Of a stretch of DNA of 45,658 nucleotides, positions 1 through 45,658 are shown piece by piece (positions within the stretch are counted from its first letter, which is position 1; every line of letters starts with the position of its first letter). The notes beneath the pieces were generated by a model that was not told the origin of the DNA, made no database searches, and worked only from the letters and a program-made list of their open reading frames with translations. A program made the translations under genes and the position numbers. The stretch is from NCBI GenBank assembly GCA_009377795.1, contig WHTJ01000029.1:1-45658 (forward strand), written 5' to 3'. The DNA comes from Propionibacteriales bacterium (GTDB lineage: Bacteria > Actinomycetota > Actinomycetes > Propionibacteriales > Nocardioidaceae).

Positions 1-594
1 TGCACGCCTCACCTGCGGTACGCCGCGCCACCCCGGATGAGCGGCGACGTAGTCCGTGAACCCGGCAGGCGAGACCAGCCCGCTGGCCAGCCACAGATCA
101 CCCACCACGACGGCTTCTACAAGGTCCGATGCGTTTCGCATGCCATCGAAACAGCTGCGCAAGGGGACGGTGCACGGGATTCCTGCGATCTCGGTGAGAT
201 CGGATGCTGGCAGGGGTTCCCGCGATACCCGTGTGCCCTCCACCTCGTGGATGCGTCCACGTCGGCCGACGTACAGGGGGACGTCGACCCGAGTCCTGCC
301 GTCCTTGCTCAACCCGTCGCAGTACGGCAGGCCGTGGAGAAATCCAGAGGCCCACTCTCCGACGGCCCCATCGGAGGGCAGCCGGATGGAGTGCTGGGCC
401 AGGCGCTGCCCCACCGTCGTCGCGTCGACGGACGCAGGCACGTAGAACCCGTGGGAGGTACGCGCCCAGCGCCGGCTCGTGCGCAGGAGCTGGCGTCGGC
501 TCACGCCCTCATCGCGCAGCTGCCGACGGGATGTCGGCCGCACGAGATGGTCAGGCAACCGCTCCTTCTCGTCGGACACCGCCTCAGCATCCAC
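1..594 (-). CDS. AbiEi/DUF559-like winged-helix protein (3' end outside window)
   Basis: An open minus-strand frame runs from a GTG at 594 to the left edge, 198 codons with no stop. An in-frame TGA lies 9 codons upstream of that GTG. A second GTG at 579 and a TTG at 558 are alternative starts. The N-terminal part reads like a helix-turn-helix (RRQLRDEGVSRRQLLR) followed by a W-x-R-T-S-H-G-F-Y-V-P turn. This is the pattern of the N-terminal wing of AbiEi-type antitoxin or DUF559-family proteins. The middle part contains EVEGTRVSREPLP, LTEIAGIPCTVPLRSCFDG and a VVVGDLW segment, typical of the same actinobacterial proteins. A C-terminal endonuclease-like domain, if present, would lie outside the window. 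No partner toxin gene is seen upstream. The family assignment rests on remembered motif style, not on a search. Confidence 0.6.
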   Translation of the reverse strand, partial: MDAEAVSDEKERLPDHLVRPTSRRQLRDEGVSRRQLLRTSRRWARTSHGFYVPASVDATTVGQRLAQHSIRLPSDGAVGEWASGFLHGLPYCDGLSKDGRTRVDVPLYVGRRGRIHEVEGTRVSREPLPASDLTEIAGIPCTVPLRSCFDGMRNASDLVEAVVVGDLWLASGLVSPAGFTDYVAAHPGWRGVPQVRRA

Positions 595-638
595 CCGATC
601 CGAGGTTCAGAGCCGGGCGTCATCCACAGGCAGGCGTC

Positions 639-690
639 ATGACACGTTCGGCCACGGCGCGGGCCACCCATGGGTGACCGAACGTGTCAT
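639..690. terminator. long inverted repeat downstream of the ABC exporter operon
   Basis: The arms 639-651 and 678-690 are a perfect 13-bp inverted repeat (ATGACACGTTCGG). With one G-U-compatible mismatch they extend to about 17 bp (639-655 and 674-690), leaving an 18-nt loop. The repeat lies between the exporter stop (753) and the start of the left-edge gene (594), both minus strand. It could end the exporter transcript or act as an operator for the left-edge gene. There is no T-tract, as is usual for actinobacterial hairpins. Confidence 0.5.
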
Positions 691-752
691 CTGGCGACGG
701 GTCCGGCCGCCGGTGCCCGGCCGACGGTGCCCGGCCGGCGATGCGCGTGACG

Positions 753-2702
753 TCAGGCCAGCGAGTCCAGCCAGGCGCGGTGCAGGTCGGCGAACCGGCC
801 GTCTCCGCGCGCGATCAGCACCTGCGGCGGGCCGTCCTCCAGGACCCGGCCGTGCTCCAACACCAGCACCCGGTCGGCGATCTCCACGGTGGACAGCCGG
901 TGCGCGATGATCAGCGCCGTACGGTCGGCCAGGATGGTGCGCAGGGCCCGCTGCACCAGCCGCTCACTGGGTACGTCGAGCGAGGACGTCGCCTCATCCA
1001 GGATCAGGACCGCGGGATCGGCCAGGAAGGCCCGGGCGAACGCGACCAGCTGGCGCTGCCCCGCGGACAGCCGGCCGCCGGTGTTCGACACCTCGGTCTC
1101 GTACCCGTCCGGCAACTGAGCGATGAAGTCGTGCGCGCCGATCGCGCGCGCGGCCGCGGCGATCTCCTCCCGGGACGCCGCGGGCCGGCCGAACCGGATG
1201 TTGTCGGCGATCGTGCCGGAGAACACGTAGTTCTCCTGAGTCACCATCACGACCGCGCGCCGCAAGGTGTCCTCGTCGAGATCACGCAGGTCGATCCCGT
1301 CCAGCAGGACCCGCCCGCCGGTCGGGTCGTAGAACCGCGACATCAACTTGGCGATCGTGGTCTTCCCGGCCCCGGTGGCGCCGACCAGCGCCACCGTCTG
1401 GCCCGCGGGCACCGCGAGCTCCAAGCCGGGCAGGACGGGCGGGCCGTCGACGTACCCGAACGCCACCCCCTCGAGCCGCACCTCGCCCCGCGCGACCGGC
1501 AGCGGCGTCGGGCTGGCCGGCTCCGGCACCGAGGGCTCCTCCTCCAGTACGCCGGACAGCTTCTCCAGCGCCGCACCGGCCGACTGGAACGTGTTGTAGA
1601 ACTGCGAAATCTCCTGCATGGGCTCGAAGAACTGCCGAAGGTACAGCAGGAACGCGGCCAGCACCCCGACCGTGACCTCGCCCTCGATCGCGAGATAGGA
1701 GCCGTAAACAAGCACAACCGCGATCGTGATGTTGCCGACCAGCTTGACCCCCGGGGTGAACATGCCGACCAGCCGGAACGCCCGGAGGTTCGCCAGCCGG
1801 TAGTCGTCATCCAGCCGCTCGAAGATCTGCTGGTTGCGGGGCTCACGACGGAACGCCTGCACCGCGCGCATGCCGTTCATCGACTCCACGAAGTGCACGA
1901 TGACGGCCGCGACGGTCTCCCGGGTACGCCGGTACGCCTTTGCGGACCCTCGCCGGAACCACCGGGTGATCAGCCACAGGAACGGGAAGGCGCCCACCGC
2001 CACCAGCCCGAGCTTGACGTCCAGCACCAGCAGCAGGACGCCGGTGCCGAGCAGCGTCAACACCGCGGTGACGAGGCCGTCGAAGCCGGACTCCAGCAGC
2101 TCGTCGATGGCATCGACGTCGGAGGTCAGCCGGGAGATCGTCCGGCCCGAGGTGTAGCGGTCGTGGAACTGGGTGGACAGCCGCTGGAAATGGTTGAACA
2201 CCCGGCGCCGCAACGTCAGCAGGATGCTCTGCCCGATCCTTCCCGCGAGCAGCAGGAACGTCCATCGGGTCGCCGCCTGAGTCAGTGCGGCGACCATGAC
2301 CAGGCCAACGACCGTGAACAGGTAGGCCGCGCTCTCGCCGGCGACGATCGGCGGTATGCCGTTGTCGATTCCCACCTTCACGAGGTACGGAATCGACAGC
2401 CGCGCGGCGTTCTCGGCGAGCACGATCAGCACCAGCAGGGCGATCGTGCGGCGAAACGGCCGGACCAGCTCGCCGAGCAGCCGGCGGGACCGGCGCCGAA
2501 GGAACAGCGACGCCTTCGCCGGGATCTCGTCGGTCTGCTCCGCGGCCACGCCCCGCCAGTCGGCGTGCTGCTCCCGCCAGTCGGCCTCGCTACCCGAGTC
2601 GGCCTCACCCCGCCGAGTGGCCTCATCCACCCCGACACGCCGGTGTGTCGCGGGCTCTTCGGGCCACTCGCCGTCCTGCGTCTGCTGGTCGGTGGAGGTC
2701 AC
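753..2702 (-). CDS. ABC exporter half-transporter, subunit B (canonical ATP site)
   Basis: This 649-aa protein has an N-terminal six-helix exporter domain (about residues 70-370) fused to a C-terminal nucleotide-binding domain. The Walker A is GATGAGKTT, the signature is LSAGQRQ, the Walker B is LILDEATSSLD with the catalytic Glu, and the switch His is in IIAHRLSTV. The first 60 residues are a hydrophilic, charged extension. The start is a GTG whose last bases overlap the stop of the upstream gene (GTGA, 2699-2702), so translation is probably coupled. Together with the upstream half-transporter it fits a heterodimeric type IV exporter such as TM287/288, BmrCD or mycobacterial Rv1272c/Rv1273c. 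The likely role is export of a lipid or drug. The substrate cannot be read from the sequence. Confidence 0.9.
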   Translation of the reverse strand: MTSTDQQTQDGEWPEEPATHRRVGVDEATRRGEADSGSEADWREQHADWRGVAAEQTDEIPAKASLFLRRRSRRLLGELVRPFRRTIALLVLIVLAENAARLSIPYLVKVGIDNGIPPIVAGESAAYLFTVVGLVMVAALTQAATRWTFLLLAGRIGQSILLTLRRRVFNHFQRLSTQFHDRYTSGRTISRLTSDVDAIDELLESGFDGLVTAVLTLLGTGVLLLVLDVKLGLVAVGAFPFLWLITRWFRRGSAKAYRRTRETVAAVIVHFVESMNGMRAVQAFRREPRNQQIFERLDDDYRLANLRAFRLVGMFTPGVKLVGNITIAVVLVYGSYLAIEGEVTVGVLAAFLLYLRQFFEPMQEISQFYNTFQSAGAALEKLSGVLEEEPSVPEPASPTPLPVARGEVRLEGVAFGYVDGPPVLPGLELAVPAGQTVALVGATGAGKTTIAKLMSRFYDPTGGRVLLDGIDLRDLDEDTLRRAVVMVTQENYVFSGTIADNIRFGRPAASREEIAAAARAIGAHDFIAQLPDGYETEVSNTGGRLSAGQRQLVAFARAFLADPAVLILDEATSSLDVPSERLVQRALRTILADRTALIIAHRLSTVEIADRVLVLEHGRVLEDGPPQVLIARGDGRFADLHRAWLDSLA

Positions 2703-4483
2703 TGCAGCACCTCCTCGACGTCCAGGTCCTCGGCGTCCTGACCGAGCAGCTCACGGTAGACCGGTACGTCGCGCAGCAGCTCGTGATGCGTGCCCACGTG
2801 CGAGATCGTGCCGTCCTGCAGCAGCGCGACCTTGTCGGCCAGCAGGACGGTCGACGCGCGATGTGCCACGACGATGCCGGTCGCGTCGCGCAGCACCCGG
2901 CGAAGCGCCTCCTCGACCAGGGCCTCGGTGTGCACGTCAAGGGCGGACAGGGTGTCGTCGAGCACGAGGATCTTGGGGCGGGCCAGGACCGCGCGAGCGA
3001 GCGCCAGGCGCTGACGCTGTCCACCGGACAGGGAAAGCCCCTGCTCCCCGATCCTGGTGTCGAGACCCCACGGCAGGTCGTACACGAACGCGGCCTGCGC
3101 GATCTCGACAGCGCTCCGGATCTCCTCATCCGTGGCGTCCGGACTCCCGAGCGTCAGGTTTTCCCTTGCGCTCATGGAGAACAATGTCGGCTCCTCGAAC
3201 GCCGTGGCAACGATTGCCCGCAGGTTGGCGAGGGTGAGCTCGCGTACGTCGACCCCGTCGATCGTGACCCGGCCGGACGTCACGTCGTACAGCCTCGGCA
3301 CCAGAGCGGTCAGCGCGGTCTTGCCGGAGCCGGTCGCGCCCACCACCGCGACCGTCTCACCCGGTACGACGTCGAGATGTACGTCGTGCAGGACCTCCTC
3401 CGCGGAGTCGGGGAACCGGAAGCCGACGCCCTCGAACCGCAGGCGCCCCCTGGGCCGTTCCAGCTCAACGTCGCCGCCGACGATGTCCGGCACGGAGTCG
3501 AAGATCTCGCCCAACCGGTCGCCGGCGGTCATCGCCTCCTGGGCCATCGCGAGGATAAATCCCAGCGCCGCGACCGGCCAGATCAGCTGCAACAGCAGGG
3601 TGATGAACGCGACCAACGCCCCCGCGGTCAGCTCGCCGCGCCCGACCGCCAGGGCACCGAATAGCAGCACGAGCACCAGCCCGAGGTTGGGGATCACCTC
3701 GAGGAATGTCCAGAACCGTGCCGACAGCCGGACCTTGTCGACCGACGAACCGTAGAGCTTCCTCGCCTTATCGTCGAACGAGTCGTAGACGTGGCGTCTC
3801 CGGCCGAACGCCTTGATCACCCGGATCCCGACCGCGCCCTCCTCGATCGCGGTCGCGAGGTCGCCCTGCTCCTCTTGCACCCGGCGGGAGATGAGGGAGT
3901 ACTCCCGCTGGAACCGCCTGGTCAGGACGATGATCGGGAGCGCGAACCCGGCCACCAGGATCCCCAACGGCAGATGAAGGTGGATCATCAGCCCGATAGT
4001 GACGGCGAGCTGCACGGTGTTGATCACGAGGAACAGCAGCCCGAAGCCGAAGAACCGGCGAATCGCGGACAGGTCGACGGTCGCCCGGGAGAGCAGCTGG
4101 CCGCTCGGCCACCGGGTGTGAAACTCCATCGTCAGCTCCTGCAGCCGGGCGTACAGGTCGTCGCGGAGCGCGGTCTCGATGCCGAGCACGGCGTTCGCCT
4201 GGAACCATCGACGCAGGAAAATCAGCCCCGCCTCGAGCACTCCCAGCGCCAGGGCGAGCAAACCCAGGGGGACGATCGCCCATGCCTCGCCGTCCGCGAT
4301 CGGGCCGTCGATCAACGCCGCGGTCACCAGCGGGATCGACAGGCTGATCCCCACACCGGCGAGCGCGGTGACCAGCATCAGCACCATGACGCCGCGATGC
4401 GGCCTCAGGTACGCGCGAAACCGCCACAGCGAGTGGATTCCGCTGCGGCGGGCGGGATGTTCGCGCTCGGTGGTCAATGACAT
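2699..4483 (-). CDS. ABC exporter half-transporter, subunit A (degenerate ATP site)
   Basis: This 594-aa membrane-ATPase fusion has six transmembrane helices in about residues 25-320, then a nucleotide-binding domain with Walker A GATGSGKT and signature LSGGQRQ. The Walker B is LVLDDTLSALD, where Asp replaces the catalytic Glu. One degenerate and one consensus ATP site is the hallmark of heterodimeric ABC exporters, and the partner gene (overlapping by 4 nt) carries the intact Glu. The ATG at 4483 follows an AGAGGA ribosome-binding site 5 nt upstream. It is the first gene of a two-gene operon. The 240 bp upstream (4484-4723) must contain its promoter and also holds a copy of a dispersed 26-bp repeat. 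Confidence 0.9.
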   Translation of the reverse strand: MSLTTEREHPARRSGIHSLWRFRAYLRPHRGVMVLMLVTALAGVGISLSIPLVTAALIDGPIADGEAWAIVPLGLLALALGVLEAGLIFLRRWFQANAVLGIETALRDDLYARLQELTMEFHTRWPSGQLLSRATVDLSAIRRFFGFGLLFLVINTVQLAVTIGLMIHLHLPLGILVAGFALPIIVLTRRFQREYSLISRRVQEEQGDLATAIEEGAVGIRVIKAFGRRRHVYDSFDDKARKLYGSSVDKVRLSARFWTFLEVIPNLGLVLVLLFGALAVGRGELTAGALVAFITLLLQLIWPVAALGFILAMAQEAMTAGDRLGEIFDSVPDIVGGDVELERPRGRLRFEGVGFRFPDSAEEVLHDVHLDVVPGETVAVVGATGSGKTALTALVPRLYDVTSGRVTIDGVDVRELTLANLRAIVATAFEEPTLFSMSARENLTLGSPDATDEEIRSAVEIAQAAFVYDLPWGLDTRIGEQGLSLSGGQRQRLALARAVLARPKILVLDDTLSALDVHTEALVEEALRRVLRDATGIVVAHRASTVLLADKVALLQDGTISHVGTHHELLRDVPVYRELLGQDAEDLDVEEVLQ

Positions 4484-4670
4484 ATACGTCCTCTGGCGAT
4501 CGGTCGCGCGTCGAGCATGCGACTTGAAGTTCGCTTGAGGTCAAGTTCGCGGGTCGCCGTCACACGCACGGCGTACGCCACATCGATACACGCAGGGTCC
4601 GACAAAGCATGGGGTAAGACGCACGCTACCCGTCGCCCCTAACGCACCGCGACCGAATTTCTCGCCACTC

Positions 4671-4696
4671 TCGCGCCGAGATTGCACATCTGGCCG
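4671..4696 (+). repeat. dispersed 26-bp intergenic repeat, copy A
   Basis: These 26 bases (beginning TCGCGCCGAGATTGCAC) are the exact reverse complement of 9864-9889 and match 28104-28129 at 23 of 26 positions. The core is partly shared with the hairpin at 23871-23898. This copy lies 27 nt downstream of the FtsX permease stop on the minus strand. Confidence 0.8.
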
Positions 4697-4723
4697 CCGA
4701 TCCCAGATCCCCAGATCGCGTCC

Positions 4724-7280
4724 TCAGACCTCGGTACGACGGACCACCGGCAACCGGGACCGGGCGAACAGACCCGCCGTACCCGCGGACAGGAGCGGCA
4801 CGCCCACCGCGATCACGCCGAGCAGCAACCACGGGATGTCGATGATCGGCCCCGGCACCCGGGAGTACTGAGTGAGTGGCCAGGTCACCGCGATACCGGG
4901 AACGAAGCCGATCGCGACTCCCAAACCGGCGCCGAGCAGGCCGATGGTCAGCGCCTGGCCGGTCGCGACCAGCCGGCGGGTGCGCGGCGATGCCCCCACC
5001 GCGGACAACGTCGCGAGGTCCGGGCGGGCGTCCGCCAGCGCGAGCCCGGTCGCCGTCAAGGTGCCGACCAGGACGATCAGCGCACCCACCGCGGCCAGGA
5101 GGACGAAGACCAGCGTGTAGCTCTCCTGGAACCCTCGCTCGACGGAGACATCCGCGCGCGCGGAGACCGCCTTGGCAGCCGCTTCGAGATCGTCGGCCTC
5201 GGCGCCGCTCGGACCGGAGGAGGAGCCTCCGGGGACCACGATCTCCGTGACCCGCCAGGGCAGGCCAGCCTTGTCGGCGGTCTCGGGTGTGATCACGAGC
5301 GGGGTACCCGCCGAGATCCCCGCCTCCGTGATGCGTCCTGCAAGCGCATCGCTGGCCACCGCTGGGACGGGCGTCACCTTCCCGGTGCTCTTGACGCGGA
5401 GCCGCACCATTCCCCGATCGTCGATGGCCGCGGGATTCGCCACCACGGCACCGCCGCTCCGCAGCGTGCCGAGAGCGCGCTCGTCGAGCCGGATGCCGAA
5501 CGCATCCAGCCCGCCCAGGTCCACGACCAGCGACCGCTCGCCGTACGCGTCGACGGTCGCATTGGGGCCATAGGGCCGAGGCGCGCATCGCCGCTGGTCC
5601 TCGGGCGAGCATCCCGGACGTACGACCGGAAGGCCCCAGCCGCGCGTCTGGCCGACTCGCCAGACGTCCTGGCCGGGGAACGCCTCGCGCGCGACACCCT
5701 CGAGCCCGGCCACGGCCGCCTCGTCATCCTTTCCCGGCACCGAGATCGCCGTGGTGCCGAGCGCGTGCCGGAGGTGATAGTTCTCCCGGCCTTCGGCGAA
5801 GTCGCTGGACGAGCCGATGGCCAGCGCCGTGAGACCGATGACGGAGGCCATCACGGCGGCGACCGCGGGCGCCGTGCGTGCACGCTGTCGCGCCGCATCC
5901 CGTACGGCGAACCGCAGCGGCAGCGGCATCCGGCGCGACAGTCGGCCGACCAGCCCCACGCCGGCGGGCGTCACGGCCACCGCACCGAGAACCAGCGCGA
6001 CCGTGCCGAAGGCCACCTTGAACTCTCCGCTCTCGAGCGGCGACGATCCCCCCACGCTGGTCACCGCGGTGAACACGATCGCGGTTCCGACCCCCATCAG
6101 GATCAGGCCGGCCACCGGCCATCCCCACCGGGTCGTGGTCGTGCCGCGACGCCCGGCGAGCGTCGCGAGGACGTCGGTGCGGGCGGCCCGGCGTGCCGGG
6201 AAGTACGCCGCGAGGAGGGCGGACAGAGACCCGAACCCCGCGGCGAGCGCGAGGACGTACCACCGGACGTCGAACGGCCCGAAGTCGTACCACCGCTGCC
6301 CCTCGGCCACCCCGGCCGCGACCCAGGCCAGCCCCAGTCCGGCAGCCGAGCCCAGGACGGCGGACAGCACGCCGAGCACGAGTCCCTGGGCGAGTACGAC
6401 GGCACGCAGATGGCGCGGCTCCCCACCGGTCGCACCAAGCAGCGCGAGCTGGCGACGCTGCCGGCGTACGCCCACCGCGAACGCGGGGGCCGCCAGCAAC
6501 ACCACCTCGAGCACGATGGCGCTGACCACCATCGCGAACACCATGAGTGTCTCCGCGTCGACTCCCGCTTGGCTGGTCGAGGCACGGGCGTACCTCTCCG
6601 AGAGGGGCGGCGGATCCTCGAACACCGCGCGGGAGAATACGCCGAGTCCCAGGCGGTTGAGCCGCCTGACCTCCGCCCAGCCCACCGGCGCCGCCCGGTC
6701 GAGGAGATACCGCATCCGGCCCGGCTCGTCGCTCAGGACCCGCCCGGCGGAGCGACCACGAAGTCGCTGTCGCCGTAGTAGTTGGGCCGCGAGGCGACAC
6801 CCGCGACGGTCGCCTCGCGCGCGCCGTCGCCCAGCCGGATGGTCGACCCGATCCCGTGACCGCGCTCGGCGAGACCGGGCGAGACGACGATCTCGCCGTC
6901 AGCTTCCGGCAGCCGGCCGTCGTCGAGCTCCACCATCCCCGTGATGATGGGGTCCGTCAGGTCGATCTCGGCGGCTCGCTCCAAGCCGAGCGCACCCAGG
7001 CCGCTGCGCGGGCCGGTGTTGATGTCCCTGATCGCGACCACCCTGGCCTGGGTGACGTCGGCGACCTCGTCGGCCGTCCATGGGGTGCTCGCGCCCTTCT
7101 CGGGGGAGTGGCGTCGTGCCGGCCGACCTCGGCGGTGTTCACGAGGACCGCGAGCGCCGTCGTCAGCATCACGGGAACCCCGACCATGGCCGCGACGAGC
7201 GCGCTGCGCCCCCGCGCGCGCAACGCGTCTCGCCGGGCGATCCGGACGGCCGCCCGCCAGCCGGCCATCCGGCCACGCAT
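4724..7280 (-). pseudogene. FtsX-type ABC permease, broken by two frameshifts
   Basis: The permease is continuous only if two single-base deletions are corrected. Segment 1 starts at ATG 7280 (MRGRMAGWRAAVRIARRD, first membrane helix) and leaves frame near 7112 at a run of five C (minus strand). Segment 2, in the next frame, holds the periplasmic domain and ends at a stop about 6734. Segment 3 starts in frame near 6736 and runs to the stop at 4724; it carries seven or more further helices and two FtsX domains. Restored, the protein would be about 850 aa, the size of the intact paralogue at 9901-12444. The ATG overlaps the stop of the ATPase gene (TGATG). Either this operon is a pseudogene or the local sequence has indel errors; the homopolymer context of the first break fits either. 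Confidence 0.75.
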
Positions 7281-8042
7281 CAGCGGCTCCCGCCGGAGAG
7301 CAGCGTCTCCGGGCCGGGAACCGGGCCCGCGGTGTCCACGGCCAGCCCGTCACGCAGGAACAGCACCCGGTCCGCCCAGGCGGCGTGCCGGGCCTCGTGC
7401 GTGACCAGCAGCCCGGCGGCACCGGCGTCGCAGCGCGCCCGCAGCACCCGCATCACGGCCTCCCCGGTCTCGGTGTCGAGCGCGCCGGTCGGCTCGTCGG
7501 CGAGTACGAGCCGCCGCGGACCCACCAGCGCACGGGCGATCGCGACCCTGCTGGCCACCGGACATGTCGTCCGGGAACCGTCCGGCAAGGTCGGACAGTC
7601 CCATCTCGTCGAGCGCCGCGGTCGCCGCGTGGCGGGCCGCTCGCTGCCGTACGCCGTCCAGCTCCAGCGGCAGCATGACGTTCTCCAACGCGGTCAGGGC
7701 CGGGATCAGGTTGAGGTCCTGGAAGACGTAACCGAGGGTGCGCCGCCGCATCCGCGCGAGTTCGCGGCGCGAGAGCCCGCCGAGCCGTACGCCGCACACG
7801 ACCACATCACCCGTTGTCGGCGAGTCGAGACCGCCGGCCAGGCTGAGCAGCGTGGATTTCCCGGACCCGGAGGGCCCCATCACCGCCATCAGCTCGCCCT
7901 CGGCCACGGTGAGCGAGACGCCCTGCAAGGCGTGGACCTCGGCCGCACCGTGACCGTGCACGCGGGTCACGTCCCGCATCTCCAGCAGGGCAGGTCCACC
8001 CCCGGCGCCGGGGAGCTCACGATCTTCGACGAGCGCGGTCAT
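7280..8042 (-). pseudogene. ABC transporter ATPase (MacB/LolD type), frameshifted at the signature motif
   Basis: The frame from ATG 8042 encodes Walker A GPSGSGKST, the Q-loop (GYVFQDLNLIP) and the start of the signature, MSGGQQ, then loses homology. The frame ending at 7280 resumes with VAIARAL, Walker B LVLADEPTGALD and LLVTHEA. A 2-base deletion near 7550 (loss of CG after CAGCAG) explains the break and would restore SGGQQRVAIARAL; a one-base insertion is less likely because it would drop the conserved Arg. The ATG overlaps the padR stop (ATGA, 8039-8042). It is the energising subunit of the FtsX permease downstream. As read, no complete nucleotide-binding domain can be made. Confidence 0.8.
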
Positions 8043-8629
8043 CGCGGCACCTCCTCCGTGGAGACATCCGGCGCCTGCAGACGCTCGGGTGCCGCCGGTT
8101 CGGGGGGTTCGCCCGTACGCCGTACCAGCCGGGCCTCCACATGGTCGAGCCAGCGCACCTCGGCCTCGGTCGCGAAGACCAGGTTGTCCAGCACGAGCAG
8201 CCACGCGATGTCGTCCTGCTCGGTGGCCTGCTGCTTGAGCCGGGTCAGGTGTTGCAGCGCGCGAAGGCACTGCGTCCGCTGCATCTGTACGACGCGGGAG
8301 ACGTCGAGGCCGGGAACCGTCACCGCGAGCGCGAGCTTGATGGTGAGCTCGTCGCGCGGCCGGGTCACCCGGTCCGCGGGCGTGAACCACCACTGCTCCA
8401 CCGTCTGCCGGCCCTCGCCGGTGAGCCGGTACGGGATCCGGCCCTCCGGGTCGGCGGCGCCCGCGGGCTCCACCAGCCCGTCCCGCTCCAGTCGGCGCAG
8501 TGTCGTGTAGACCTGGCCGACGTTCAGCGGCCAGGTGCCGCCGGTTCGGGTCTCGAACTCCGCGCGGAGCTGTGCGCCGTACCGCGGACCCTCGGACAGC
8601 AGCGCCAGCAGGCCGTTCCGGATGGACAT
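8039..8629 (-). CDS. PadR-family transcriptional regulator
   Basis: This 196-aa protein has an N-terminal winged helix (LLALLSEGPRYGAQLRAEFE, then LNVGQVYTTLRRLERDGLV) typical of PadR repressors. A C-terminal helical part of about 100 residues serves for dimerisation. It heads the three-gene operon with the frameshifted ATPase and permease and overlaps the ATPase start by 4 nt. A perfect 15-bp inverted repeat lies 16 nt upstream of its ATG, so autorepression of the operon, relieved by a ligand that may be the pump substrate, is likely. The regulator itself is intact although its target genes are broken. Confidence 0.9.
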   Translation of the reverse strand: MSIRNGLLALLSEGPRYGAQLRAEFETRTGGTWPLNVGQVYTTLRRLERDGLVEPAGAADPEGRIPYRLTGEGRQTVEQWWFTPADRVTRPRDELTIKLALAVTVPGLDVSRVVQMQRTQCLRALQHLTRLKQQATEQDDIAWLLVLDNLVFATEAEVRWLDHVEARLVRRTGEPPEPAAPERLQAPDVSTEEVPR

Positions 8630-8644
8630 CGACGCCCCCTCCCC

Positions 8645-8696
8645 TGCATACTCGGTATATATCCTGGTCAGAGCGTGACTCTATACCGAGTATGCA
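8645..8696. promoter_or_regulatory. PadR operator, 15-bp inverted repeat
   Basis: The arms TGCATACTCGGTATA (8645-8659) and its exact reverse complement (8682-8696) are separated by 22 bp. ATAC...GTAT half-sites are typical of PadR-family operators. The site lies between the padR start (8629) and the aminotransferase stop (8716), so it can only serve padR and its operon. AT-rich sequence inside it (TATATA at 8656-8661) may be part of the -10 region. Confidence 0.8.
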
Positions 8697-8715
8697 CCCA
8701 CCACAACTTCGGAGG

Positions 8716-9810
8716 TCAGGCGTGCGCGGCCCGCCAGTCCGCGGCCACCCGGAGGAGTAGGTCGTTCGCCTCCACCTCGCCGAGGGACGCGCGTACGCCG
8801 TCCCCGGGGAACGGGCGGACGACGATCCCGGCCTCCTCGCAGGCCGCGGCGAAGGCGGCGGCGTCCTCACCCAGGGGCAGCCAGACGAAGTTGCCCTGCG
8901 CATCGGGGATATTCCAGCCCTGCTCGCGCAGGCCGGCGTGGACCCGCGAGCGCTCGCCGACCACGGCCTCCACCTGCTCCAACAGCTCGGTCTCGTGAGC
9001 GAGCGCCGCGATGGCCGCCTGCTGGGCGACGTGCGACACGCCGAACGGCAGGGCGCACTTGCGAATCGCGTCCGCCAGGGGCTCGGGGGCGACCGCGAAA
9101 CCGACCCGGAAGCCGGCCATGCCGTACGCCTTCGAGAAGGTACGCAGGACGCACACGTTCTCCCGCCCACGCCACACCTCGAGGCCGTCGATGATCTCCG
9201 GGTCGCGCACGAACTCGCGGTAGGCCTCGTCGATCACGACCACCACGTCCGGCGGGACCCGGTCCACGAACGCCAGCAGTTCGTCGCGATGCACGGCCGG
9301 TCCCGTGGGGTTGTTCGGCGTGCACACCAGCACGGCCCTGGTCCGCTCGGTGATCGCGTCGGCCATCGCGTCAAGGTCGTGCCGGGCGTCGGGCTTCAGG
9401 GGCACGTGTACGGCGGCCGCGCCGGTGACCCCGACCGCGATCGGGTAGGCCTCGAACGACCGCCAGGCGTAGACCACCTCGTCGCCGTCCGTGCACAGCG
9501 CCTGCAGCAGGTGGTAGAGGACGGCGACCGATCCGGTGCCGGCGGCGAGACTGGTCACGGGTACGCGGAACCGCTGCGCGATCGCGTCATACAGCGCGGT
9601 GTTCCCCATGTCCGGGTAGCGGTTCATCGTGGCCGCGGCGTCGACCGCCGCCTTCAGCACACCCGGGAGCGGGGGGTAGGGGTTTTCGTTGCTGGACAGC
9701 TTGTACGCCGGCAGGCCGCCCGCTCGGGGGGACGGCGGGCGACCCGGTTTGTACGTCGGGATGGAGTCGAGAGTTGTGCGCACGCGCGGACGGGAGGTCA
9801 CGTTCGTCAC
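8716..9810 (-). CDS. pat: histidinol-phosphate / aromatic amino acid aminotransferase (HisC2/Pat type)
   Basis: This 364-aa PLP-dependent fold-type I enzyme has the family landmarks KLSSNENPY (about residue 37), AAGTGS (89-94), CTPNNPTGP (163-171), IDEAYREF (193-200) and the Schiff-base Lys227 in [15 protein letters not shown]. It transfers the amino group to aromatic 2-oxoacids (phenylalanine/tyrosine formation) and may also accept imidazole acetol phosphate. No his or aro genes are nearby, which favours the Pat/HisC2 assignment over the his-operon HisC. It stands alone between two ABC systems on the minus strand. The ATG at 9810 gives an N-terminus of normal length. Confidence 0.85.
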
Positions 9811-9863
9811 CCTAGACGCCGTACGGACACGCCGTCAGCCGCGCTCGGGAACCAGACGCGGAA

Positions 9864-9889
9864 CGGCCAGATGTGCAATCTCGGCGCGA
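9864..9889 (-). repeat. dispersed 26-bp intergenic repeat, copy B
   Basis: Identical over 26 bp, in inverted orientation, to 4671-4696. It lies 11 nt downstream of the stop of the FtsX permease at 9901 and before the aminotransferase start. Confidence 0.8.
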
Positions 9890-9900
9890 AAGAAACGCCG

Positions 9901-12444
9901 CTACTCGTTGGCGATCGCCGCCAGCACGTCCAGCTTGGCGGCCCGTCGGGCCGGGAACACGGCGGCCAGCACGCCCACAATCCCGGCCAGGATCACGAAC
10001 ACCACTAGCTGGGTCACCGGAACGCTCAGCACGTCGATCCCCTCGTCGGCCAGCGCCCGCTGCATCACGATCCCGAACAGCAGCCCGATCGCCACCCCCA
10101 GGACCGCACCGAGCACGGCGATCGCCACCGACTCCAGCCGCACCATGCGGCGCAGCTGCCTTCGGCTCACCCCGACCGCGCGCAACAGGCCGATCTCCCG
10201 AGTCCGCTCGATCACGGACAGCGCCAACGTGTTCACGATCCCGAGGACCGCGATGATGATCGCCAACCCGAGCAGCGCGTAGATGATGTAGAGCGTCTGA
10301 TTGACCTGATCCCGCTGCTCGGCGGCGAACTCCCCCTGATCCTTCAGGGACACCGTCGGCAGACCCTCCAGAACGCTCTCGACGCCCGCCCGCACCTGGT
10401 CCGACGGCGTCGACGGGTCGCGTACGACGTACACATACGCGTCGGCCGGCTTGATCCCGCCGAGCTCCAGGGTCTCGAGGGACACGACGTACGACGCACC
10501 CAGCACCGGCGACTGCTCGAAGACACCGGCGACCTCCAGATCGGTGGCGCGCGCGGGAAGCCGCACCGAGACCGAGTCCCCTACCGAGAGCCCCTCGTCG
10601 GACGCGGTCTCGGAGTTGACCAGGACGGTGTCCTGCGTCAGGTCGTTCAACGACCCGGACTCGAAGGTCACCTCCGCGGCCTCGGCCAGGGTCGGGCCGT
10701 CGGTCGCGGCGATGAACTGCTCGGAGCCGTCCACGTCCGCGTTGGAGAACCGGTAGCGGGCCACCGTCTCGACCCCCGGCACGCCCTCGACCCGGTCGGC
10801 GATCTGCGGTGAGAACGGCTGCCCGATCGCGTTCGACACCACGTAGTCCGCGGCGAAGTTCTCCTCGATGGTCTTGTCGATGCTCGCATTGGCCGACCCG
10901 GCGAAGACCGACATGGCCGACACCAGGGCGAGGCCGATCATCAGCGCGGACGCAGTCGCGGCCGTACGTCGGGGGTTGCGGGCGGCGTTCTGGGTCGAGA
11001 GCAGGCCGACGGTACCGAACAGCCTGCGATACGGCACCCCCAGCGCGTAGAGGACCGGCCGGCCCAGCACCGGGCTGGTCAGCGCGACGCCGATGAGGAC
11101 GGCGAGCGCGCCGACGCCCACCAGGGTCAGCGCGGGGTCCACGCCCGACAGGCCCGCGACCAGCGCACCCATGCCGAGGACGGCCATGCCGCCGCCGGCG
11201 ATCACCCTCCGGCGGATCGTCCCCTCGGGAAGCGCGACGTCGTCGCGAAGCGCGGCCACCGGCGGGAGCTTGCTCGCCCGTCTCGCGGGGAGGTAGGCCG
11301 CGAGCAGGGTGACGAGGATGCCGACGGCGTACGCCACGATCGCCGTACGCGGGGCGAACACCAGCCCCTGCCCGGACAGGTCCAGGCCGATCACCCCGAA
11401 CAGCATCCGCAGCAGCACGGCCAGCCCGAAGCCCAGCAGGACCCCGAGGGTGGAGCCGATCACCGCGACGAGCAACGCCTCCACGAGCACCGACCGGCTC
11501 ACCTGGCGCCGCGAGGCACCGAGGGCCCGAAGCAGCGCGAGCTCGCGGCTGCGCTGCGCGACCAGGATGGAAAATGTGTTGATGATGAGGAAGGTCCCGA
11601 CCACCAGCGCGACCGCGGCGAAGACCAGCAGGAAGGCGTTGATGAACGTCAACGCCTCGGCGAGATCGTCCAGGGACTCCTCTTCGATCTGGTCACCAGT
11701 CTTGACCTCGACGTCCGCCGGAAGCACCGGCGCGACCGCGTCCCGCAGCTCGCTCTGGCTGATGCCGTCGTCCGAGGTCAGCTGGATCTCGGTGAAGACG
11801 TTCCGCCCGTTCAGGAACTCCTGCTGCATGGTCTCGGTGTCGAACACCAGCAGGGTCGCGCCGAGCAGGCTGTCGCCGAACTTCGCCTCGCCCACCATGG
11901 TCGCGGTGAACCGCGCGTCCCCGCCCGAGGCGGTGACGATCGGGATCTCGTCTCCGATCTCATACCCGGCACGATCCGCGGTCTGCTCGTCGAGGGCGAC
12001 CTCGCCCGGACCCGGCACCTCGCCCTCGGTGATCCGCAGCGGCTGCTCCCCGGTCGTGGAGGGCGTGTCCGAGTAGTTGACCGCCATCGACGGGGCGCCC
12101 ATGCCGCCCACGAGGTCGCCGTCCTGGTCCACGACGAACGCGCCGTTGACGAAGACGTCGCCATCGACCCGGGCTACCCCGTCGACGTCCTCGAGCCGGT
12201 CGACCAGCGAGGCCGGCAGCGTGCGGGAGTCGTCCCCGCTGAACCCGTCCGACTCCTGGTAACCCTTCGGGGTGACCCGCGCGTCGGTCGTCGTACCGCT
12301 GACGATCGAGTTGAAGCTCGCCTGGAGCATGTCGGTGAAGATGAACGAGCCAGCGACGAACGCCACTCCGAGGACGATGGCAAACCCGCTGAGCGCCAGC
12401 CTGAGCTTGTGCGCCAGCAGGCTGCGCAAGGTGGTGCGCAGCAT
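9901..12444 (-). CDS. FtsX-type ABC transporter permease (two FtsX domains)
   Basis: This 847-aa protein starts at ATG 12444 (MLRTTLRSLLAHKLRLALSG). An upstream in-frame ATG at 12501 would overlap the ATPase gene and adds only low-complexity sequence. It has an N-terminal helix, a large extracytoplasmic domain (about residues 50-250), three helices of the first FtsX domain (about 250-400), another helix, a second extracytoplasmic domain and a final three-helix FtsX domain (about 730-847, ending KLDVLAAIANE). This duplicated MacB-like layout is common in actinobacteria and is used for mechanotransmission or export of lipids, peptides or antibiotics, not classical import. It starts 1 nt after the stop of its ATPase gene. 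It is intact, unlike the paralogue at 4724-7280. Confidence 0.9.
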   Translation of the reverse strand: MLRTTLRSLLAHKLRLALSGFAIVLGVAFVAGSFIFTDMLQASFNSIVSGTTTDARVTPKGYQESDGFSGDDSRTLPASLVDRLEDVDGVARVDGDVFVNGAFVVDQDGDLVGGMGAPSMAVNYSDTPSTTGEQPLRITEGEVPGPGEVALDEQTADRAGYEIGDEIPIVTASGGDARFTATMVGEAKFGDSLLGATLLVFDTETMQQEFLNGRNVFTEIQLTSDDGISQSELRDAVAPVLPADVEVKTGDQIEEESLDDLAEALTFINAFLLVFAAVALVVGTFLIINTFSILVAQRSRELALLRALGASRRQVSRSVLVEALLVAVIGSTLGVLLGFGLAVLLRMLFGVIGLDLSGQGLVFAPRTAIVAYAVGILVTLLAAYLPARRASKLPPVAALRDDVALPEGTIRRRVIAGGGMAVLGMGALVAGLSGVDPALTLVGVGALAVLIGVALTSPVLGRPVLYALGVPYRRLFGTVGLLSTQNAARNPRRTAATASALMIGLALVSAMSVFAGSANASIDKTIEENFAADYVVSNAIGQPFSPQIADRVEGVPGVETVARYRFSNADVDGSEQFIAATDGPTLAEAAEVTFESGSLNDLTQDTVLVNSETASDEGLSVGDSVSVRLPARATDLEVAGVFEQSPVLGASYVVSLETLELGGIKPADAYVYVVRDPSTPSDQVRAGVESVLEGLPTVSLKDQGEFAAEQRDQVNQTLYIIYALLGLAIIIAVLGIVNTLALSVIERTREIGLLRAVGVSRRQLRRMVRLESVAIAVLGAVLGVAIGLLFGIVMQRALADEGIDVLSVPVTQLVVFVILAGIVGVLAAVFPARRAAKLDVLAAIANE

Positions 12445-12445
12445 G

Positions 12446-13276
12446 TCAGCCCTCCGCGCCGGTCGCGCGCTGCCCGGCCCCGTCCCCAGCATCGGCCTCA
12501 CGGCCGAGCTTCTTCATCTGCTCGAGTACGTCGTCGGCCGTCGGGTCCCGGAGCTCGTCCACGAGGCGGCCGTCGAGCAGGAAGACCACGCGGTCGGTGT
12601 ACGCCGCCGCGACCGGGTCGTGGGTCACCATGACGACGGTCTGCTGGAAATCGTCCACCGTACGCCGGAGGAACCCGAGCACATCGTCCTCGGACGCGGA
12701 GTCGAGGTTGCCGGTCGGCTCGTCGGCGAACACGATGGACGGCCGGCTCATCAGCGCCCGCGCGCATGCGACCCGCTGCTGCTGCCCGCCGGACAGCTCG
12801 TTCGGGCAGTGTCCGAGCCGGTCGCGCATACCCACGGTGTCGATCACCGTGTCGAACCACTCGCGATCCGGCCTGCGGCCCGCGATCGACAGCGGAAGGA
12901 GGATGTTCTCCTCGGCGGTGAGCGTGGGTACGAGGTTGTAGGCCTGGAAGACGAACCCGATCTCGTCCCGCCGAAGCCGGGTCAGCTCCTTGTCCCCGAG
13001 CCGGGTCAGGTCGGCGGAACCGACGTACACCTCGCCCGCGGTCGCGGTGTCCAGTGCGGCCATGCAGTGCATGAGGGTGGATTTGCCCGATCCGGACGGA
13101 CCCATCACGGCGGTGAACTCGCCGGCGGCGAACTCGACCGATACGTCGTCGAGCGCCACCACCGCGGTCGGTCCCTCGCCGTACACCTTCCGGAGCGACA
13201 CGGCCCGCGCGGCCGCGTCCGCGCCCGTGCGCGCCTGCCGCTGCTCGGCTTGTGCGGCCGTTCCGACGTCTGACAT
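12446..13276 (-). CDS. ABC transporter ATP-binding protein (MacB/LolD type)
   Basis: This 276-aa ATPase has Walker A GPSGSGKST (about residues 70-78), Q-loop GFVFQAYNLVP, signature LSGGQQQRVACARAL, Walker B IVFADEPTGNLD and switch His in VVMVTHDP. The DEPTGNLD and QAYNLVPTLTA motifs mark the MacB/LolD/FtsE group that pairs with FtsX-type permeases, and such a permease follows 1 nt downstream. The first 25 residues are an Ala/Gln-rich extension; an internal start is possible but the ATG at 13276 is the first good one. Confidence 0.9.
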   Translation of the reverse strand: MSDVGTAAQAEQRQARTGADAAARAVSLRKVYGEGPTAVVALDDVSVEFAAGEFTAVMGPSGSGKSTLMHCMAALDTATAGEVYVGSADLTRLGDKELTRLRRDEIGFVFQAYNLVPTLTAEENILLPLSIAGRRPDREWFDTVIDTVGMRDRLGHCPNELSGGQQQRVACARALMSRPSIVFADEPTGNLDSASEDDVLGFLRRTVDDFQQTVVMVTHDPVAAAYTDRVVFLLDGRLVDELRDPTADDVLEQMKKLGREADAGDGAGQRATGAEG

Positions 13277-13416
13277 TGACTGGCTCCCTCACCCTGGCCG
13301 GAGACGGCGACCCCCCATCACGGACCGCCAACCCGAAGGCTACCGAGGTGGGCCGAATCGGACACCAGGGTTTTCCCTATCCCGCCCCTGGTCCGTCGAG
13401 CGGCCCTCGGGGGGTG

Positions 13417-13444
13417 TTGAGCCCGGGCGTTGTCACGGTACGGT
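13417..13444 (+). promoter_or_regulatory. promoter for the ParA-like gene, leaderless
   Basis: TTGAGC (13417-13422) and TACGGT (13439-13444) are separated by 16 bp. The GTG start at 13452 lies 7 nt after the -10 box, so transcription would begin at or next to the start codon. This supports the chosen start. Confidence 0.55.
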
Positions 13445-13451
13445 CATCCTC

Positions 13452-14045
13452 GTGATCGTGGTGGCGGCCGCCCTGAAGGGTGGCGTCGGAAAGACGACGA
13501 CGGCGGTGTACCTCAGTGCACTGGCGTCGAATCGGCGGGCGGCCACGCTGATCGACGCCGATCCGCAGGCCAGCGCCGCCGAATGGGTGGAGTACGCCGA
13601 GGACGAACGGTTCCAGCGGCTCGAGGTCGTCGAGGCGCCCACCGATCGGCTGCTCACCCGGGCGATCAACCGCGTTCCGCCGGGCGAGATCGCGATCATC
13701 GACCCGCCTCCGGGCCACGAGCGCCTGCTCGGCAAGGCCGTCGAGCGGGCCAGCGTGGTGGTCGTCCCCACCCGGATCGGCGGGGTCGAGACCGCGCGCG
13801 CGGACGCCGTATTCGAGATGGTGCCCGACGGGATCAAGGCGGGTCTGGTGATCTGCTCGGCTCGTACGTACACCCGGGACTACCGCGACGCGGTGACCGG
13901 GTGGTCGGAGGCCCGCGTACCGGTGTACGGCACGGTGCCCGAGCGGGTGGCGATCGCCGCCGGGCCGGAACGTGCCCTCTCCGAGGACGGGCTGGACGCG
14001 TACCGCAAGGTCTGGCGCCGGGTGCTCGCCGCGGCCCGCTCGTAG
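13452..14045 (+). CDS. ParA/MinD-like P-loop ATPase
   Basis: This 197-aa protein carries the deviant Walker A LKGGVGKTTT at about residue 8, LIDADPQASAAEW (switch I region) and AIIDPPPGHE (switch II). These are the landmarks of small ParA-family ATPases. There is no ParB-like gene or centromere-like repeat nearby, so chromosome partition is unlikely. Stand-alone ParA proteins of this size often position other cargo or are of unknown role. The frame is open far upstream, but the GTG at 13452 is preceded by a good leaderless promoter and places the P-loop near the N-terminus, as in the family. It is transcribed away from the FtsX-type ABC operon. Confidence 0.8.
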   Translation: MIVVAAALKGGVGKTTTAVYLSALASNRRAATLIDADPQASAAEWVEYAEDERFQRLEVVEAPTDRLLTRAINRVPPGEIAIIDPPPGHERLLGKAVERASVVVVPTRIGGVETARADAVFEMVPDGIKAGLVICSARTYTRDYRDAVTGWSEARVPVYGTVPERVAIAAGPERALSEDGLDAYRKVWRRVLAAARS

Positions 14046-14156
14046 GCCGCCTCCTCCCTCAGCGTGGCGCGAGCTGGTTGACGTGGCTCATCGCCTCCCC
14101 GAGATTCCTCCCGTGGTAGGACGCGCCGCGGCACATACCCTCGGTACGGTGCCGTC

Positions 14157-15545
14157 ATGAGCCTGCTGATGGAGCCCGCCAGCCGGGTGGACAAAATCCC
14201 CGGCCCGAAGGGCATTCCGCTGATCGGCGCGGGGCTGTCGCTGCAGCGGGACCTGCTCGGCGTGTTGCTGCGTGGCCTGCATACGTACGGCGACATCGTC
14301 GGCTACCCCATCGGGCCGAAGGGCCCGCTCCGCATGACCTTCGTGGTCGTACACCACCCGGACGACATACACCCCGTCATGGCACAGACCGAACGTACCG
14401 TCACCAAGGACACCTGGGTGCTTCGCGGAATGGCCGACCTGCTCGGCAACGGCCTGCTCACCAGCAGCGGCGACGAGTGGAAGCGTCAGCGCCGCATCGT
14501 CCAGCCGCTCTTCACCCCGCGGCACGTGGACAGCTACGCCGCCCTCATGGCCGAGGAGGCCGCCCGCGTCGCCACCGAGCCGGTGCCCGCCGACCACAGG
14601 ATCGACCTCCACCTGCTGATGATGCGCTACACCCTGCGGGTCGTCGGCCGGTCGCTGTTCGGCGACGCCATCGAGGACCTCGTCCCCGTGCTCCACCAGC
14701 TGGTCCCGGAGCTGAGCGACGCGGCGATGCGGCGCGGCATGCAGCTCGTGCGGGTACCGCTCGATCGCCGTACACCCCGCAACCGCCGGCCGCGGAGGCT
14801 CCGGGAGCAGGAGTACGCGCTCGTCGACGAGGTGTTGTCGCGCTCTCCGGCCCCGGGCGAGCCCGGATACGACTCGACTCGTGACGACCTGGTGACGAGA
14901 CTGCGCGAGGCCCGTGATCCGCAGAGCGGTCAGGCGCTCTCGGAGGACGAGATCCGTGACCAGGCGCTGATCTTCCTGATGGCCGGACACGAGACCACGG
15001 CCGGTGCGTTGACGTTCACCCTCCACCTGCTGGGACGTCACCCGGGGATCCAGGACGAGGTCGCGGCCGAGATCCGTGCCGTGCTCGGCGATCGGGAGGC
15101 GCCGGACGCCGGCGACCTCGAGAAGCTACCCATGACCAGGGCCGCACTGATGGAGGGGATGCGGCTCTACCCGTCGGCGCACATGACGGAGCGCCTCACC
15201 ACCACGCCGATGACGCTGGCCGGTTACGACGTCCCGCCGAACACCCTGGTCGCGGTGTCGCCGTGGACCACGCAGCGGCACCCCGGGATCTGGCCGGACC
15301 CGGAGCGGTACGACCCGTCCCGCTTCCTGGGTGAGCACGATCGGCCGCGTTATGCGTACTTCCCGTTCGGAGGCGGTCCACGCAGCTGCGTGGGCGAGCA
15401 TTTCGCGATGCTGGAGGCGATGATCCTGCTCGCGGCGCTGTTGCGCCGCCACCAGGTGACGTCCCTGTCCCGCGAACTGGAGCTGGTGCCGAACGTGACC
15501 ATCCGGCCGGCCGGCGCGGTGCCGGTCGCCCTGTCCCCACGCTGA
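14157..15545 (+). CDS. cytochrome P450
   Basis: This 462-aa monooxygenase has the I-helix AGHETT (276-281), the K-helix ExxR (E333, R336 in EGMRLYP), the PERF-like segment DPERYDPSRF and the haem-binding loop FPFGGGPRSCVGEHFA with proximal ligand Cys411. The sequence style (N-terminal PGPKGIPLIGAGLSLQRD, WTTQRHPGIWPDP) resembles the CYP102-CYP4-like group found in actinobacteria that acts on fatty acids or terpenoids, but the substrate cannot be assigned. No ferredoxin or reductase gene is adjacent. The ATG lies 6 nt after TACGGT (14145-14150), so the mRNA may be leaderless. Two CYP-type redox partners must be supplied from elsewhere. Confidence 0.92.
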   Translation: MSLLMEPASRVDKIPGPKGIPLIGAGLSLQRDLLGVLLRGLHTYGDIVGYPIGPKGPLRMTFVVVHHPDDIHPVMAQTERTVTKDTWVLRGMADLLGNGLLTSSGDEWKRQRRIVQPLFTPRHVDSYAALMAEEAARVATEPVPADHRIDLHLLMMRYTLRVVGRSLFGDAIEDLVPVLHQLVPELSDAAMRRGMQLVRVPLDRRTPRNRRPRRLREQEYALVDEVLSRSPAPGEPGYDSTRDDLVTRLREARDPQSGQALSEDEIRDQALIFLMAGHETTAGALTFTLHLLGRHPGIQDEVAAEIRAVLGDREAPDAGDLEKLPMTRAALMEGMRLYPSAHMTERLTTTPMTLAGYDVPPNTLVAVSPWTTQRHPGIWPDPERYDPSRFLGEHDRPRYAYFPFGGGPRSCVGEHFAMLEAMILLAALLRRHQVTSLSRELELVPNVTIRPAGAVPVALSPR

Positions 15546-15610
15546 CCCCCTCCTTCGCGCCGGCCCGCGCGCGACTCTGGGCGTGAGGTCACGATCACGC
15601 TCTCTGCCCG

Positions 15611-15638
15611 TTGACCACCGGGTACGCACCGGTAGGGT
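15611..15638 (+). promoter_or_regulatory. promoter for the Get3-like gene pair, leaderless
   Basis: TTGACC (15611-15616) and TAGGGT (15633-15638) are separated by 16 bp. The GTG at 15646 lies 7 nt after the -10 box. No ribosome-binding site is needed or seen. This decides between the GTG at 15646 and the in-frame ATG at 15583, which lies upstream of the promoter. Confidence 0.65.
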
Positions 15639-15645
15639 CACCGGG

Positions 15646-16647
15646 GTGAGTCCGAAGCGTCCCGCGCGTTCCCCCGTGCGACTGCACGTCGTCACCGGCA
15701 AGGGCGGCACCGGAAAGTCCACGGTCGCGGCGGCACTCGCGCTCGCGCTGGCCTCCGGGGGCCAGCGGGTACTGCTCTGCGAGGTGGAGGGCCGACAGGG
15801 CATCGCGCAGCTGTTCGACGTCGCGCCCCTGCCGTACGCCGAACGGGAGATCGCGGTCGCGCCGGACGGCGGCGACGTGTTCGCGCTCGCGATCGACCCC
15901 GAGGAGGCGCTCCTGGAGTACCTCGACATGTACTACCGGCTCGGACGGGCGGGCAAGGCGCTCGACCGGTTCGGGGTGATCGACTTCGCCACCACGATCG
16001 CACCCGGCCTGCGCGACGTACTCCTCACCGGCAAGGTCTATGAGGCCGTACGCCGGCGCGCCACGAAGGGCGGCCAGGAGCCGGCGTACGACGCGGTCGT
16101 CCTCGACGCGCCGCCCACCGGCCGGATCACCCGGTTCCTCAACGTGAACGCCGCGATGGCCGGGCTGGCCAGAGGCGGCCCGATCAGCAACCAGGCCAAC
16201 TCGATCATGTCCCTGCTGCGCTCGCCGCGTACGGCGGTCCATTTGGTGACCGTGCTGGAGGAGATGCCGGTGCAGGAGACCCAGGACGGGATCGCCGAGC
16301 TGAGCGCCGCCGACCTCCCGGCCGGCTCGGTGATCGTGAACCTCGTCCGCAAGGCGGGCATGCCGGACGATGCGCTGAATCTCGCGGGCAATGGCGAGCT
16401 CCCGGCCGCCGGGCTCCGCGACGGCCTCGCGGCGATCGGAATCGAACCGACCGACACCATCGTCGGCGGGCTGCAGCGGACCGCGCGCGACCACGCGCTC
16501 CGGGTACGGCTCGAGACCGAGCAGCGCGCACTGGTGGACGGGCTCGGACTTCCGGTGGTCGAGCTGCCGAGGCTGAAGGAGGATGTCGACCTCGGCGGAC
16601 TGTACGAACTGGCCGAGGAGCTCAAGGAACACGGAATCCCGGCATGA
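15646..16647 (+). CDS. Get3/ArsA-like ATPase, subunit A (Rv3679-like)
   Basis: This 333-aa SIMIBI-class ATPase has the P-loop GKGGTGKST at residues 18-26, LLCEVEGRQGIAQLF after it, and VVLDAPPTGRITRFLN as the switch II region (DAPPTG). It lacks a Cys-rich metal site, so it is not an arsenite pump ATPase. In mycobacteria the syntenic pair Rv3679/Rv3680 forms a complex of Get3-like ATPases next to whiB4 and ponA2, linked to redox and envelope stress; the same order holds here. Its stop overlaps the start of the second subunit by 4 nt (ATGA), so a heteromer is expected. The biochemical role in this organism is inferred from synteny. Confidence 0.88.
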   Translation: MSPKRPARSPVRLHVVTGKGGTGKSTVAAALALALASGGQRVLLCEVEGRQGIAQLFDVAPLPYAEREIAVAPDGGDVFALAIDPEEALLEYLDMYYRLGRAGKALDRFGVIDFATTIAPGLRDVLLTGKVYEAVRRRATKGGQEPAYDAVVLDAPPTGRITRFLNVNAAMAGLARGGPISNQANSIMSLLRSPRTAVHLVTVLEEMPVQETQDGIAELSAADLPAGSVIVNLVRKAGMPDDALNLAGNGELPAAGLRDGLAAIGIEPTDTIVGGLQRTARDHALRVRLETEQRALVDGLGLPVVELPRLKEDVDLGGLYELAEELKEHGIPA

Positions 16648-17855
16648 GCACGCGCGAGAACCCCGCACCACGGGGACGTGGACGGAGCAGGTCCACACCC
16701 CGGGTCGGCCCGCTGGCCTCCAGGGCGGGCACCGCACCGCGTCTCGACACCGACGCGCTGCTCGCCGACCGGGCGGTGGAGATCATCGTCTGCTGCGGTT
16801 CCGGGGGCGTCGGCAAGACCACGACATCCGCGGCCCTGGCCCTGCGGGCGGCCGAACAGGGACGACGCGTGGTCGTCCTCACCATCGACCCGGCCCGCCG
16901 GCTTGCCCAGTCGATGGGGTTGACCGAGCTGGACAACACGCCTCGCCCGGTCAAGGGCGTCGACACCGCGAACGGCGGCTCGCTGGACGCGATGATGCTC
17001 GACATGAAGCGCACCTTCGACGAGGTGGTGGAGGCGCACGCCACCCCGGAGAAGGCGGAGCAGATCCTGGCGAACCCGTTCTACCAGGCGCTGTCGAGCT
17101 CCTTCGCGGGTACGCAGGAGTACATGGCGATGGAGAAGCTGGGTCAGCTCCATCAGAAGGCGCGTAAGAAGCACGAGTGGGACCTGATCGTCGTCGACAC
17201 CCCGCCCTCGCGGTCCGCGCTGGATTTCCTCGACGCGCCGGAACGGCTCGCGTCCTTCCTGGACGGCCGGTTCATCCGGCTGCTACTGGCCCCGGCGAAG
17301 GGCCCGGCCCGGCTGCTGACGGCCGGCCTCAGCGTCGTGACCCGGGCGATGAACCGGCTCCTGGGCACCCAGATGCTGCGCGACGCGCAGGCGTTCGTCT
17401 CGGCGTTCGACGCGCTCTTCGGCGGGTTCCGGCAGCGCGCGGAGAAGACCTACCGGCTGCTGCAGGCCGACGGTACAGCGTTCGTGGTCCTGGCCGCGCC
17501 GCAGGCGGACGCGCTACGCGAGGCGTCGTACTTCGTCGAGCGGCTGAGCGTGGAGAAAATGCCGCTCTCCGGCCTGGTCATGAACCGCATCTCCGAGAAC
17601 CTCGTACCCGAACTGACGGCGACCACGGCGGAGGCGGCCGCGCAGCGGCTCAGCGAGTCCGGCGAACACCCCCTCACCGCGCACCTGCTGCACCTGCACG
17701 CCGAACGGCTGGGGCAGCTGGAGCACGAGACCCACCTGCTGCAGCGGTTCACGGCCGCGCACCCCACGGTCGCGAGCGTGCAGGTTCCGGCCCTGCCGAC
17801 CGACGTGCACGACCTCGACGGCCTACGCCACATTGGGTCGCTGCTGGCTGACTGA
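16644..17855 (+). CDS. Get3/ArsA-like ATPase, subunit B (Rv3680-like)
   Basis: This 403-aa partner of the preceding ATPase has P-loop GSGGVGKTT (residues 52-60), VLTIDPARRLAQSMG (switch I) and IVVDTPPSRSALDFLDAP (switch II). An insertion of about 60 residues (ATPEKAEQILANPFYQ and on) forms the helical region typical of Get3-like proteins. The N-terminal 40 residues are basic and probably disordered. It overlaps subunit A by 4 nt. Its last 33 nt also overlap the 3' end of the convergent whiB gene (17823-17855), leaving no room for a terminator between them. Confidence 0.88.
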   Translation: MSTRENPAPRGRGRSRSTPRVGPLASRAGTAPRLDTDALLADRAVEIIVCCGSGGVGKTTTSAALALRAAEQGRRVVVLTIDPARRLAQSMGLTELDNTPRPVKGVDTANGGSLDAMMLDMKRTFDEVVEAHATPEKAEQILANPFYQALSSSFAGTQEYMAMEKLGQLHQKARKKHEWDLIVVDTPPSRSALDFLDAPERLASFLDGRFIRLLLAPAKGPARLLTAGLSVVTRAMNRLLGTQMLRDAQAFVSAFDALFGGFRQRAEKTYRLLQADGTAFVVLAAPQADALREASYFVERLSVEKMPLSGLVMNRISENLVPELTATTAEAAAQRLSESGEHPLTAHLLHLHAERLGQLEHETHLLQRFTAAHPTVASVQVPALPTDVHDLDGLRHIGSLLAD

Positions 17856-18122
17856 GTGTGCCAGCCGCGCCTCCTCCAGGAGCCTGTGCCACGACGTCAC
17901 GTTGGGCCGACGGCGCAACAACGCCCGGCGCTCGCGCTCGGTCAGTCCTCCCCACACGCCCCACTCGATGCGATTGTCCAGCGCCTCGGCCAGACATTCG
18001 GTCCGGACCGGGCACCCCTTGCACATCCACTTCGCGCGATTCTGCTCGGCTCCCCTGACAAACAGCTCGTCTGCGGTGAGGTCCTTACACGCCGCAGAGT
18101 CCGCCCACTGCTGATCCTCCAT
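17823..18122 (-). CDS. WhiB-family Fe-S transcription factor (WhiB4-like)
   Basis: This 99-aa protein has the four cluster-binding cysteines C12, C34, C37 and C43 (C-x21-C-x2-C-x5-C), the GVWGGL turn and a basic C-terminal DNA-binding stretch (RERRALLRRRP). WhiB proteins bind a [4Fe-4S] cluster that senses oxygen or NO. The position between the Get3-like pair and PonA2 is that of mycobacterial whiB4 (Rv3681c), a redox-dependent repressor. The ATG follows a GGGGAGGA ribosome-binding site. It is divergent from ponA2, with a 232-bp shared upstream region, and convergent with the Get3-like genes. Confidence 0.9.
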   Translation of the reverse strand: MEDQQWADSAACKDLTADELFVRGAEQNRAKWMCKGCPVRTECLAEALDNRIEWGVWGGLTERERRALLRRRPNVTSWHRLLEEARLAHSVSQQRPNVA

Positions 18123-18354
18123 GGGATCCTCCCCTTAGGTCCTGCTATCCCCATCCCCGACCCACAAAGGCCCGGAACCGTTACATAACCAACGGCCCGG
18201 ACCCCGAGCACATGTTACTCCCCGTAGTCAGTTTCGGGAAGTACATCTTTGGGTAAACTGCAGCGATCAAGAAGGAAGGGACCAAGGTCCCGACCGCAGC
18301 CGGCGCCGCTGCTCGATGTGTGATCAGCCGGGTTCACCGCGTACCCTCACTCCC
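18123..18354. promoter_or_regulatory. divergent whiB / ponA2 promoter region
   Basis: These 232 bp separate two divergent starts. A TAAACT box at 18254-18259 could serve as the -10 of ponA2, leaving about 90 nt of untranslated leader. On the minus strand a TTATGTAA stretch near 18180-18188 could serve whiB. A short inverted repeat, GGGACC..GGTCCC, spans 18278-18291. No operator is recognised with confidence. Confidence 0.35.
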
Positions 18355-20877
18355 ATGCCCAAACGCCCCCGTCGCACGCGCAACAGCGCCGGAGCAGCTC
18401 AGCAGATCGCGGTCATCCTGGGCGTGAGCGTACTCAGCGGAGTGCTGATCGCCGGGCTCGCCCTGCCGTGGGCCGGCCTGCTCAGCGTGAGCTCGCACCA
18501 GGCCGAGGACATGGTCCTCAACGACCTTCCGCTGAAGCTGGACACCGAGCCGGCCTCGGAGCGGACCGTCATCCGGGCCAGCGGAGGCCGGCGGCTGGCG
18601 ACGGTGTACGACCAGAACCGAGTCGAGCTGAAGAGTCTCAAGGCCGTCTCCGACGTGATGGAGGCCGCGATCATCGCGATCGAGGACTCCCGCTTCTACG
18701 AGCACGGCGCCCTCGACATCAAGGGCACCATCCGGGCGCTGGTCGCCAACCAGTCCGAGGGCGACATCGTCCAAGGCGGTTCGTCGATCACCCAGCAGCT
18801 GGTCAAGATGACGTTGATCGAGCAGGCCGAGAACCGCGAGGAGTATCTCGCGGCCATCGACGACACCTACGCCCGCAAGATCAAGGAGCTGCGCTACGCG
18901 CTCGGAGTCGAGGAGGAGAAGACCAAGAAGGAGATCCTGCTCGACTATCTCAACATCGCCTACTTCGGTGACGGGACGTATGGCATCGAGGCCGCCGCCC
19001 AGCACTTCTTCGGCGTACCGGCGCGGGAGCTCAACCTGCGCCAGTCGGCCGCACTCGCCGGGATGGTACAGAACCCCAGCACCTTCGATCCGACGAACAA
19101 CCCGAAGAAGACCCTGCAGCGGCGCGACGTCGTCCTCAACCGGATGAGCGAGCTGGGTGTGATCGAGCCGGCGACGGCCAAGAAGGTGTCCAAGCGGTCG
19201 CTCGGGCTCGACATCCACCGGATCCGGAACGGATGCGTCGGGTCGGCGGCGGAGTTCTTCTGCGACTACGTGATCTCCTGGCTGCGCACCCAGAAGACGC
19301 TCGGCGCGACACCCGACGACCGGATGCGGCTGATCTTGCGCGGGGGGCTCACGATCAACACCACGCTGGACCTCCGCCACCAGCGCGCGGCCCTGCGGGC
19401 GGTCAACGACCACGTGTTCCCGCAGGAACAGGCGATCGGTGCGCTCGCCACGGTCGAGCCCGGCACCGGGAAGGTCACCGCGATCGCTCAGTCCCGGCCG
19501 ATGGGCAACAACCTGGCGGCGGGCGAGTCCTACGTCAACTACCTCACCCCGCCGGAGTACACCATCAGCTCCGGCTTCCAGCCGGGATCGACCTTCAAGG
19601 CCTTCGTACTCGCATCCGCGGTCGAGAAGGGCTTCCGGATGAACGAGGTCATCTACTCCCCGGAATCCCTGTCGATTCCGGTCTCCGACTACCGCAACTG
19701 CGGTGGACCGATCAAGAGCACGGAGACCTGGGACGTCGCCACCTCCACCTCCTCGGGTCCGATGAACATGTACACCGGCACTCAGCAGTCGGTGAACACC
19801 TACTACGCGCAACTGGAGCTCAAGACCGGGATCTGCCACCCATGGCGGCTTGCGCAGCAGATGGGCGTCGATTTCCCGAAGACAGGCCCGACCAACGTGC
19901 GGGGCCAAGTCGCATCTTTCCCCCTCGGCGTCAGCGACGTCTCGCCGGTGGAGATGGCCGAGGCGTACGCGACGTTCGCCGCGCGCGGCCGGCACTGCGA
20001 CGCGGTCCCGGTCGTACGGGTGCTCGACCGCGACGGCAACCCGCTCAAGATCCAGGACGGAAACTGCAGCCAGGTGATCAAGCCGTCGACCGCCGACGCG
20101 GTCAACGACGTCCTGCGCGGCGTCATCGCGCCCGGTGGTTTCGCCGACGACTCGGCCCTCAACCAGCCCGCGGCCGGCAAGACCGGAACCACACAGGAGG
20201 GCAAGGCCGTGTGGTTCATGGGTTACACCCCGAACCTCGTCGGTGCGGCGATGATCGCCGGCGCCGACGGCTCAGGACAGCCGATTCAGCTCGGCGGCCA
20301 GCCCGTCGGCGGGACCACCGCCTACGAGGTCTCCGGTAGCGGGTTCGCCGCGCCGATGTGGGCCGATGCGATGCGAGTGATCGAGCAGTGGCTTCCTGAT
20401 CGTGACTTCACCCGGCCATCCGCCAAGCTCGTGAAGGGTGTGCCCGCTCAGGTGCCGGAGGTCGCTGGCATGACGCCCAAGGAGGCCGAGAAGAGGCTCG
20501 AACGGGCCGGGTTCGTCCCGTTCGTCCAGCGCGACTACATGGTGAACTCCACCTACCCGTACGGCTCGGTGGCCTTCACCTCACCCGCGGGCGTCACCTC
20601 GGCGTACACCGGCGACACGGTCACCGTCTTCATCTCCAACGGCACGCCTCCACCGCCACCGGATCCCGATCCCAAGCCCGGGAACGGGGGCGGCAACGGC
20701 GGCGACGGTGACGGCGGGGGTGGAGATGGTGACGGCGACGGGGGCGACGGGGGCGACGGGGGCGGCGGTGACGGCGACGGGGGCGACGGGGGCGGCGGTG
20801 ACGGCGACGGGCGCGGCGGTGGCGGCGGCAACGGCGGCAACGGCGGTAATGGCGGTAGAGGTGGAGGCGGCGGCTGA
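18355..20877 (+). CDS. ponA2: bifunctional class A penicillin-binding protein with PASTA domain (PonA2-like)
   Basis: This 840-aa protein polymerises and cross-links peptidoglycan. After a basic start and one membrane helix (about residues 15-45) comes a GT51 domain (EDSRFYEHG from residue 110, GGSSITQQLVK from 142). The transpeptidase domain follows with S412-T-F-K415 as nucleophile motif, S479-V-N481 and K609-T-G. A single PASTA domain (about 700-765) precedes a tail of some 70 residues that is almost only Gly and Asp. The ATG at 18355 (MPKRPRRTRN) is preferred to one at 18316, which adds 13 unrelated residues. PASTA plus the whiB4/Get3 neighbourhood match mycobacterial PonA2 (Rv3682), needed under stress and in dormancy. 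Confidence 0.93.
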   Translation: MPKRPRRTRNSAGAAQQIAVILGVSVLSGVLIAGLALPWAGLLSVSSHQAEDMVLNDLPLKLDTEPASERTVIRASGGRRLATVYDQNRVELKSLKAVSDVMEAAIIAIEDSRFYEHGALDIKGTIRALVANQSEGDIVQGGSSITQQLVKMTLIEQAENREEYLAAIDDTYARKIKELRYALGVEEEKTKKEILLDYLNIAYFGDGTYGIEAAAQHFFGVPARELNLRQSAALAGMVQNPSTFDPTNNPKKTLQRRDVVLNRMSELGVIEPATAKKVSKRSLGLDIHRIRNGCVGSAAEFFCDYVISWLRTQKTLGATPDDRMRLILRGGLTINTTLDLRHQRAALRAVNDHVFPQEQAIGALATVEPGTGKVTAIAQSRPMGNNLAAGESYVNYLTPPEYTISSGFQPGSTFKAFVLASAVEKGFRMNEVIYSPESLSIPVSDYRNCGGPIKSTETWDVATSTSSGPMNMYTGTQQSVNTYYAQLELKTGICHPWRLAQQMGVDFPKTGPTNVRGQVASFPLGVSDVSPVEMAEAYATFAARGRHCDAVPVVRVLDRDGNPLKIQDGNCSQVIKPSTADAVNDVLRGVIAPGGFADDSALNQPAAGKTGTTQEGKAVWFMGYTPNLVGAAMIAGADGSGQPIQLGGQPVGGTTAYEVSGSGFAAPMWADAMRVIEQWLPDRDFTRPSAKLVKGVPAQVPEVAGMTPKEAEKRLERAGFVPFVQRDYMVNSTYPYGSVAFTSPAGVTSAYTGDTVTVFISNGTPPPPPDPDPKPGNGGGNGGDGDGGGGDGDGDGGDGGDGGGGDGDGGDGGGGDGDGRGGGGGNGGNGGNGGRGGGGG

Positions 20878-20941
20878 CCGCCCGACCGGGGCACGGCGCC
20901 GGACGAGCTGACCGCGAACCCGGCGTGCCGCCCTCGGGGCG

Positions 20942-21409
20942 TCAGCCGGTCAGCTGACGCCTGACCTCGGCGGCGACCGCGGCGCCGTCGGCGCGCCCCT
21001 TGACCTGCGGTTGCACGACGCCCATCACCGGACCCATCGCCTTCATTCCCGCCCCGGCCGAACCCGTCTGCTCGATTGCCGCGGCCACGATCTCGCCGAT
21101 CTCCTCGGCCGACAGCTGCTCGGGTAGATAATCCGCGATGACGGCGGCCTCGGCGCGCTCCTTCTCGGCCAGCTCCGGGCGGTTGCCCTCGTCGTACGCC
21201 GTGGCCGACTCGCGCCGCTTCTTGGCCTCGGAGACGAGCACGTCCACGACTTGCGGATCGCCCAACTCTCCTGCGGTCTCCCGGTTGGCCTCCTTCTCCT
21301 TGGTCGAGATCGCCGTCAGCACCATCCGAAGCGTGGACGCCCGCACGTCGTCGCGACCCTTCATCGCGGTCGTGAGATCGGCGCGGAGACGCTCCTTGAG
21401 TTCAGCCAT
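20942..21409 (-). CDS. YqeY / GatB-YqeY domain protein
   Basis: This 155-aa protein starts at ATG 21409 (MAELKERLRADLTTAMKGRD). It has the YqeY pattern: an N-terminal helical part with STLRMVLTAI, and a C-terminal GatB-like tail domain with YLPEQLSAEEI, GMKAMGPVMG and VKGRADGAAVAAEVRRQL. YqeY proteins resemble the tRNA-binding tail of the GatB amidotransferase subunit; the function is not settled. It is convergent with ponA2 (64 bp apart) and divergent from the metallophosphoesterase, with only 37 bp between the two starts. Confidence 0.9.
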   Translation of the reverse strand: MAELKERLRADLTTAMKGRDDVRASTLRMVLTAISTKEKEANRETAGELGDPQVVDVLVSEAKKRRESATAYDEGNRPELAEKERAEAAVIADYLPEQLSAEEIGEIVAAAIEQTGSAGAGMKAMGPVMGVVQPQVKGRADGAAVAAEVRRQLTG

Positions 21410-21446
21410 ACGCCAAGTGTGGCAGCAGCTGTGACAGCCTGGTGGG

Positions 21447-22355
21447 ATGCACCTCAGGACCTTGAGCGGAGTCGTCGCCGGGCTCGGAGCGGCCGGACTG
21501 GCGTACAGCGCCGGGTACGAAGTGCGCGCGTTCACGCTGCGCCGGGTCGACGTACCCGTACTGCCTCCCGGATCCCGCCCGCTTACGGTGCTGCACATCT
21601 CCGACCTGCACATGACCCCACGCCAGGGCAAGAAGGAGCGGTGGATACGTGCATTGGCCGGCCTGCAACCCGATCTCGTCGTCAACACCGGCGACAGCCT
21701 GGGGCATCCGGACGCGGTACAGACGGTCGTCGAGGCCCTCGAGCCCCTGCTCGACCGGCCCGGAGTCTTCGTCTTCGGGTCGAACGACTACTTCGCACCG
21801 ATCGTGAAGAACCCCGTCCGGTACCTGCTGCCGGAGGGCCAGGACAAGACCCGGCTGGGCACGCCGATGCCGTGGCGCGACCTACGCGACGAGTTCGGCG
21901 AGCGCGGCTGGACCGACCTGACCAACCGCCGGGACCAGGTGAAGGTCGGCGGCCTGACCTTGGCGTTCGCGGGGGTGGACGATCCGCACCTGGGGTACGA
22001 CGACCTCGACGCGATCCAGAGAGAGGCCGACCCGGACGCCGACCTGCGGATCGGGGTCGCCCACGCGCCGTACCTCCGGGTCCTCGACGCCTTCACCCGC
22101 GACGGATACGAGCTCACCTTCGCGGGGCACACGCACGGCGGGCAGCTGCGCCTTCCGGTTGTGGGCGCGCTCGTAACCAACTGCGATCTGGACACCGGAC
22201 GGGCCAGGGGGCTGCACTCCCACCGGGTCGGCGACCGCAGCGCGTGGCTGCATGTGTCCGCCGGGTTGGGTACGTCGATGTTCGCCCCGGTGCGGTTCTG
22301 TTGCCGGCCGGAGGCGACCCTGTTGACCCTGCTGCCGCGCCTCCGGCCGCACTGA
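21447..22355 (+). CDS. membrane-anchored metallophosphoesterase (calcineurin-like)
   Basis: This 302-aa protein has an N-terminal hydrophobic segment (residues 6-25) that probably anchors it in the membrane. The metal-binding motifs are all present: HISDLHM (D-x-H), NTGDSLG (GD), GSNDYF in place of the usual GNHD, VAHAP and GHTHGG. The gene follows ponA2 in mycobacteria (Rv3683), and this organism keeps the arrangement with yqeY in between. Homologues include YaeI/YkuE-type UDP-2,3-diacylglucosamine pyrophosphatase-like enzymes, but the substrate here is unknown. The ATG is preceded by TGGTGGG. Confidence 0.88.
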   Translation: MHLRTLSGVVAGLGAAGLAYSAGYEVRAFTLRRVDVPVLPPGSRPLTVLHISDLHMTPRQGKKERWIRALAGLQPDLVVNTGDSLGHPDAVQTVVEALEPLLDRPGVFVFGSNDYFAPIVKNPVRYLLPEGQDKTRLGTPMPWRDLRDEFGERGWTDLTNRRDQVKVGGLTLAFAGVDDPHLGYDDLDAIQREADPDADLRIGVAHAPYLRVLDAFTRDGYELTFAGHTHGGQLRLPVVGALVTNCDLDTGRARGLHSHRVGDRSAWLHVSAGLGTSMFAPVRFCCRPEATLLTLLPRLRPH

Positions 22356-22460
22356 CGCCGCCGAATCCCGTACCCGCGGACGGATGGAATCTCGCGTCCT
22401 GGTCAACCCCGACATACCGATTTCACCGGTCCGGCGACCTCCGGTAGACTCGCGGCGCTT

Positions 22461-22534
22461 CGGGCTGTGGCGCAGTTTGGTAGCGCGCGTCGTTCGGGAC
22501 GACGAGGCCGCAGGTTCAAATCCTGTCAGCCCGA
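22461..22534 (+). tRNA. tRNA-Pro(CGG)
   Basis: A 74-nt cloverleaf has acceptor arms CGGGCTG (22461-22467) and CAGCCCG (22527-22533) with discriminator A. The anticodon stem CGTCG/CGACG holds loop TTCGGGA with anticodon CGG, and the T-arm is GGTTCAAATCC. CCA is not encoded. TAGACT at 22445-22450 may be the -10 box. The last 19 nt overlap the 3' end of the convergent SnoaL-like gene. Confidence 0.95.
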
Positions 22535-22914
22535 CTCTGGAGGCCGAGCTGACGAAGCCGCGACGCCGTGTCCTCAATCCCCCAGCCGCTGATGATTTTC
22601 CCATCGCGGAAGGTGAAAAAGTACACCTCGTCCACGCGCTCGAACCGTCGTCCGGTGGGCTCGTGTCCGCGCCACGTACCCTGGTGGGTCCCCGAGCAGA
22701 GGAACCGGCCGACGACGGTCTCGCCCTCGGCGACCAGGTCGACGATCTCCATGTGGACGTCGGGAAATGCGGCCCGGAACGGCCGAATCCATCGCTTCGC
22801 GCCGAGGGCCCGGTCGGGGTCGTAGACCTCGTCCACCACCTCCATCCGGCCGTCGTTCATGACCTCCTCCACGAGGCGGCGTACCGCCACCTTGTTCTGC
22901 TCGCTCGTCGCCAT
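22516..22914 (-). CDS. SnoaL-like / ester cyclase family protein
   Basis: This 132-aa protein starts at ATG 22914 (MATSEQNKVAVRRLVEEVMN). It has the NTF2-like cone fold signature of SnoaL-type polyketide cyclases and related proteins: VRRLVEEVMNDGRMEVVDEVYDP, then FRAAFPDVHMEIVDLVAEGETV, GRFLCSGTHQGTW and VYFFTFRDGKIISGWG. Such proteins bind hydrophobic ligands, but catalysis and substrate cannot be deduced. No polyketide genes are nearby. Its final codons and TGA stop (22516-22518) lie inside the antisense of tRNA-Pro, a 19-nt convergent overlap. The C-terminal residues SRADRI are thus dictated by the tRNA sequence. Confidence 0.85.
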   Translation of the reverse strand: MATSEQNKVAVRRLVEEVMNDGRMEVVDEVYDPDRALGAKRWIRPFRAAFPDVHMEIVDLVAEGETVVGRFLCSGTHQGTWRGHEPTGRRFERVDEVYFFTFRDGKIISGWGIEDTASRLRQLGLQSRADRI

Positions 22915-23029
22915 CGCTCCTCCTCGCGCCCGCCGGCCGACATGGGACCAAGCATGCGCCGCAGGCCCGGCGGTTAGACACAGGGCCCGGCGGTTAGAAG
23001 ACGGCCACCGAATGCGGCACACTGCAGGC

Positions 23030-23737
23030 ATGGCCGGTGACCAGAAGCCGAGCGAGGCGGCGAGCGGTCCGAGCGACACGGTGCCGCCCACCGAGCCGGT
23101 GCCGCCGCCGGAGCCCGTCCCCGGGCCGGAGCCCACGCCTCCGCCCGAGCCCACGCCCGGCCCGGATCCGGTACTGCCGCCCGAACCCACACCGGACCCC
23201 TGGCCGGAACCCACACCGGACCCCCGGCCCGCTCCGCAGCCCACACCGCCTCCGGCGCCCGCCCCTGGACCGCCGCCGGTCCCGCCGTTCGACTCGGCGA
23301 GCTCCGGCGACTCCGAGCGTGTATCGAGCGGCGGTCTCTCCGACCGGCTGCCAGCACTGCCTGGTCCGCTGGGAGCGGCCGCGGTCGGCATCATGGTGGC
23401 GCTGCTCGGGCGGGTCTTGATCCTGGTCGGCGAGGAGGGGTGCGACGCGGCCAGGGGTACCTCGAGCTGCGGCGGCTGGGGCGTCCTCATGCTGTTGGTG
23501 ATCGCCGGCGTCATGCTGTACGTCGGTCTCCGACTGCACCGCATGCTCGACATCCGCGAGGCCGCGGTGGCGAACTTCTTCGGCCTCGCGCTGTTCGTCA
23601 TCGTCGTGCTCGGACTGCTGATCGACGACGTCTTCGACACTGCGATGTGGGCGGTGCTGCCGCTGGTGGCCGCGGTGACGTACGCCGTCGGTGCGTGGAT
23701 CGCGGTCCTGCTCGCGAAGGCGGGCTCCGAGCCCTAG
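23030..23737 (+). CDS. proline-rich membrane protein, function unknown
   Basis: This 235-aa protein starts at ATG 23030 (MAGDQKPSEAAS). Residues 15-85 are a proline/glutamate-rich tract of PEPxP-type repeats (PEPVPGPEPTPPPEPTPGPD), predicted to be extended and disordered. The C-terminal half has four hydrophobic segments, near residues 110-130, 145-165, 180-200 and 205-230. A cysteine pair (EEGCDAARGTSSC) in the loop between the first two may form a disulfide. No known family is recognised. Upstream, CACACT at 23017-23022 lies 7 nt before the ATG and may be the -10 of a leaderless mRNA. A longer in-frame ORF begins at 22859 but would overlap the SnoaL-like gene. Confidence 0.75.
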   Translation: MAGDQKPSEAASGPSDTVPPTEPVPPPEPVPGPEPTPPPEPTPGPDPVLPPEPTPDPWPEPTPDPRPAPQPTPPPAPAPGPPPVPPFDSASSGDSERVSSGGLSDRLPALPGPLGAAAVGIMVALLGRVLILVGEEGCDAARGTSSCGGWGVLMLLVIAGVMLYVGLRLHRMLDIREAAVANFFGLALFVIVVLGLLIDDVFDTAMWAVLPLVAAVTYAVGAWIAVLLAKAGSEP

Positions 23738-23870
23738 CCCTGCGCCCCTTCTTCCGCGCTGAGGTGGGCCCCAGATCCACCACCGTTTCCCGACCCAGTC
23801 ACCGAAACCACAGCGAGGCCGTGTCTCCCAATCCGCTGCCCGCCTGCGCGAAGGGGCGGACATTCGCGCA

Positions 23871-23898
23871 ATCTCGGCGCGATGTGTCGCGCCGAGAT
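23871..23898. terminator. 12-bp perfect hairpin between convergent genes
   Basis: ATCTCGGCGCGA (23871-23882), loop TGTG, then the exact complement (23887-23898). It lies 3 nt from the asd stop (23902) and 133 nt beyond the proline-rich gene, so it can stop both transcripts. There is no U-tract. The stem shares its core with the dispersed 26-bp repeat found at 4671, 9864 and 28104. Confidence 0.75.
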
Positions 23899-23901
23899 CC
23901 C

Positions 23902-24984
23902 TCAGTCGGCCGCGCCGGCCAGCTCCTCCGCGACCAGCTCCGCGATCTGCGCGGTATTCAGCGCCGCGCCCTTGCGGAGATTGTCACCGCAGATGAAAAG
24001 CTCAAGCGTGTTGGGGAAATCGAGCGCCTGCCGAATCCGTCCGATGAACGTCGGATCGGACCCCACGACGTCGGCCGGAGTCGGGAACTCCCCTTCGTCC
24101 GGCTCGTCGATCAGCACGACATTGGGCGCCTCGATCAATGCGCCGTGCGCGTCGTCCACCGTCACGTAGCGCTCGAACGTCGCGTGCACCGCCAGCGAGT
24201 GTGTCGTCACCACGGGCACCCGCACGCAGGTCGCCGAGACCTTGAGATCGGGGATGCCGAGGATCTTGCGCGACTCGTTGCGCACCTTGAGCTCCTCGCT
24301 GCTCCACCCGTCCTCCTTCAGCGAGCCGGCCCACGGTACGACGTTCATGGCCAGCGGCGCGCCGAACGGCGAGTCGTCGCCGAGCTTGTCCGCGATCGCC
24401 CGGCGTACGTCGCCCGCGCCGACGCCGAGACCGCGGTCGCCGGCCACCACCTCGAGCTCGTCGTACAGCCGGTCGACCCCGGCCTGGCCGGCGCCCGAGG
24501 CGGCCTGGTACGACGCCACCACCAGCTCGCGCAGAACCCATCTGCGATGCAGGGCCCCGAGCGCGTCCATCATGGTCAACGTCGTGCAGTTCGGGTTCGC
24601 GATGATGCCCTTCGGCCGGCGCCGCGCCTGGTCGGAGTTGACCTCCGGCACCACCAACGGGACATCCGGATCCATCCGGAACGTACCGGAGTTGTCCACG
24701 ACCACCGCGCCGCGCGCCACCGCGACCGGCGCCCATTCGGCGGAGACCTCGTCGGGAACGTCGAACATCGCGACCTCGACGCCGTCGAACGCCTGCTCGG
24801 TCAGCGCCACTACCTCGACCAGCTCGCCGCGGACCCGCAGCTTCTTGCCCGCCGAGCGCTCCGACGCGATCAGCCGGATCTCGCCCCAGATGTCGTGACG
24901 CTGCGACAGGATCTCCAGCATCACCGTGCCAACGGCGCCGGTGGCGCCCACGACCGCGAGGGTTGGTCTGCGCGAAGTGCTCAT
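23902..24984 (-). CDS. asd: aspartate-semialdehyde dehydrogenase
   Basis: This 360-aa enzyme reduces aspartyl phosphate to aspartate semialdehyde with NADPH, the second step toward lysine, diaminopimelate, threonine and methionine. It has the Rossmann motif GATGAVGT (residues 13-20), the VDNSGTFRM substrate loop and the catalytic Cys133 in NPNCTT. The later motifs [15 protein letters not shown] and [17 protein letters not shown] are also in place. Its ATG overlaps the lysC stop by 4 nt (ATGA, 24981-24984), so the two are translated as an operon. The motifs and length are those of the actinobacterial Asd group. Confidence 0.95.
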
Positions 24985-26243
24985 CGGCCGGTACCTCCGT
25001 ACACCACGGCTTCGATTTCGTCACCAGCCAGGTCGAATGCATCATGGGCCGCCGCCACAGCGTTATCCACCATGCCCTCCTCGACGATCACCGAGATCCG
25101 GATCTCGGAAGTGGAGATCATCTCGATGTTCACTCCGGCGCCTGCGAGCGCGGCGAAGAACTTCGCGCTGATGCCCGGGTGCGACCGCATGCCGGCGCCC
25201 ACCAGCGACACCTTGCCGATGCCGTCGTCGTACAGCAGCTGCTCATAGCCGACCTCGCCCTTGAGCCGGGACAGCGCGGTCATCGCGGTCTGCCCGTCGG
25301 TGCGCGGCAGCGTGAACGAGATGTCGGTACGCCCGGTCGAGGCGGCCGAGATGTTCTGCACGATCATGTCCAGGTTGATCTCGGCCTCGGACAGCGTCTC
25401 GAAGATCCGCGCGGCCTCACCCACCTTGTCGGGTACGCCGACCACCGTCACCTTCGCCTCGCTGCGGTCGTGTGCGACGCCGGAAATGATCGCCTGCTCC
25501 ATCTCGTCCACCTTTGAGTTGATCCACGAACCCTCCCTTGCCGAGAACGACGAGCGCACGTGGATAGGGATGTTGTAGCGCCGGGCGTATTCGACACAGC
25601 GCAGATGCAGGATCTTGGCCCCGCAGGCCGCCAGCTCGAGCATCTCCTCGTACGAGACCTTCGGCAGCTGCCGTGCGGTGGGCACGATGCGCGGATCCGC
25701 GGTGAAGACTCCGTCGACATCGGTGAAGATCTCGCAGACGTCGGCGTTCAGCGCGGCCGCCAGCGCGACCGCCGTGGTGTCGGACCCGCCGCGTCCGAGG
25801 GTCGTGACGTCCTTGCTGTCCTGGGAGACGCCCTGGAAGCCGGCGACGATCGCGATGTACCCCTGTCCGAGCGCCTTCTCGATCCGGCCGGGGGTGACGT
25901 CGATGATCTTCGCCTTGCCGTGGGCGTTGTCGGTGATCACGCCCGCCTGGCTTCCGGTGAACGACCGCGCCTCGTGGCCGGAGTTGGCGATCGCCATCGC
26001 GACCAGCGCCATCGAGATCCGCTCGCCCGCGGTCAGCAGCATGTCGAGCTCGCGGTCCTGGGGGAGCGGGGAGACCTCCTTGGCCAGTTCGATCAGGTCG
26101 TCGGTCGAGTCGCCCATCGCGGAGACCACGACGACCACCTCATGACCGGCCCGCTTGGTAGCGACGATCCGTTGGGCGACCCGCTTGATTCCCGCGGCGT
26201 CGGCTACCGAGGACCCGCCGTACTTCTGCACGACAATGCCCAC
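24981..26243 (-). CDS. lysC: aspartate kinase (alpha subunit; internal start gives beta subunit)
   Basis: This 420-aa enzyme phosphorylates aspartate, the first step of the aspartate pathway. The N-terminal kinase domain shows [12 protein letters not shown] (residues 4-15), [29 protein letters not shown] and [15 protein letters not shown]. Two ACT domains (about 265-415) with [27 protein letters not shown] and STSEIRISV bind lysine and/or threonine for feedback control. The start is GTG 26243 behind a GGAGGAACC site. The upstream gap to DUF5063 (26244-26449) should contain the promoter. An internal ATG at 25502 with a strong ribosome-binding site would yield the separate beta subunit, as in Corynebacterium glutamicum. 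Confidence 0.95.
25500..25515 (-). promoter_or_regulatory. internal ribosome-binding site and start of the LysC beta subunit
   Basis: On the minus strand AAAGGTGG (25515-25508) lies 5 nt before an in-frame ATG (25502-25500, MEQAIISGV). The position equals the known internal start of the regulatory beta subunit of alpha2beta2 aspartokinases. The product would cover the two ACT domains (about 173 aa, 24981-25502). Confidence 0.7.
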
Positions 26244-26449
26244 GGTTCCTCCTCGCTATTGCTCGTCGGCTCCGTGGGCCTGCCCGCCTCGATTTGATTG
26301 CGGGATCGCTCACGCAGCTCCTGCCTGATCGGTCGATTTCGGTCGCCGCACCCGTCAGCGCCGGATCACAGTCTAACGACGCGATCGAACGCTGGGCTGC
26401 TGCTGGCTAGATCACAGCTGATCCGTGCAGCGGTCCTCGGCGTCGCGGC

Positions 26450-27019
26450 CTACGTGTTTATCACAACCTCGCCGGTCGCATCCAGCCGGTCGTGTGCGAC
26501 AACCGATTGCAGCGCGCGGAGTACGGCCGACGCCTCGCCGCCCCATGACGACACGTAGCTGAACTGCCACCACCACAGCGCCTCGTCACCCCGGCCGGCC
26601 TTGTGGTGCTTCAGGCCGTGCGCGACCGCCTGGGCGATCCCGGCGAGGTCGTCGGACAAACGGGCGGAGATCAGCTGGGGAGGATCGTTATACGGATCAA
26701 ATACCTCGGTGAAGTCGTTGATATCGGACAGCAGGTCGGCGAGTCGCTCCCGCAGCTCGTCGAGGTCCTCGTCCGGACTGGTGTCCGGCTCCCACTTCTC
26801 GTGCGGCACGAAGTCGCTCTGGACCCCCAGGCGCCCCCCGGCGAGCAGCAGCTGGGAGACCTCCAGCAGCAGAAGGGGTACGGCGCGACCCGGATCCTCG
26901 CTGCGCGCGATCTCGCGCAGCGCGAGGAGGAAGCTCTCGACCTGGTCGGCGATGCCCTGCGCGAGATCCTCGAGATCGCTCGGCAGCTTGCCGTTCGTCC
27001 GTCGTACAGCCTTAGTCAT
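26450..27019 (-). CDS. DUF5063 domain protein
   Basis: This 189-aa acidic, mainly helical protein starts at ATG 27019 ([17 protein letters not shown]) and overlaps the recR stop by 8 nt. Family features are an N-terminal helical bundle ([20 protein letters not shown]), an [26 protein letters not shown] segment and a Trp-rich helix ([19 protein letters not shown]) near the C-terminus. DUF5063 genes sit between recR and lysC throughout actinobacteria, and their role is unknown. Conserved linkage with recR suggests cotranscription but does not prove a repair role. Confidence 0.8.
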
Positions 27020-27611
27020 CGACCGCGCGCCTCCCCTCAAAGGCCCGTCCGAGGGTGACCTCGTCGGCGTACTCCAGGTCACCACCTACAGGAAGTCCAC
27101 TAGCTAGCCGCGTAATCCGCAACCCCATGGGCTTGAGCAACCGGGTCAGGTACGTCGCCGTCGCCTCCCCCTCCAGGTTAGGGTCGGTCGCCAGGATGGC
27201 CTCGGTGACCGTGCCGTCGGCGAGCCGTTGCATCAGCTCGCGGATGCGAAGGTCGTCGGGCCCGATGCCCTCGATCGGGCTGATCGCCCCGCCGAGCACG
27301 TGGTAACGCCCGCGGAACTCGCGGGTCCGCTCGACGGCCACGACGTCCTTCGACTCCTCCACGACGCACAACACGGTGGGATCCCGCCCGGGGTCGCGGC
27401 AGATGCGGCATTGGTCGTCCTCGGCGACGTTGCCGCAGGTCTGGCAGAAGCGCACCTTCTGCTTGACCTCGACGAGGACGTCGGCCAGCCGCTTGACGTC
27501 CGCCGGGTCGGCCGCGAGCAGATGGAACGCGATCCGTTGCGCGCTCTTGGGACCGACGCCCGGCAGCCGGCCGAGCTCGTCGATCAAGTCTTGGACGATT
27601 CCCTCGTACAC
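27012..27611 (-). CDS. recR: recombination mediator protein RecR
   Basis: This 199-aa protein acts with RecO/RecF in RecA loading at gaps and breaks. It has the N-terminal helix-hairpin-helix ([20 protein letters not shown]), a zinc finger (C-x2-C...C-x2-C in [17 protein letters not shown]) and a Toprim domain with VVEESKDV and [15 protein letters not shown], then a Walker-like C-terminal end. The start is GTG 27611, 3 nt after the ybaB stop, within the dnaX-ybaB-recR cluster usual in bacteria. Confidence 0.95.
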
Positions 27612-27614
27612 CGG

Positions 27615-28025
27615 CTAGATATCCACACCACTACCGCCGCCTCCCCCGGGCAGCTCTTCACCGGGCGGCGGGATGCCGATGACCGGGCCACCCTGCTCGG
27701 TGCCGACCTTCGGCGCCTCGCCCATTCCGGCCAGCGGGCCGAACCGGCGGGCGGCGTCCTCCTGGGCCCTGGTGGACGCGTCGCGTACGGCGGCGATGAT
27801 CAGGTCGGCCAGCGACTCGGTGTCGTCCGGATCGCACGCCTCGCGGTCGATGTCCAGACCGACCAGATCGCCGGTGCCGGTCACGGTGGCGGTCACCAGG
27901 CCGCCTCCCGCCGTACCCTCGACTCGGGCCTCTTCCAGCTCCTGCTGAGCGTTCATGAGTTGCTCCTGCATCTGCTGAGCCTGCTCGAGCAGACCCTCCA
28001 TGTTGGGCATGCCTTCGGGGAACAT
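27615..28025 (-). CDS. YbaB/EbfC-family nucleoid-associated protein
   Basis: This 136-aa protein has the family pattern: an N-terminal coiled helix (GLLEQAQQMQEQLMNAQQELEEARVEG), a small beta sheet (GGGLVTATVTGTGDLVGLDIDREAC) and a C-terminal helix (LADLIIAAVRDASTRAQE). The Gly/Pro-rich tail (PPPGEELPGGGGG) is lineage-specific. Proteins of this type bind DNA as dimers and are nearly always linked to dnaX and recR, as here. It starts with ATG 28025. Confidence 0.92.
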   Translation of the reverse strand: MFPEGMPNMEGLLEQAQQMQEQLMNAQQELEEARVEGTAGGGLVTATVTGTGDLVGLDIDREACDPDDTESLADLIIAAVRDASTRAQEDAARRFGPLAGMGEAPKVGTEQGGPVIGIPPPGEELPGGGGGSGVDI

Positions 28026-28103
28026 AGGCGAGACCCCTCCTTCCTCGTCGAGGGCGCGATCCCAGCCTATGTCCTGCGATCCGCGGCCACGAACCGCCGC
28101 TCT

Positions 28104-28129
28104 TCGCGCCCAGATTGCACTTCTGGACG
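28104..28129 (+). repeat. dispersed 26-bp intergenic repeat, copy C (23/26)
   Basis: This matches 4671-4696 with three mismatches. It lies 12 nt downstream of the dnaX stop and before ybaB, again directly behind a minus-strand gene. Confidence 0.7.
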
Positions 28130-28141
28130 CTCGGGCGCGGC

Positions 28142-30139
28142 CTAGTCGTGCGGTATCTCCTCGATCACCTGAGCGCCCAGCTCGCGGGCCAGCAGCTCGT
28201 CATGACCCTCGCCGTCGTCGAGGGTCGGATCGTCGGGATGGGCGTGGTCGTCGCTCGGTTCTGACGGCGGGGCGGGCGCGCTCTGCGGAGAGCTGGCCGG
28301 CGGGCGCGGCGTCGAGTCGGCTCGCGGCGCCGGCTCCGAGGCGGGTGGGCGGGTGGTCTCCGACCGCGACTGCCCGCTGTCTGCCGGGGCCGCTTCGGGG
28401 CGGTCCCGTTCGGCCGGGTTCGACCGGGCCGGGGGCTCGGCGGGCGCGTTCGCCGGGCGGTTGACGTCGACGATGGCCTCCACCCGCCAGTCCACGCCGA
28501 GCAGCTCCGACGCCGCGTCGTGCAGAACGGCGTCGCTGCCGCTGCTGACGAACCGGTCGCGCGCTCCGGCGTTGACCAGTCCCACGGTGAGCGTCTTGCC
28601 GTCGAACGCCGCGGCGTGCGCGTTCTGGCTGAGCATGACCCAGGTGAACCGGCGCTTCCGCTTCACCGCCTCGAGCAGGTCGGGCCACAGCCGGCGTACG
28701 TCCACCACGGACATCCCCGCCGAGTTGCCACCGGATGCGGAAGCGGAAGTCTGGGCCTGGGCCTGGGCCTGACCGGCGGGCGCGGGCGCCTGGGCCTGAC
28801 CGGCGGGCGCGGGGGCCTGGGGCTCGTCGGCGGGCGCGGAGGCCAGGGGCTCGTCGGCGGGCGCGGCCGGCTCGGCCGCGGCCTCGCCCGGCGGCGTGGT
28901 CTCGGGCACGACCGGCGGTTCGGCCACAGGGGCGGGCCCCGGAGCCGGCTCGGCGGACGACGTACCCCCGCCGATCGCCATCCGGCGCTCGATCCGGTCG
29001 ATGCGGGCGTGCAGGCCCTCCGAGGAGTCGTCGGCTCCCGGCAGCAGAACCCGCGCGCAGATCAGCTCCAGCAGAAGCCGCGGCGCGGTCGCACCGCGCA
29101 TCTCGGTCAGCCCCTGGCCGACGAGGTCGGCGGCGCGCACCAGGTCGGCGCGGCCGAACCGAGCGGCCTGGGCGGCCATCCGGTCGGCCTGGTCGTCGGC
29201 GACGTCGATGATGCCCTTGGCCGAGGCATCGGGTACGGCGGCGATGACGACAAGGTCGCGCAGCCTGCGGAGCAGGTCCTCACCGAACCGGCGCGGATCC
29301 TGTCCGGTCTCGATCACCTTGTCGATGACGCCGAACACCGAGCCGCCGTCCGCGGCCGCGAACGCGTCCACGACCTCGTCGAGCAGCGACTCGGGTGTGT
29401 AGCCGAGCAACGCCGCGGCCAGCGGGTAGGTCACGCCGTCGCTGCCGGCGCCGCCGATCAGCTGGTCGAGCACGCTGAGGCTGTCCCGTACCGATCCCGC
29501 ACCGGCACGGACCACCAACGGAAACACGGCCGGTTCGACGGACACGTCCTCCCGCGCACACAGATCGGCGAGATAGTCGCCCAAAACCTTCGGCGGAACC
29601 AGCCGGAATGGGTAGTGATGTGTACGCGACCTGATCGTCCCGATGACCTTGTCCGGCTCGGTGGTGGCGAAGACGAACTTCAGGTGAGGAGGCGGCTCCT
29701 CCACCAGCTTCAGCAGGGCGTTGAAGCCCTGCGTCGAGACCATGTGCGCCTCGTCGACGATGTAGACCTTGTAGCGCGACGAGACCGGGGCGAAGAATGC
29801 GCGCTCGCGCAGATCACGGGCGTCGTCGACACCGCCGTGGCTGGCGGCGTCGATCTCGATCACGTCCACCGAGCCCGAGCCCCCGCGGCTCAGGCTCTCG
29901 CAGGAGGCGCACTCGCCACAGGGCTCCGCGACCGGGAACCGCTCGCAGTTGAGTGCGCGGGCGAGGATCCGAGCGCTTGTTGTCTTGCCGCACCCGCGCG
30001 GCCCGGAGAACAGGTAGGCGTGATGCACCCGATTGTTGGCCAGCGCGTTGCGCAGCGGCTCGGTCACATGGTCCTGCCCGATGACCTCGGCGAACGTCTG
30101 CGGCCGGTAGCGGCGATACAAGGCGAGGGGTACATCCAC
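28142..30139 (-). CDS. dnaX: DNA polymerase III subunit gamma/tau
   Basis: This 665-aa clamp-loader subunit has the N-terminal ATPase with LYRRYRPQTFAEVIGQ, Walker A GPRGCGKTTSAR, four zinc cysteines (C-x8-C-x2-C-x2-C type: LNCERFPVAEPCGECASC), Walker B VYIVDEAHMVS and the sensor TTEPDKVIGTIRSR. A C-terminal tau-like part follows a long Pro/Ala/Glu-rich linker with four 9-residue repeats. The GTG at 30139 is chosen because TAGGGT (30152-30147) lies exactly 7 nt upstream, as in a leaderless promoter, and because it places the ALYRRYRP motif right after the start. An upstream ATG at 30163 is the alternative. It is the first gene of the dnaX-ybaB-recR group. Confidence 0.93.
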   Translation of the reverse strand: MDVPLALYRRYRPQTFAEVIGQDHVTEPLRNALANNRVHHAYLFSGPRGCGKTTSARILARALNCERFPVAEPCGECASCESLSRGGSGSVDVIEIDAASHGGVDDARDLRERAFFAPVSSRYKVYIVDEAHMVSTQGFNALLKLVEEPPPHLKFVFATTEPDKVIGTIRSRTHHYPFRLVPPKVLGDYLADLCAREDVSVEPAVFPLVVRAGAGSVRDSLSVLDQLIGGAGSDGVTYPLAAALLGYTPESLLDEVVDAFAAADGGSVFGVIDKVIETGQDPRRFGEDLLRRLRDLVVIAAVPDASAKGIIDVADDQADRMAAQAARFGRADLVRAADLVGQGLTEMRGATAPRLLLELICARVLLPGADDSSEGLHARIDRIERRMAIGGGTSSAEPAPGPAPVAEPPVVPETTPPGEAAAEPAAPADEPLASAPADEPQAPAPAGQAQAPAPAGQAQAQAQTSASASGGNSAGMSVVDVRRLWPDLLEAVKRKRRFTWVMLSQNAHAAAFDGKTLTVGLVNAGARDRFVSSGSDAVLHDAASELLGVDWRVEAIVDVNRPANAPAEPPARSNPAERDRPEAAPADSGQSRSETTRPPASEPAPRADSTPRPPASSPQSAPAPPSEPSDDHAHPDDPTLDDGEGHDELLARELGAQVIEEIPHD
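28757..28866 (-). repeat. tandem 27-bp repeat inside dnaX
   Basis: About four copies of a 27-bp unit encode 9-residue repeats in the linker (PADEPLASA, PADEPQAPA, PAGQAQAPA, PAGQAQAQA). They are likely to vary in number between strains by slippage. The boundaries are approximate. Confidence 0.7.
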
Positions 30140-30224
30140 CTGCGAAACCCTAGCCCGGCCCATGGACACAGCCCACCCCGTAGCCGCGAATGGCCCGATC
30201 CGATCCCTCCGCGGCAGAGAAAGA

Positions 30225-30308
30225 CCCCTCACGCACCCGGTAGAGCTCGCTTACCCTTGCTGCCTTCCGGCCCTGGGGGAGTTGGGCGAGATGCCGCCGC
30301 GTGAGGGG
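30225..30308 (-). ncRNA. ffs: signal recognition particle RNA (4.5S type)
   Basis: The minus strand carries the SRP-RNA core GGGCCGGAAGGCAGCAAGGG, which includes the conserved GGAA tetraloop stem and the asymmetric AGCA loop. The ends pair over CCCCTCACGC (30308-30299) and GCGTGAGGGG (30234-30225), enclosing an 84-nt hairpin of bacterial short-form size. It lies just upstream of dnaX on the same strand, its usual place in actinobacteria. Confidence 0.9.
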
Positions 30309-30497
30309 CTCCGGTCAGTGTACGCCGCCGGGTACGCCACCATGGACCCGGCCGCGGGCGGCTCGCTGGTCTCACTGAGCCGGAGGCTCCCGTCGAGGGT
30401 TGGGGCGCCGTACGACGCGGAAGCGGCCGCACGTCGATCACGCCGGCCGGATGCCTCCGTTTCGGAGAACGCCGCCGTACCCGCTACCCTCTGCCGC

Positions 30498-30585
30498 GGA
30501 GGATTCGCCTAGTGGCCTATGGCGCACGCTTGGAAAGCGTGTTGGGTTAACGCCCTCGCGGGTTCGAATCCCGCATCCTCCGCCA
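30498..30585 (+). tRNA. tRNA-Ser(GGA), likely AICE attachment site
   Basis: A class II tRNA with a long variable arm has acceptor GGAGGAT (30498-30504) and ATCCTCC (30575-30581), discriminator G and encoded CCA (30583-30585). The anticodon stem CACGC/GCGTG holds loop TTGGAAA, anticodon GGA. The T-arm is GCGGGTTCGAATCCCGC. The mobile-element genes begin to its right, so its 3' end is the probable integration site. TACCCT (30485-30490) may be the -10 box. Confidence 0.95.
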
Positions 30586-30690
30586 CACGAGCTTCCGGAC
30601 GTTTACGCAGGTCAGGCGGCGTTTTCGGGGACAGTCCAGCCGGGACAAAACGTCAAGATGACGCGTGTGCGTCAGACCCTAGTACCTTCC

Positions 30691-30720
30691 GGGGTCTCAA
30701 TTTGGGTCTCAATTGACCCC
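30691..30720. repeat. tandem 12-bp repeat near the left attachment site
   Basis: GGGTCTCAATT occurs at 30692-30702 and 30704-30714, a 12-bp period. It is framed by GGGGTC (30691) and GACCCC (30715-30720). Located 106 bp inside the presumed attL, it could be an arm-type integrase or excisionase binding site. Confidence 0.5.
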
Positions 30721-30821
30721 ACAGCAGCGCTCCATCATGACTCGCCGCCCGGCGAAGGGCATCACCTACGCCGTCTTCGAACCGGGGTGTGAACGTCCCC
30801 GGGGAGCGGTAGCGTTCGAAT

Positions 30822-31643
30822 ATGCCGATGGCGACCGCGCTTGAGGTGCGCATGGTGCAGGGCGAGCAGCGCCCAGCGCTCGCAGAGTTCACGAGCACGC
30901 TCGGACAGTTGTCGAGCGCACTTCGGGAGATCGACCGCGCCGCCGTTGCCCAGCGGATCGAGAGGCCGAAGTGGGTCGTCGACGACCTCAGTCACGAAGG
31001 CGTGCTTTACACGGTCCGGCTTTCCGCCAGGCCGAGCCGTCGGCGCGATCGCGAATCGCTGATGAGGCCCGTCGAGGCACTGGTCGAGGGGGCACGGGAG
31101 CTTCAGGCCGAGCCCGAGTTGCCGCCGTTCTACAGCGAGGTCACTGTCACGCGACTCCTGAACGTCGCGGTGCCCAAGTCCGGCATCCGGGAGGTCTCGC
31201 TTGCGACCGTGAACGGAGAAGTCGGCGAGCGCGTCGGACTGAACGATGCTCTCATCGAGCACGCTCGCGCGGCTGTCCGCGAGGACGAGATCTCGATCGG
31301 CTCGATCACCGGGACTCTCGACGTGATCAGTACGCGTGCCAAGCACGGCGTTCGTGTGAGCGTCTTTGACCCGATAAATAGACGGGCGGTTACTGGTACC
31401 GCAGCCGGCACGCTGAGGGACAGCCTGCGGAACTCTTGGGGCTACCCAGTGACTGTGCGAGGGCGCATCACGAGGAACGCGCGCGGGCAGGCGATTCGCG
31501 TAGCGATCACCGACCTAGAGCTTCTTCCCGACGACGACTCCCGACGGCCCTCTACCGCAGACGTCCTCGGCGTGGATCCTAATTGGACGGGCGGGCTGAG
31601 CGTGGACGAGTTCATGGACCGAGCGAGACGTCGTGCCCAGTAA
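30822..31643 (+). CDS. hypothetical protein, possible partner of the PIN nuclease
   Basis: This 273-aa protein matches no family I recognise. Its N-terminal half is helical and charged (EFTSTLGQLSSALREIDRAA). The C-terminal half looks like a small beta-barrel (GSITGTLDVISTRAKHGVRV, then SVFDPINRRAVTGTA, YPVTVRGRITRNARGQAIRV), ending in a Gly-Gly-x-S-V-D-E-F-M-D helix. Its stop lies inside the start of the PIN gene (11-nt overlap), so the two are co-translated, as antitoxins and toxins are. It is much larger than usual VapB antitoxins. The ATG at 30822 lies 6 nt after TAGCGT (30810-30815), suggesting leaderless transcription. Confidence 0.7.
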   Translation: MPMATALEVRMVQGEQRPALAEFTSTLGQLSSALREIDRAAVAQRIERPKWVVDDLSHEGVLYTVRLSARPSRRRDRESLMRPVEALVEGARELQAEPELPPFYSEVTVTRLLNVAVPKSGIREVSLATVNGEVGERVGLNDALIEHARAAVREDEISIGSITGTLDVISTRAKHGVRVSVFDPINRRAVTGTAAGTLRDSLRNSWGYPVTVRGRITRNARGQAIRVAITDLELLPDDDSRRPSTADVLGVDPNWTGGLSVDEFMDRARRRAQ

Positions 31644-32160
31644 GAAGGTGGTTCAGCCACTCGTCTATGTGGACACATGCGTCTACCTCGATCTTGTGAC
31701 GAGAAACAAGGACACGCACGCTGAGACCGGCGAGGAGCGCTGGAAGTCAGCGAAGGCCATCTTCGACGCCGTGAACGAGAACGACGTCCGGCTCGCCTCG
31801 TCTTCCCTCGTCGAGGCAGAGGTCTGCTGCAACGGTGAGGCTCGGAGGGAGAAGCAGAGGACCAGAGATCTGCTCGACGGGTGGTTCACCGCCCGGTCTA
31901 CGCAGTGGGCCGAGGTCGACCGTTATCTCGCCCGCGAGTCCGTCCGGTTGATCAACTTGTGGCAGGGCAAGGGAGAAGTCGGGAAGCGCATGAGCCCCGC
32001 CGATGCGTTGCACCTGGCCGCCGCGCTCCGCCTCGGTGCGGACTACTTCATGACACACGACGGAGGGTTCCCCCTCGGCCATCGCGTCGACGGCGTATTC
32101 GTGATGCGGCCGGACGTCGTGTGGCAGGAGTCCCTCTTGAAGCACGCGTCGGGCGAGTAA
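31633..32160 (+). CDS. PIN-domain ribonuclease (VapC-like toxin)
   Basis: This 175-aa protein has the four acidic residues of a PIN active site: D14 in VYVDTCVYLD, E61 in SSLVEAEV, D124 in SPADALHLAAAL and D143 in FMTHDGGF. The spacing and the SPADALHLAAA motif fit a type II toxin of the VapC class that cleaves RNA. The start is a GTG overlapping the end of the upstream gene by 11 nt. The upstream gene, not a small AbrB- or RHH-type protein, is therefore the candidate antitoxin or partner. The gene is part of the cargo between tRNA-Ser and the integrase. Confidence 0.85.
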   Translation: MPSKKVVQPLVYVDTCVYLDLVTRNKDTHAETGEERWKSAKAIFDAVNENDVRLASSSLVEAEVCCNGEARREKQRTRDLLDGWFTARSTQWAEVDRYLARESVRLINLWQGKGEVGKRMSPADALHLAAALRLGADYFMTHDGGFPLGHRVDGVFVMRPDVVWQESLLKHASGE

Positions 32161-32194
32161 CACCGAGCGTTGCTCAACCGCGCTTCTAGACTCC

Positions 32195-32929
32195 ATGCAC
32201 ATGCGACGACTGACCTCGGAGCTGATGGCAGAGTTGGCGCTGGAGGCGCTGTCGAACGCTCGTCGCCTGCTCGACGATGCGACCCACCTCTATGACCAAG
32301 GCCGTCTCCCAAGCGCCTATATGCTCGCGGCGCTTGCGGCGGACGAACTCGGAAAGCACGTGCTGATCACATCGTTCTACGGAGCGCGGGAGGACTCAGC
32401 CGAGGAATGGCGCAAGTTCTGGAAGCGCTTCCGTCTGCACGAGTTCAAGTTGGGTGACGCGCTCTGGGCCGCATGGGTGGGTGACCTAGACACGGAGGAT
32501 CCTCCACCCAAGATCAAGGAGTTTCACCAACGTCGGTTGTCCGCGACGTACGTGGACGTTGGCGATGACGGGTTAGTCCAGACCCCCAGTCGGTCAATCA
32601 GCGCGGCAGACGTGGACCGAGCGCTGGGCGTTGTGAGCGGCGAACTGAAATTTTGTGAAACGGCGTTGAAAGGGGCGACACCCAGGGCACTCGCTCGTCA
32701 CCTCGAAGGGCTGCGGTCGTCAGCGATTGCCGGCGAGCTGCGCTCGGTGCTCAGCGACGCCGGGCCAATCGCTGCAATAGCCTTCGCGATCGCGCTACGC
32801 GCTGGCCTCCCATCGGACGAAGCACTAGCCTTCGCCCGGTTCTCTGACGAGACGTTCCAGCCGCCCAGTGCCGGCCCGCCCGGCACGGGAGACGAGGCAA
32901 CGGACGACGACCCACCAGGAGAGGAATGA
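32195..32929 (+). CDS. AbiV-family abortive infection protein
   Basis: This 244-aa protein has an N-terminal helical domain typical of the HEPN-like AbiV family: SNARRLLDDATHLYDQGRLPS, then AYMLAALAADELGKHVLI (about residues 20-58), and an FRLHEFKLGDAL helix. AbiV of Lactococcus blocks phage translation late in infection. The C-terminal 30 residues are Pro/Gly/Asp-rich and likely disordered. TAGACT (32187-32192) lies 8 nt before the second in-frame ATG (32201), so translation may begin there. It follows the PIN gene by 34 nt and may be cotranscribed or separately expressed. Confidence 0.75.
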   Translation: MHMRRLTSELMAELALEALSNARRLLDDATHLYDQGRLPSAYMLAALAADELGKHVLITSFYGAREDSAEEWRKFWKRFRLHEFKLGDALWAAWVGDLDTEDPPPKIKEFHQRRLSATYVDVGDDGLVQTPSRSISAADVDRALGVVSGELKFCETALKGATPRALARHLEGLRSSAIAGELRSVLSDAGPIAAIAFAIALRAGLPSDEALAFARFSDETFQPPSAGPPGTGDEATDDDPPGEE

Positions 32930-33000
32930 GCGAGCCAGCTGATCCCGGCAGATTCCTGCGAAGCCCAACGAGATAACCACCGAGCCGTCAGACTGGTGGC

Positions 33001-33843
33001 ATGGGACATGGGGATGATGCTGGCTGGGATCTCTACGCGGCTAGGCCACTAACCGATGGTGGTCTCAGGGTCTCCAAGCTGTCCAGCGTCCCCCAAGAGA
33101 CTCGTGTCCGTTGGCTCAATTCGATGGATGCGGTGAGTCACGGTGCGCAGGACCGGTGGCTCTTGGTCGAACGGTCTCACCGGATTTTCACAAGCGAGGT
33201 TCAGAATCTACGTGAGGAGCCATCGATCACTGGGCCTCGTGTCGCGAGACGCGTTAACGACGTCGTCGGAGCAACTTTCGACTGGCTTGGAAGTATGCGG
33301 ATGTACGTGGATCAGCTCGCACACATGATTGGCAACAACAATCCCGAACTGCTCGGAGAATTCCGCAGAAAATGCAGCGAGCAGTACGACTCAAGGTTTG
33401 GCTACCGGTTCTGTTGGCGGCTACGCAACTACGCCCAACACCTGAGCATTCCGATCCACACGGTCGCGTACGGCTCAGGAGGATGGAGCATCTTTGTGTC
33501 ACCCCAGGTTCTCCTCGAGAGATACGACGGGTGGAGCACCCTGCGCGATGAGATGGCCGCCATGGATGGTGATATCGATGTGGTGCAGCAGGTCAACGAA
33601 GCCATGTACGGACTCACGGAAATCGCACGATGGCGCACGATCGAGCAAGCACCAAGTCTGAGGACAGCCCTCCAGGACGCGGAGGCCCTACGCGACCACT
33701 TCCGTCGCGAGTACGACATGCATTTTCCTGTGTATGCCCGATGCGACCCACCTGTTGTGGGCTCAATGATGTCCCTCACCCCGATCAATCTGTGGGAGAT
33801 CGACACTGTACGCGAGCGACTCGCAGACTTGGATCCAATGTGA
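33001..33843 (+). CDS. hypothetical protein with HEPN-type Rx4H motif
   Basis: This 280-aa, mainly helical protein is not of a family I recognise. Residues 140-147 read RLRNYAQH, containing R142-x4-H147, the catalytic pattern of HEPN ribonucleases; a helix precedes it (ELLGEFRRKCSEQYDSRF). A Trp/Tyr-rich beta region (YGSGGWSIFVSPQVLLERYDGW) follows. The codon use is less GC-rich than in the neighbouring core genes (many A- or T-ending codons), which fits recent transfer. CAGACT (32989-32994) lies 6 nt before the ATG. It lies last in the cargo row after PIN and AbiV, pointing to antiphage defence, but this is inferred. Confidence 0.55.
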   Translation: MGHGDDAGWDLYAARPLTDGGLRVSKLSSVPQETRVRWLNSMDAVSHGAQDRWLLVERSHRIFTSEVQNLREEPSITGPRVARRVNDVVGATFDWLGSMRMYVDQLAHMIGNNNPELLGEFRRKCSEQYDSRFGYRFCWRLRNYAQHLSIPIHTVAYGSGGWSIFVSPQVLLERYDGWSTLRDEMAAMDGDIDVVQQVNEAMYGLTEIARWRTIEQAPSLRTALQDAEALRDHFRREYDMHFPVYARCDPPVVGSMMSLTPINLWEIDTVRERLADLDPM

Positions 33844-33914
33844 CCCGCTTATCCGGCGTTACGCATCTACCCATTCCCCGTATGCACTCGGACGGCGCGG
33901 AGGTCTGCGACTGC

Positions 33915-35165
33915 TCACGGCGGGTCCCTTCTGTCAGAGTCCTCTTGCTGGGCCTCATCCTGGGGTGCCCACAGCAGGCCACCCACCCGCTGTGCGATGT
34001 CCTGGCGGATGGGGTCAGTGACGTGCTGGTACCGCTTCACCATCTCCATCGTTGACCAACCCATCACGTCCATGGCGGCCCTGTGTGAGATTCCGAGTGC
34101 GAGCAGCATGGTTGCAGCGGTGTGCCGTGCATCGTGTAGCCGCGCGTCGCGAACACCGGTAGCCTCCAGGAGTGCCTTCCACTCATGGAAGTCACTGTTC
34201 GGGTTTAGCGGCCGCCCGGTCGGGGTCGTGAACACATAGCCCTCGTCGTGCCAAAGCTGACGCGCAGCCTCGCGCTCGCGGCTCTGGGCTTCACGATGCG
34301 TGTTGAGCACCACAATCAACTCCGGCGGCAGCCCGATCGTCCGCCTGCTCGCCTTCGACTTGAGCGGACCAACGTCAGGAGTCACTTGCTTGCGTTGCTT
34401 GCAGAGTCCCGCCTTGCGCCCACACGTGCCGCCGCAGCCGTGCTCGTACTTCGGTCTCAGCCGCGCACGTCTCACTCTAAGCGTGCCCGCGTCGAGGTCG
34501 ATGTCCTCCCACTTGAGCCCAAGGGCCTCCCCCTGGCGTAAGCCGATCGAGAGTGCAATTGCCCAACGAGCAGCGGTTCGGAGTTTGCTTGCCTCGGTGA
34601 GGATCTTCTGTATCTCGTCCACTGAGTAGGGCTCGACCTCCTCATCGTCGGTGAGGCTAGGAGCCTTCGCGATCGCTGCAGGATTGCGTCCGATGTGCTC
34701 TCGTTTCACCGCGACACCCAAGGCGGTTCGGATAGTCCGGTGCACCTGATGTACGCGGCCCGGCTTGCTGCCGTTGGCGAGCATGCGCGCGTACAGCCGC
34801 TCTAGATGTTCAGGCTGCAAACGGTCGAGCTTGTGCGCTCCGATTCCGGGGATGAGATGCACTCGGACAGCTACCTCGTATGCATCGAAGGCGGTCTGCC
34901 GAAGGCTGTCCTTGGCGATGTTGTGCAGCCAGTGAGTCAGCCAGCTCTCCACGGTCCACTTGTGGCCTGGCTTGCGTACGCGGCCGCTGTCGCGCTCCTT
35001 CTCCAGCTCTCTTACCTTGGCGACGGCATCTGCCCGCTTCTTGCGCTTCACGTGGCGGCGGTCGGGTTTGCCGTCGTCGCGGATTCCCATGGTGACGCGG
35101 CCGTGCCACTTGCCGTCGCTGCCGTGGTAGATGCTTGATCGTCCGTTGGGGTTGCGGCGTCCCAT
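33915..35165 (-). CDS. int: tyrosine recombinase integrase
   Basis: This 416-aa site-specific recombinase starts at ATG 35165 (MGRRNPNGRSSIYHGSDGKW). It has the AP2-like arm-binding N-terminus, a SAM-like core-binding domain (WTVESWLTHWLHNIAKDS, about 70-170) and the catalytic domain with Arg near 209 (GLRQGEALGLKWED), H-x-x-R near 340 (HDARHTAATML) and the nucleophile Tyr near 378 (MVKRYQHVTD). It would insert and excise the element at tRNA-Ser. A Cys-rich insertion (HGCGGTCGRKAGLCKQR) follows the first catalytic Arg, a feature of many actinobacterial integrases. It is the last gene of the long minus-strand operon and lies 17 nt after xis. Confidence 0.95.
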   Translation of the reverse strand: MGRRNPNGRSSIYHGSDGKWHGRVTMGIRDDGKPDRRHVKRKKRADAVAKVRELEKERDSGRVRKPGHKWTVESWLTHWLHNIAKDSLRQTAFDAYEVAVRVHLIPGIGAHKLDRLQPEHLERLYARMLANGSKPGRVHQVHRTIRTALGVAVKREHIGRNPAAIAKAPSLTDDEEVEPYSVDEIQKILTEASKLRTAARWAIALSIGLRQGEALGLKWEDIDLDAGTLRVRRARLRPKYEHGCGGTCGRKAGLCKQRKQVTPDVGPLKSKASRRTIGLPPELIVVLNTHREAQSREREAARQLWHDEGYVFTTPTGRPLNPNSDFHEWKALLEATGVRDARLHDARHTAATMLLALGISHRAAMDVMGWSTMEMVKRYQHVTDPIRQDIAQRVGGLLWAPQDEAQQEDSDRRDPP

Positions 35166-35182
35166 GGTCTCGGACTGCTTCC

Positions 35183-35431
35183 TCAGGCCGCTGGGTGCTG
35201 GTCGCGTCGTGCGTTGCGGCGGAGCCTCGCGACGTACTCGTCCAGGCACTCGGCGGGGATGCGACGGAGCCGGCCGACCTGGACGGACTCGATCTCTCCT
35301 GCCGCGATGAGGCTGCACATCAGCGTCCGGCCGATGCCCAGGCGTTCGGCGGCTTCCTCGATCCGCAGCAGCAGCGGGGTGGCGTCGATGTCGGGCGCAC
35401 CTCCTTGCTGCTCATGTGCGGGCATGGTCAT
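35183..35431 (-). CDS. xis: excisionase (helix-turn-helix, Xis)
   Basis: This 82-aa protein starts at ATG 35431, with an alternative ATG 6 nt downstream. It has a winged helix-turn-helix of the MerR/excisionase type: LLRIEEAAERLGIGRTLMCSLIAAGEIESVQVGRLRRIP, followed by the C-terminal helix CLDEYVARLRRNA. Such proteins bend the attachment site DNA and direct Int toward excision. It lies between the replication gene and int, the standard AICE order, and the reading frame ends 17 nt before int. Confidence 0.9.
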   Translation of the reverse strand: MTMPAHEQQGGAPDIDATPLLLRIEEAAERLGIGRTLMCSLIAAGEIESVQVGRLRRIPAECLDEYVARLRRNARRDQHPAA

Positions 35432-35473
35432 TTCATGGGCTCCTTCCTGTCGGGATGGGGTGAGGGGGTCCCT

Positions 35474-35528
35474 ACAAAACCCACAGAACTCACAGAACTT
35501 GAGGTTTTGTGGGTTCCGTGGGTTCTGT
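35474..35528. repeat. iteron-like palindrome 1 (3 + 3 units of 9 bp)
   Basis: Three direct 9-bp units, ACAAAACCC, ACAGAACTC and ACAGAACTT (35474-35500), are followed after one base by three inverted units (35502-35528), whose complements read ACAAAACCT, ACGGAACCC and ACAGAACCC. The structure lies between the DUF3987 stop (35536) and xis. A binding array for the replication protein or a strong hairpin are both possible. Confidence 0.85.
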
Positions 35529-35535
35529 GGGGCTG

Positions 35536-37140
35536 TCACTGCGGGTACTCCTCGTCTGCGGTGGGCCTGGGTGTGGCGTGCACAAAACCCACAGAACCCA
35601 CAGAACTCCGGGGTTTTGTGGGTTCTGTGGATTCTGTGAGGGCGGGGTGGACCTCGTAGACGGCTGAGGGGCGGCCGCCCTTGGGGTTGGGCTCGGCAGG
35701 CTTGTGCCGGATGTGACCGTGCTCGGTGAGCAGGACCAGGGCGGGGTCGAGGTCGGTGACCTTGGCGAACCTGGTTTTGCCGCGTACGGCGTAGAACAGG
35801 TCGCGGCGGGTGAACTCGCGGGAGCGGGTGCGGGTGATCCAGGCGAGGACGTGGCGGGCGTCTTCGAGGTCGGAGTCGGCGCCCATCAGGTCGAACACGG
35901 CGAGGGCTTGGGCGAGGTAGTAGTGTCCCAGCCGCGCGGCAGCGCGGAAGGTCGCTGAGCTGATGGGTTGGTCGTAGCCACTGCGGATATGGGCGGCCAG
36001 GTGCAGCATCCCGGCCAGACGGAGGGTGGCTCCGGCCAGTTTGGCGGCCCAGTCGGTGATGGCGTGCAGTCTGCCGGTGGTGGAATCGAGCTGGGGCTCC
36101 AGCCATTCCTCGAGCTGCCGCAGAGCGGCCCTGGCATCAGCAGTGAGCGTGAGCTGGATGGGCTCGGGCAGCTCGTACAAGGACAGCACGAGGGCCTGCA
36201 GGGTCTCGGCGTAGGCCTGCGTGGTTTCGGCCGGTGGGGGTGGAGTGTCGATCTTGCGCCGTCCGACGGTGTTCTCCGGGAGGGCGTAGAGGATGCGGGC
36301 GAGCACCCCGCTGTCGCGGAAGCCGGGCATGGTGGCGAGCTGGCGGAGCAGTTGGGGTTGCAGGGTGACGCCGAGGGTGAGCGCCGGCCGTTCGACGTAC
36401 TCGGCGTCGCGGCCGATCCGGCCGGTGCGCAGCACGTCACCACCGTGGCCCTTGAGGAAGAGATCCAGGTTGGGTTTGTTGCTGTAGCGGCCGGCGAGGT
36501 CATTGAACACGCCACCCTCGGCCGACAGCACCGCCAGCCGTCCGCCTTGGGCGGCCAGCAACGCGGAGGCGGACTCGGGGGTCTCGTTACCCGCCACGAG
36601 TTGCGGCACCGGCGGCACAGTCAGCGAGTCGGCGTCGATCATGGCGGCGGTGGCCTCGGCCACGGCGTCGGCCTTGCCGGACTTCTCAGCCGCGCGGGCG
36701 GAGTCCTCGGCCTGGGCGCGGGCGACCCTGGCCGCCATCTCAGCCTCAATCCGCATGCCCTTGGCTACATCAACGAGCTGCTTCTCGGCGGCCAGTAGCG
36801 GGGTGGTCAGGGCGCGGAACACGGCGGTCTTGCGGGAACCAGGCGGGAGCGCGACGACGGTGTAGATGTTGACCGGCTCCTCCCAACCAGGACGCGGCAC
36901 CACGAGCGCTTTGCCACCGCAGGCGGCGGAAAGGCACGCGAGCGCGACGCAGCCGGGCAGGTCGGGTGGGGTTTGGGTGGCGTCGGTGACGGCGGCGACG
37001 TACTCCGCGAGCCAGCCCGGTAGCGCCTCGATCGGGAACTCCGGCAGCAGCCGGTGCGCACCCAGCGGCACCGGGTCGGCTTCCCAGCTCGCTGGGTGGT
37101 CGGGTGGTGCCCACTCCGGCATCGGTTGTGCGGCGTTCAT
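35536..37140 (-). CDS. DUF3987 replication protein
   Basis: This 534-aa protein has the DUF3987 layout: N-terminal PGWLAEYVAAVTDATQTPPDL, a P-loop-like PPGSRKTAVFRA (residues 99-110), an acidic LSAEGGVFNDLAGRY region with the following FLKGHGGD motif, and helicase-like segments (TLGVTLQPQLLRQLATMPGF, DSGVLARILYALPE). Such proteins take the place of RepSA/Prim-Pol as replication initiators in many actinobacterial and phage elements. The C-terminal 30 residues contain the tripeptide repeats TES-TEP-TKP and SVG-SVG-FVH, coded by the 9-bp palindrome units 35582-35637. The start ATG 37140 overlaps the stop of the preceding gene by 4 nt. Confidence 0.85.
   Translation of the reverse strand: MNAAQPMPEWAPPDHPASWEADPVPLGAHRLLPEFPIEALPGWLAEYVAAVTDATQTPPDLPGCVALACLSAACGGKALVVPRPGWEEPVNIYTVVALPPGSRKTAVFRALTTPLLAAEKQLVDVAKGMRIEAEMAARVARAQAEDSARAAEKSGKADAVAEATAAMIDADSLTVPPVPQLVAGNETPESASALLAAQGGRLAVLSAEGGVFNDLAGRYSNKPNLDLFLKGHGGDVLRTGRIGRDAEYVERPALTLGVTLQPQLLRQLATMPGFRDSGVLARILYALPENTVGRRKIDTPPPPAETTQAYAETLQALVLSLYELPEPIQLTLTADARAALRQLEEWLEPQLDSTTGRLHAITDWAAKLAGATLRLAGMLHLAAHIRSGYDQPISSATFRAAARLGHYYLAQALAVFDLMGADSDLEDARHVLAWITRTRSREFTRRDLFYAVRGKTRFAKVTDLDPALVLLTEHGHIRHKPAEPNPKGGRPSAVYEVHPALTESTEPTKPRSSVGSVGFVHATPRPTADEEYPQ
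35582..35637. repeat. iteron-like palindrome 2 (3 + 3 units of 9 bp), inside the DUF3987 gene
   Basis: Units ACAAAACCC, ACAGAACCC and ACAGAACTC (35582-35608) are followed after two bases by three inverted units (35611-35637), complements ACAAAACCC, ACAGAACCC and ACAGAATCC. The 9-bp period equals three codons, so the array encodes TES-TEP-TKP / SVG-SVG-FVH on the minus strand. The gap between the two palindromes is 53 bp. Confidence 0.85.
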
Positions 37141-37526
37141 GCGGCGTCTCCTCGACCGGGGTAATCGTTGGGTCGCGGGGTCTTGGCCCACGCAAGTTCG
37201 GCCTCGCGGCGTGCGGCGTAGGAGCGGAGATCGGGAAGGCTGGCGGCGGCTTGGGCGATGTTGACTGCCTGCTGCCAGCGGGCCTCGTCGTCTTCGGCGT
37301 CCAGGGCGGCGTCTGCTGCGCGTTGCGCGTTGAGCTCGGACCGGAGCCGTGCGGGCAGCTCGTCGGTTTCGCTGGCCCAGCATTCGGCCGCTACCACGAC
37401 GCCGGCGACCTTGCGGCGGTCGCCTTCGGGCAGCTCCAGCCATTCACGGCTGCCGTAGGACGGCGGCTGGAGGCCTGCGACCATCCGGCGTGCCCACTCG
37501 CGGCGGGCGCGGCTGGCGCGACTCAT
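37137..37526 (-). CDS. hypothetical AICE protein (possibly DUF2742-like)
   Basis: This 129-aa protein starts at ATG 37526 with a basic N-terminus (MSRASRARREWARRM), then a helical body (EWLELPEGDRRKVAGVVVAAECWASETDELPARL) and an acidic stretch (AADAALDAEDDEARW). No catalytic motif is seen. It lies between the WhiB-like and DUF3987 genes with 4-nt overlaps on both sides, so it belongs to the replication part of the operon. The resemblance to DUF2742 is a memory-based guess. Confidence 0.65.
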   Translation of the reverse strand: MSRASRARREWARRMVAGLQPPSYGSREWLELPEGDRRKVAGVVVAAECWASETDELPARLRSELNAQRAADAALDAEDDEARWQQAVNIAQAAASLPDLRSYAARREAELAWAKTPRPNDYPGRGDAA

Positions 37527-37900
37527 GCCGCCCTCCCCTCGCCACTCTGCCGCCGTCGGTAGGCGTTCACGGCTTCACGACAGGCCGCGCATGGGGTCTC
37601 TCCGCGTCGGCGGTGGGTTCGTTCGCCGCCCGGGGTGCCGTGCTTGATCGGCCTGGGTGCTATGCGTTCGGGTTGCTCGGTTCGCCGCTGCTGGGCGGTA
37701 AGGCCACCCCAAATGCCGTGCGGCTCGCCGCTACGAATCGCGTGGGCACGGCACTCGGCGGCGACCGGGCACGCGGCACAGACGCGTCTGGCGGCTGTGT
37801 TGGGTTCGCCCTTGCGGGGAAAGAAGATCTCTGGATCGACCTGCGCGCACAGCGCGTCGGCCACCCACACGGGCGGTTGTGGCAGTGTCAACATGTTCAT
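37523..37900 (-). CDS. WhiB-like Fe-S protein with extra zinc-binding tail
   Basis: This 125-aa protein has the cluster cysteines C18, C41, C44 and C50 and a GIWGGL turn, as in WhiB regulators. After the turn come a basic stretch and a C-terminal module HGTPGG-xRTHRRRGETPCAAC-REAVNAYRRR, with His and two Cys (C-x2-C) that look like an added zinc-binding element, common in phage and plasmid WhiB proteins. It probably regulates element genes or interferes with host WhiB factors through sigma factor binding. It starts with ATG 37900 and overlaps its neighbours by 4 nt. Confidence 0.85.
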   Translation of the reverse strand: MNMLTLPQPPVWVADALCAQVDPEIFFPRKGEPNTAARRVCAACPVAAECRAHAIRSGEPHGIWGGLTAQQRRTEQPERIAPRPIKHGTPGGERTHRRRGETPCAACREAVNAYRRRQSGEGRAA

Positions 37901-38259
37901 GACCTCCCCTGCCCGATGTGGCCGATGGCGTTGTGGTTGTCCTGCGCCGCCTCGTACGCCCTCGCCAGATAGGTGGTCAGCTCGGCCAGCGAGTCAGCAG
38001 CGGCCGTCATGCGCCGGGTGGGGTCGTGGCCGCCGTCGTCACGCAGCCCGTCGCGTGGCTGGATGGTGGCGGCCTCCAGGTGGCCGCTGATCTCTTGCAG
38101 CGCGATGGTCACCTGGACGAGTGATCCCGCCGCCCGGTACAGGTCGTCCACGTCGAGGTCGTGCTTGGCCCACAGCAGGCGACCGCCTGCGGTGCGCAAC
38201 AGTTCCGTGGCGTGGGCGAGCTGCTCGATGGCGCTCGGCTCAGGATTGGCGGTGGTCAT
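37897..38259 (-). CDS. hypothetical AICE protein, helical
   Basis: This 120-aa protein starts at ATG 38259 (MTTANPEPSAIEQLAHATEL). It is predicted to be helical, with amphipathic helices LLRTAGGRLLWAKHDLDVDDL and LVQVTIALQEISGHLEAA, and TAAADSLAELTTYLARAYEAA toward the C-terminus. No family is recognised. Both ends overlap neighbours by 4 nt (ATGA), so it is translated with the DUF2637-like and WhiB-like genes. Confidence 0.7.
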   Translation of the reverse strand: MTTANPEPSAIEQLAHATELLRTAGGRLLWAKHDLDVDDLYRAAGSLVQVTIALQEISGHLEAATIQPRDGLRDDGGHDPTRRMTAAADSLAELTTYLARAYEAAQDNHNAIGHIGQGRS

Positions 38260-39020
38260 CGTGCGCTCTCCTTCGCGTCGGCTGCGTCGGTAGTGCGGAA
38301 TTCGTGGGCGAGCTTGCGGCCCATGGACGCCGAACAGTCGGCCACCCGCGCTAGCTCCGCGCCGGTGGGGGTGCGCCCCTGGGCGCGCTCGTGCTGCCAG
38401 TGGGCGCGGGCGCGTTCGGTGGCGGTGTCACCGCGCAGCATCGGTGTCACATTCCCGCTGCCCGTAGCGATCGCGGCGGTGGTCGTGCGGGTGTCGGTAG
38501 CGCTGCCGCTACCGCTACCTGTGGGTGCTGCTGGCGGGGTGGCGGTAGCTCTACCGGTGGCGGATGCCGGCTGCTCGGTGGCGGTGATGTTGGCGCGGCT
38601 TCTGGTGCGTTGGCGGCGTGGGGGTAGCGGTGTGGTGCGGATGGCGGCCAGGTGGACGGTGGCGGCGAGGCTGGCGGCGGGGACTGCGCCGACCGCCACC
38701 AGTAGCGGTACCGACACCGCCACCAGTCCGGCGCTGACCGCGTGGCCGGCGGCGTTGAGCGCCAGTGACACCGCCACCGCGCCGAGTGCCACTGTGCGGG
38801 CGTAGCGGCGCGCTGCCTCCGGTGCGGCCTGGTCCAGCCACACCCGCGCCGCTACCGCTGCGAGGGTGTCCACGCAGCCGGGCAGCAGCCAGCCGGTGGT
38901 GTTGCCCCACCCAGCCGCTACCGCCAGGTGGTGTTGTGCACCCGCCGACGCTGCGGCAGCGGCGGTAGCGGTCACGGTTATTCCGGCCCAGGTCCAGGCG
39001 TCGAGGCGTCGGGTGGTCAC
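38256..39020 (-). CDS. DUF2637/Spd-like membrane protein with C-terminal DNA-binding region
   Basis: This 254-aa protein starts at GTG 39020 (VTTRRLDAWTWAG), which overlaps the preceding stop. It has four hydrophobic helices in residues 10-120 (GITVTATAAAAASAGAQHH, TTGWLLPGCVDTLAAVAA, VALGAVAVSLALNAAGHAV, LVAVSVPLLVAVGAVPAAS), the DUF2637 pattern of plasmid spread proteins. A Ser/Thr/Pro-rich linker leads to a C-terminal helix-turn-helix-like part (TPTGAELARVADCSASMGRKLAHEFR), as in SpdB-type proteins. A role in intramycelial spread during conjugation is likely. Confidence 0.8.
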   Translation of the reverse strand: MTTRRLDAWTWAGITVTATAAAAASAGAQHHLAVAAGWGNTTGWLLPGCVDTLAAVAARVWLDQAAPEAARRYARTVALGAVAVSLALNAAGHAVSAGLVAVSVPLLVAVGAVPAASLAATVHLAAIRTTPLPPRRQRTRSRANITATEQPASATGRATATPPAAPTGSGSGSATDTRTTTAAIATGSGNVTPMLRGDTATERARAHWQHERAQGRTPTGAELARVADCSASMGRKLAHEFRTTDAADAKESAR

Positions 39021-39286
39021 GGGAGCCTCACCGGCTTTCCGTTGCGGCGGCGGTCTTCCTCGACGGAGCAGGCCTCGGCCCACTCGTAGTTGTCGGCGGC
39101 GCGGTGCACGGGCTGGGTGGCTGTGACAGCCGCAAGAGCGAGCGTGGCGTGCACCTGGGCCTCGGCGTACAGCGACTCGGAGGCGTGCCAGTCGCTGTCG
39201 TGGCCGCCTTCCTGGTAGTGGCCGAACCAGGATTCGGCCTCGCGCAAGGCGTGCTCGGCGGCCTGGTAGTGCTCGGGTCCGGTCAT
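39017..39286 (-). CDS. hypothetical AICE protein, helical
   Basis: This 89-aa protein starts at ATG 39286 behind a GAGGAGCC site. It is acidic and helical (HYQAAEHALREAESWFGHYQ, SESLYAEAQVHATLALAA) with a basic tail (EEDRRRNGKPVRLP). It resembles tetratricopeptide-like helical repeats found in small AICE proteins, but no family is assigned. It overlaps the DUF2637-like start by 4 nt. Confidence 0.7.
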   Translation of the reverse strand: MTGPEHYQAAEHALREAESWFGHYQEGGHDSDWHASESLYAEAQVHATLALAAVTATQPVHRAADNYEWAEACSVEEDRRRNGKPVRLP

Positions 39287-39342
39287 CGTGCGTGGCTCCT
39301 CTCAGCGTCTAGCGGGTCGTGGCCGGTGCGGTGTGGCCACGC

Positions 39343-39690
39343 TCAGCGGCCGGTTTCGCTGGGGTGGGCGGGTGTGCTGCTAGAACAGGTGTTCGTGCTG
39401 GTCGCGGCCGGGGTTCGGCTGCTAGCGGTGCTGCTAGACCTAGCGGCCTCGGCTGCTAGCGGATCCAGCTCTGCTAGCCGTTCTGCGAGGTTCTCGACCT
39501 GCTTGGTGATCTGCTCGGCCCAGGCGTCCAGCTCGATCGCCAGGTCGCCGAACTCGTTGAGTTCGTCTTGCAGGTCGTCGCAGCGGTCGTGGGCATCGCT
39601 GGCGTGCTGGTAGGCCTCGTGGGCGCTGGCGGCCGCCTCGGCGGCCTCCTGACGCACTTCGTGCAGGTCCCAGGACTGGTCGGCGGTCAT
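39343..39690 (-). CDS. coiled-coil AICE protein
   Basis: This 115-aa protein starts at ATG 39690 (MTADQSWDLHEVRQEAAEAA). Residues 5-80 form one long heptad-containing acidic helix (AHEAYQHASDAHDRCDDLQ, ELDAWAEQITKQVENLAERL). The last 30 residues are Ser/Thr-rich (SSSTASSRTPAATSTNT), coded by DNA unusually rich in CTAG. It overlaps the 48-aa gene upstream by 4 nt. A structural or partner-binding role in the transfer apparatus is possible. Confidence 0.75.
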   Translation of the reverse strand: MTADQSWDLHEVRQEAAEAAASAHEAYQHASDAHDRCDDLQDELNEFGDLAIELDAWAEQITKQVENLAERLAELDPLAAEAARSSSTASSRTPAATSTNTCSSSTPAHPSETGR

Positions 39691-39833
39691 GATGCGCTCC
39701 CGTTCAGGCGGGCGACCCGGTCGGCCGCGTCGTCGGGGTCGTCGTGGTCGGACTCGGCGTGCCAACGGCCGGTGGGGTCGTAGAAGCCGACCGTCCAAAG
39801 GCCGGGTTCGGAGCGGATGTAGACCCAGGTCAT
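39687..39833 (-). CDS. small AICE protein (48 aa)
   Basis: ATG 39833 opens MTWVYIRSEPGLWTVGFYDP, followed by TGRWHAESDHDDPDDAADRV and ending ARLNGSAS. It is a compact beta-strand then helix pattern like small single-domain proteins seen in AICE transfer operons. Both ends overlap neighbours by 4 nt, which makes it a real gene despite its size. Confidence 0.75.
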   Translation of the reverse strand: MTWVYIRSEPGLWTVGFYDPTGRWHAESDHDDPDDAADRVARLNGSAS

Positions 39834-40141
39834 GCCGCGTTCCCTTCGAACAGGTCGGGCTCGACGGCTGCGGGCGCGTGGTGGCGGGTGAGGCGTTCGG
39901 CGTCGAGCAGGCATGCGGTGCACCAGGCGCGCAACTCGGAGGCGGGTAGGTGCGCGGCCGCGGTTGCCGAGAGGGTTGGGTTGGCGGGTGCCACGACGAG
40001 CCGGTGGCGTCGGGTACCGCTGCTGATGGGGCAGCGGCCGTTGCCTCGGGAGTGGGCGCCGCCGCACTCGCCGTGGCATTGGCAGCGGTATCCGGCGTGG
40101 TCGAGCACGTCGACCACGACGCTCATCGATAGGGCGGTCAT
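39830..40141 (-). CDS. Cys-rich HNH-like protein of the transfer operon
   Basis: This 103-aa protein has the motif YRCQCHGECGGAHSRGNGRCPI with three closely spaced Cys pairs and a His, and CTACLLDAERLTRHH near the end. It looks like the zinc-binding treble clef of HNH-related proteins, but catalytic residues are not clearly present. It starts with ATG 40141, overlapping the translocase stop by 4 nt. Confidence 0.7.
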   Translation of the reverse strand: MTALSMSVVVDVLDHAGYRCQCHGECGGAHSRGNGRCPISSGTRRHRLVVAPANPTLSATAAAHLPASELRAWCTACLLDAERLTRHHAPAAVEPDLFEGNAA

Positions 40142-42285
40142 GGGGAGTTCCTTTCGTTGTCGTGTGCGTCATCGAGTGCGCTGCGGGAGAAGCCGCGCCG
40201 GTTGGCTCCGTGGCCGTCGTCGGTGGTGCCCCACACCTGCTCCGGCGTGACGCCGTGCGGTTTGAGTGCGGCCGAGAGTTGGATGGGGGTCCAGCCGGTG
40301 TAGAAGGCGGGCCGCTGCTCGACCAGGCGGGTAAGGATGGTTTCGGACCACAGCCGGTCCTCGCCGGGTGCAAACACGGCGCGGGTGTCGTCCAGGACGC
40401 TGATTTCCTCGCCCTGGGCGGGGGTTTCGCCGGCGGCGACCCCGGACAGGGTTCCGGCGTTGACCCGGGCGGCGTGGGCGCGGTCGATGACCTTCTCGAT
40501 GTCTGCGCCGTCGCCGAGGAAGGTGCGGACGGTGAGGCCTTCCTCGATGTAGCCGGTGTCGTCGGCACCGAGTAGGAGGCCGACGCCCTTGTGGGCGCGC
40601 TGGAACCGGGACGCGTCGTACCCAGCGGAGTAGGACCCGGCACCCAATACGGCTTCGGAGGACTGCCAGGTCATGGTCTTGAGCGCGAACCGGGTGCCGA
40701 TCACGTCCCGCAGCCGGGTGGGCACGGACTTTTCGTCCGGCTTCTGGGTGGCGAGCACGAGGATGATCCCGACGGCGGGGCCGACCTTGGCCAGCTCCGT
40801 CAAGAGGGTGACGATCTCGTCGCCGTAGGTGGGGTCTTCGAAGTAGCGTTGGCACTCGTCGATGCCGATCACGATCGGGTGCAGGCCCTTGGACTTCATC
40901 CGGGCCAGCCGTGGGGTGATCCGCCCGTCGGGACAGAGTTCGACCGGCAGGGTGCCGAGCACGTCGTAGCGGCGGTTCATCTCCTCGCGCAGGTCGAGCA
41001 GGTCGTCGCGGAGGGCCTGTACGACCTGGCTGCGGACCCCGAGCCCGAACCGGTGCGCGATCTTCTCGAACGGTTTCCAGTCCCGGCCGCCCTTGCCGTC
41101 AAAGATGTGCTGCTCGACGTACGGGTCGAGCGCGGCGGCCAGGAGCAGGAGACGTGCGGCCAGGGTCTTGCCCATGCGCGGGATCGCACCGACCAGCACC
41201 GACGTGAACATCAGCAGCAGTTCGATGAGGCGGCCGCGCTGATCCTGCCCGAACGGGAACGGCTCAAACAGCGAAGCTTCGGCCTTCTGCTCGGCCCACG
41301 GCCACCGACCCGACGGCTTGGCGTACGGGTCCTCGTCGGCGACCCACAGTCCGACCCGCCGCGCCGAGCCGGTGGTACCCCGGACGCGTTCCAGCCAAAC
41401 CTGGACCTCATCCAGGTCGAGGCCGGAGGCGATCCGGTCGCGGCGCTTGATCGCCTGCTCCGCGGTCACACCCCAGGGGAGATCGATCACCGCGCGCCAG
41501 CCGTTGCCGTCGCGCTGGATCGGCTGCGGAAACTGGATCGGGTCGTTCTCCTTGCACAACCCGCCAGCGATGAACGCACGCAGCACGACATCGGCGGTCA
41601 GCTTTCGCGCCCGCGGGGTCACCACCGCGTGATCCAAAACGGGTTTGTCCGGCTGACGGCCGGCCAGCCCGAGGACGCCGACCACGGCGGCCAGAACGCC
41701 CAGCTGCACCAGCAGCGGTGTGGCCGGGTGCATCACCAGCCCGAACACCATGCTCGCGCCCACCAGACCGAGGACGCTCATCAGGGCGGCGCGGGAGCGG
41801 ACGGTCTCGCGGTGGCGCATCAGCAGCCGCAGATACTCCCCGGTGTCGCGGGTGTCGACGGCGGCCTGCCGCAGCGGCCGCGACTCGGTATCTGCCACCC
41901 AGCGAGCGGTCGTGCTCACGACGCGGCCGAGGCCGATCGGGGCGCGAGAGCTGACCCGTCCGGCGTACTTCGGAGACCGCAGCACGTGATAGGCGCTGGT
42001 GTGGTAGGCGTGGCGGCCGTACCACCTGGCGGCCGCGACCCGCTCCTCCCGATCACGCAGCCAGGTAGGGACCAGCGGCGGCCGCTCCAGCTCGCGGCGA
42101 CGCCACGGCACCAGCTCGCTCCCCGGCTCCGGTGTGTCGTTGTCGGATGGGTCGACCGCGACGACGGTGCCCGGCTCCATGTTCAGGTCGTCGGCCAGCG
42201 TCTCGGCCTCGTCGTCCACGTCCACGGACCAGCGTTCGACCGCGACCTCGTAGGCCGGTTTGCGTTCCAGCTCCTTGCCCGTCAT
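40138..42285 (-). CDS. FtsK/TraB-type DNA translocase (conjugal transfer)
   Basis: This 715-aa protein starts at ATG 42285 (MTGKELERKPAYEVAVERW). Two transmembrane helices lie near residues 165-205 (ALMSVLGLVGASMVFGLVM, LVQLGVLAAVVGVLGLAG). The motor domain has Walker A GAIPRMGKT near 364, Walker B VIGIDECQRYF near 467, ATQKPDEKSVPTRLRDVIGTRF near 512 and a C-terminal winged helix (LVEQRPAFYTGWTPIQLSAALKPHG) that would read DNA repeats like FtsK gamma. Proteins of this kind pump double-stranded DNA to the recipient hypha and are the only transfer engine of AICEs. Overlaps of 4 nt on both ends place it inside the operon. Confidence 0.92.
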   Translation of the reverse strand: MTGKELERKPAYEVAVERWSVDVDDEAETLADDLNMEPGTVVAVDPSDNDTPEPGSELVPWRRRELERPPLVPTWLRDREERVAAARWYGRHAYHTSAYHVLRSPKYAGRVSSRAPIGLGRVVSTTARWVADTESRPLRQAAVDTRDTGEYLRLLMRHRETVRSRAALMSVLGLVGASMVFGLVMHPATPLLVQLGVLAAVVGVLGLAGRQPDKPVLDHAVVTPRARKLTADVVLRAFIAGGLCKENDPIQFPQPIQRDGNGWRAVIDLPWGVTAEQAIKRRDRIASGLDLDEVQVWLERVRGTTGSARRVGLWVADEDPYAKPSGRWPWAEQKAEASLFEPFPFGQDQRGRLIELLLMFTSVLVGAIPRMGKTLAARLLLLAAALDPYVEQHIFDGKGGRDWKPFEKIAHRFGLGVRSQVVQALRDDLLDLREEMNRRYDVLGTLPVELCPDGRITPRLARMKSKGLHPIVIGIDECQRYFEDPTYGDEIVTLLTELAKVGPAVGIILVLATQKPDEKSVPTRLRDVIGTRFALKTMTWQSSEAVLGAGSYSAGYDASRFQRAHKGVGLLLGADDTGYIEEGLTVRTFLGDGADIEKVIDRAHAARVNAGTLSGVAAGETPAQGEEISVLDDTRAVFAPGEDRLWSETILTRLVEQRPAFYTGWTPIQLSAALKPHGVTPEQVWGTTDDGHGANRRGFSRSALDDAHDNERNSP

Positions 42286-42551
42286 CGGACAGTCCTCCAG
42301 GGGTAGGTGTAGTGGGATGCGTGGCCGAGCGCCCGCAGCGCCGCCTCGGCGGCCCGCAGCCGCGGTGTCCGCCTGGCGGCGGCGCACAGGCCGCACAACG
42401 TCATGCACAGCGGTCCGTATCGGGTGTCGACCTCGTAGGTGGCCAGCTCGACCCGCCGCCGGGGATTCAGGCGTGGGCTGGGGCGGCCGCAACCCTCACA
42501 CGCCCACCCCAGCCGGCACGGGGACGGGCGAAGGTTCCGTACGCGTCTCAT
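42282..42551 (-). CDS. small Cys-rich AICE protein
   Basis: This 89-aa protein starts at ATG 42551. It has cysteine pairs in CEGCGRPSPRLNPRRR and GPLCMTLCGLCAAARR, a probable zinc ribbon, and a basic composition. Overlaps of 4 nt exist with the translocase and the preceding gene. Confidence 0.75.
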   Translation of the reverse strand: MRRVRNLRPSPCRLGWACEGCGRPSPRLNPRRRVELATYEVDTRYGPLCMTLCGLCAAARRTPRLRAAEAALRALGHASHYTYPWRTVR

Positions 42552-42742
42552 GCCACGCGCCCCCGCAGCCAGCCCAGCCGGTCGCCGTGATGCTCAGACG
42601 CGATATGGCCACGCATGCTCAGCTCCGCGGCCTCACGCGTCAGGTACAGCGCGTCCGAGACCGTCTGACAGGCCGGGCACCGCCAGCCGAACCAACCACC
42701 GCCGGCGGCGCTCAGATGTGGTCTTGTGCGGTCACCAAGCAT
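42548..42742 (-). CDS. small zinc-finger-like AICE protein
   Basis: This 64-aa protein starts at ATG 42742 (MLGDRTRPHLSAAGGGWFGW). It has RCPACQ (C-x2-C) and RGHIASEHH, a C2H2-type arrangement, with TREAAELSM between. An upstream in-frame ATG at 42871 would overlap the preceding gene by 140 nt and adds unrelated Trp/Arg-rich sequence, so it is rejected. It overlaps the 61-aa gene by 11 nt. Confidence 0.75.
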   Translation of the reverse strand: MLGDRTRPHLSAAGGGWFGWRCPACQTVSDALYLTREAAELSMRGHIASEHHGDRLGWLRGRVA

Positions 42743-42917
42743 CGGTGTCCACCCCCACCGCTGGGCCGGGGCGGCGCTTCCGGTCCAACACGTCCGCCAG
42801 CTCTGCCGTCGCGTCAGCGGCCTCGGGCTGGCCGTGATCCCACAACCAACCCGCCTGCGCATACAGCGCATCGATCACGTCGTCGGGAACCTGCCTGCGA
42901 TGCGCGCCCGCCATCAC
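42732..42917 (-). CDS. small helical AICE protein (61 aa)
   Basis: ATG 42917 begins MMAGAHRRQVPDDVIDALYA, then QAGWLWDHGQPEAADATAEL and ADVLDRKRRPG. It is mainly one amphipathic helix with a Trp pair. The overlap with the 69-aa gene (ATGA, 42914-42917) supports translation. Function unknown. Confidence 0.7.
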   Translation of the reverse strand: MMAGAHRRQVPDDVIDALYAQAGWLWDHGQPEAADATAELADVLDRKRRPGPAVGVDTDAW

Positions 42918-43123
42918 GAGCCCCCGAACGACTCAGAGATCGCGGCAGCGCCTTGCTCCACGATCTCGTTGATTCCGTTGGTCAAATCCGGCCCGTACGG
43001 TGTCGTCGCGAGCAGCAGCCCGAACACCACACCGAACGCCACCGTCCCGAACTTCCAGCCGCCCTTACGGATCATCAACCACGCGACGAACCCAAAGGCG
43101 ACTACCAATGGCATCGACACCAT
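42914..43123 (-). CDS. small membrane protein, first gene of the transfer operon
   Basis: This 69-aa protein has two hydrophobic stretches (MVSMPLVVAFGFVAWLMI and FGTVAFGVVFGLLLATTPYG) separated by a basic turn RKGGWK, then a soluble tail (LTNGINEIVEQGAAAISESF). It resembles small Spd-like proteins of AICEs. An AAAGGAG site lies 9 nt before ATG 43123. It heads the minus-strand operon and is directly downstream of the duplicated palindromic operator. Confidence 0.8.
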   Translation of the reverse strand: MVSMPLVVAFGFVAWLMIRKGGWKFGTVAFGVVFGLLLATTPYGPDLTNGINEIVEQGAAAISESFGGS

Positions 43124-43146
43124 GACATGTGCTCCTTTCCATCGAC

Positions 43147-43187
43147 TACAGCTATATAGCTGTACCGTATACAGCTATATAGCTGTA
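43147..43187. promoter_or_regulatory. double operator: two copies of an 18-bp palindrome
   Basis: TACAGCTATATAGCTGTA occurs at 43147-43164 and 43170-43187, centres 23 bp apart (about two helical turns), with CCGTA between. The site lies 24 nt upstream of the first transfer gene. It is the expected place of a KorSA- or GntR/XRE-type repressor that keeps transfer genes silent. The regulator could be the HTH protein at 43348 or lie outside the window. Confidence 0.8.
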
Positions 43188-43293
43188 GTCAACGACCACC
43201 CTCTGTCTGGGGTCGCTCCCGCCCTTGTGGCGAGCGCGCAATCAATGTCGCTCGGTCGGCGGGGACCGTCACACCACATAGCGGGATTTCTAA

Positions 43294-43320
43294 GGACGTC
43301 CTGCTATGCTGCGGACGTCC
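43294..43320 (+). promoter_or_regulatory. paired GGACGTCC sites around a -10 box of the HTH-regulator gene
   Basis: The 8-bp palindrome GGACGTCC occurs at 43294-43301 and 43313-43320, flanking TATGCT (43305-43310), a likely -10 box. Binding at both sites would block the promoter, so autoregulation of the 43348 gene is plausible. GGAG (43336-43339) 8 nt before ATG 43348 is the probable ribosome-binding site. Confidence 0.55.
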
Positions 43321-43347
43321 CTAGGCGTCTCGGATTGGAGCCCGGAC

Positions 43348-44118
43348 ATGGCCAACCATCGGCTGCGCGATGCGTTGCTCAATGCGGGAGTCGCTCCGGA
43401 TGAGCTGGCGAGCGATCTCGGTGTTGATCCCAAGACCGTCGAACGTTGGATCACCACGGATCGCGTGCCGTACCCGAAGCACCGGCACAAGATCGCTCTA
43501 CAGGTGGGGGAAAGCGAGAGATATCTCTGGCCGCACGCGCTCGCCGACGGCAAAGCCGCTCAGGTCAGCGAGTCGGAAGTCATCAAGGTCTACGCTCATC
43601 GAAACGACGTACCGCCTGACCTGTGGGACCGGCTCGTGGGGAGAGCGACCGCCTATGTCGACATCCTTGTCTACGTCGGGATGTTCCTAACAGAGAAGGC
43701 CAACCTCGTGCGAACACTCCAGGAGAAGGCCTCGAACGGTGCCCGAGTGCGTCTGCTCTTCGGGGACAGGAACAGCCGCGCCGTCAAGCAGCGCAGCCGC
43801 GAGGAGGGCATTGGCGACGACACGATCTCCGCCAAGATCGACCACGCGCTCTCACATTTCTCGCCCCTCATCGGCCAGCGAGGGATTGAGCTGAGGACGC
43901 ACGGAACCATCCTCTACAACTCGATCTACCGATTCGATGACGAGATGATCGTGAACCCTCACGTCTACGGCACGGTCGCACCACACGCGCCAGCACTGCA
44001 TCTGCGCCGGCTATCTGCCGGCGCCCTGTTCACGACGTACGCAGACAGCTTCACGACAGTCTGGGAAGGCGCGAAAAAGTACGACGGCAAGGGCGGTCGC
44101 GGGCATGCCGAAGCGTGA
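43348..44118 (+). CDS. helix-turn-helix regulator with phospholipase D-like domain (DUF5919-type)
   Basis: This 256-aa protein starts at ATG 43348 (MANHRLRDALLNAGVAPDEL). The N-terminal HTH reads ELASDLGVDPKTVERWITTDRVPYPKHR (about residues 18-46), an XRE-like domain. The C-terminal part (YVDILVYVGMFLTEKANLVRTL, GARVRLLFGDRNSRAV, LRTHGTILYNSIYRFDDEMIVNPHVYG) is like the PLD-fold sensor domain seen in regulators next to AICE Nudix genes. The HKD-type motif is replaced by HGTILYNS, so it is probably not catalytic. It overlaps the Nudix gene by 14 nt and is divergent from the transfer operon, which it may control. Confidence 0.8.
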   Translation: MANHRLRDALLNAGVAPDELASDLGVDPKTVERWITTDRVPYPKHRHKIALQVGESERYLWPHALADGKAAQVSESEVIKVYAHRNDVPPDLWDRLVGRATAYVDILVYVGMFLTEKANLVRTLQEKASNGARVRLLFGDRNSRAVKQRSREEGIGDDTISAKIDHALSHFSPLIGQRGIELRTHGTILYNSIYRFDDEMIVNPHVYGTVAPHAPALHLRRLSAGALFTTYADSFTTVWEGAKKYDGKGGRGHAEA

Positions 44119-44575
44119 CTACTTCAACGACCCGAACGCACCGGTGGCCAACAGCATCGTCGTGGCCGTGTCTGCGGTAGTTCGAAGTGACCGTGGGAAG
44201 CTTCTCCTGATCGAACGCACCGACAACGGTCTGTTCGCGTTGCCCGGCGGCGCACAAGACATCGGCGAGTCCGTCACCGAAGCGGTACGTCGTGAGGTCC
44301 GCGAAGAGACCGGGATTGTGGTTGACGTGATCGGCTTGAGCGGCATCTACTCCGACCCTCGGCACGTCATCGCGTACGACGACGGTGAGGTACGCCAGGA
44401 GTTCTCGCTGTGCTTCCATGCGCGGCCGGTGGGCGGCAGTCTCACAACCAGCTCCGAGTCGCGGCGCGTCCAATGGGTCGACCCGTCCGAGTTGGACGGT
44501 CTTGAGATTCACCCGTCGATGCGGCTGAGGATCGACCACGGCCTCTCCAACACGGATCAGCCCTACTTGGGGTGA
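44105..44575 (+). CDS. Nudix hydrolase (Pif-like in AICEs)
   Basis: This 156-aa protein has a perfect Nudix box G49-x5-E55-x7-R63-E64-V65-x-E67-E68-x-G70-I71 (starting GAQDIGESVTEAVRREV) in the usual beta-alpha-beta setting (LLLIERTDNGLFALPGG before it). It should hydrolyse a nucleoside diphosphate linked to another moiety. In pSAM2 a Nudix protein, Pif, prevents redundant transfer between donor cells, and similar genes are common in AICEs at this position. The ATG overlaps the regulator gene by 14 nt. It is convergent with the HD gene, overlapping its stop by 13 nt. Confidence 0.9.
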   Translation: MPKRDYFNDPNAPVANSIVVAVSAVVRSDRGKLLLIERTDNGLFALPGGAQDIGESVTEAVRREVREETGIVVDVIGLSGIYSDPRHVIAYDDGEVRQEFSLCFHARPVGGSLTTSSESRRVQWVDPSELDGLEIHPSMRLRIDHGLSNTDQPYLG

Positions 44576-45117
44576 CTCACAGCCTCCAGTCGAGAGCGCG
44601 TACGATCGACCGCCCCCAGCAACTCATCCCGCGCCTCGGTGATGAATCGCGTTACCAGGTGGCCGGCCCCATACCGCTCCTTGATCTCCTCCATGCGCGC
44701 GCGAGCGTCGACCTCCTGGCCGTCTGGCGCTGTGGTCAGGTCACAGAACCACAGACCGTCACGGATCGAACCCCGTTCATCGTCAAACCGATCTATCTCC
44801 CTGGAGAGTCCGCGCAACGCTGCTTCGTGCGCCGCGCATGAATGATGCGCGACGAGATGAACCAGCCGCGCCGGTGCACCCACGTCCTGCAGGAAGTACG
44901 CACCGTCGAGCGGGTGAAAGCCAGTGCGCACGAGGTCCGGAGCGTAGCCAACGTCATGCAGGACTGCAGCCGCTTCGAGTAGGTCGCTGTCGGCTCCGGA
45001 GATCGGCCGCAACGTCTGTGCCTGCCGGGCTACGCCTTGCACGTGTGCCCAGCGAGTCGGCAGGAATTCCGCCAATTTCTCTTGCGCGACATTGAAAGCC
45101 CACTCAATCGTTGACAT
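44563..45117 (-). CDS. HD-domain phosphohydrolase
   Basis: This 184-aa protein starts at ATG 45117 (MSTIEWAFNVAQEKLAEFLP). It has H25 (WAHVQGVA), the HD doublet H54-D55 (AAVLHDVGYAP), H68 in TGFHPLDGAYF and HH 91-92 (LVAHHSCAAHEA), the metal ligands of HD hydrolases that act on nucleotides. A D in FCDLTTAPDG adds a later ligand. HD plus Nudix partners are frequent in AICE regulatory regions, possibly to change nucleotide signals. A longer in-frame ORF to 45435 has no support. Confidence 0.85.
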   Translation of the reverse strand: MSTIEWAFNVAQEKLAEFLPTRWAHVQGVARQAQTLRPISGADSDLLEAAAVLHDVGYAPDLVRTGFHPLDGAYFLQDVGAPARLVHLVAHHSCAAHEAALRGLSREIDRFDDERGSIRDGLWFCDLTTAPDGQEVDARARMEEIKERYGAGHLVTRFITEARDELLGAVDRTRSRLEAVSHPK

Positions 45118-45221
45118 GGGACGCACGCTATCGGGCCGTCGACGACTTCCGGCTCGCCCTCGCGGAAGATGGCGTCCGGAGGACGCTATGCGGACAGCGT
45201 TGAAGCTGTAAACTGCGGCCC

Positions 45222-45431
45222 ATGGCCGAGCAGGAGCTTCCGACCGACTGGTGGACGACCGAGGACGTAGCGGCGTACCTCGGCGTGGCCCCCTCGACAA
45301 TCCGCGCGTACGTAACTCGGCACCAGATGCCCGATCCGGACCGCCGCATGGGTCGGCTGCGCTTGTGGCGACCAAAGACCATCGAGCGTTGGCACCAGAG
45401 GCGGCCGAGAGTTGGCCAGGCGGAAGAGTGA
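45222..45431 (+). CDS. small helix-turn-helix DNA-binding protein
   Basis: This 69-aa protein is almost only a winged HTH of the excisionase/MerR type: DWWTTEDVAAYLGVAPSTIRAYVTRHQMP, then GRLRLWRPKTIERWHQRRP. ATG 45222 lies 7 nt after TAAACT (45209-45214), so the mRNA is probably leaderless. It may act as a regulator or second recombination directionality factor of the element, or belong to a neighbouring system across the right edge. Confidence 0.8.
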   Translation: MAEQELPTDWWTTEDVAAYLGVAPSTIRAYVTRHQMPDPDRRMGRLRLWRPKTIERWHQRRPRVGQAEE

Positions 45432-45514
45432 TCACCCACCCGAGTCATCGGATTGTGATCCGACCCCGATCTGCGACACATGTGCGGCAACGGATGCGCG
45501 CCGGTTTCAGTGAT

Positions 45515-45658
45515 CTAGGCAGCCAGCAGGTCGGGGAGAAACGCACGGATCTGCTTGTTATGCCGGTGATCCTTCAGGACATTTCCTCCAGCCGTTGTGG
45601 CTACCTGTCGATGGAGCTGGAGGCCCGGAGATGTCTGTTGTCGATCCCTGTCTGATCC
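45515..45658 (-). CDS. C-terminal end of an unidentified protein (partial)
   Basis: A minus-strand frame enters from the right edge and ends at a TAG (45515-45517) with about 46 open codons. It reads GLQLHRQVATTAGGNVLKDH, then RHNKQIRAFLPDLLAA. No family is recognised; a transposase end is possible. It could be a chance ORF in high-GC DNA. Confidence 0.3.
   Translation of the reverse strand, partial: GSDRDRQQTSPGLQLHRQVATTAGGNVLKDHRHNKQIRAFLPDLLAA

Follow-up and report, generated by a model that had tools for sequence, protein, structure and literature searches.

The question raised by this locus is what two palindromic arrays of short repeats do at the 3′ end of a DUF3987 gene, and which protein reads them. 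The arrays lie at positions 35474–35637 of the window, that is, of the whole 45,658-nucleotide stretch analysed here (Propionibacteriales bacterium, contig WHTJ01000029.1), and each contains three direct and three inverted 9-bp units. Judging from its gene content, the window appears to contain an integrated element, with genes for a tyrosine integrase, an HTH_17 protein, the DUF3987 protein, a WhiB protein, a DUF2637 protein and a weakly matching FtsK/TraB-like protein (Table 1), the last of which has no Pfam match. The tyrosine integrase and the likely excisionase beside a replication gene are an AICE trait. A scan of 13 window proteins revealed no Prim-Pol, and a search for att repeats gave no 14-base word common to 33500–34000 and 36000–45658. 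We consider it probable that these arrays serve as iterons at the origin from which the element replicates, and that their reader is the protein encoded by the gene that they end.

Table 1. Features of the putative element and of its repeat arrays, with positions in the window.
Feature	Position	Strand	Basis or remark
Tyrosine integrase	33915..35165	-	Pfam PF00589, E=4.7e-22
Small HTH_17 protein, likely excisionase	35183..35431	-	Pfam PF12728, E=3e-10
Array 1, three direct 9-bp units	35474..35500	+	Unit starts 35474, 35483, 35492 (phase ACARAACYC)
Array 1, three inverted 9-bp units	35502..35528	-	Unit starts 35502, 35511, 35520
DUF3987 (YfjI-type) gene, proposed initiator-helicase	35536..37140	-	Pfam PF13148, E=4.3e-97; PHROG 2373 'DNA helicase', E=1.7e-62; MCM-like fold; start codon assumed at 37140
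Array 2 (within DUF3987 coding sequence), three direct 9-bp units	35582..35608	+	Unit starts 35582, 35591, 35600
Array 2 (within DUF3987 coding sequence), three inverted 9-bp units	35611..35637	-	Unit starts 35611, 35620, 35629
DUF3987 C-terminal winged-helix domain, residues 418-500, proposed unit reader	35638..35886	-	AF2 models; covariation
Codon of DUF3987 residue 449 (Tyr in the window), predicts unit base 3	35791..35793	-	Covariation
FtsK/TraB-like protein	40138..42291	-	Weak matches to NCBIfam EccC and plasmid_TraB, both below cut-offs

The initial annotation had described two arrays of three direct and three inverted 9-bp units around a 1–2 bp centre, forming palindromes of about 55 bp that lie 53 bp apart. 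Coordinates and counts agree with this: the centre is 1 bp in array 1 and 2 bp in array 2, and the arrays measure 55 bp (35474–35528) and 56 bp (35582–35637), with 53 bp between them. One array had been placed just past the stop codon and the other in coding sequence, where the 9-bp period would be read as tripeptides. The stop codon, at 35536–35538 on the minus strand, places array 1 beyond the end of the gene and array 2 inside the gene, and the translation of array 2 indeed reads TES-TEP-TKP...SVG-SVG-FVH; the encoded tail, residues 508–533, is predicted to be disordered (pLDDT <50). The G+C content is 51% in the arrays and 69% in the stretch between them, and the window has no AT-rich tract between or at the arrays, unlike the phage relatives described below.

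The exact consensus ACARAACYC occurs nine times in the window, eight of them in the two arrays, and the other four of the 12 array units deviate from it by at least one letter. Shuffled windows held a mean of 0.57 copies, and none of 100 reached nine; chance does not yield this pattern. The three-unit pattern is unique to this site in the source assembly (182 contigs) and absent from all other 195 genomes searched in the order, while blastn of one array against plasmids and an Rfam search over 33500–43500 gave no match. In viral contigs the exact window pattern was matched three times, never with a DUF3987 match in the flanking DNA searched. Two of these matches are coding-region repeats without inverted arms and the third is a direct-only repeat in another open frame, so the pattern by itself is not diagnostic. 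Elsewhere in the window, at 11990–12113, TCGAGGGCG occurs in five copies over both strands, probably by chance in GC-rich sequence.

The AF2 model of the DUF3987 protein (58 sequences, pLDDT 89.8, pTM 0.87) matched MCM AAA+ cores in structure comparison, with a Z of 17.6 over 272 residues and an rmsd of 3.7. The top Foldseek match was an MCM as well, with an E of only 1.2e-3 and a TM of 0.37 by query length. The model ends in a C-terminal winged helix; this domain alone gave many tied matches, the first being chain 4 of a human replisome (Z 9.6), which, judged from its label, is probably Mcm4. A sequence search of solved structures returned no DUF3987 relative and no MCM up to E=1, and Pfam assigned DUF3987 alone to the protein, with no MCM family. 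DUF3987 is then a predicted MCM-like AAA+ helicase with a C-terminal winged helix. It shares with MCM helicases this combination of domains in the model, and differs from them in that these sequence searches linked it to no MCM and in that its winged helix is proposed to read sequence.

Searched at E≤1e-60, three families yielded the DUF3987 gene in 51 of 200, 39 of 297 and 58 of 297 of their genomes. Judging by the organisms whose loci served as centres, these families are taken to be Micromonosporaceae, Pseudonocardiaceae and Streptomycetaceae; the first locus set comprised 78 genome loci and nine viral loci. The first homologues fetched carried 9-bp arrays at the same gene end with different units, namely TGACAAAA, GGAGCAAAA and CTGACAGAA. 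The initial annotation had proposed looking beside other DUF3987 genes, and arrays with element-specific units are present at many of them: with a strict finder, 59 of 142 gene ends had an array, compared with 4 of the 710 control windows taken at the same loci. For a looser cluster finder the corresponding counts were 60 of 142 and 81 of 710, and at 60 of the 142 gene ends an array was seen by neither finder; array-less named loci include Nonomuraea, Herbidospora, Actinomadura, Nocardiopsis and Saccharothrix. A strict scan of 87 whole loci (1.6 Mb) gave 37 arrays near the gene end, 12 elsewhere and one in a Markov control. The position at the gene end is therefore conserved. As for the exact placement, three of the 59 strict arrays fall within coding sequence, 16 overlap with the stop codon and 40 lie past it, from which the array seems to act as DNA, and its position inside a gene is incidental. 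The claim of the initial annotation that an origin is embedded in its initiator gene is accordingly supported by the arrays at homologues and by the residue-449 covariation described below, with the reservations that origin activity is inferred and that the embedding (3/59) is incidental.

Several other repeats were observed in these loci. When 48 array-less loci were scanned loosely for clusters, 117 were counted, compared with 10 in Markov sequence; the majority resemble GC-rich coding sequence, and a few sit at the gene end (L060, L157, L158, L162 and L164). In the array-less loci L043 and L056, about 2.7–2.8 kb before the DUF3987 stop, and also in L020 and L049, GCCTCTAGG/CCTAGAGGC repeats directly follow the TraB match and are candidates for a clt or another origin. 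Among L154–L169, several more distant DUF3987 relatives (about 40% identical) have 2+2 arrays at the stop codon, with units like GGTGACAGC and no CARAA core, and the phage relatives L097 and L098 have a large palindrome right past the DUF3987 stop, by eye without a 9-bp period. In L034 (Dactylosporangium roseum, genome G238, contig C1, 7368184–7385881) three tandem copies of the element, spaced by 8127 and 8125 bp, carry identical arrays.

Over 112 loci, same-strand neighbours are spaced, start to start, by 9 bp in 389 of 664 cases, by 11 bp in 49 and by 21 bp in 38. Many Pseudonocardiaceae and Streptomycetaceae loci present nested mirror arrays; in L277, for instance, three units at 9 bp are followed after 67 bp by three at 11 bp and, after 110 bp, by the mirror image. 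The window has a simpler form, with two 3+3 palindromes in succession. Since most of a later set of 46 loci are nested, the strict 3+3 finder sees only three of them, and the cluster finder 38. The distances separating unit groups show a periodicity of about 10.8 bp (jitter p 0.002 when all values are used), which is weaker with distinct values only (p 0.14 for same-strand and 0.036 for opposed gaps), and this periodicity suggests that the groups share one face of the helix.

These designs bear on whether the palindromes are simply transcription terminators or RNA hairpins. RNA folding gives a strong hairpin from each array (z −7.4 and −7.5), and one terminator-like pattern match falls within array 2, although the region has fewer such matches than shuffles. 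Termination as the main role is made unlikely by arrays with direct units only (L007 and L008) and by nested arrays, the unit groups of many relatives being 40–120 bp apart; a hairpin would also leave the 9-bp period and the residue-449 rule unexplained. We regard this explanation as almost certainly wrong.

Across elements the unit has the form X1-X2-X3-X4-C-A-G-A-A, in which X1–X4 vary by element. For the unit alignment, seven of 86 loci (L050, L133, L065, L134, L096, L163 and L102) were dropped because their consensus falls outside the NNNNCNNAA or GACA form, leaving 79; the covariation set comprised 70 C-xx-AA-type loci, 66 of them with a protein of more than 480 residues. In partial Mantel tests given the helicase core, whose permutations ignore phylogeny, the winged helix scored 0.25–0.37 over the loci where the other protein compared was found, against 0.02 for the integrase (n=40), 0.07 for the excisionase (n=33) and −0.23 for TraB (n=37; −0.27 for its last 110 residues). 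By these sequence comparisons, the variable part of the unit tracks the C-terminal winged helix of DUF3987 and not the integrase, the excisionase or TraB. A scan by segments peaked at residues 436–480 (0.36–0.38) and 16–45 (0.45), with values of −0.25 to 0.23 between residues 31 and 435. The N-terminal residues 16–45 thus show a covariation with the unit that equals or exceeds that of the winged helix; given each other, the N-terminal part retained 0.29 and the winged helix 0.17.

The covariation can be followed to one residue and one base. In all 66 loci, residue 449 agrees with base X3: Arg occurs with G (41/41), Thr, Ser, Ala, Tyr or Gln with C (24/24) and Asn with A (1/1). Out of 2691 single-residue classifiers of X3=G, Arg at 449 was the best, with 66/66, and the runner-up reached 58/66. 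The rule was then scored in 46 loci collected after it had been seen, from two further families, using the most frequent X2X3X4 near the gene end; these were kept out of 62 after removal of duplicates and incomplete ends, and 44 of them were new, L180 and L181 having been seen shortly before. Arg occurred with G in 13 of 13 and non-Arg with C in 33 of 33, so that none of the pooled 112 loci is discordant. Because Asn also occurs with C in this later set, only the statement that Arg means G, and otherwise not G, is firm. On a helicase-core tree of 109 rows, built without the long branches L101, L137 and L177, residue 449 and base 3 each change nine times, and seven independent, well-supported pairs are all concordant (sign test p=0.016). 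In the AF2 model, residue 449 is located in the second helix (444–451), not in the usual recognition helix (460–472).

Loci outside these sets were examined too. Among the 80 of 146 gene ends dropped earlier, four have a clear trinucleotide (at least four copies) and all fit, one of them Ala with A; seven have three copies, none against the rule; and 13 with an array score of at least 4 and no such trinucleotide were left unscored. The viral set comprised 78 of 80 loci (without L229, which is cut off, and L259, a twin of L257) plus L182–L184. In its 29 distinct loci with at least three like units, Arg occurs with X3=G in 28 (17 GGA and 11 TGA) and Thr with C in one (CCG); 22 further Arg loci have fewer than three like units. 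No single alignment column accounts for the choice of the viral X2 base (GGA or TGA). Viral loci L230–L235 have Glu at 449, in a gappy, poorly aligned stretch, and two TGA units, below the threshold of three; if the alignment is right, they might be the sole rows seen that contradict the rule.

The arrays might have arisen by chance or through low-complexity expansion of repeats in the tail of a coding sequence, and direct 9-bp repeats do occur alone in unrelated sequence (L326–L328). Such an origin of the arrays is at odds with their inverted arms, their conserved position and units that match a protein residue, and it is contradicted by the later 46-locus set; it can be practically dismissed.

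A second DUF3987 gene is present in the same genome as the window (L013, contig C138, 109–1170 and after), with coding TCCGCAGAA-type units and Ser449. Both its units and this residue differ from those of the window, so that one cell would hold two origins whose predicted specificities differ.

Other proteins of the element might read the arrays instead. Since the excisionase and integrase genes come after the array in the window, the units could be arm sites of these proteins, or an operator of xis-int read by them. The absence of covariation with either protein argues against this, as do L052 and L055, which have near-identical arrays and winged helices and different excisionase families, and those arrays that have no integrase or excisionase gene directly after them. 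Recognition by excisionase or integrase is in our view highly improbable.

Streptomyces clt sites are also short repeats, that of pJV1 consisting of nine 9-bp repeats (PMC3583192), and a TraB-like gene, although weakly matching, is present in the window; the arrays could hence be clt/TRS sites, recognised by the TraB translocase during conjugative transfer. Unit specificity following TraB was rejected on the negative partial Mantel values given above. Some array-bearing loci also have nothing that matches the window's TraB within up to 10 kb a side, where other FtsK-like proteins are possible, and one of these loci has a TrwC relaxase (L021). A role in transfer appears very doubtful.

A more serious alternative accepts that DUF3987 binds the units and takes the site as an operator or copy-control locus (handcuffing, incompatibility) upstream of xis-int, with replication starting elsewhere. 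Covariation of unit and winged helix argues for binding, not for origin use, and in the window, as in several relatives, the array is just upstream of xis-int. On the other hand, xis-int does not directly follow every array. In L021 (Pseudonocardia oroxyli, 3975–16306), genes for a TrwC relaxase, Prim-Pol and DUF3987 with its array are directly followed by Cas3 and Cse1 genes, with no match to the window's TraB nearby; in L035 the array is followed by a LuxR-type gene, and an integrase-domain match lies upstream. In the phage loci L183 and L184 other phage genes come next, and the units flank an AT-rich tract. Of the 12 arrays located elsewhere in the 87 loci, four are similar in kind to those at the gene end (one upstream in L024, two in the tandem copies of L034 and one in L100), which also speaks against this alternative. 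We judge an operator or copy-control site to be unlikely, though less so than the other alternatives.

The same loci favour an origin. The array stays with DUF3987 in L021, next to TrwC and Cas3, and in L035, without int-xis directly after it. Streptococcus phage Javan191 (L183) and phage NatCom_43819 (L184) have TGACAAAA-type units on both sides of the AT-rich tract, right after the gene. An 18.45-kb Streptomyces record annotated as a circular plasmid (NZ_CP107792) has Prim-Pol, DUF3987 and the repeats in order; because xis and int follow the repeats, it may be an excised element. A role for DUF3987 as a helicase in the replication of mobile elements has been predicted (PMC5862659). In PICMI satellites, circular copies become fewer once the primase gene, identified by DUF3987 and DUF5906 profiles, is deleted (PMC10803314). 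A precedent for the design also counts here: according to PMC7581432, SaPI Rep and SCCmec Cch2 use the C-terminal domain to read repeats directly downstream of their own gene. From this organisation and these relatives we infer origin activity. In the mechanism that we propose, the DUF3987 C-terminal winged helix would bind one 9-bp unit (NNNN-CARAA type), with three units per arm; the oppositely oriented arms would assemble two opposed helicase complexes; and these would melt the DNA there and so initiate replication of the excised circle.

Our best reading, by analogy, is an iteron origin directly 3′ of an initiator-helicase gene, organised like the SaPI/PICI rep-ori with another helicase family. 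The kind is already known from SaPIs, as iterons behind the initiator gene that are read by its C-terminal domain (PMC7581432). In PICIs the initiator-helicase gene is followed by an iteron origin, with iteron sets flanking an AT-rich region (PMC6092414). The window and its relatives share the short repeats directly 3′ of the gene, and covariation strongly suggests that the helicase C-terminal domain would read them. They differ in the helicase family, since SaPIbov1 Rep/Cch is assigned to DUF927 and SaPI5 Rep/Cch2 to Primase_Cterm/D5 (PMC7581432), and in having 9-bp units in 3+3 inverted groups that are sometimes coding. The AT-rich region of PICIs also has its counterpart in phages L183 and L184, in contrast to the G+C-rich stretch between the window's arrays.

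Other systems offer partial parallels. The basic replication locus of Streptomyces plasmid pWTY27 is reported as repA, repB (encoding the Prim-Pol RepB) and 300 bp, and its 522-aa RepA binds a neighbouring inverted repeat, about 105 bp long and composed of short repeats in both direct and inverted orientation (PMC3583192). A Prim-Pol accompanied by a protein that binds an adjacent inverted-repeat iteron is a resemblance; the repeats given for pWTY27, GTGGGAAC/TTCCCAC, differ in having no CARAA core. AICEs are integrating elements with an integrase, an excisionase, an FtsK-like transfer protein and a rep gene, a set resembled here with an only weakly matching FtsK/TraB-like protein, and their replication modules are described as RepSA, RepAM/DUF3631 or Prim-Pol with SCO4618-like genes; DUF3987 is not among the replication profiles given in that source (PMC3218068). 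In PLE, the origin and the DNA-binding domain of the initiator RepA_N vary together from one related element to another, as the DUF3987 winged helix and its units do, but that domain is N-terminal, the repeats are three of about 30 bp, and the available text presents no one-residue rule (PMC8263062). No earlier DUF3987 assignment, recognition rule, 3+3 or nested 9/11-bp design or coding array was found in the accessible portions of the open-licence literature, and to that extent these four points are new.

Taken together, the model and the arrays allow a wider reading, which we put forward tentatively and hold to be somewhat less than an even bet. DUF3987 would be a widespread bacterial class of self-loading MCM-like helicases without a separate initiator. 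Its origins would be mirror-symmetric and helically phased (three outer 9-bp units, 67–68 bp, three inner 11-bp units, the centre and the mirror image), placing two opposed rings like the MCM double hexamer, and specificity would drift by the Arg449-G rule. If so, several such elements could coexist per cell, as the two in the window's genome may.

For a family still called of unknown function, these results give a likely function, initiator-helicase, and a likely location of the origin in many integrating elements of actinobacteria, in a plasmid and in some phages. If pWTY27 RepA (GU226194) is a DUF3987 protein, the binding reported for it would already show binding by a family member, a possible precedent. 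The one-residue, one-base rule is testable by gel shift and, if it is true, the origin specificity and compatibility of these elements would be readable from sequence. DUF3987 proteins would then also be small bacterial models of MCM-style helicase loading.
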